Made by a program: the position numbers and the translations under genes. A DNA stretch of 28,994 bases from the NCBI RefSeq assembly GCF_013403565.1, contig NZ_CP058630.1, positions 1 to 28,994 of the forward strand. Reading direction: 5' to 3'. The notes beneath the pieces are model-generated. The model ran no database searches. It worked only from the letters and a program-made list of their open reading frames with translations, and was not told the DNA's origin. Numbering within the stretch: the stretch's first letter is position 1; each line of letters starts with the position of its first letter. Positions 1 through 28,994 of this stretch are shown here, piece by piece. Source of the stretch: Chitinibacter bivalviorum (lineage in GTDB: Bacteria > Pseudomonadota > Gammaproteobacteria > Burkholderiales > Chitinibacteraceae).

Positions 1-269
1 TGCCTCAGGTAAGAAACTGGACGAGTTGTACAAACACGCTTGGTTGCGCGGCCTGAAAACCACTTACTACCTGCGCACGCTGGCAGCAACGGCGGCTGAG
101 AAATCAACCGGTCGTGGTGGCGAGTTGAACGCGGTGCCAGTGGGATGGTGGCTATGCAGCAGCGCAAGCGCAAGCCGTGATTACGGCTGCGGCGGCGGTG
201 GATAGCACGCCAGCGACGGATGCGAAGTTCTGCTCGATTGATAATCCAGATTGCGAGGCGTGCCAGTAA
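1..269 (+). pseudogene. nrdA: Ribonucleoside-diphosphate reductase alpha subunit, C-terminal end (partial, frameshifted)
   Basis: This is the last ~90 codons of the large subunit of class I ribonucleotide reductase, which reduces ribonucleotides to deoxyribonucleotides with NrdB. Reading from base 2 gives [25 protein letters not shown], the conserved region near the end of NrdA. At about base 140 an extra G in GTGGGATGG shifts the frame. Removing it restores [19 protein letters not shown] and the cysteine tail CSIDNPDCEACQ, whose two last cysteines are the swinging redox pair that re-reduces the active site. The gene begins outside the window. nrdB lies downstream at 2598, so the two subunits sit in one locus but are separated by two other genes. 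The single indel is probably a sequencing error, because NrdA is essential and nothing else in the tail has decayed. Confidence 0.85.
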
Positions 270-279
270 TCATGGGCTT

Positions 280-309
280 CAAGCAAATACCTAATTAGGT
301 ATTTGCTTG
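280..309. terminator. Perfect 30-bp palindrome downstream of nrdA
   Basis: The arms CAAGCAAATACCT (280-292) and AGGTATTTGCTTG (297-309) flank AATT and form a perfect palindrome starting 10 bp after the nrdA stop codon. A hairpin here is a reasonable 3' end for the nrdA transcript. There is no long T-run on either side, so intrinsic termination is only likely, not certain. Confidence 0.55.
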
Positions 310-338
310 ACCTAGTTCTGCTGATTGCTTTTGCAAGA

Positions 339-412
339 GATACCCATCGCTGCCGCTATTCGGTAGCGATATTTAAAATGATTGTGGCAGTTATTTTAAA
401 TATCGCGAGATG
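339..412. repeat. Double-hairpin element, copy 1
   Basis: Two successive hairpins. The first is ATCGCTGCCG / CGGTAGCGAT around CTATT (346-370). The second, AT-rich, has arms GCGATATTTAAAAT (366-379) and ATTTTAAATATCGC (393-406). The same two-hairpin layout recurs without gaps exactly 405 bp further on, and the stem differences are compensatory (see findings). No coding frame explains it. Confidence 0.65.
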
Positions 413-465
413 GAAGAGTATTGGCTAATTGAATTTGAAGCGGTTCTCTTGACTGGAGTTGCCGC

Positions 466-640
466 CTTCCGCGGGGACGTACTTTCTTTGCCTCGCCAAA
501 GTAAGTACGCAAAGAAAGGCGACCCGGGCGAAAAGCGCTCCGCGCTGCCCTTGCTTCGTCGTGAGCCAAACGGTGAAACTGTTTGTCTCTCTCCTCGCCG
601 CGGTTTTCGCTACACGTGGATAAAAGCCCCAGCCCAATCA
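466..640. repeat. Dispersed proteobacterial intergenic repeat of the 'RQSKYAKKGDP' type
   Basis: The segment carries the hairpin CGTACTTTCTTTG / CAAAGTAAGTACG (478-509, one mismatch) followed by AAAGAAAGGCGACCCGGGCG. When translated it gives LPRQSKYAKKGDPGEKRSA, which matches from memory the spurious small 'proteins' annotated over a dispersed intergenic repeat of beta- and gammaproteobacteria. I treat it as a non-coding repeat: no ribosome binding site precedes the 85-codon frame, and both strands are open by composition. Exact edges are uncertain. Confidence 0.55.
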
Positions 641-650
641 TCGCGGCGCT

Positions 651-690
651 GCCGTAGGGTGGGTTAGGCCGAAGGACGTAACCCACCATC
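651..690. repeat. Dispersed 'GTAGGGTGGGTTA' hairpin repeat
   Basis: GGTGGGTTA (658-666) pairs perfectly with TAACCCACC (679-687) around GGCCGAAGGACG. This resembles the widespread short bacterial repeat often mistranslated as WWVTxxGLTHPT; that string can be read on the minus strand here. It directly follows the previous repeat, making a composite of mobile intergenic elements between nrdA and the deaminase gene. Confidence 0.6.
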
Positions 691-743
691 TTGCTGCTAA
701 TGTGGGTATAGGTCTGTAGATAATGCCGGGTTTGGCTTGTATT

Positions 744-817
744 GATATACCTCGGTGCCGCATGGCGGCGCCGATATTTAAGATGGTTCGTCGAGTCATC
801 TTAAATATCGGTGATCC
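744..817. repeat. Double-hairpin element, copy 2
   Basis: The first hairpin CGGTGCCG / CGGCGCCG around CATGG (754-774) is followed by an AT-rich hairpin with arms CCGATATTTAAGATG (771-785) and CATCTTAAATATCGG (797-811). It aligns base for base with the element at 339. The outer pair changes G-C to C-G and an inner A-T becomes G-C, so pairing is kept where sequence differs. Confidence 0.65.
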
Positions 818-840
818 CGATTGAATATATTGGCGCAAAA

Positions 841-918
841 GCGCGCTGGCAAGGCATGAGGCCGATGATAGTACATGGTGTACAGCGAGGCCGATTAACG
901 CTGCCAGCGTGTTTTTGC
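841..918 (+). promoter_or_regulatory. Structured leader or small terminator-like element before the deaminase gene
   Basis: Three nested helices can be drawn. CGCTGGCA (844-851) pairs with TGCCAGCG (902-909); GGCC (860-863) with GGCC (889-892); GTAC (871-874) with GTAC (880-883). The outer helix is followed by GTGTTTTTGC, a short T-run. GAGGCCGAT also occurs twice as a direct repeat (858, 887). It ends ~15 bp before the start of the next gene, so it could be an attenuator-like leader, a small RNA with its own terminator, or another dispersed hairpin repeat. It does not match a riboswitch class that I recognise. Confidence 0.4.
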
Positions 919-931
919 TTAAAACTAAGGA

Positions 932-1954
<1,023 letters not shown>

Positions 1955-1967
1955 TCGGAGGCTTTAC

Positions 1968-2553
1968 ATGAAACGGATGTTGAGTCTGGTTTTCGTCCTG
2001 ATGCTCGCCGCATGTAGCAGCACAATGACAGGGCAAAAGCGGGCCGCCGAGCAGATTGTTTCAAGGCCGCATTGCACCTATCCCAGGCAATGGCGTGGTG
2101 CTTATGTCGATGAGCCTGCAATCACTCGACCGTGACACCAGCGACGCCACGGTATTTGTGCAAGGCGCGCAAGGGGCCAATTACCTCTATGCACGGATCA
2201 TGACCGACATCATTAACGCACCAGGTAGCGAGCCTAGCCCCGCAGGTCGAGTGTACTTGCTGAGTTTGCCTGCGGGTGAATACACGGTGAGCAATATTAC
2301 GGGAAGCTGGTCTCGCCACAGCAATTCGATGCTGGGTTTTGATACCAGCGAATATTTCAATGTGCCCGTACAGCAAAAATTTAGCGTTCGTGCCGGTGAG
2401 GTCAGCTACCTCGGTAGCCTTAACCTCAATATCAATTTTCAATCGAGTGTGACTTTTAGCAACGAATTCAAACGCGATATGTTTGATTTGCAAAAACGCT
2501 ATCAACTCACCGACACCAGCAATATTCAGCAACAACTGCTCGGCAGCCAATAA
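1968..2553 (+). pseudogene. Small outer-membrane-type lipoprotein of unknown function (one frameshift)
   Basis: Starts 13 bp after the deaminase stop with a good ribosome binding site (CGGAGG). MKRMLSLVFVLMLAACSS is a clear lipoprotein signal with lipobox LAAC; the cysteine is at residue 17. The frame breaks near 2055-2060 and continues as LFQGRIAPIPGNGVVLMSMS through PAGEYTVSNITGSW and SVRAGEVSYLGSLNLNINF to LLGSQ, for ~195 residues in all. The mature part looks like a beta-rich domain with a 'price of expression' type PAGxY motif seen in several uncharacterised envelope lipoproteins. I do not recognise a function. Tight spacing suggests co-transcription with the deaminase gene. Confidence 0.7.
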
Positions 2554-2597
2554 GCATTGCCAGCACATATTCAAAATGTATTAAAAGGAAAGTAGCC

Positions 2598-3599
2598 ATG
2601 CTCAGTTTTGACGATGACGTTCTCGACCGCCCAGCCGCACCCGCGCCAGCTCAGGCGAACGCCATTCCTGCCGCACCAAAAGTGGCCACCAACGCCATTC
2701 CGCCGCGCATCACCGCCGATGACAAACGCGTCATCAACGGCACCACCGACGTCAATCAGCTCGTGCCATTCAAACACAAATGGGCCTGGGAAAAATACCT
2801 CGCCCAGTGTGCAACCACTGGATGCCGCAAGAAGTGAACATGCAGCGCGACATCGAGCAATGGAAAACCGGCCAGTTATCGAAGACGAAATGCGCGTGGT
2901 CAAACGCAATCTGGGCTTCTTTGTGACCGCCGACAGCCTCGCGTGCTGTACCGCCAAGCCGCAGCTGCGCCAAGCGTTTGACGAAGATTCACACCCACAT
3001 CAATACATTGTTGAATCATTGGGTCTGGACGAAGGCGAAGTCTTCAACGCCTACAACGAAGTCAAAAATCGCGATAAAGATCATTTCTGATGCCATTTAT
3101 CGACGTATTGACCGACCCGCGTTCAAAACCGGCACCTTGGCCACCGACCAAGCCCTGTTGCGCTCGATCATCGGCCTGCATTATGGAAGGCCTGTTCTCT
3201 ACGTTGGCTTCGTACAAATCCTGCGCTCGGTCGTCAAAACAAAATGACGGTGCTGCCGAGCCCAAACAAATCCGCACTGCAACGAATCAACACGATCAAA
3301 ATGGAAAACCCAGAGTGGACAGAGTCGAGCTATTCAAGCAAGCCGTTGAGCTCGAATACGCCTACGCCGAAGACACTATGCCACGCGGCGTATGGGTCTG
3401 AATGCCGCGCAATTTAAAGAATACCTGCGTTTCATCGCCAATCGTCGGATGCAGCAAATTGGCCTGAACGAGTTGTTCCCTGGTGTAACGAATCCATTCC
3501 CATGGATGAGTGAAATGATTGACTTGAAGAAAGAGAAAAAATTTCTTTTAGACTCGGGTGACGGAGTATCAGACGGGTGGGGCGTTGAGCTGGGATTAA
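2598..3599 (+). pseudogene. nrdB: Ribonucleoside-diphosphate reductase beta subunit (many frameshifts and small deletions)
   Basis: Small subunit of class I ribonucleotide reductase, carrying the di-iron centre and tyrosyl radical. [12 protein letters not shown] and [31 protein letters not shown] are in the first frame, which stops at 2835. Later pieces in shifting frames are [81 protein letters not shown] and NPFPWMSEMIDLKKEK, with tail TRVTEYQTGGALSWD ending at 3599. Beside 1-bp shifts there are multi-base losses: the bases after DSLA, those around the radical tyrosine (expected HTHAYQY reads HPHQY), and those around the metal ligands of RDESMHCNFG. A GAG near the end reads TAG. ATTAAAAGGAAAG supplies the ribosome binding site. 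An essential gene in this state points to bad sequence or to a second intact copy elsewhere. Confidence 0.85.
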
Positions 3600-3616
3600 T
3601 TGTTGCTTTTCTAATT

Positions 3617-3692
3617 TGTGAGTTCTACCATAGTTCCGAATTTTATAGGCATAGTTTCCGAATTTTTGTGTAGCCAAAGTTCCGAATAAATT
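3617..3692. repeat. Three ~21-bp repeats with core ATAGTTCCGAA; possible Tn7-like left end
   Basis: Copies are TAGTTCCGAATTTTA (3631), TAGTTTCCGAATTTTT (3652) and AAGTTCCGAATAAAT (3678), spaced 21 and 26 bp. TGTGAG begins at 3617, 18 bp after the nrdB stop and 13 bp before the first ATAG. The right end near glmS reads TGTGGG with ATAGTTCTAAA 14 bp in. The shared layout (TGTG, then ATAGTTC at the same distance) suggests a diverged left end of the same transposon family. No target duplication matching the right side (ATAGT) is seen; the five bases before 3617 are TAATT. Confidence 0.4.
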
Positions 3693-3731
3693 CCTGAAAA
3701 GACTGCGGAGCTATTAAAGGTCAGCGTCGAA

Positions 3732-3793
3732 CGACAGATAAGTTTGCATTATCGACACATAAGCCTGCATTCGACGACACATAAAGCAGCACA
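3732..3793. repeat. Three 21-22-bp repeats resembling transposase-binding sites of a TniA/TnsB-type element
   Basis: Direct copies are CGACAGATAAGTTTGCATT (3732), CGACACATAAGCCTGCATT (3753) and CGACACATAAAGCAGCACA (3775). On the minus strand they read TTATGTGTCG / TTATCTGTCG units behind a terminal TGTGCTG at 3793, the general form of ends of Tn5053/CAST-type elements (TnsB-family transposases). No transposase gene of that kind is nearby, so this would be an orphan end. Confidence 0.45.
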
Positions 3794-3795
3794 GA

Positions 3796-3817
3796 AAAGC
3801 CCGCTTACGCGGGCTTT
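3796..3817. terminator. Bidirectional-looking intrinsic terminator
   Basis: AAAGCCCGC (3796-3804) and GCGGGCTTT (3809-3817) pair perfectly around TTAC. A T-run follows on the minus strand (GGGCTTTTC) and a shorter one on the plus strand. It lies ~170 bp beyond the 3' end of the minus-strand nuclease gene and 200 bp beyond nrdB, so it could serve either. Between it and 3985 I see no gene, only AT-rich sequence. Confidence 0.6.
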
Positions 3818-3984
3818 CTACTTAGGTCATACCCCCCGAGCCTTGTAGTATTTCTCCAAGGTTAGGAGGGGCTGCCTATTCAAATTTGCAAATTAAACCA
3901 CCTGAAACTTTAGACTCCCCTTTTATTGACATGCCATCATGTCACTCATCTAGCGTCTTTCATAACTTTAGGCTGGAAGCGCCA

Positions 3985-6418
3985 TCATTCAGCTCCCAGT
4001 TTCTCTGCGAGAGTGGCTTCTTGAACTGCTGGCGCCTCTGTTGCCCCCGATGCTCTTAAGCAACGATGAATATGCTCGGAGTCTTGCTTAAGTCGTTCAA
4101 ATAATGAGCTTTGCAGCGCTCTGCATTCGGGAACTTCTACGGGGTTGCTCCACGCTCAAATACTCCCGCAAGATGGGAGTATTCATTATTGATTCTGTCA
4201 ATTAACACCGCAGGGATTTTATCTTCACCAAAAAATAGGCGCAGCGTACCTTCGTTCATTCCTTGATCGGGGTATTTGTAATACAAATAAATTTCAAAAA
4301 ATTTCTGGCATTGTTTGAAAAATTATAAAATATTACATAATTAGTGTCGTCAACTGACTCAATGGATGCGCACTTATGTATTTGTTGAAATAGTAATTGA
4401 ATTCTGTGACAAACTCTTTGAGATATTTTGGCATGATCGCAATTGTCGATATTCTATCTTTGCGGGCAACGACGAAATAACCCTTTTGATAGTCTTTAAG
4501 TTTGCCATCGTTGTCGGAATATTTTCCGCCAAGGCGCTTAAGGTATTTCAGAAAATCAAGATTATGGGTTGATATAAAGAGCTGAGAGAATTTTTTGGTA
4601 GAGACGATCTCGGTGTTTAGCAGGCTGTAAATAAAAAAGATGTGATTCCATCTAGAGACGAAATGGGGTCGTCAATCCAAATGACTGGTTTGGTATCTCG
4701 TGTGGCGATATCGTCGAGCTTTGCCAAAAAGTAACAAAAAGCAAGTAGGCTACATTCACCTTCACTTAGGTGATGAGCTTTCTTGTTGTCACGAATCACC
4801 TCGAAGCGTACTCGTTTTGCTCCCTCCCCCTGTTCCTGTTCGGCTTTGAGTTTGAGAAATCTATGCCCGAAGAAATTATTCAAATACTCATTGACCTTTA
4901 TCGCACCTTCTCTTCGTCGTTCAGCTCGCGCTTTTTCGATGCAATCTCGTTAGTTTTTTCGAGGACTTTGGCATTGATTTGACTGACTGCTTGTATTGAT
5001 TCTGTGCTTTTTTCCTTGTAACTCTACGATGGTGGATTGTTGTTTGTCGTATTCGATAGTGATCAGATAGTCTGAAACTTCCTTTAGACGTAGCTTATCT
5101 TTGGCCGATTTCTGATCGCGAGCCAACATGGTTGTATAACCATCAGATTTCTCGCAAAGTGCCTTGTAATTATCCCAAATGGATAATAAATGATCTGTAG
5201 CCTCTACTGGAGCTTCAAAAGTTCTGGAGCTTAGAATGTTTTCTTTTCGATACGTTAGCTGGAAAATTAACAAATCCAATGATTGTGTGTAATTTTTGAT
5301 GGCCTCTTTTAATGAATATCCAGATCGCTTAATTCTTGGTGATATTTTGAGTAGAAAAGATTTTTATCAATCGATAAGGCCGAGCTGATGGATTTTTTTT
5401 CGTCCTCAATCTGTACTATTAGTGCATCAATATTTTTCTCAAGCTGATTCGACTCTTCGTCAAAATGTTTATCTAGTACTGCCCAGCGGTCCGCGGAAAT
5501 TGTACTGTCACAAAATAGGCACTGATTGAATTTGTCCTTGTGATGTGCTCGGCCTTCATTGACCCATCTGTGCAGGACTGCATTTTTTACCAATTCTTCA
5601 ATTTTGTTTGATTCGCTGATCTTCTTAGTGACAAGTACTTCGGTTTGCGCTGCTAGGCTTTGGAATTTAGTGTTAGGTGCCGTGAAGTGAGGAATTGGTT
5701 GAAGAGCAGTTTCTAAAATTAGTTTTTCGTATTGTGTTAGCTGTTCTTCTGAAGGAGGGTGATAATCTGTAGCTTGAACTAATGAGATATCTCCCTTCAA
5801 CTTCTGTATCGTGTAGTTTTGATCGCCAAAGCGTTCCGACTTGTATTTTATCCCTATTTTTTTATCTGTTGCTTTACTACTTAGTTGAGTTTCTAGGGCA
5901 TCCTTGGCCGACTGATGCTGTTGTGATGCTATGCCGCTGGCCGTTTTGGCTGAACTCAATTGAGCATAGAGTCCTGTTTCGTTAGCTATTTCGTTTGAGC
6001 CAAGTTCTAATTCAAGCTCTGCTATTTCTTGTTCGATCTTGTTGTTATCGTCACCAAGGATAGCAAATGATTCAATGTTTTCATCAGGGTTTACTATAAA
6101 GCGTAAATTGTCACGAATAAAGTCTTCATTAAATACTCGAATGGTTTTTGTGTGATTTTTTAGTGCCGCTTGTGTTACTTGAGAGTTGTCATCTAAAGTG
6201 ATGCTGAATGATGGATTTTCGTATTTATCAGATAATACACCCGTTTCTAATGCACGTATAATGCGTGAAAGAGTTGTCTTGCCGGAGTAGTTCCTGCCAT
6301 AAATCACATTAATATCTTGAAAAGGAGTGGTTTTTCCATTTTCTTCACGAACTTCCGTATCCCATTCGAAACCTTTAAAAACTCCCAGATTGCTAATAGA
6401 TTTTATTTTTCTAATCAT
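3985..6418 (-). pseudogene. RloC/PrrC-like anticodon nuclease with SMC/ABC-type ATPase (COG4694 family), frameshifted
   Basis: The first 369 codons (6418 to 5309) are open: Walker A GRNYSGKTT at residues 41-49, FNEDFI at ~97, long coiled coil, and half zinc hook CLFC at 300-303. After frame breaks near 5295, 5010, 4905 and 4650 come the ABC signature HHLSEGECSLLAF, Walker B PVIWIDDPISSLD and the switch region FISTHNLDFLKYLKR. Further shifts near 4355 and 4300 give YNFSNNARKFFEIYLYYKYP, then INNEYSHLAGVFERGATP. RKFFE and NEYSH fit the RxxxE...H catalytic pattern of PrrC/RloC anticodon nucleases, which cleave tRNA during phage response. The zinc hook favours RloC over PrrC. The last frame ends KLGAE at 3985, for ~810 aa, a normal length. 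No restriction-modification genes are present. Whether the breaks are errors or decay cannot be told. Confidence 0.75.
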
Positions 6419-6530
6419 ATCTCAGTCCTTGTAGTCTTATAGTGATCGATATCTTTCTGTGCTTAGTTAGGCTCTTAGCCAAGCAGTGGAATTGCTTTAG
6501 TTGTTTCGTGGTTTTAGATTTTTTTGGTGT

Positions 6531-9500
6531 TTATTGATGCTGAATATTTACTGATGAATTTCCTTCGTAATTTGATCTGATGATTTTTATTTGTAATGAT
6601 ATTCGCTCTTTTAATACATCTATATGGCTAATAATTCCTATTGTCTTTCCGCTGGCATTCATCGTATCTAGTGCATCTAGAGCAGTTTCGAGTGCCTCAC
6701 CATCTAACGTGCCAAACCCTTCATCCAAGAATAGTGAATCAATAGATGTCTTATTGCTGACAAGATCCGATAATGCTAGGGCAAGAGCTAGACTGACTAG
6801 AAACCCTTCGCCTCCGGATAAGGTCCGAGTATCTCGTGTTATATCTCCCTGCCAAGTGTCTGAAATTTCTAACTCCAGCTCACCTATAGATTTACGCTGA
6901 AGCAAATAGCGTCCGTGCAGCCTTTCAAGATGCCTGTTTGCTAGATGCATCAGGTGGTCTAGTGTCAGCCCTTGGGCAAATTTGCGGAATTTGTCGCCTT
7001 CTTTGGAGCCAATCAAGCTATTGAGTCGTTGCCAGATATCTACGTCTGAAACTTGCGCGGCAATTTGCTCGAACAAGGCGGCTTGGTTGTCTCGGCGCTG
7101 TGCGTCGTCGCGCAACAGCGCCTGTTGCGCACCTTGTTCCGCAGAAATGGTTTGACGTTGTGTATCCAGTGCTGTGATTTGTGTCTCTAGCGCGGTAAGG
7201 TCATGCGGGGTGAGGGCTTGTACTTGTAGTTGGAGTAGTGCCTCTGACGCTGTTTGTTGCACAGCTTTGCTGCGTTCAAGTGCTTGATGTAGCTGTTGTC
7301 GCATAGCGAGTAGCTGTTGACGGGTTTCTGTCGGTAGCAGAGCTTGCGTAAAGGCAGCTTGGTCGGCAAAAGGGCTTTGCGCCAATGCCGCCAGCCTATT
7401 GGCTTTGGCGGCTTCGCAAACTTGCTGCTGGGTTTGCCTATCTGCAGCCAATTGCGTTTCTTGACCCTGCAAAGTAGCGATTAGCGTCGTTAGTCGTTCG
7501 ACTTCTGCTGTGTACTGTATAAGCATTGATTCACTGATTGTGATGTCCAAGCGTTGCGGTGTAATAGGTTCCGCCAGTTTTTCCCAACGCGTTTGCCAAG
7601 CCATTTTCTGGCCAGTCGCTTGCTCGCTACGATGCTGTTGCTTTTGTAGATTGCTGGCTTGTTGTTGCAGTGCTTGTAGCTTTTCCTGCCAAGTTTGCCA
7701 GTCATGCTGGCGGCTTTCCAGCCAGCTACTCATATCATCGGCGGGAGCAAAACCTGAATCATTAATGGCGGTGCTTAGCGCCATCGTAGCTTGTTGCTGA
7801 GCTGCTGCATCCTTGGCAATTTGTTGCTCAAGCTCGTTGATGCGCTGGACAGCTTGATCATAGGTTTGCTGAAGTAGCGCCAATTGCGTATCTGCAGCTT
7901 GTAGCTGCGCATCATGAGCAGCCTTGTTTTCGCGGGCTTTGATCAAAGCTTGCTGGGCCGTCTCGGTGTGCTCAAGTGCAGCTCTGAGCTCGGCTTCCTG
8001 CTGAGCACTGTTTTCTAGTCCTTGTGTGAGCAACTCGGGATCTTGCCAAGCCGTTGCTGCTATCTCTAGAGCAGGAGCTGATGCATCCCATTTGACTTGA
8101 ATTTCTTGTTGAGTATGAACCAGCCCAGCCAGTACTTGCTGGTACTGTGCCAGGCTACCGGTGAGCTGGTCGATCTGGCTTTTGAGCGCTTGGCCACCTT
8201 CTAAAGCTTGTTGCAGTGCTGCGTCTTTTTCCTGCAATGCGAGCGCAGTGGCCGATACATCGAGCTGCTGATAGCGTTGAACGCTGGGATGTTCAGGAGA
8301 GCCGCATAATGGGCATGCCTCACCTGGCTTTAAGGACGCACGGTGGGACTCTAGGCTCTGAATTCGTTGCTCTTGCTGTAGCAGCTTGCGCTTGTCATCT
8401 GCCTGTTCTTTAAGTTGTCGGTAGTTATTTCGAGCAGTATCTAGCGCGGTCTGTAGCTCAGTCAGTTGCTGGTTGGCTGTCGCAATATGGCTTTCCTGAT
8501 CGCTACATTGCTTGCTGTTCCGGCGCAGTTGCTCGGCCAAAGAGCTGATTTGCTGCCAAGCGATCATCTGGCCCTGTGTGCGTTGCCAGCTCTCACGTAG
8601 CGCTTGCAGAGTACTGCCGTTCAACAGCTGGTTGAGTTGTTGCTCGGCAACTTCGACGAGATTATTACTCTCTACACACTGAGATTGGCCCTGTTGCTGG
8701 TTCAGTCGTTGGCTGACAATTTGGGTTGCAACTTCGGCTTGTGTTTGGCTTTGTTTCTGATGTTGCGCCTCTAGGTCCAGAATCGCTTGTCGATTTAGCT
8801 CTAACTGCCGGTGTTCAATCTGCCACCCATTTAGCTTTTCACCTAAAGTTGCAAAGTGGGCGTGCTTGGTCTGCCAGACTTCCAGCTGTTCAATGTGGTG
8901 TTTGAAGCCTTCATAGAGCTTGGCCTCGTTTGCCGCTAATTCTTCTGCAATTGTCTTTGCCTGCCAATGGGCTGTGACTGATTGTTTTCGAGCGTTGGAC
9001 AGTTCTTCCTGAACAGCACTCAAACTGGACTGGATATGGTGGAGGCGTCCGTCTGCATCTTGCCATGCAGCAAAAGTCGGGCGGAGGGCTTCTGCTGGCT
9101 CGCTGAGTTCAAGCTGATACAGTTGTGGTTGCGCCGATTCTAGTGCAAGTCTTGCTGTGTCTACTGTTTGCTTCGCTTCCTGAGTCGCCTTTTCTGCCTG
9201 AGAAAGCTGAAGGCGCCATTGTCGTAGCTGTTGCAGTTGTCCGAGTTCGCTTTGCAGTACGGCTAATTGCTCCGTGAGTTCGGCGATTCTTGTTTGCATT
9301 GCTTGGCGTTTTTCATCTGGAAGCAGCTCTACACCGTCGGCTTTTGCTTTTAACTGATCAAGTGTGCTCTTAGCATCACGAGCTTGCTCAAAAACGCGCT
9401 GTGAAATCTGCCCGTAGATATCGGTACCGGTTAGTTCTTCCAGTAATTCTGCTCGTTCATTAGCATTGGCATTCAGGAAGGCTGCAAAACCACCTTGGGC

Positions 9501-9956
9501 TAGCATCATTGATTTAGTGAAGCGCCCAAAATCCAGACCGGTTATGGCTTCAATGCGTTTGAGTTTATCGTTGCTGTGGGTAGTTAGGATTGTGCCATTA
9601 GCATCTGCCAACTCAACCTTGGGGGCTTGCAGAGCACCATCGGCTTTGTCGCGTGCTCGCCGCTGACTCCAGAATGCACGATAAATTTGCCCCTTTACTT
9701 CGAATTCCACTTCGGCCAAGCAGTCAGCTGTGTGTCGCGTCATGATTTCATTCGATGAGGCTGAAATATTCTTAAGCCGTGGTGTTTCGTGATACAGCGC
9801 CAAGCAGATCGCATCGAGCAGTGTAGATTTACCGGCTCCAGTTGGGCCGGTGATGGCAAATAAACCGTTGTCCTTGAAGGGCGGCTGAGTGAAATCAATC
9901 TTCCACTCGCCCTTGAGCGAATTAAGGTTTTTCAGGCGCAGGGTGAGGATTTTCAT
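6531..9956 (-). CDS. sbcC: Exonuclease subunit SbcC (SMC-like ATPase)
   Basis: ATPase and tether subunit of the SbcCD (Rad50-Mre11 type) nuclease that opens hairpins and trims DNA ends. It has 1141 aa against ~1050 in E. coli. Walker [10 protein letters not shown] is at residues 37-45. Two very long glutamine-rich coiled coils flank the zinc hook [10 protein letters not shown] (cysteines 548 and 551). The ABC signature RTLSGGEGF falls at ~1043 and Walker [13 protein letters not shown] at ~1074. Its ATG overlaps the sbcD stop as ATGA, so the two were translationally coupled. The reading frame is fully intact although its partner sbcD is cut off upstream, which removes the native promoter. Any expression now depends on readthrough from the IS or on an internal promoter. 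A 112-bp gap separates it from the nuclease gene downstream. Confidence 0.95.
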
Positions 9957-10291
9957 GCCTGCTCCTCACGAAGTAGCGAAACGATGTTCTGGTAACGTTG
10001 TTTGAGTTGTTGAGTCAGATCTTCGGGCAGGTCTTCCTGTTCAAGGCGTTTGGCAAAAACCTCATCTGGGCTAAGTTCATCTAGGGTGACCTTAGCCTCA
10101 GCATGCAACCTAGCAGCAACTTCACTGCGATCTCGCCGTATGCGTAGTACCTCAACTGGCAAACTTTCGGTCAAGGCTTGAATGCGTGGTTGCAAGTCAG
10201 ACAGATAATCATCGCCTCGCACCGTTACCTCCAGCCATACAGGACGCTCAGACTGCGCAGATTGTGCTGCGGTTTGAATTGCTGGGCCCAG
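9953..10291 (-). pseudogene. sbcD: Exonuclease subunit SbcD, C-terminal fragment cut by IS21 element
   Basis: The last 112 residues of the SbcD nuclease subunit: LGPAIQTAAQ, then PVWLEVTV, DDYLSDLQPRIQALTESLPVEVL and the tail [13 protein letters not shown]. The conserved region matches the SbcD capping domain. All phosphoesterase motifs (DxH, GNHD, GHxH) are missing because the sequence stops at the terminal base of the insertion element (10292). Full SbcD is ~400 aa, so about three quarters is gone and is not found on the far side of the IS. A GTG at 10220-10222 could start an 89-residue peptide, but it has no ribosome binding site of note and would lack the nuclease. The fragment is therefore non-functional as a nuclease. 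Confidence 0.9.
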
Positions 10292-10338
10292 TGTTGAGGC
10301 GCACTGAATATTGACCAGCTGTGCGCGTTGAATTTTGA
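10292..10338 (+). repeat. Left terminal repeats of the IS21 element
   Basis: Outer unit TGTTGAGGCGCACTGAATAT and the following bases to CCAGC match the right end perfectly in inverted orientation; the inner unit is TTGAATTTTGACCAGG. These are presumably the IstA binding sites. The sbcD frame happens to stay open through the outer repeat, which is coincidence. Confidence 0.85.
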
Positions 10339-10413
10339 CCAGGCATTTTTGCCGTACACCCTCGTGTACGACCCTCTTTAGCCTATCGGCTTTTGCTGCT
10401 TTTTACTACTTCT

Positions 10414-11211
10414 TCAGAACAACTCCCCACGTTCGGGCAACTGTTCTTTTTGTCTTTCTCGCTCTTGAATCTTCAATTTTGCATTCGCACTGCTTTGCTT
10501 AAATCGCCACGATTCATTCCCCGTTTCAATAATGTGGCAATGATGGGTCAGTCGATCGAGTAAAGCCGTGGTGAGTTTGGCGTCGCCAAAGACCGTGGGC
10601 CATTCTGCAAAGGTCAGATTCGTCGTGATAATCACACTGGTGCGCTCGTACAGCTTACTCAGCAAATGAAACAGCAATGCGCCACCCGCTTGTGAGAATG
10701 GCAAATAGCCCAGCTCATCCAGAATGACCACATCCATATGCATTAAGCTATAGGCCAACTTGCCTTTGCTTTTCTCTTGCTCTAATCGGCTGACCAATTC
10801 CAACGTGGAATAGAAACGAACCCGCAAACTATGTTGCTGGATGCCATGAACACCCAGCGCAGTGGCGAGGTGGGTTTTACCGGTTCCTGTACCACCAATC
10901 AGGACGATATTGTGTGCCGCCTGAACGTATTCACCCTGTGCCAACACACGAATCAAACGTTCATCGACTTTCGACTGGCTAAAATCAAAGCCCGCGAGAT
11001 CCCGATGATGCGGGAAACGAGCCGAATGCATCTGATAGCTGATGGAGCGTACGTGTCGGTCGGCATGTTCCGCATCGATCAGTTGCGTGAGGTTGGCATC
11101 GAGGATGTCCATCGTGCCACTGCTGCTGGCTTGCTGCAGCTCAGCGTAAGTGGCGGCCATACCATGCAGCTTGAGCCGCTTCAGTTCGGCTTGAATATCC
11201 AACTTCATCAT
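10414..11211 (-). CDS. istB: IS21-family transposition helper ATPase IstB
   Basis: AAA+ ATPase that activates the IstA transposase and helps select target DNA, related to DnaC. It has 265 aa, the usual length. It starts [19 protein letters not shown], a typical IstB opening. Walker [15 protein letters not shown] is near residue 108 and Walker [13 protein letters not shown] near 160, followed by [31 protein letters not shown], which contains sensor and arginine-finger residues. Its ATG overlaps the istA stop as ATGA, and GGGGGTG just upstream is a strong ribosome binding site. The frame is intact, so the element could still be active. Confidence 0.95.
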
Positions 11212-12704
11212 GACACCCCCAACCCTTGATGCAATTGATCGTAGCGCTGGCTATCTGCCAGTGGTGGCTCATTCAGCGCCAATGCCACTTCAAGGGCATC
11301 TGGCCGAGGTGCTTCATGCAGTCTGGCCAGCACATTCAGGACATGCTCAGCACTGACTTTGCCCGTTTCAAGCATCAACGCGACGGCGACCTGAACGGTT
11401 TCTAAGCCGTATTTGGGTACACAACCCAAGACCTTGGCCATGATGCGATCTCCGCCTTTATGGCGCAATAAGCGCTGTTGTAGTTGCCGCAAATCTGCGG
11501 GCATTTCATTGAACGGAGCTCCGTTGCGCAACGCGCCAGGCTTTTGCTCGAGCAAAGGAAGATAGTGTTGCCAGTGATAAAACGTCTGACTGCGCTCAAA
11601 GCTGCGTACATGCTCTGCGATCACTTGCTGGTCGGCATAGATAACCAGACGGCTGGGATATAGCCGCACACTCACCATTTGATTGGCCCAATGACACGGT
11701 ACTGAATAGCGATTGCGCTGGAAGGTAATCAGACACGTACTTGATACCCGCGCCAAGACTTCGGTGTAACCATCAAATGCACCTGGAAATGGCATCATGT
11801 GAAGCTGCTCATCTTGGCGTAATTCGGCTAATGTGAGCTCAGGATACTCTGGGTGACGCAATTGCTGCCAAGCCAACTGACATTGTTGCTCAAGCCAAGC
11901 ATTGAGCTCGTCAAAGCTCGCGAATTTGAGCGCCAATGCGGCTTGCCAGATGTGTCGGCGCCGGTCTTGTACATTCTTCTCGACAATACCTTTCTCCCAG
12001 CCGGAGGCGACATTGCAAAACTCAGTATCAAACAGATAATGGGCAGTCATCGCATGAAAGCGGGCGTTGATGATGCGTTCCTTGCCGGGCAGCACCTTGT
12101 CGACTGCCGTCTTCATGTTGTCGTAAATCCCTCGCAGCGGCACGCCCCCTAACATCTGAAAGGCGCGAGTATGCGCATCAAACAGCATTTCATGGCTTTG
12201 GCTAGGATACGCCATCAATGCAAAAGCGCGACTCGCGCACAGCTTCATGTGGGCCAGCAAGACTTTGCGATGAATACCACCAATGAATGCATGCTCTTCG
12301 CTCCAATCGAACTGAAATGCCTCGCCCAAGGCAAAGCGCAGTGGCACAAATGCAGACTTCAAGTGATGCCCCATCGTTTGCGTGCGCCAGTGACGAATAA
12401 ACGCAGTGACTCGGGAGTAATCGCCGCCAAAGCCCGCAGTCACTAGCTCCTGGAACAATACCTTGGCAGTACGCCGGTCTCGTTTGGGGCGATGTAGATC
12501 GGTTTGTAATGCTTTAACGAGTTGAGGAATAAAGGGAGACAGCTTGGTTTGGCTAGACTTGCGTCGATAGCGCGGCTCGGTAGCTGAGTCGGTACGTAGC
12601 CATTTCTTGATGGTATTGCGCGTTAAGCTGGTGCGCCGTGCAATCTCGCTGATCGAGAGTTGGTCGCGAAAATACATGCGGCGAACTTTAGCAAATGTGG
12701 CCAT
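11208..12704 (-). CDS. istA: IS21-family transposase IstA
   Basis: DDE transposase of the IS. I choose the ATG at 12704 ([12 protein letters not shown]) because GAGGTG lies 6 bp upstream and family members start there; a longer frame to 12764 would run into the terminal repeats. Length is 498 aa. The N-terminal helix-turn-helix is [22 protein letters not shown]. The integrase core follows, with [14 protein letters not shown] (first Asp), [15 protein letters not shown] (second Asp) and the [13 protein letters not shown] region (Glu). A C-terminal beta-barrel region contains [20 protein letters not shown]. It is translationally coupled to istB. All key residues are present. Confidence 0.95.
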
Positions 12705-12764
12705 GGTAATCACCTCAAAATCCTTGCTCGATGAATGAGCTTGGAGATTAGTTACCCTGGTCAA

Positions 12765-12817
12765 AATTCACTGCGCAAAACCGCAGTTTGCTGGTCAATA
12801 TTCAGTGCGCCTCAACA
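12765..12817 (-). repeat. Right terminal repeats of the IS21 element
   Basis: Reading inward from 12817 the end starts TGTTGAGGCGCACTG and carries a second unit GTGAATTTTGACCAGG. Between the units lies the small hairpin ACTGCG-GTTTTG-CGCAGT. The outer repeat adds the codons LRRTEY and a stop to the truncated tnsA frame. Confidence 0.85.
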
Positions 12818-13013
12818 CCGCAAGCTCTAGGTCTGATAGTAGGTGATGCACACGACCTGTTTTTTGGGAAAAAACCCGGTGCGATCTACCCTGTGATGGG
12901 ACATCTTGAACAAATAGCCAAGGCTTATAGTTTTGACAAAATCCTTGGCCTCGTCCGTCTTTAATCCTGCGAGCTATCTGAAGCTCTGTTAGTGCTTGTT
13001 GAGATTTCGACAT
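12818..13013 (-). pseudogene. tnsA: Tn7-type TnsA endonuclease, N-terminal fragment cut by IS21 element
   Basis: TnsA cuts the 5' ends of Tn7 during cut-and-paste transposition and works with TnsB and TnsC. The fragment MSKSQQALTELQIARRIKDG continues through GRGQGF, YKPWLFVQDVPSQGRSHRV and KTGRVHHLLSDLELA, and is very close to the start of TnsA of Tn7 itself. With the ATG at 13013 the numbering matches Tn7 TnsA, so the Glu of SDLELA is catalytic E63. D114 and K132 are lost. After LELA the frame enters the IS repeat and stops at 12795. Only ~65 of ~270 residues remain, so it is dead. tnsB, tnsC, tnsD and tnsE are absent. An in-frame ATG at 13043 exists but lies within the conserved upstream hairpin. 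Confidence 0.92.
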
Positions 13014-13052
13014 GAAAAAGTCCAGTACGCTTTTCATTAGCATAGCTGGACT
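13014..13052 (-). promoter_or_regulatory. Hairpin with T-run directly before tnsA, covering its ribosome binding site
   Basis: On the minus strand AGTCCAGCTATGCT (13052-13039) pairs with AGCGTACTGGACT (13031-13019), followed by TTTTTC and then the tnsA ATG. GGA, the only Shine-Dalgarno-like bases, is inside the 3' arm. From memory, the same AGTCCAG...CTGGACTTTT hairpin stands before tnsA in Tn7. It can act as an intrinsic terminator for transcripts arriving from glmS and may also limit tnsA translation. Confidence 0.65.
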
Positions 13053-13055
13053 CTC

Positions 13056-13145
13056 TGAATTTACAACTATTTTGTGTATTTTAGATCTTTGTTGTCATAA
13101 TTTAGAATTATTTTGTGTATTTTAGAACTATTTTGTTCTCCCACA
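13056..13145 (-). mobile_element. Tn7-type transposon right end (four TnsB-type binding sites)
   Basis: Reading inward on the minus strand from 13145 the end starts TGTGGGAGAACAAAATAG. Four sites follow with core ACAAAATAGTTCTAAA, found on the plus strand at 13124-13138, 13104-13118, 13083-13095 and 13063-13077. They are spaced 20-21 bp and abut, as in the right end of Tn7, whose left end has separated sites instead. tnsA begins just inside, the Tn7 arrangement. Confidence 0.92.
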
Positions 13146-13170
13146 ATAGTCGGAATAATTACCATACCAA
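13146..13170. other. attTn7 insertion site; 25-bp spacer to the glmS stop, with presumed target duplication ATAGT
   Basis: The transposon terminus (13145) is followed by exactly 25 bp before the glmS TAG (13171-13173), the spacing used by Tn7 in many bacteria. ATAGT (13146-13150) should be the 5-bp target duplication. The recognition sequence for TnsD is the conserved 3' end of glmS coding for PRNLAKSVTVE. The natural glmS terminator would have been displaced by the insertion. Confidence 0.85.
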
Positions 13171-15006
13171 CTATTCAACCGTGACCGATTTGGCTAGATT
13201 GCGGGGTTTGTCCACATCGGTGCCTTTGCGGTGGGCGGTGTGATAGGCCAAGAGTTGGAGCGGAATAGTAAATACAATCGGTGCCAGCGGACCCGTGTTG
13301 AGGGGTAAGAAGATGGCTGATTTTACATAGGGTAATGCCGCTTCGCACCCCGGTTCTGCGATCAGATAAATCTGTCCACCACGCGCCTCAACTTCACGTA
13401 GATTTGACATGAGTTTTTCAAATAAAGCGTCGTTGGCAGCGCAGACGATGACGGGCATATTTTCATCAACGAGGGCGAGCGGGCCGTGCTTCAATTCGCC
13501 TGCGGCATAGCCTTCGGCATGAATGTAGGCAATTTCCTTGAGTTTGAGTGCGCCTTCCAGCGCGATCGGAAATAAGGTGTTGCGGCCTAGGTAGAGCGTA
13601 TGTGCGTGGTGGCTCAGTGCTTGCGCCCAGCCTTCAATTTCACTTTCTTGACTGAGTGCTGCGCTAATCATGGCGGGCAGCCGCGGTAGCCAGTTGGCCA
13701 ATTCAGCAAGCTTTTCGTCGCTTAAACTGGATCGTGCTTGGGCAAGGCAGCCGGCAAATACATACAGTGCGGCAAGTTGGGTGGTGAAGGCTTTGGTTGA
13801 GGCTACGCCAATCTCTATGCCTGCTTGGGTCAAAATGCTCAGATCTGCTTCGCGGGTTAAGGTGGAGTGGGCGACGTTGCAAAGGGCAAGAATTTTAACT
13901 TCGCCGCGTTCTTTGGCGTTTCGGATCGCGGCCAGAAGATCGGCGGTTTCGCCTGATTGCGAGATGGCGATGATCAAAGTGCCACGTTGCTCTAGGCCGT
14001 TGCTATACCGGTATTCGCTTGCAATATCCACACTGACTGGCATACCGGTATATGCCTCTATCCAGTATCTGGCGACTAGCCCTGCGTGGTAGCTGGTGCC
14101 GCAGGCGATGATTCGGATTGCGGTGGCTTGCTGTAAAATTTGCTGGGCTTGTTCACCAAATTGATCGGGGTTAAAACCTTGGCTTAGCGCTTGATTGATT
14201 GTGTTGGCAATTGCAGTGGGCTGCTCGAAAATTTCTTTCTGCATGTAATGCCGATACGGGCCAAGCTCGGCCGAATCGGCACAGACATCGAGCATGCGTG
14301 GTTGGCGAATCACGGCAAGGCCGGTGTTATCCCAAATCTGTATTTTTTGATAATCCAGGAGCGCAATATCACCTTCTTCGAGGTAGATCATTTTTTGCGT
14401 CAATGGGAGCAGTGCCGCGATATCCGAGGCAAAAAAGAACTCTTGAAACCCCAAGCCAATGACCAGCGGGCTGCCTTGTCGGGCACAAATTACTTGAGTT
14501 GGATTTTGTAGGCTTAATACACCAATGGCAAAAGCACCATGCAATTGCCGAATGCTGGCCTGAACTGCGGCGAGAAAAGTTGGGGTCTGTGTTTGCTGAT
14601 ATGCAATCAGGTGCGCAATGACTTCGGTGTCTGTTTCGGACGTGAATGTATAGCCTAATGCAATGAGTTCATTTTTGATGTCGGCGAAATTCTCGATGAT
14701 GCCGTTATGCACCACCATGATCTCGTTGCCGCCTAAATGCGGATGGGCATTGGCTTCATTGGGCGCACCATGCGTTGCCCAGCGAGTATGGGCTATTCCA
14801 ATTTGTCCTGTGGAATTGGTGGTCTTGGCGTTCAGATCGGCGACTCGCCCAGCCACGCGAACACGTTCAAATTCGGGGCTGTTAGCTTGATTGAGCACCA
14901 AGGCAATGCCGCTAGAATCATAGCCCCGATACTCAAGGCGAGATAAGCCCTCGATGAGCATGGGTACAACATTGCGGGTTGATACTGCGCCAACGATTCC
15001 ACACAT
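13171..15006 (-). CDS. glmS: Glutamine--fructose-6-phosphate aminotransferase (isomerizing)
   Basis: Makes glucosamine-6-phosphate, the first step to UDP-GlcNAc for peptidoglycan and LPS. I choose the ATG at 15006 (MCGIVGAV): Cys2 must become the N-terminal nucleophile, and AAGGACAGGA lies 4 bp upstream. A longer frame to 15081 is spurious. Length is 611 aa (E. coli 609). The class II glutaminase domain shows RGYDSSGIAL, HTRWATHGAPNEANAHPH and HNGIIENF. The two sugar-isomerase domains show CGTSYHAG, SQSGETADLLAA, EGALKLKEIAYIHAEGYAAGELKHGP and the C-terminal KPRNLAKSVTVE. The frame is intact. No glmS ribozyme is expected in this phylum and none is apparent in the 180-bp divergent region shared with the next gene. 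Confidence 0.97.
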   Translation of the reverse strand: MCGIVGAVSTRNVVPMLIEGLSRLEYRGYDSSGIALVLNQANSPEFERVRVAGRVADLNAKTTNSTGQIGIAHTRWATHGAPNEANAHPHLGGNEIMVVHNGIIENFADIKNELIALGYTFTSETDTEVIAHLIAYQQTQTPTFLAAVQASIRQLHGAFAIGVLSLQNPTQVICARQGSPLVIGLGFQEFFFASDIAALLPLTQKMIYLEEGDIALLDYQKIQIWDNTGLAVIRQPRMLDVCADSAELGPYRHYMQKEIFEQPTAIANTINQALSQGFNPDQFGEQAQQILQQATAIRIIACGTSYHAGLVARYWIEAYTGMPVSVDIASEYRYSNGLEQRGTLIIAISQSGETADLLAAIRNAKERGEVKILALCNVAHSTLTREADLSILTQAGIEIGVASTKAFTTQLAALYVFAGCLAQARSSLSDEKLAELANWLPRLPAMISAALSQESEIEGWAQALSHHAHTLYLGRNTLFPIALEGALKLKEIAYIHAEGYAAGELKHGPLALVDENMPVIVCAANDALFEKLMSNLREVEARGGQIYLIAEPGCEAALPYVKSAIFLPLNTGPLAPIVFTIPLQLLAYHTAHRKGTDVDKPRNLAKSVTVE

Positions 15007-15187
15007 AAGTCCTGTCCTTGAATGATGCAATGCAGCATGCACTGTAGGGCAAACGAGGGGACATGTCGCTAAACAAAACACCTTATATGGGGGCTAATAT
15101 GGCTTTACCGTTAGACGGATGGTTGTGCCAAATCAGGCTTTGCTCACTACATTGAACTATAAGGTTTCTGCGGCTTGGAGCTAGGTT

Positions 15188-15487
15188 ATGGCCATACAAT
15201 TATTAAGTTTGGGTGTGATTGGGGTTCGATTATTGGATCGTATTTTGACGTCCAATGCGACCTATCCAGAAGAGCTGGCAGATCAGATTGTCGATGAAAT
15301 TAATTTGTATCTCAGCCGCGCCCCTGAGGCAGAAAAACCCATGTTGTTTAATTTATCTTGCGAAGTGCACGAGGCACTTTCTGATCGCTTTGGCCGGGTG
15401 GATTCTCCGCAAGTGCGTCTGGATATATCGCAAATGATGGGGCTTTTGGTGTATCGGGCCAAAATGAGCGCAGGGCAAGGCCGCTGA
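15188..15487 (+). CDS. Small conserved-looking hypothetical protein
   Basis: 99 aa, MAIQLLSLGVIGVRLLDRIL then a largely acidic helical protein with EELADQIVDEINLYLSRAPEAEKP, ALSDRFGRVDSPQVRLDISQMMGLL and a basic end. It is divergent from glmS with 181 bp between the starts. GGAG lies ~8 bp before the ATG. There is no signal peptide, although the first 20 residues are hydrophobic. I recognise no domain. Codon use and an open frame between well-formed neighbours favour a real gene. Confidence 0.6.
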   Translation: MAIQLLSLGVIGVRLLDRILTSNATYPEELADQIVDEINLYLSRAPEAEKPMLFNLSCEVHEALSDRFGRVDSPQVRLDISQMMGLLVYRAKMSAGQGR

Positions 15488-15604
15488 CTTCTGCTGATTG
15501 ATTTCTAATGTGGCTTAATTACTTTGCAAGCTCGGTTTGTCACCTTGCATTCCTTTTTTTCCGCTATTCTCTGCCTACCTAATTCTCTAGCTGTAATCAT
15601 CCCA

Positions 15605-16711
15605 ATGAAACTGAAAACTTCCGATTTGATCGAGCCTCTGGTGGCGCTGGGGGCTATCTTTTTACTGTGTTTAACAGTTTTTTCTATCATGAAGCCCTTT
15701 TTGGCCGCCAGTTTATGGGCCGCTATATTGGTGCTGAGTACTTGGAAACCCTATTTGTATTTGGTTGAAAAGTTAAACGGCCGCCGAGCTTTGGCGGCAA
15801 TTTTAATGTTGCTCACCTTGTGCTTATTTATTTTGCTGCCTGTGATTATTGCAGCGAGCGATTTTGCAAATGTGGGTGTCAACTTTATTAACCAAGTGCG
15901 TTCTAGCTTTGATGCTGGATGGCCTGCGCTGCCAGATTGGTTAACGGGCCTGCCTTTGGTTGGTGAAAAGGTCAATGAGTTCTGGGTCGGTTTGGGGGCA
16001 CATGATGCAAAAACCATGGCGATGATCCGTGGCTTTATTGGTCCAGTTACCGAGTGGGTTATCTTTTTGGCGGGGCAAGTCGGCGGTGGCATGGTGATGA
16101 TGCTGATGAGTCTTTTCATCGCATTTTTCATTTATCAAGATGGTGAACATATTCGCGAGTGGGTACGGGGGCTGATGGAGCGGGTTGCGGGTGAGCGAAG
16201 TACCGAACTCTTAGCGGTGTCAGTGAATTCCACCAAAGGCGTAGTCTATGGTTTTTTGGGCACCGCGGTAGCGCAAGCGCTGCTTTCATGGATTGCATAT
16301 GTCATTGCGGGTGTCCCCAATGCGATGTCCTTGGGTTTTGCCAGCTTCATTATGGCTTTGTTGCCGGGTGGGCCTGTTTTGTTGGGTTTGCCTGCAGCGG
16401 CTTGGTTGTATCATCAAGGTGATGTGGGTTGGTCAATCTTTTTGGCGGCGTGGATGTTAATTGTCGTGAGCTCAGCCGATAATGTGATTAAACCCATACT
16501 GATTGGTAAAGGTAGCAACCTGCCATTTATTCTGATCTTGTTTGGTGTGTTGGGTGGCGCTCTGGCCTTTGGTATGTTGGGCGTGTTTATTGGCCCAGTG
16601 TTATTGACGATTTTCTATGAAATAGCACGCAATTGGGTCTTGCAACCAAGTTCATTGCCACCTGAAGCAGTAGTGGGTAACTCAACCGACGTGTCCAATA
16701 TCAAAAACTAA
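15605..16711 (+). CDS. AI-2E/PerM family inner-membrane transporter (YdiK-like)
   Basis: Polytopic membrane protein of the AI-2E transporter (PerM) family, 368 aa from the ATG at 15605. Hydrophobic segments include VALGAIFLLCLTVFSIM, FLAASLWAAILVLSTW, LAAILMLLTLCLFILLPVII, MVMMLMSLFIAFFIY, then four closely packed segments near the end including the family signature DNVIKPILIGKGSNLPFILILFGVLGG. The motif GTAVAQALLSWIAYVIAGVP is also typical. Members have been proposed to export autoinducer-2 or exchange cations; the substrate here cannot be told from sequence. No good ribosome binding site precedes 15605. The frame reaches back to 15524, but those codons do not look like protein. Confidence 0.88.
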   Translation: MKLKTSDLIEPLVALGAIFLLCLTVFSIMKPFLAASLWAAILVLSTWKPYLYLVEKLNGRRALAAILMLLTLCLFILLPVIIAASDFANVGVNFINQVRSSFDAGWPALPDWLTGLPLVGEKVNEFWVGLGAHDAKTMAMIRGFIGPVTEWVIFLAGQVGGGMVMMLMSLFIAFFIYQDGEHIREWVRGLMERVAGERSTELLAVSVNSTKGVVYGFLGTAVAQALLSWIAYVIAGVPNAMSLGFASFIMALLPGGPVLLGLPAAAWLYHQGDVGWSIFLAAWMLIVVSSADNVIKPILIGKGSNLPFILILFGVLGGALAFGMLGVFIGPVLLTIFYEIARNWVLQPSSLPPEAVVGNSTDVSNIKN

Positions 16712-16745
16712 GTCAATATTCGGATCACGTTGAAGCTGGATAGGG

Positions 16746-16777
16746 AAAGCCACGGTAATCTTGCCGTGGCTTTTTTA
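16746..16777 (+). terminator. Intrinsic terminator after the PerM-family gene
   Basis: AAAGCCACGG (16746-16755) pairs with CCGTGGCTTT (16764-16773), followed by TTTATTT; the arms plus the T-tract form a strong terminator 35 bp after the stop codon. Confidence 0.88.
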
Positions 16778-16816
16778 TTTGGCGGGTATATCTCTGAGAT
16801 TTATTATTAAATATAA

Positions 16817-16900
16817 TCTTGATTGTATACGGTGGGGGAGTATTTAGTCGGGGGAATGTCCCCCGCAATAAAAAAGCCTGCTATAACAGCAGGCTTTTTT
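16817..16900 (+). ncRNA. Candidate small RNA: promoter-like box, hairpin and terminator in a gene-free gap
   Basis: TTGATT (16819-16824), a 16-bp spacer and TATTTA (16841-16846) look like a sigma-70 promoter. Just past the expected start is the hairpin CGGGGG-AATGT-CCCCCG (16849-16865 with flanks), then a second hairpin AGCCTGCT / AGCAGGCT ending in TTTTTT (16870-16900). No plus-strand gene follows. The product would be ~50 nt. The last hairpin also serves the minus-strand chemoreceptor gene, so it may be only a terminator. The 16-bp string TCTTGATTGTATACGG recurs upstream of murB. Confidence 0.3.
16870..16900. terminator. Bidirectional intrinsic terminator (chemoreceptor gene, minus strand)
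   Basis: AAAAAAGCCTGCT and AGCAGGCTTTTTT pair perfectly around ATAAC, giving T-runs on both strands. It lies 22 bp beyond the stop of the minus-strand chemoreceptor gene. Confidence 0.9.
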
Positions 16901-16921
16901 CAGAAGAGATGATGCTGCAAT

Positions 16922-18541
16922 TTATAGTTTAAATTTCTGGACCAAGCTGCCTAGCTGGCTGGACACAGATTTAATCGATTGCGCAGCACCCACCGTGCCT
17001 TGGGCTGCGGACATCGTGCCGCTGGATGATTGAGCCACTTCGTCCACATCATTGCGAATTTGCATGCTGGCTCCGACTTGCTCGGATAGGGCATTACCAA
17101 TGGCGCCCACTACAACGGAAGTGGCCTCGGTTTCATGTCTAATCGCTTTAACTGCTTCGCCACCTTCTTTTGCTTGGCGTATCCCTTCTTTCAATTGCAC
17201 AAACATGTCATCCATGCGGCTTTTGGCGTTCTGACCACTGCCTTGTACTGCAGTGATCGTTTGGCCAATTTCTTGCGTGGCGGCACTGGTACGTTCTGCG
17301 AGTTTGCGAACTTCATCGGCAACTACCGCAAAGCCACGGCCCATATCCCCCGCGCGTGCCGCTTCAATGGCGGCGTTAAGCGCGAGCAAATTGGTTTGAT
17401 CGGCTACATCGCGAATCACCGCAATGACGGCGGAAATACTGGCTACGCGATCAGCAAGATCATCAATACTGCTTTGTGTATCGCCCACGGCCAATTCAAT
17501 ATCGGCAAACCGATTGACTGCGGATGAAATGACATTCAAGCCTTTGGCTGAAATCTGTGTGGCCGATTCGCTTTGCTGGCGCGCGGTCGTTGCTTGTTCG
17601 GCTGCTGAGCGAGTTTGTTCAGCAAAATGCTCGGCGGTTTGTGCAATACGCGTGGCGGCGTGACCTTGCGCCTCGATCAGACGGTTGCTGTCTTGCGCAC
17701 GCGAAACGATGTCATCGCTGGTGTGGTGTAAGGTCGTCACGGCTTGTGAAAGCTGGGTTAAGACGCTGCGCAATGATTCACGCATCCGCAAGACTGATCC
17801 ATAGATACTCTGAGGTGAAGCGCTAGAAAGCTCACGACTTTCTTGCAAATTACCGTCGGCAACCGCTTGCACTAATTTAAGTACTTCAGCTGGTTCGCCT
17901 CCCAAATCTTTGAGGATGCGACGCACGGTGGTGAGCATAAAGAAGGCCACAATGGCTGCCACGGCTAAACAGATCATAACTTCCCAGCGAGCTGCGCTCC
18001 AGAAGCGAGCATCCGCTTCGGCTTGGCTCACACCGTTGCCAACAATCCAACCCCAGCGCGGCGTTTTTTGCGCTACTGAAAGCAGTTCCACCACTTTGCC
18101 ATCGCGCTCGGATGTCCAAGGGTATTCTGTGAGTGCGCCGCCAGATTTTTGCAGAGCCGCAACAGCGAGTGCGCCGACGCTGCCGCCTTTCGAGTCTTTA
18201 AATTCATTAAAGCTGGTGCCGTGCAATTGAGGGTCGAGCGGGGTGGCGACAAAATTTAATTTTTCGTCGGTGACATAGACATACTCAGATTTGTGATATT
18301 TATTTTCGCGCAAAATCTGGGTGGCAATGGCTTTGGCTTGGTCTTCTGGAATCTTGCCACTGGCGGCCATATTCTCAAGTTGAACAATGGTGAGGTAGGT
18401 ACTGGTCATCAATTGTTCAATGCGGGCGCGATTGTCTTTGGCGCTCATCTCGCGCATGGTGCCTAAACCCACAAACATGACGGCAATGAGTGCAATTAAG
18501 ACACCGATAGAGAGTGCCCAAGCTTTTAATTTTAATGACAT
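16922..18541 (-). CDS. Methyl-accepting chemotaxis protein with single Cache domain
   Basis: Transmembrane chemoreceptor that signals to CheA/CheW. I choose the ATG at 18541 ([14 protein letters not shown]), with GGAG 8 bp upstream; the frame extends 12 codons further without support. Length is 539 aa. TM1 is at ~8-28. A periplasmic single-Cache (sCache_2-like) domain shows [28 protein letters not shown] and [20 protein letters not shown]2 is near 187-205, a short HAMP-like segment follows ([20 protein letters not shown]), and then the signalling domain with hairpin tip [38 protein letters not shown]. It lacks the NWETF-type C-terminal pentapeptide and ends LVQKFKL. The ligand is unknown; related Cache receptors bind small organic acids. 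It is a single-gene unit with its own terminator. Confidence 0.93.
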
Positions 18542-18615
18542 GTTTATTGCTCCTGCGGCAAACAAGCGAGAGTTCAAGATTGTTATGAAAGGTACTATTT
18601 AATATTAGATTTGTC

Positions 18616-19455
18616 TTATGTTGTGAGTTCTCCCGCCCCTAAAAGCATCACTTTGCCCTTTAGATGTAAATCCAGCTTTGTATCAATTTGTAGATAAATC
18701 ACGGATAGGCGGCTAATTAATCTTTGTATGGTGTGGCCTTGTTCGATCCTGATATTGAAGGGTAAACGCCCACCTTGTGCCAGATATGCGCTGCCTAAAT
18801 TTAGTGCCGCGGAGCCCGCGCCAAAATCTTCATAAATTCCAAAATGATCCGCAACAAAGCTACGCAGCGTAATTAAGTCGTTATCGGCGTTCCAAATCAC
18901 CGCTTGAGGATTTTGTTTGGGGCTTTCTGCATATTCGGCCAGTAACGCTGGATGAGGATGGGCTTGGAGTACTGTTTGGCGAGATTTAACTTGCACCAAT
19001 AGCTGCTCGACACCGGTGTCGACAAATTGCAGAGGTGAGAGAATTTCACGTGCATCGATACCCAGTGCATGTGCGATTTCGACTTGCCCTCTGGATGCGG
19101 GTCGAGTTCGACCTGCCGAGCTTACTAAGGTAATGCCATCGGAATGTTGATTGAGCTGATAGCTACCCGTTGCGCAATGCAACTGAATTTGTGGGCTGAT
19201 ATGGTGCGTAAAACAAACGGCGGCTGCGCCCAAAAGCCCTTTGCCTGAAAAGGGGAGTTCATATTGCGGATGAAAAAAGCGAGTTTTTCCGCTTGATCGC
19301 TCTACAAAGGCAGTTTCGCTGCCATTCATCTGGTAAGCCAGCATTTGCATGGTGTGTTCGTCGGGCCATTGCGCCAAATCGAAGACGACTAATGGGTCGC
19401 CAGCTTGCGCTTTTTCAGCAAAAACATTGAGCAAATTAAAAGGGTAACGAGCCAT
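18616..19455 (-). CDS. PhzF family isomerase-like protein
   Basis: 279 aa, homologous to PhzF/YddE proteins (diaminopimelate-epimerase fold, two similar halves). FNLLNVFAEKAQAGDPLVVFD opens the first half and NGSETAFV carries the Glu that acts as the catalytic acid/base in PhzF. DFGAGSAALNLGSAYLAQGG matches the GSAA loop of the second half. The usual glycine-histidine pair after the first strand (CGHATL in relatives) reads FSGKGLLGAA here, so the conserved histidine is replaced. There is no phenazine cluster around it, so a role in phenazine synthesis is unlikely; the true substrate is unknown. It is divergent from ppc with a 106-bp shared promoter region. Confidence 0.85.
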   Translation of the reverse strand: MARYPFNLLNVFAEKAQAGDPLVVFDLAQWPDEHTMQMLAYQMNGSETAFVERSSGKTRFFHPQYELPFSGKGLLGAAAVCFTHHISPQIQLHCATGSYQLNQHSDGITLVSSAGRTRPASRGQVEIAHALGIDAREILSPLQFVDTGVEQLLVQVKSRQTVLQAHPHPALLAEYAESPKQNPQAVIWNADNDLITLRSFVADHFGIYEDFGAGSAALNLGSAYLAQGGRLPFNIRIEQGHTIQRLISRLSVIYLQIDTKLDLHLKGKVMLLGAGELTT

Positions 19456-19509
19456 GAAATTTTCCGTTGAAAGTTTCTGCTTGAATCAGCGGCAGAGATT
19501 GTGAGTTTT

Positions 19510-19518
19510 TGGTAGAAT
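19510..19518 (+). promoter_or_regulatory. Extended -10 promoter element for ppc
   Basis: TGGTAGAAT fits the extended -10 form TGnTATAAT, with TAGAAT at 19513-19518, 43 bp before the ppc ATG. No good -35 box is apparent at the usual distance, which fits an extended -10 promoter. Confidence 0.4.
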
Positions 19519-19561
19519 GCTCAAAATTTTTCCGTCTTGAATTTGCCGAAATTGGATTGCC

Positions 19562-22318
19562 ATGTCTGTGATCGAACCTCTTGCTGAAAAGGATCTTCCG
19601 CTTAAGCGTGATTTGGACCTACTCGCCGCCTTGTTGTCTGACACTATTCGCGAACAGGCCGGTTCGGCCACTGCTGAGCAGATCGAATCGATCCGTGAGC
19701 TTGCATTTCGCTACGTTCAGGCTCATGACCCTGAAGCAGGTAAGGCGTTAGCGCGCTCTTTATCTATTTTGGATATGCCCACCACGATGGCTTTGGTGCG
19801 TGCATTTAGCTATTTCTCGCACTTATCCAATATAGCAGAGGATTTGCACCATAATCGCCGTCGTCGCGTACACAAAATTGCGGGTTCAAAACCGCAACGT
19901 GGCAGTATTGCTGCCGTACTCGAGACATTGTCTGAGCGCAATGTAAAACCATCAGAAATGTTGGCGATGTTGGCTGATACATTGATTGCGCCAGTAATGA
20001 CTGCGCACCCAACAGAAGTAAAGCGCAAGACGATTTTGGAATGTCACCGTGCATTGGCTGATTTGCTGACTCAGCGCGATCGTAGTCAAATGACGCCAGA
20101 AGAAATCGCCGCCAATCAAGAGGCGATGGAACGTGTCATGCTCACTTTGTGGCAGACGCGTGAAGTTCGTACTGTGAAGCTGACCGTACAAGATGAGATC
20201 GAGAACGGCGCAACTTATTTCCGTAATACCTTCCTGCATGAGATTCCACGTCTGTATCAAGATATGGAAGATCGCCTGTCTGAAATGACTGGCGAACAAG
20301 TTTCATTGCCCAATTTTATTCAAGTCGGTAGCTGGATCGGCGGTGACCGTGATGGCAATCCATTTGTGACTGCTGACGTTATGCGCTATGCCGTATCGCG
20401 CCAAGCAGGTGTTGCGCTTGATTACTACTATCAGCAATGTTTGAAGCTCGAAAGCGAGTTGTCGATGTCGACACGCTTGGTTCAGGTCGATCAAGATCTG
20501 TCAGCGCTGGCAGCGACTGCAACTGATGATGTAGTGCGTAAAACTGAAGAGCCATATCGCTTGGCTGTGACAGCAATTACGTCGCGTATTTTCGCAACTG
20601 CGATTCAGATCGGCACTTTCCATCACCAATTGCGTGATGTGGCTCATGCTCAGCCGTACGACAATGCAGAGCAACTTGCAGCCGATTTGGCCATTATTGC
20701 TCGTTCATTGAAAGCGCATGGCGCTGCTAAATTGGCCGGTGGTCGTCTGCGTCGTCTGCAACGTGCTGTGTCGGTATTTGGTTTCTTCCTTGCTCCGATC
20801 GATATGCGCCAGTTTGCTGGTTTGCATGAAAAAATGATCAGCGAGTTATTCAATCGTGCAGGCCTTGAAGAATACATGTCGCTGGATGAAAACAGCCGTC
20901 GCGTGGTGTTGCTGCGCGAATTGGCAAGTCCACGTCCACTGATTTGCCCGCACGATGTTTCATACAGCCCAGATGTTCAGCAAGAGCTGGATATCTTGAA
21001 GGCGGCGGCTGAAATTCAAGCGCGCTACGGTGAAGCGGTATTGCCAAACTACATCATTTCCAACTGTGCATCAGTTTCGGATATGTTGGAAGTGGCGGTC
21101 TTGCTGAACGATGTGGGTCTGGTGTCATTGGCGCCAACCGTACGTAGCAAAGTCAATATCATTCCTTTGTTCGAAACCACAGGTGATTTACGCGCCAGTG
21201 GCGAGATCATGACCGCATTGTTTGCGATTCCACAATGGCGTCAATTGCTGACTTGCCGTGGGGATGTGCAAGAAGTAATGTTGGGTTATTCGGATTCGAA
21301 TAAAGACGGTGGCTATTTGACTTCAAACTGGGAGCTCTACAAAGCAGAGTTGACCTTGGTTGAAGTGTTCAAAACTGCGGGCATTAAACTGCGCCTGTTC
21401 CATGGTCGCGGTGGTACTGTTGGTCGCGGTGGTGGCCCTGCTTATGACGCCATCTTGGCTCAGCCGCTGGGCTCAGTGAATGGCCAGATTCGGATTACCG
21501 AGCAAGGTGAAGTGATCACAGCCAAGTATGCGGATCGCGAAGTCGGTCGCCGTAACTTGGAAATCTTGGTGGCTGCCACTTTGGATGCCAGCTTCCCTGT
21601 GCCCTACGATACCGATCCAATGCCACGTCGCGCTTTGATGGAGCGGTTGTCGAACGCGGCTTATCGTTTCTATCGTGACTTGGTGTACGCGACGCCTGAC
21701 TTTATTACGTATTTCCTTGAAGCAACGCCGATCAAAGAGATTCCAAACCTTAATATTGGTTCTCGCCCGTCTGCGCGTAAAAACACCAGCAGCATTTCCG
21801 ATTTGCGCGCGATTCCATGGGTATTCTCATGGTCGCAGTGTCGTCTGATGTTGCCAGGTTGGTATGGTTTTGGTGCGGCCATTAGCGAGTATCTGGCTGA
21901 GGCGGGTGATGAAGGTTTGCAAACCCTCAATCACTTGTACAAAACATGGCCGTTCTTCCAGACCACCATTTCTAATATGGAAATGGTGTTGGCTAAATCG
22001 GATATTGCAATCGCAGCTCGTTATTCAGAATTGGTGCAAGATCAAGATGTGGCTAAACGCATTTTTGGTCGCATTAAAGATGAATGGCAGCGTTCGGTCG
22101 ATGCGGTATTGGCCATTACTGGTCATGAAAAACTGTTGGGCGATAACCCGATGTTGGCACGCAGCTTGGATAATCGTTTGCCTTATCTGGACCCGCTCAA
22201 TCACTTGCAAGTTGAATTGCTAAAACGCATTCGCGCGGGCGATGACAGCGAAGAATTGCGCCACGCCGTGCATTTGACAATTAATGGCGTGTCAGCAGGT
22301 TTGCGTAATAGCGGCTAA
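19562..22318 (+). CDS. ppc: Phosphoenolpyruvate carboxylase
   Basis: Carboxylates PEP to oxaloacetate to refill the TCA cycle. It has 918 aa, close to bacterial PEPCs (E. coli 883). The catalytic His lies in APVMTAHPTEVKRKTI (~residue 142-157). GSWIGGDRDGNPFVT follows at ~258, then VMLGYSDSNKDGGYLTSNW, the glycine loop FHGRGGTVGRGGGPAYDAI and QPLGSVNGQIRITEQGE. The C-terminus TINGVSAGLRNSG is the conserved effector/active-site tail with the usual final glycine. It is complete and uninterrupted, with start MSVIEPLAEKDLPLKRDLDLL. It is monocistronic in appearance; the next gene is 54 bp away behind a weak hairpin (22324-22359). Confidence 0.97.
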   Translation: MSVIEPLAEKDLPLKRDLDLLAALLSDTIREQAGSATAEQIESIRELAFRYVQAHDPEAGKALARSLSILDMPTTMALVRAFSYFSHLSNIAEDLHHNRRRRVHKIAGSKPQRGSIAAVLETLSERNVKPSEMLAMLADTLIAPVMTAHPTEVKRKTILECHRALADLLTQRDRSQMTPEEIAANQEAMERVMLTLWQTREVRTVKLTVQDEIENGATYFRNTFLHEIPRLYQDMEDRLSEMTGEQVSLPNFIQVGSWIGGDRDGNPFVTADVMRYAVSRQAGVALDYYYQQCLKLESELSMSTRLVQVDQDLSALAATATDDVVRKTEEPYRLAVTAITSRIFATAIQIGTFHHQLRDVAHAQPYDNAEQLAADLAIIARSLKAHGAAKLAGGRLRRLQRAVSVFGFFLAPIDMRQFAGLHEKMISELFNRAGLEEYMSLDENSRRVVLLRELASPRPLICPHDVSYSPDVQQELDILKAAAEIQARYGEAVLPNYIISNCASVSDMLEVAVLLNDVGLVSLAPTVRSKVNIIPLFETTGDLRASGEIMTALFAIPQWRQLLTCRGDVQEVMLGYSDSNKDGGYLTSNWELYKAELTLVEVFKTAGIKLRLFHGRGGTVGRGGGPAYDAILAQPLGSVNGQIRITEQGEVITAKYADREVGRRNLEILVAATLDASFPVPYDTDPMPRRALMERLSNAAYRFYRDLVYATPDFITYFLEATPIKEIPNLNIGSRPSARKNTSSISDLRAIPWVFSWSQCRLMLPGWYGFGAAISEYLAEAGDEGLQTLNHLYKTWPFFQTTISNMEMVLAKSDIAIAARYSELVQDQDVAKRIFGRIKDEWQRSVDAVLAITGHEKLLGDNPMLARSLDNRLPYLDPLNHLQVELLKRIRAGDDSEELRHAVHLTINGVSAGLRNSG

Positions 22319-22372
22319 GCACGCATCATTGGTTTAAACCCTATAAATTTAAACTGATGTGAGGAGCCACCA

Positions 22373-22848
22373 ATGAATCGATTGAAATCACTGATTTTAC
22401 TCGGCTCGCTGGTGGCTTTTTTTATGCCTGCAGTTTCTGCTGCACTCCCAAGTCATTTGGCGATAAGGTAGAAAATGCGCTGGTTTGCCGCAGCGAATGG
22501 TCCACCGAATTCTGGCGCAATTACTTTCGACAATATCTGAATCAGCCAGTACGAACTTGGGGTGAGGCTGAATGGTTTAATGCACAAAAGGCCGATTTGG
22601 CCGGTAATCCGGCGGAAGAGGTCTTTGTAAACTTACCCGACTCGGGCGCTTTGATGGTCGGTGCCTTAATTAAGAAGCCACTGGCTGAAGTTAAAAAAAA
22701 TATTGAAACGAGACTAGGTGTGAGCTTCGTGGCATTGGCTGGTCCTTATCCTCGCTGGTTGTCGAAATTTGGTAGTGTTTTGGTCGAAGTGGGGCCAGAA
22801 GAGACTAAATGGTATTGCGCACGCTGGAATCTAGGTAATCGGCCTTGA
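22373..22848 (+). pseudogene. Secreted hypothetical protein (one frameshift)
   Basis: GAGGAG sits 6 bp before the ATG. MNRLKSLILLGSLVAFFMPAVSAA is a Sec signal peptide. The frame then breaks near 22442 (one base) and continues as SFGDKVENALVCRSEWSTEFW, FRQYLNQPVRTWGEAEWF, PAEEVFVNLPDSGALMVGALI and ETKWYCARWNLGNRP, ~158 residues in all. Two cysteines (ALVCRS and KWYCAR) probably form a disulfide. I recognise no family. Such tryptophan-rich periplasmic proteins are usually genus-level conserved. The indel is probably a sequence error because the rest is protein-like throughout. Confidence 0.65.
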
Positions 22849-22880
22849 TGTATTGCCATGAAATCAAGTAATTAAGTGCT

Positions 22881-22910
22881 TCTTGATTGTATACGGGATT
22901 GGGGTATATT
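22881..22910 (+). promoter_or_regulatory. Putative murB promoter
   Basis: TTGATT (22883-22888), a 16-bp spacer and TATATT (22905-22910), 62 bp before the murB ATG. TCTTGATTGTATACGG (22881-22896) is identical to 16817-16832, so the box may be a shared promoter or operator. Confidence 0.45.
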
Positions 22911-22972
22911 TTCTTCCAAAGCCTAAATAGCTAGTAGATAATGTCGTTTTGCCGATCACTTGCATGCGACTC

Positions 22973-23991
22973 ATGCCACAAATCCAATCACACTATCCAC
23001 TGACCTCCTTAAATACTTTTGGCCTGCAATCAGTTGCCGAGTATTTCATATCGATCGAACAGCCTCAGCAGTTGCTTGACTGCATTGCTGACCCCAAAAC
23101 TAAATCAATTCAATGGTCGATTTTGGGAGGCGGATCCAATCTCATTCTGCCCGAGCTGGTTCATGGGCTGGTGCTGAAAATGGACCTCAAAGGGCGACAG
23201 CTCACTCATGAAGATGAAGAATATTGGTATATCACCGCGGCTGCAGGTGAGAACTGGCATGAGTTTGTGCAATGGACCTTGGAGCAAGGTTGGGGGGGGC
23301 TCGAAAATCTATCATTGATCCCAGGACTGTAGGGGCATCTCCAGTCCAAAATATCGGTGCCTATGGTATTGAAATTAAGGATGTATTTCATTCATTAACT
23401 GCGATTCATCTAAAAACTGGTGCGCAAAAAGAATTTGCTAGGGAAGAGTGCTGTTTCGCTTATCGAGATAGCGTTTTCAAGCATGAAGGTTATGGCGACT
23501 GGTGCATTACTGCCGTGACGTTTCAGTTGAGGAAGCGGTACGAAGCTAAAACCAATTATGGCGATGTCGCACAGGAATTGGAAAGACAGAGCTTGCAAGC
23601 CACTGCCAAAAATATCTCAACCGTGATTAGCCAAATCCGGTTACAGAAACTTCCTAATCCAGCAGAAATTGGCAATGCGGGCAGTTTTTTCCAAAATCCA
23701 ATTGTGAGCCAGGAACTTGTAGGTGAGTTGGTCGAGCAATATCCTGCACTCGTCAAGTACAAGGTGAGTGAAGAAACTTATAAGCTAGCAGCAGCCTGGT
23801 TGATTGAGCAGTCAGGTTGGAAGGGCCGTGCATTGGGCTCTGTTGCGATGTTTCAACGGCAAGCGCTAGTGATGGTGAATCTGGGGGATGCAACGCAACA
23901 ACAGGTGAAGTTGTTATCGGAAGCTGTGAGTAAGGATGTTTGTGCGAAGTTTAAGGTCAATTTAATGGTTGAGCCTATTTTTTGGGGCTAA
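22973..23991 (+). pseudogene. murB: UDP-N-acetylenolpyruvoylglucosamine reductase (one frameshift)
   Basis: FAD-dependent reductase that makes UDP-MurNAc for peptidoglycan. The type I MurB form (E. coli-like) is ~339 aa. The first part has LTSLNTFGLQSVAEYF, LGGGSNLILPELVHGLVL and AGENWHEFVQWTLEQGWGGLENLSLIPG. One base is missing near 23325 (CCAGGACTGT), after which TVGASPVQNIGAYGIEI, CCFAYRDSVFKHEG, LPNPAEIGNAGSFFQNP (catalytic Ser) and NLMVEPIFWG (catalytic Glu) follow. MurB is essential and every motif is present, so the break is most likely an error. The start is taken at the ATG of MPQIQSHYPL; an in-frame ATG 9 bp earlier is equally possible, and neither has a clear ribosome binding site. 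Confidence 0.92.
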
Positions 23992-23997
23992 ATCCAG

Positions 23998-24035
23998 AAA
24001 AAACTGTATAAGTATGTGCCTATATACTGTTTTTT
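23998..24035 (+). terminator. Intrinsic terminator after murB
   Basis: AAAAAACTGTATA (23998-24010) pairs with TATACTGTTTTTT (24023-24035) with one mismatch, and the T-run closes it. It separates murB from the Eps operon. Confidence 0.65.
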
Positions 24036-24144
24036 GTTGTAGCAGCACTTTAATCTCAGTGATGATAGAATGCATGCGAATTGGATGAGTTGGCTACGTC
24101 AGCTTTTGTTTTTTTGTTCGTATGTTATGTGTAAGTGAGATTTT

Positions 24145-25334
24145 GTGTTGAAAGCATCGTTATCGATAAACCAGTTGTGGCTATTCACCGCGATGGTCAC
24201 ATCCTTCTGCTTTGCGGCTTATGATGCAGACGACACCTTAAAGTTGAATGCCGCAATTGATTATCGATATGACGACAATGTATTTTTGCTACCAAATAGC
24301 TCTAGCAATAGCATCACCCGTGAATATGGGCAGCGTGGTGATTCAAGCATAGTTGCATCTGTGGGCGGGCGCATTGATGTGCCGCTTTCGCGCCAAGTTT
24401 TGTATGTCGCAGCTAATGCAGCTAGGCAGCAATATTTGAAGTTTGATGAGCTTAATTACACCTCTTGGAATGGCCAATTAGGCTGGAAATGGCAGGTTGG
24501 CAGTCAGTTTTCTGGTGATTTGAATGCGCGCGCCAGTTACAGCATGAATTCGTTTGAAGATGTCCGTAATGGGATCATCGACATGATTAACGATAATAGT
24601 GCGAGCTGGAATGGAAATTGGCTATTTAGTAGCAACTGGGCTTTGCTTGCAAATATTGGTTACGATGAACAAACACATAGTGATTTGAAATATCAAGATG
24701 CAAGGGTTGTCAATTACGGACTGGGTGTGCGGTTTAATACCGATAAAGGCTCGGTGATTAGTCTGATTCACCAATGGCAAGACTATAGCTATCTCAGAAA
24801 CTTATTTTTGCCCGCCGATAAACGCGGATATCATGAGCAAAATACGCGCTTGTCGCTGCTGTGGCCTGTAACTGCTAACTTGAATCTCACTGCGAATGCT
24901 GGATTAAGTAGCTGGAAATCAAAAGCAGATACGGCTTCAACCGAGTCAAAACCACAAGGCGATATAGGTTTTAATTGGCAGATTACCGATAAGACAAAAG
25001 TAAGTGCTGGCGTTGGTCAAAACTTTGAGCAATTTAATGATGGTGCTGGGCGCAATCTAGAGCGCACTGCTTATTTCTCTAGCGGATGGGCTATGACCGA
25101 AAAATTGTCATGGTTATTTAATTTTAATTATCGTCAACAAGAAAGAGAAAGTACTCTAGGCATTAATGGACGTAAGCAAAATTACAACACCACGAGATTA
25201 AGTGCAGCATATCGACCAATACGTAGTGTGTATCTATCAATCCTTATTTCCAATATATAACAAGCAATGTGGATAAAGGCCTTGATGATTACGATGATGC
25301 GCAAGCAGGTGTATTTGTGCGCTATGACTATTAA
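24145..25334 (+). CDS. epsL: EpsL-like outer-membrane beta-barrel protein of an exopolysaccharide locus (frameshift in last strand)
   Basis: Resembles the XrtB/PEP-CTERM-associated EpsL proteins, proposed outer-membrane parts of exopolysaccharide secretion. It starts at GTG 24145 (AGTGAGA upstream). A signal peptide LWLFTAMVTSFCFA is followed by LKLNAAIDYRYDDNVFLLP, a standard opening for this barrel family, and then alternating strands rich in Trp, Tyr and Asn (LGWKWQVGSQF, LLANIGYDE, NLNLTANAGLSSW, FSSGWAMTEKLSW). The frame stops at 25260. One missing A near 25240 restores PYFQYITSNVDKGLDDYDDA and the aromatic end FVRYDY at 25334, as expected for a barrel C-terminus, giving ~396 aa. First gene of the Eps operon. 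The 110 bp before it, after the murB terminator, hold TAGAAT at 24066 as a possible -10. Confidence 0.82.
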
Positions 25335-25345
25335 GAGGGATTATT

Positions 25346-25824
25346 ATGAAGACGATAAGTTGTATTTTAAGTCTAATTATTGCTAATTCAGCCTTTGCTG
25401 CAATTAGTCAGCCTGTTACTGAGCTGAACGATCCACTGATTCGGGTATTAGGTGGTAACCAGCGTAATGGCGTAACGGCCATTGAACAAGTGTTTACAAA
25501 TGTGACGCAGGGATTAGGTGGGCAATATCAAACGGCACGAACTATTTCGATGCATGATTCTTTACCATTTGCACAAGGAATAGGCGTCAAATATCAAGCT
25601 TTAATTCACGAGCTCTCGGAGTTGTTCCGAGCACGCCGGGGGGCGCTGTTCCGCCCGCAGTGATCGTTCCTCCTGTGATCACAATTCCACCTGTAAGTGT
25701 AATTCCGCCAAGTGTTGAAAAGCCGGTAGCACCAGTTACCCCTGTGCCAGAACCTGAAACGTTGGCGCTGATGGCGATGGGAGTAACTATCTTATTAACC
25801 CGACAGTTGAAAAAAGCGAAATAA
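25346..25824 (+). pseudogene. PEP-CTERM sorting-signal protein (one frameshift)
   Basis: MKTISCILSLIIANSAFAA is a Sec signal. The frame breaks near 25617 and continues as GVVPSTPGGAVPPAVIVPPV, a proline-rich stretch, then VPEPETLALMAMG, a hydrophobic helix and RQLKKAK. That tail (VPEP, membrane segment, basic end) is the PEP-CTERM signal cut by exosortases in bacteria that make extracellular polysaccharide. Total length is ~159 aa. The central domain has no recognised fold. AGAGGGA lies 10 bp before the ATG. It lies 11 bp after epsL and abuts the sugar transferase gene, so it is operon-encoded. The matching exosortase (XrtB/EpsH) is not in the window and should lie further downstream. Confidence 0.82.
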
Positions 25825-25826
25825 AC

Positions 25827-27302
25827 GTGCATCAAGATGATCACACCCATTTGATGAAAGCAACAGAAATTGGGTTATTTGACAATTATATTGAGCGCCC
25901 TAGCTTATTGGGGGATCGCTTTCGAGAGTTCTCGAACGCTGCGCCCATGGTTAGTTTTTTTAAGCTCTTTTTAGACCCGATTTTGGTTGTCGCATGTTTG
26001 TATGCTTTAAGCGTGCCGTTTCAGATTGCTACTGATGGACATGAATTACTGCTCGCTGCATTTGCTTTTTTGCTAACAGCATTATTGTTGGATGGTGTTT
26101 TCCTTTTTGTGCCTGGATATTCACGCCCTTTGCTGGGGGTTGGGCGATTTTCACTCGAATGGTTAGCTGTGGTTGTTAGCCTTACTTTGCTCGGCGACTA
26201 TCGGGATTTGATGATTATTTTTACCCACCATTTATCCTGACTTGGTTTTGGTTGCGCCAGTATCGCTATTGGTTACGCATGCTATGTTTCGGGTTAGTGC
26301 TCAGGCCCGATGGCGATAAACGAGCAGATGCAAAGAAAGTAATCATTATTGGAGCCAACCAACCAGGATTGGTGTTGGCAAAAAATATGCAGGAGCATCC
26401 ATTCCTAAAAATGGATTTTGTCGGCTTTTTTGACGACCGTACGGAAGATCGTTTACCGAATGTGCAAAAAGGCAAATTGCTTGGTGGGTTAAAAGAAGTT
26501 AATAGCTATGTCAAGGCACATAATATTCAGCAAATTTATATCTCTTTACCGATGACGGCTCAGCCGCGGGTAGTCGATTTGTTGGAGCAATTGCAAGATA
26601 GTACGGTGTCGATTTATTTTGTTCCTGACTTATTGTCTTTGACCTCATTAATGCGCGCTTTGACAATGTGGCCGGGGTGCCGGTAGTTTTGTGAAAGTCC
26701 ATTTTTAGGTATGAATGGTGTCGTGAAGCGAATCACTGACATTATTTTGTCCTTGTTTATCTTGAGCTTGATCTGGCCAATATTGTTGGCGGTCGCTATT
26801 GCGGTAAAAATCACTTCGAAAGGGCCTGTATTCTTTAAGCAAAGACGCTATGGCGAAGATGGTCAAAGTGTGTTGGTGTATAAATTCCGGTCGATGAAAG
26901 TCATGGAAGACGGGGATAAAGTAACCCAAGCCACGAGAAACGACAGCCGTTTAACGCCGATTGGTGGGTTTATTCGCAAAACGTCATTGGATGAATTACC
27001 ACAGTTTATCAATGTGCTTGAAGGCAAAATGAGTATTGTCGGTCCTCGCCCACATGCAAATGCACATAATGAGCAATATCGACAGTTGATTCGTGGTTAT
27101 ATGATTCGGCATAAAGTTAGACCGGGTATTACCGGTTGGGCGCAAAGTGAACGGCTACCGCGGTGAAACTGATACACTGGAAAAAATGCAGCGCCGGGTT
27201 GAATACGATCTTGATTATTTACGCAATTGGTCTGTTTGGTTGGACGTAAAGATAATTTGGCAAACTGCAACAATGATGTTCCGCGATCGGAATGCATTTT
27301 AA
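25827..27302 (+). pseudogene. Undecaprenyl-phosphate sugar-1-phosphate transferase (WcaJ/EpsB type, frameshifted)
   Basis: Starts the polysaccharide repeat unit by moving a sugar-1-phosphate, usually glucose, onto undecaprenyl phosphate. Part one has membrane segments FFKLFLDPILVVACLYALSV, LLLAAFAFLLTALLLDGVF and LEWLAVVVSLTLL. A break near 26230 leads to a CoA-binding-like Rossmann domain (KKVIIIGANQPGLVLAKNM, FVGFFDDRTEDRLPNV). Breaks near 26660 and 26690 precede the catalytic domain: KRITDIILSLFILSLIWPI, GPVFFKQRRYGEDG, YKFRSMK, IRKTSLDELPQFINVLEGKM and SIVGPRPH. A last break near 27160 splits VRPGITGWAQ from VNGYRGETDTLEKM; the end is MMFRDRNAF. About 490 aa in all. The start is unclear: GTG 25827 or ATG 25854, neither with a good ribosome binding site. 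All catalytic motifs survive. Confidence 0.85.
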
Positions 27303-27317
27303 ATTAGGATGATCACA

Positions 27318-28199
27318 ATGAATGTAAAACCACTGGTTCTTGCTGTACTGATTGCATGTTCATTGACTGCATGTAATGACAAAGATGAAAAAAAATCGCC
27401 AAGCCAAGTATTGGCTAAAGTAAATGATGCAGAAATTACCGTGCATCAGTTGAATTTTGTCTTGGGCCAAATTCCAAATGCACAAGCCTCGCAAAACAAC
27501 AAGTACTAGATCAACTCATTGATCAAGAATTATTAGTACAAAAGGCTCTGAACTTAATTAGATCGCGAGCCCAATGTATTGCAAGCCATTGAAAATGCGA
27601 AACGACAATTCTGGGCTGCGGGCGTGTAATCGGAAAACCAACTGAGCCATCAAAATCAGCCATTGATGATTTTTATGCAAAAAACCCCGCGTTATTTGCC
27701 GAGCGTAAAAATTATGAATTTGTCACATTTGTACTCGACAAAGCCTCATACAATGATGCCGTAGCAAAATCACTAGATACCGCAACAACGGCAGCACAAG
27801 TTAAATCCGCCTTGGATGCGCGCATATTCAGTTCACTACCAATGAAACTGCACGTGCAGCTGAACAATTGCCAATGGCTATGCTGCCAAAATTTGCTGCG
27901 ATGAATATGGGTGATATTTTGGCGCTGCAGAAGGTGACAAAATGGTCTTGTTGCAATTGAAAGCGACAGTACCAGCTCCAATAGCACCAAAAGAAGCAGA
28001 GCCAATGATTAAACGTTATTTAGGTAATAACGAAGCCCAAACGCAAGCTGAGGCAAAAATGAAAGCATTGAAAGGTGCAGCTAAGATTGAATATTTACAG
28101 CGTTTTGCATCTGAAACGGCACAAGCACCTAAACCAAATGCAGAAGCAGGCTCGGCGACGGATGAAAGTCTTAAAGCAGGTTTGAAAGGGTTGAAATAA
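27318..28199 (+). pseudogene. epsD: EpsD family peptidyl-prolyl cis-trans isomerase lipoprotein (frameshifted)
   Basis: AGG lies 9 bp before ATG 27318. MNVKPLVLAVLIACSLTACNDKDEKK is a lipoprotein signal with Cys19 in LTAC. VLAKVNDAEITVHQLNFVLGQIP is the SurA/PpiC-like N-terminal region, and later LIDQELLVQKALN and NVLQAIENAKRQI follow after breaks near 27500 and 27560. Further pieces are KPTEPSKSAIDDFYAKNPALF, ERKNYEFVTFVL, EQLPMAMLPKFAAM and LLQLKATVPAPIAPKEAEPM; the tail SLKAGLKGLK is intact. Breaks also lie near 27610, 27820 and 27930. EpsD proteins accompany XrtB-type polysaccharide clusters and are presumed periplasmic folding helpers. The stop overlaps the next start (TAATG), indicating coupling. 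Confidence 0.82.
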
Positions 28200-28991
28200 T
28201 GCGCAAATCTTTTTGGTGTAGCTTTATGGTTTTGCTTCTTAACCATGATTAGTACTTTAGTTTTGGCTGCGCCGAAAGGGGAGTACGTATTGGGCGCGGT
28301 GATGTCGTCAAGATTCAGGTTTATGATCATCCAGATCTGACGACCGAAGTACAACTCAATAATGAGGGTTCTTTAGCTTTCCCTCTCATTGGCGAAGTTA
28401 AATTAGCTGGGCTGGATTACACCGAAGCAGAATCATTAATTAGCAAGAAACTGAGCGCGGGTGGCTTTATTAAAAAGCCAAACGTCAATGTATTGATTGT
28501 GCAATATCGCAGTCAGCGCGTTGCTGTTTTGGGTGAGGTGAATAAACCTGGCCGTTATGCACTAGATAGCTCTACTGATTTAATTGATTTGCTTGCGATT
28601 GCTGGCGGTATTAACCCGATGGGGGGCGATACTGTTGTTGTGTTACGAGGCGAAGAAAAACTGGAGTTTCAACTCAGTTTACTTACTCAGTTAGCAAATC
28701 CAGAAAAGCGTACCATCCGCATTTTAAATGGTGACACCTTGTTTGTGCCACGAGCCAAGCAGATGTATGTATATGGCGAAGTTAATCGCCCTGGTGCATT
28801 CAAGCTCGAGCCAAAAATGACTGTGATGCAAGCTTTGGCAGTTGCCGGCGGTTTTAATAATCGTGCAGCAAAACGCAGTGTAGAAATCCACCGAGTAGAT
28901 GCAGACGGTAAGTTAGAAAAGACCGATGCAAAAATTAACGGACTTACTGCGAGAGAACGATACGGTGTTTGTGCAGGAAAGTCTGTTCTAA
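28199..28991 (+). pseudogene. epsE: Polysaccharide export protein EpsE (Wza/SLBB family, frameshifted)
   Basis: Periplasmic/outer-membrane export protein for exopolysaccharide. The ATG overlaps the epsD stop. A signal peptide (FMVLLLTMISTLVLAAP after one correction near 28243) leads to YVLGAGDVVKIQVYDHPDLT, the Poly_export domain start, with a second break near 28283. EGSLAFPLIGEVKLAGLDYTEAE, FIKKPNVNVLIVQYRSQRVAVLGEV and KPGRYALDSSTDLIDLLAIAGGI follow, then a second SLBB repeat MYVYGEVNRPGAFKLEPKMTVMQALAVAGGF. A break near 28937 turns the end NDLLRENDTVFVQESLF off frame; the stop TAA is at 28989-28991, three bases before the window ends. Length is ~264 aa, normal for EpsE. There is no lipobox, unlike classical Wza. 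Confidence 0.88.
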
Positions 28992-28994
28992 GTC

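Follow-up and report, generated by a model that had tools for sequence, protein, structure and literature searches.

Tn7 inserts downstream of glmS, where it makes 5-bp duplications, and TnsD binds positions +23 to +58 of this site, according to an excerpt of PMC2918618. The Tn7-family element of Escherichia coli PK5074 (L064) lies 25 bp past glmS and encodes tnsABCDE together with dfrA1, i.e., all five tns genes and cargo. The prototypic Tn7, represented by that of E. coli 1EC213 (L065), also has a complete tns gene set. A reduced form is found in E. coli PI12 (L134, 8053-9853), where attTn7 holds the two end regions of Tn7 around IS903B. On its left, this element keeps 601 bp that match the left-end region of the 1EC213 Tn7 exactly, and GCGGG flanks the element on both sides.

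Here, we analyzed C4, a minor contig of the four-contig assembly of Chitinibacter bivalviorum, whose 28,994 bases constitute the window, together with the main contig (C1, 3,575,171 bases). We consider it about 95% probable that a transposon of Tn7 proper, of the type found in PK5074 and Rheinheimera, entered attTn7 and was later gutted with the involvement of an IS21-family insertion sequence, leaving an orphan right end. As in PI12, glmS is followed by a Tn7 right end and then by an insertion sequence that interrupts tnsA within its first codons. However, PI12 kept its left-end region, whereas the search of this genome yielded no left end.

The non-coding right end spans 132 bp of the minus strand (13014-13145), from its terminus to the ATG of tnsA. 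Its outer base is 13145, and the TGTGGG terminus, TGTGGGAGAACAAAATAG, covers 13145 to 13128 on that strand. Four TnsB-type sites resembling ACAAAATAGTTCTAAA lie within the 90 bases after the terminus, all on the minus strand. From the outermost inwards, they are at 13121-13136, 13101-13116, 13080-13095, and 13060-13075, with 0, 1, 2, and 1 mismatches to ACAAAATAGNTCTAAA, and they start 10, 30, 51, and 71 bases from the terminus, which gives a spacing of 20, 21, and 20. This array is beyond chance: when up to 3 mismatches to ACAAAATAGNTCTAAA are allowed, 8 matches occur in the whole window (these four sites and four scattered ones) where 1.18 are expected, and none of 100 shuffles reached 8. 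No mononucleotide shuffle of the 132-bp end out of 20,000 had four sites (maximum 2), a soft control since the regular expression was written after the ends had been seen; for E. coli Tn7 it recovered just 2 sites, and for Rheinheimera 3. Directly before tnsA, at 13014-13056 (minus strand), a conserved, terminator-like hairpin with a T-run (AGTCCAG...CTGGACT) folds at -20.1 kcal/mol (z -6.4), and the same hairpin is present in the three other ends that were folded (PK5074, 1EC213, and Paenalcaligenes, L081). The features required of a Tn7 right end, a TGTGGG terminus and a closely packed array of TnsB-type sites, are both present.

The right end faces glmS, 25 bp past its stop codon, as in E. 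coli attTn7::Tn7. The glmS gene (13171-15006, minus strand) is an open reading frame of 611 aa from the ATG, with Pfam SIS and GATase domains and a 3' end that aligns with that of E. coli; its stop codon is at 13171-13173. Using the +23 to +58 numbering in the excerpt of PMC2918618, we place the putative TnsD-binding part of attTn7 at 13171-13206, in the 3' end of the gene. The spacer between stop codon and transposon end (13146-13170) includes ATAGT (13146-13150), presumably the 5-bp target duplication as copied on the right-hand side. Eight loci were measured for this distance, and it was 25 bp in all four glmS-linked ends (PK5074, 1EC213, Providencia L075, and Paenalcaligenes); of the remaining loci, three had no preceding glmS end and one (L083) had no detectable terminus. 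The earlier note, made from the letters alone, had given the terminus at 13145, four abutting sites of ~21 bp, the hairpin, and the 25 bp to the glmS stop codon, and our analysis bears it out on all of these. It had also put a tnsA start inside its piece, which began at 13014; the ATG exists, and its A is at 13013, one base from there.

The end aligns well with known Tn7 right ends, and best with the PK5074 type. From terminus to ATG, 108 of 133 positions (81%) are identical to PK5074 and Rheinheimera baltica (L073), 101/133 (76%) to the 1EC213 Tn7, 101/133 to Providencia, and 93/134 to Paenalcaligenes. What is left of tnsA is its 5' part, 65 codons (12819-13013, minus strand), cut by the insertion sequence. 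These 195 nucleotides are identical at 140 positions to both PK5074 and R. baltica and at 130 (67%) to 1EC213. The encoded residues are identical to PK5074 at 51 of 65 positions (78%) and to 1EC213 at 45 (69%), so that the fragment is nearer to the PK5074 type than to the TnsA of Tn7 itself, to which the earlier note had judged it very close. The remnant, PK5074, and R. baltica share the terminus, the site array, the hairpin before tnsA, and the TnsA N-terminus; Arsukibacterium indicum (L074) is like the remnant, its end being masked beyond the first bases. Relative to the PK5074 type, with its full gene set, the remnant differs by ~19% at the nucleotide level before tnsA, in its non-coding part, and by 28% within tnsA. 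The prototypic Tn7 has the same architecture and spacing, but differs in being complete and in the lower identities given above.

A scan of one genome per species found relatives of the TnsA piece at 53 loci. The best matches are in R. baltica (78%) and A. indicum (79% over 63 residues), Gammaproteobacterium UBA5078 has one at 73% over 55 residues, and loci resembling the prototypic Tn7 have at most 69% identity to the 65-residue piece. In a viral collection, 9 stretches matched a pattern and none of them encodes a relative. The fragment has no reported Pfam family, and its dN is 0.13, with an undefined dS estimate.

The TnsA tree has 50 rows and 65 columns: the window, two E. coli elements, and 47 loci kept out of 61 with a match after removal of duplicates and of matches shorter than 50 residues. 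It groups the remnant with PK5074, Rheinheimera, and Arsukibacterium (97/80). The prototypic Tn7 group adjoins them with weaker values (94/79), which over 65 columns are below the tree's own threshold and not starred. The alignments of the ends and this tree support the proposal of a Tn7-proper right end in attTn7, and point to one of the PK5074/Rheinheimera type. TnsA matches were found in 8 of the 42 family relatives, all with at most 52% identity. Since these are distant and fall in other branches of the tree, the element was most likely acquired by horizontal transfer.

The earlier note missed that the element is degraded: an IS21-family insertion sequence (10292-12817, minus strand, 2526 bp) interrupts tnsA after codon 65. 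This insertion sequence has istA (11208-12764), istB (10414-11211), and inverted ends, as expected for the family, to which it was assigned by the Pfam profiles IstB_IS21 (E 3.3e-80 for IstB) and Mu-transpos_C_2 and by its terminal inverted repeat. The TnsB of PK5074 has no match in the genome, and the same query matches 9 of 14 control genomes of the family (best E 4.7e-136, 38% identity). Its TnsC and TnsD also failed to match the genome, the positive control being for TnsB only. Searches with the TniQ and TnsA-N families were empty, but equally so in the 14 control genomes. Judging by what is left of it, the element appears to be dead, an orphan right end predicted to be unable to move by itself. 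As the second end was not found in the genome either, the 5-bp target duplication is a presumed one.

Elements of the IS21 family make short target duplications of 4-8 bp. C1 carries four full-length copies of this element in addition to that in C4, and the full-length copies are reported to be 100% identical. By eye, none of the four in C1 (1421596, 1749769, 1862742, and 2677107) has such a duplication, which suggests deletions or recombination at each of them. Window positions 10292-28994 correspond to C1 1752307-1733579 with 99.8% identity, all differences being gaps (25 openings, 0 mismatches), and positions 1-12817 align to C1 1434530-1421596 in three parts, of which one has 94% identity. 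C4 joins C1 1434530-1424134 to C1 1749768-1733579 inside an IS21 copy, and the two C1 copies at this junction are direct repeats ~325 kb apart. There are thus two readings of C4: either IS recombination made a duplication or circle of which it is a trace, or the assembly produced a chimera. Since the Tn7 remnant is also present in C1, it is not an artefact of C4. Of sbcD, just a C-terminal part (SbcD_C) is present, at window 9953-10291, before the IS21 copy. Several reading frames that are whole in C1 are broken in C4, at window 2000-5280 and 22900-28994, e.g., that of an AAA_13 protein (4617-6418), which is a single frame of 812 aa in C1. Those observed to be broken are situated near the ends of the contig, a pattern like that of low read coverage.

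In C1, the IS21 copy is followed by a partial transposase gene, which we take to be of the IS3 type (its Pfam match is HTH_Tnp_1, E 1.2e-8), and then by 5S, 23S, tRNA, and 16S genes. The same-genus relative G008 has a 5S gene ~650 bp past glmS, in a stretch that matches C1 at 96%. As C. bivalviorum likewise has an rRNA operon near glmS, the gene and the operon were probably neighbors before Tn7 entered, in which case the loss would have extended to beside the operon.

The end itself, its spacing and orientation, the truncation of tnsA, and the searches that did not find the other tns genes are best accounted for as follows, the insertion route and the order and kind of IS events being our reconstruction. 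A Tn7-proper transposon would have entered attTn7 by the usual TnsABC+D route, in which TnsD binds glmS at its 3' end and the right end is joined 25 bp beyond the stop codon. An IS21-family element would afterwards have landed in tnsA, or recombined into it, and an IS-associated deletion or rearrangement would have removed everything from tnsA codon 66 through the left end. The orphan right end left behind would be immobile by itself.

The intactness of what was left could have another cause, namely that the orphan end was kept because it is useful, its four TnsB sites giving target immunity at attTn7 against another Tn7 of the same type and its hairpin terminating glmS transcription. The terminus, the four sites, and the hairpin are all intact while the rest of the element is gone. 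Tn7 is described as having target immunity in an excerpt of PMC11406308. The transcriptional terminator of glmS is reportedly the place where Tn7 inserts, judging by how Gay et al. 1986, a reference of PMC2918618 and PMC10201428, is titled. However, youth would explain the intactness equally well: given the 100% identity reported among the full-length copies of IS21, the loss of the element may be recent. In addition, a simple terminator scan detected none at the right-end hairpin, and the case concerns one genome only. We thus regard retention for use as unlikely.

PI12, with both ends, GCGGG on either side, and IS903B inside, looks able to be moved in trans, and one could ask whether the Chitinibacter locus is likewise a non-autonomous mini-Tn7. 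This is very improbable, as a genome-wide pattern search accepting up to 2 mismatches found no left or second Tn7 end in addition to the known one, present in C1 and C4. Its sole extra match (C1:1776560, 2 mismatches) is isolated and has no site array beside it, so that we took it as due to chance; a control pattern also gave 1 match. Nor was a second ATAGT found beside a left end, the only candidate copy being that at 13146-13150.

That the locus is ordinary host sequence resembling Tn7R deserves next to no credence: nothing was found in its favor, it is refuted by the alignment in which 101 bp are 82% identical to the Tn7 end of an E. coli genome (E 4e-19), and the 327-bp remnant, from terminus to insertion sequence, has no blastn match at the glmS loci of 29 relatives. 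This alignment is the best match of a blastn search with the 128 bases 13171-13044, which under a loose E limit of 10 gave matches in 117 of 5426 E. coli genomes. Among the matches listed, the first aligned base of the query is 22, 26, or 27, at the terminus (base 27) or slightly before it. The comparison of relatives was the test set beforehand in the earlier note, and its proposal withstood it: glmS is present in 43/43 genomes, the sequence downstream of it was obtained for 29 of the 42 relatives (the other 13 gave no locus), the search recovered the remnant's own copy, and the first 120 bases after glmS in the 29, read by eye, also lack the remnant sequence. No clean ancestral empty site was identified among these loci.

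Just after glmS, the same-genus genomes G005-G008 have other repeats, which resemble the ends of another Tn7-like type, while G009 has another gene there and no such repeats. Five relatives, of which four belong to the same genus and one to a different genus (L025, L026, L027, L028, and L035), share a TATTTCAACC-like block that starts 21-24 bp past the glmS stop codon, and TATTAAAGT-type repeats begin after it, at 31-34 bp; these are possibly relics of another Tn7-like type. Of the open reading frames near the repeats, one (L130) has a sub-threshold TnsD match (E 0.075) and one (L129) has no match. With a strict motif applied to the 150 bases after the stop codon, 8 of the 29 relatives have two or three AAAGT-type repeats, 20 bp apart and starting 31-35 bp past glmS, and in three relatives (L040, L043, and L045) a TnsA-like gene lies no more than 350 bp past glmS. 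Several Tn7-like types seem to use attTn7 in the host's family.

The Tn7 type itself is well known, and the remnant adds a degraded example of it. The open-licence literature yielded nothing on Tn7 in Chitinibacter or on Tn7-like elements in Neisseriales. The remnant documents a lineage of Tn7 proper within a family where TnsA matches are otherwise distant, and it illustrates how an insertion at attTn7 can decay to a bare right end via insertion sequences. Surveys of tns genes can be misled by such relics, as this strain would count as Tn7-free. By megablast, at least 80% of the 134-bp Tn7R is present in 109/5426 E. coli genomes and at least 80% of tnsB in 98/5426, and this excess of genomes bearing Tn7R may hold more relics. 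If the orphan end is retained for its use, which is unlikely, it would be a lasting scar that blocks the same Tn7 lineage and supplies a terminator to glmS, and relics of this kind would alter which Tn7 types can colonize the strain.
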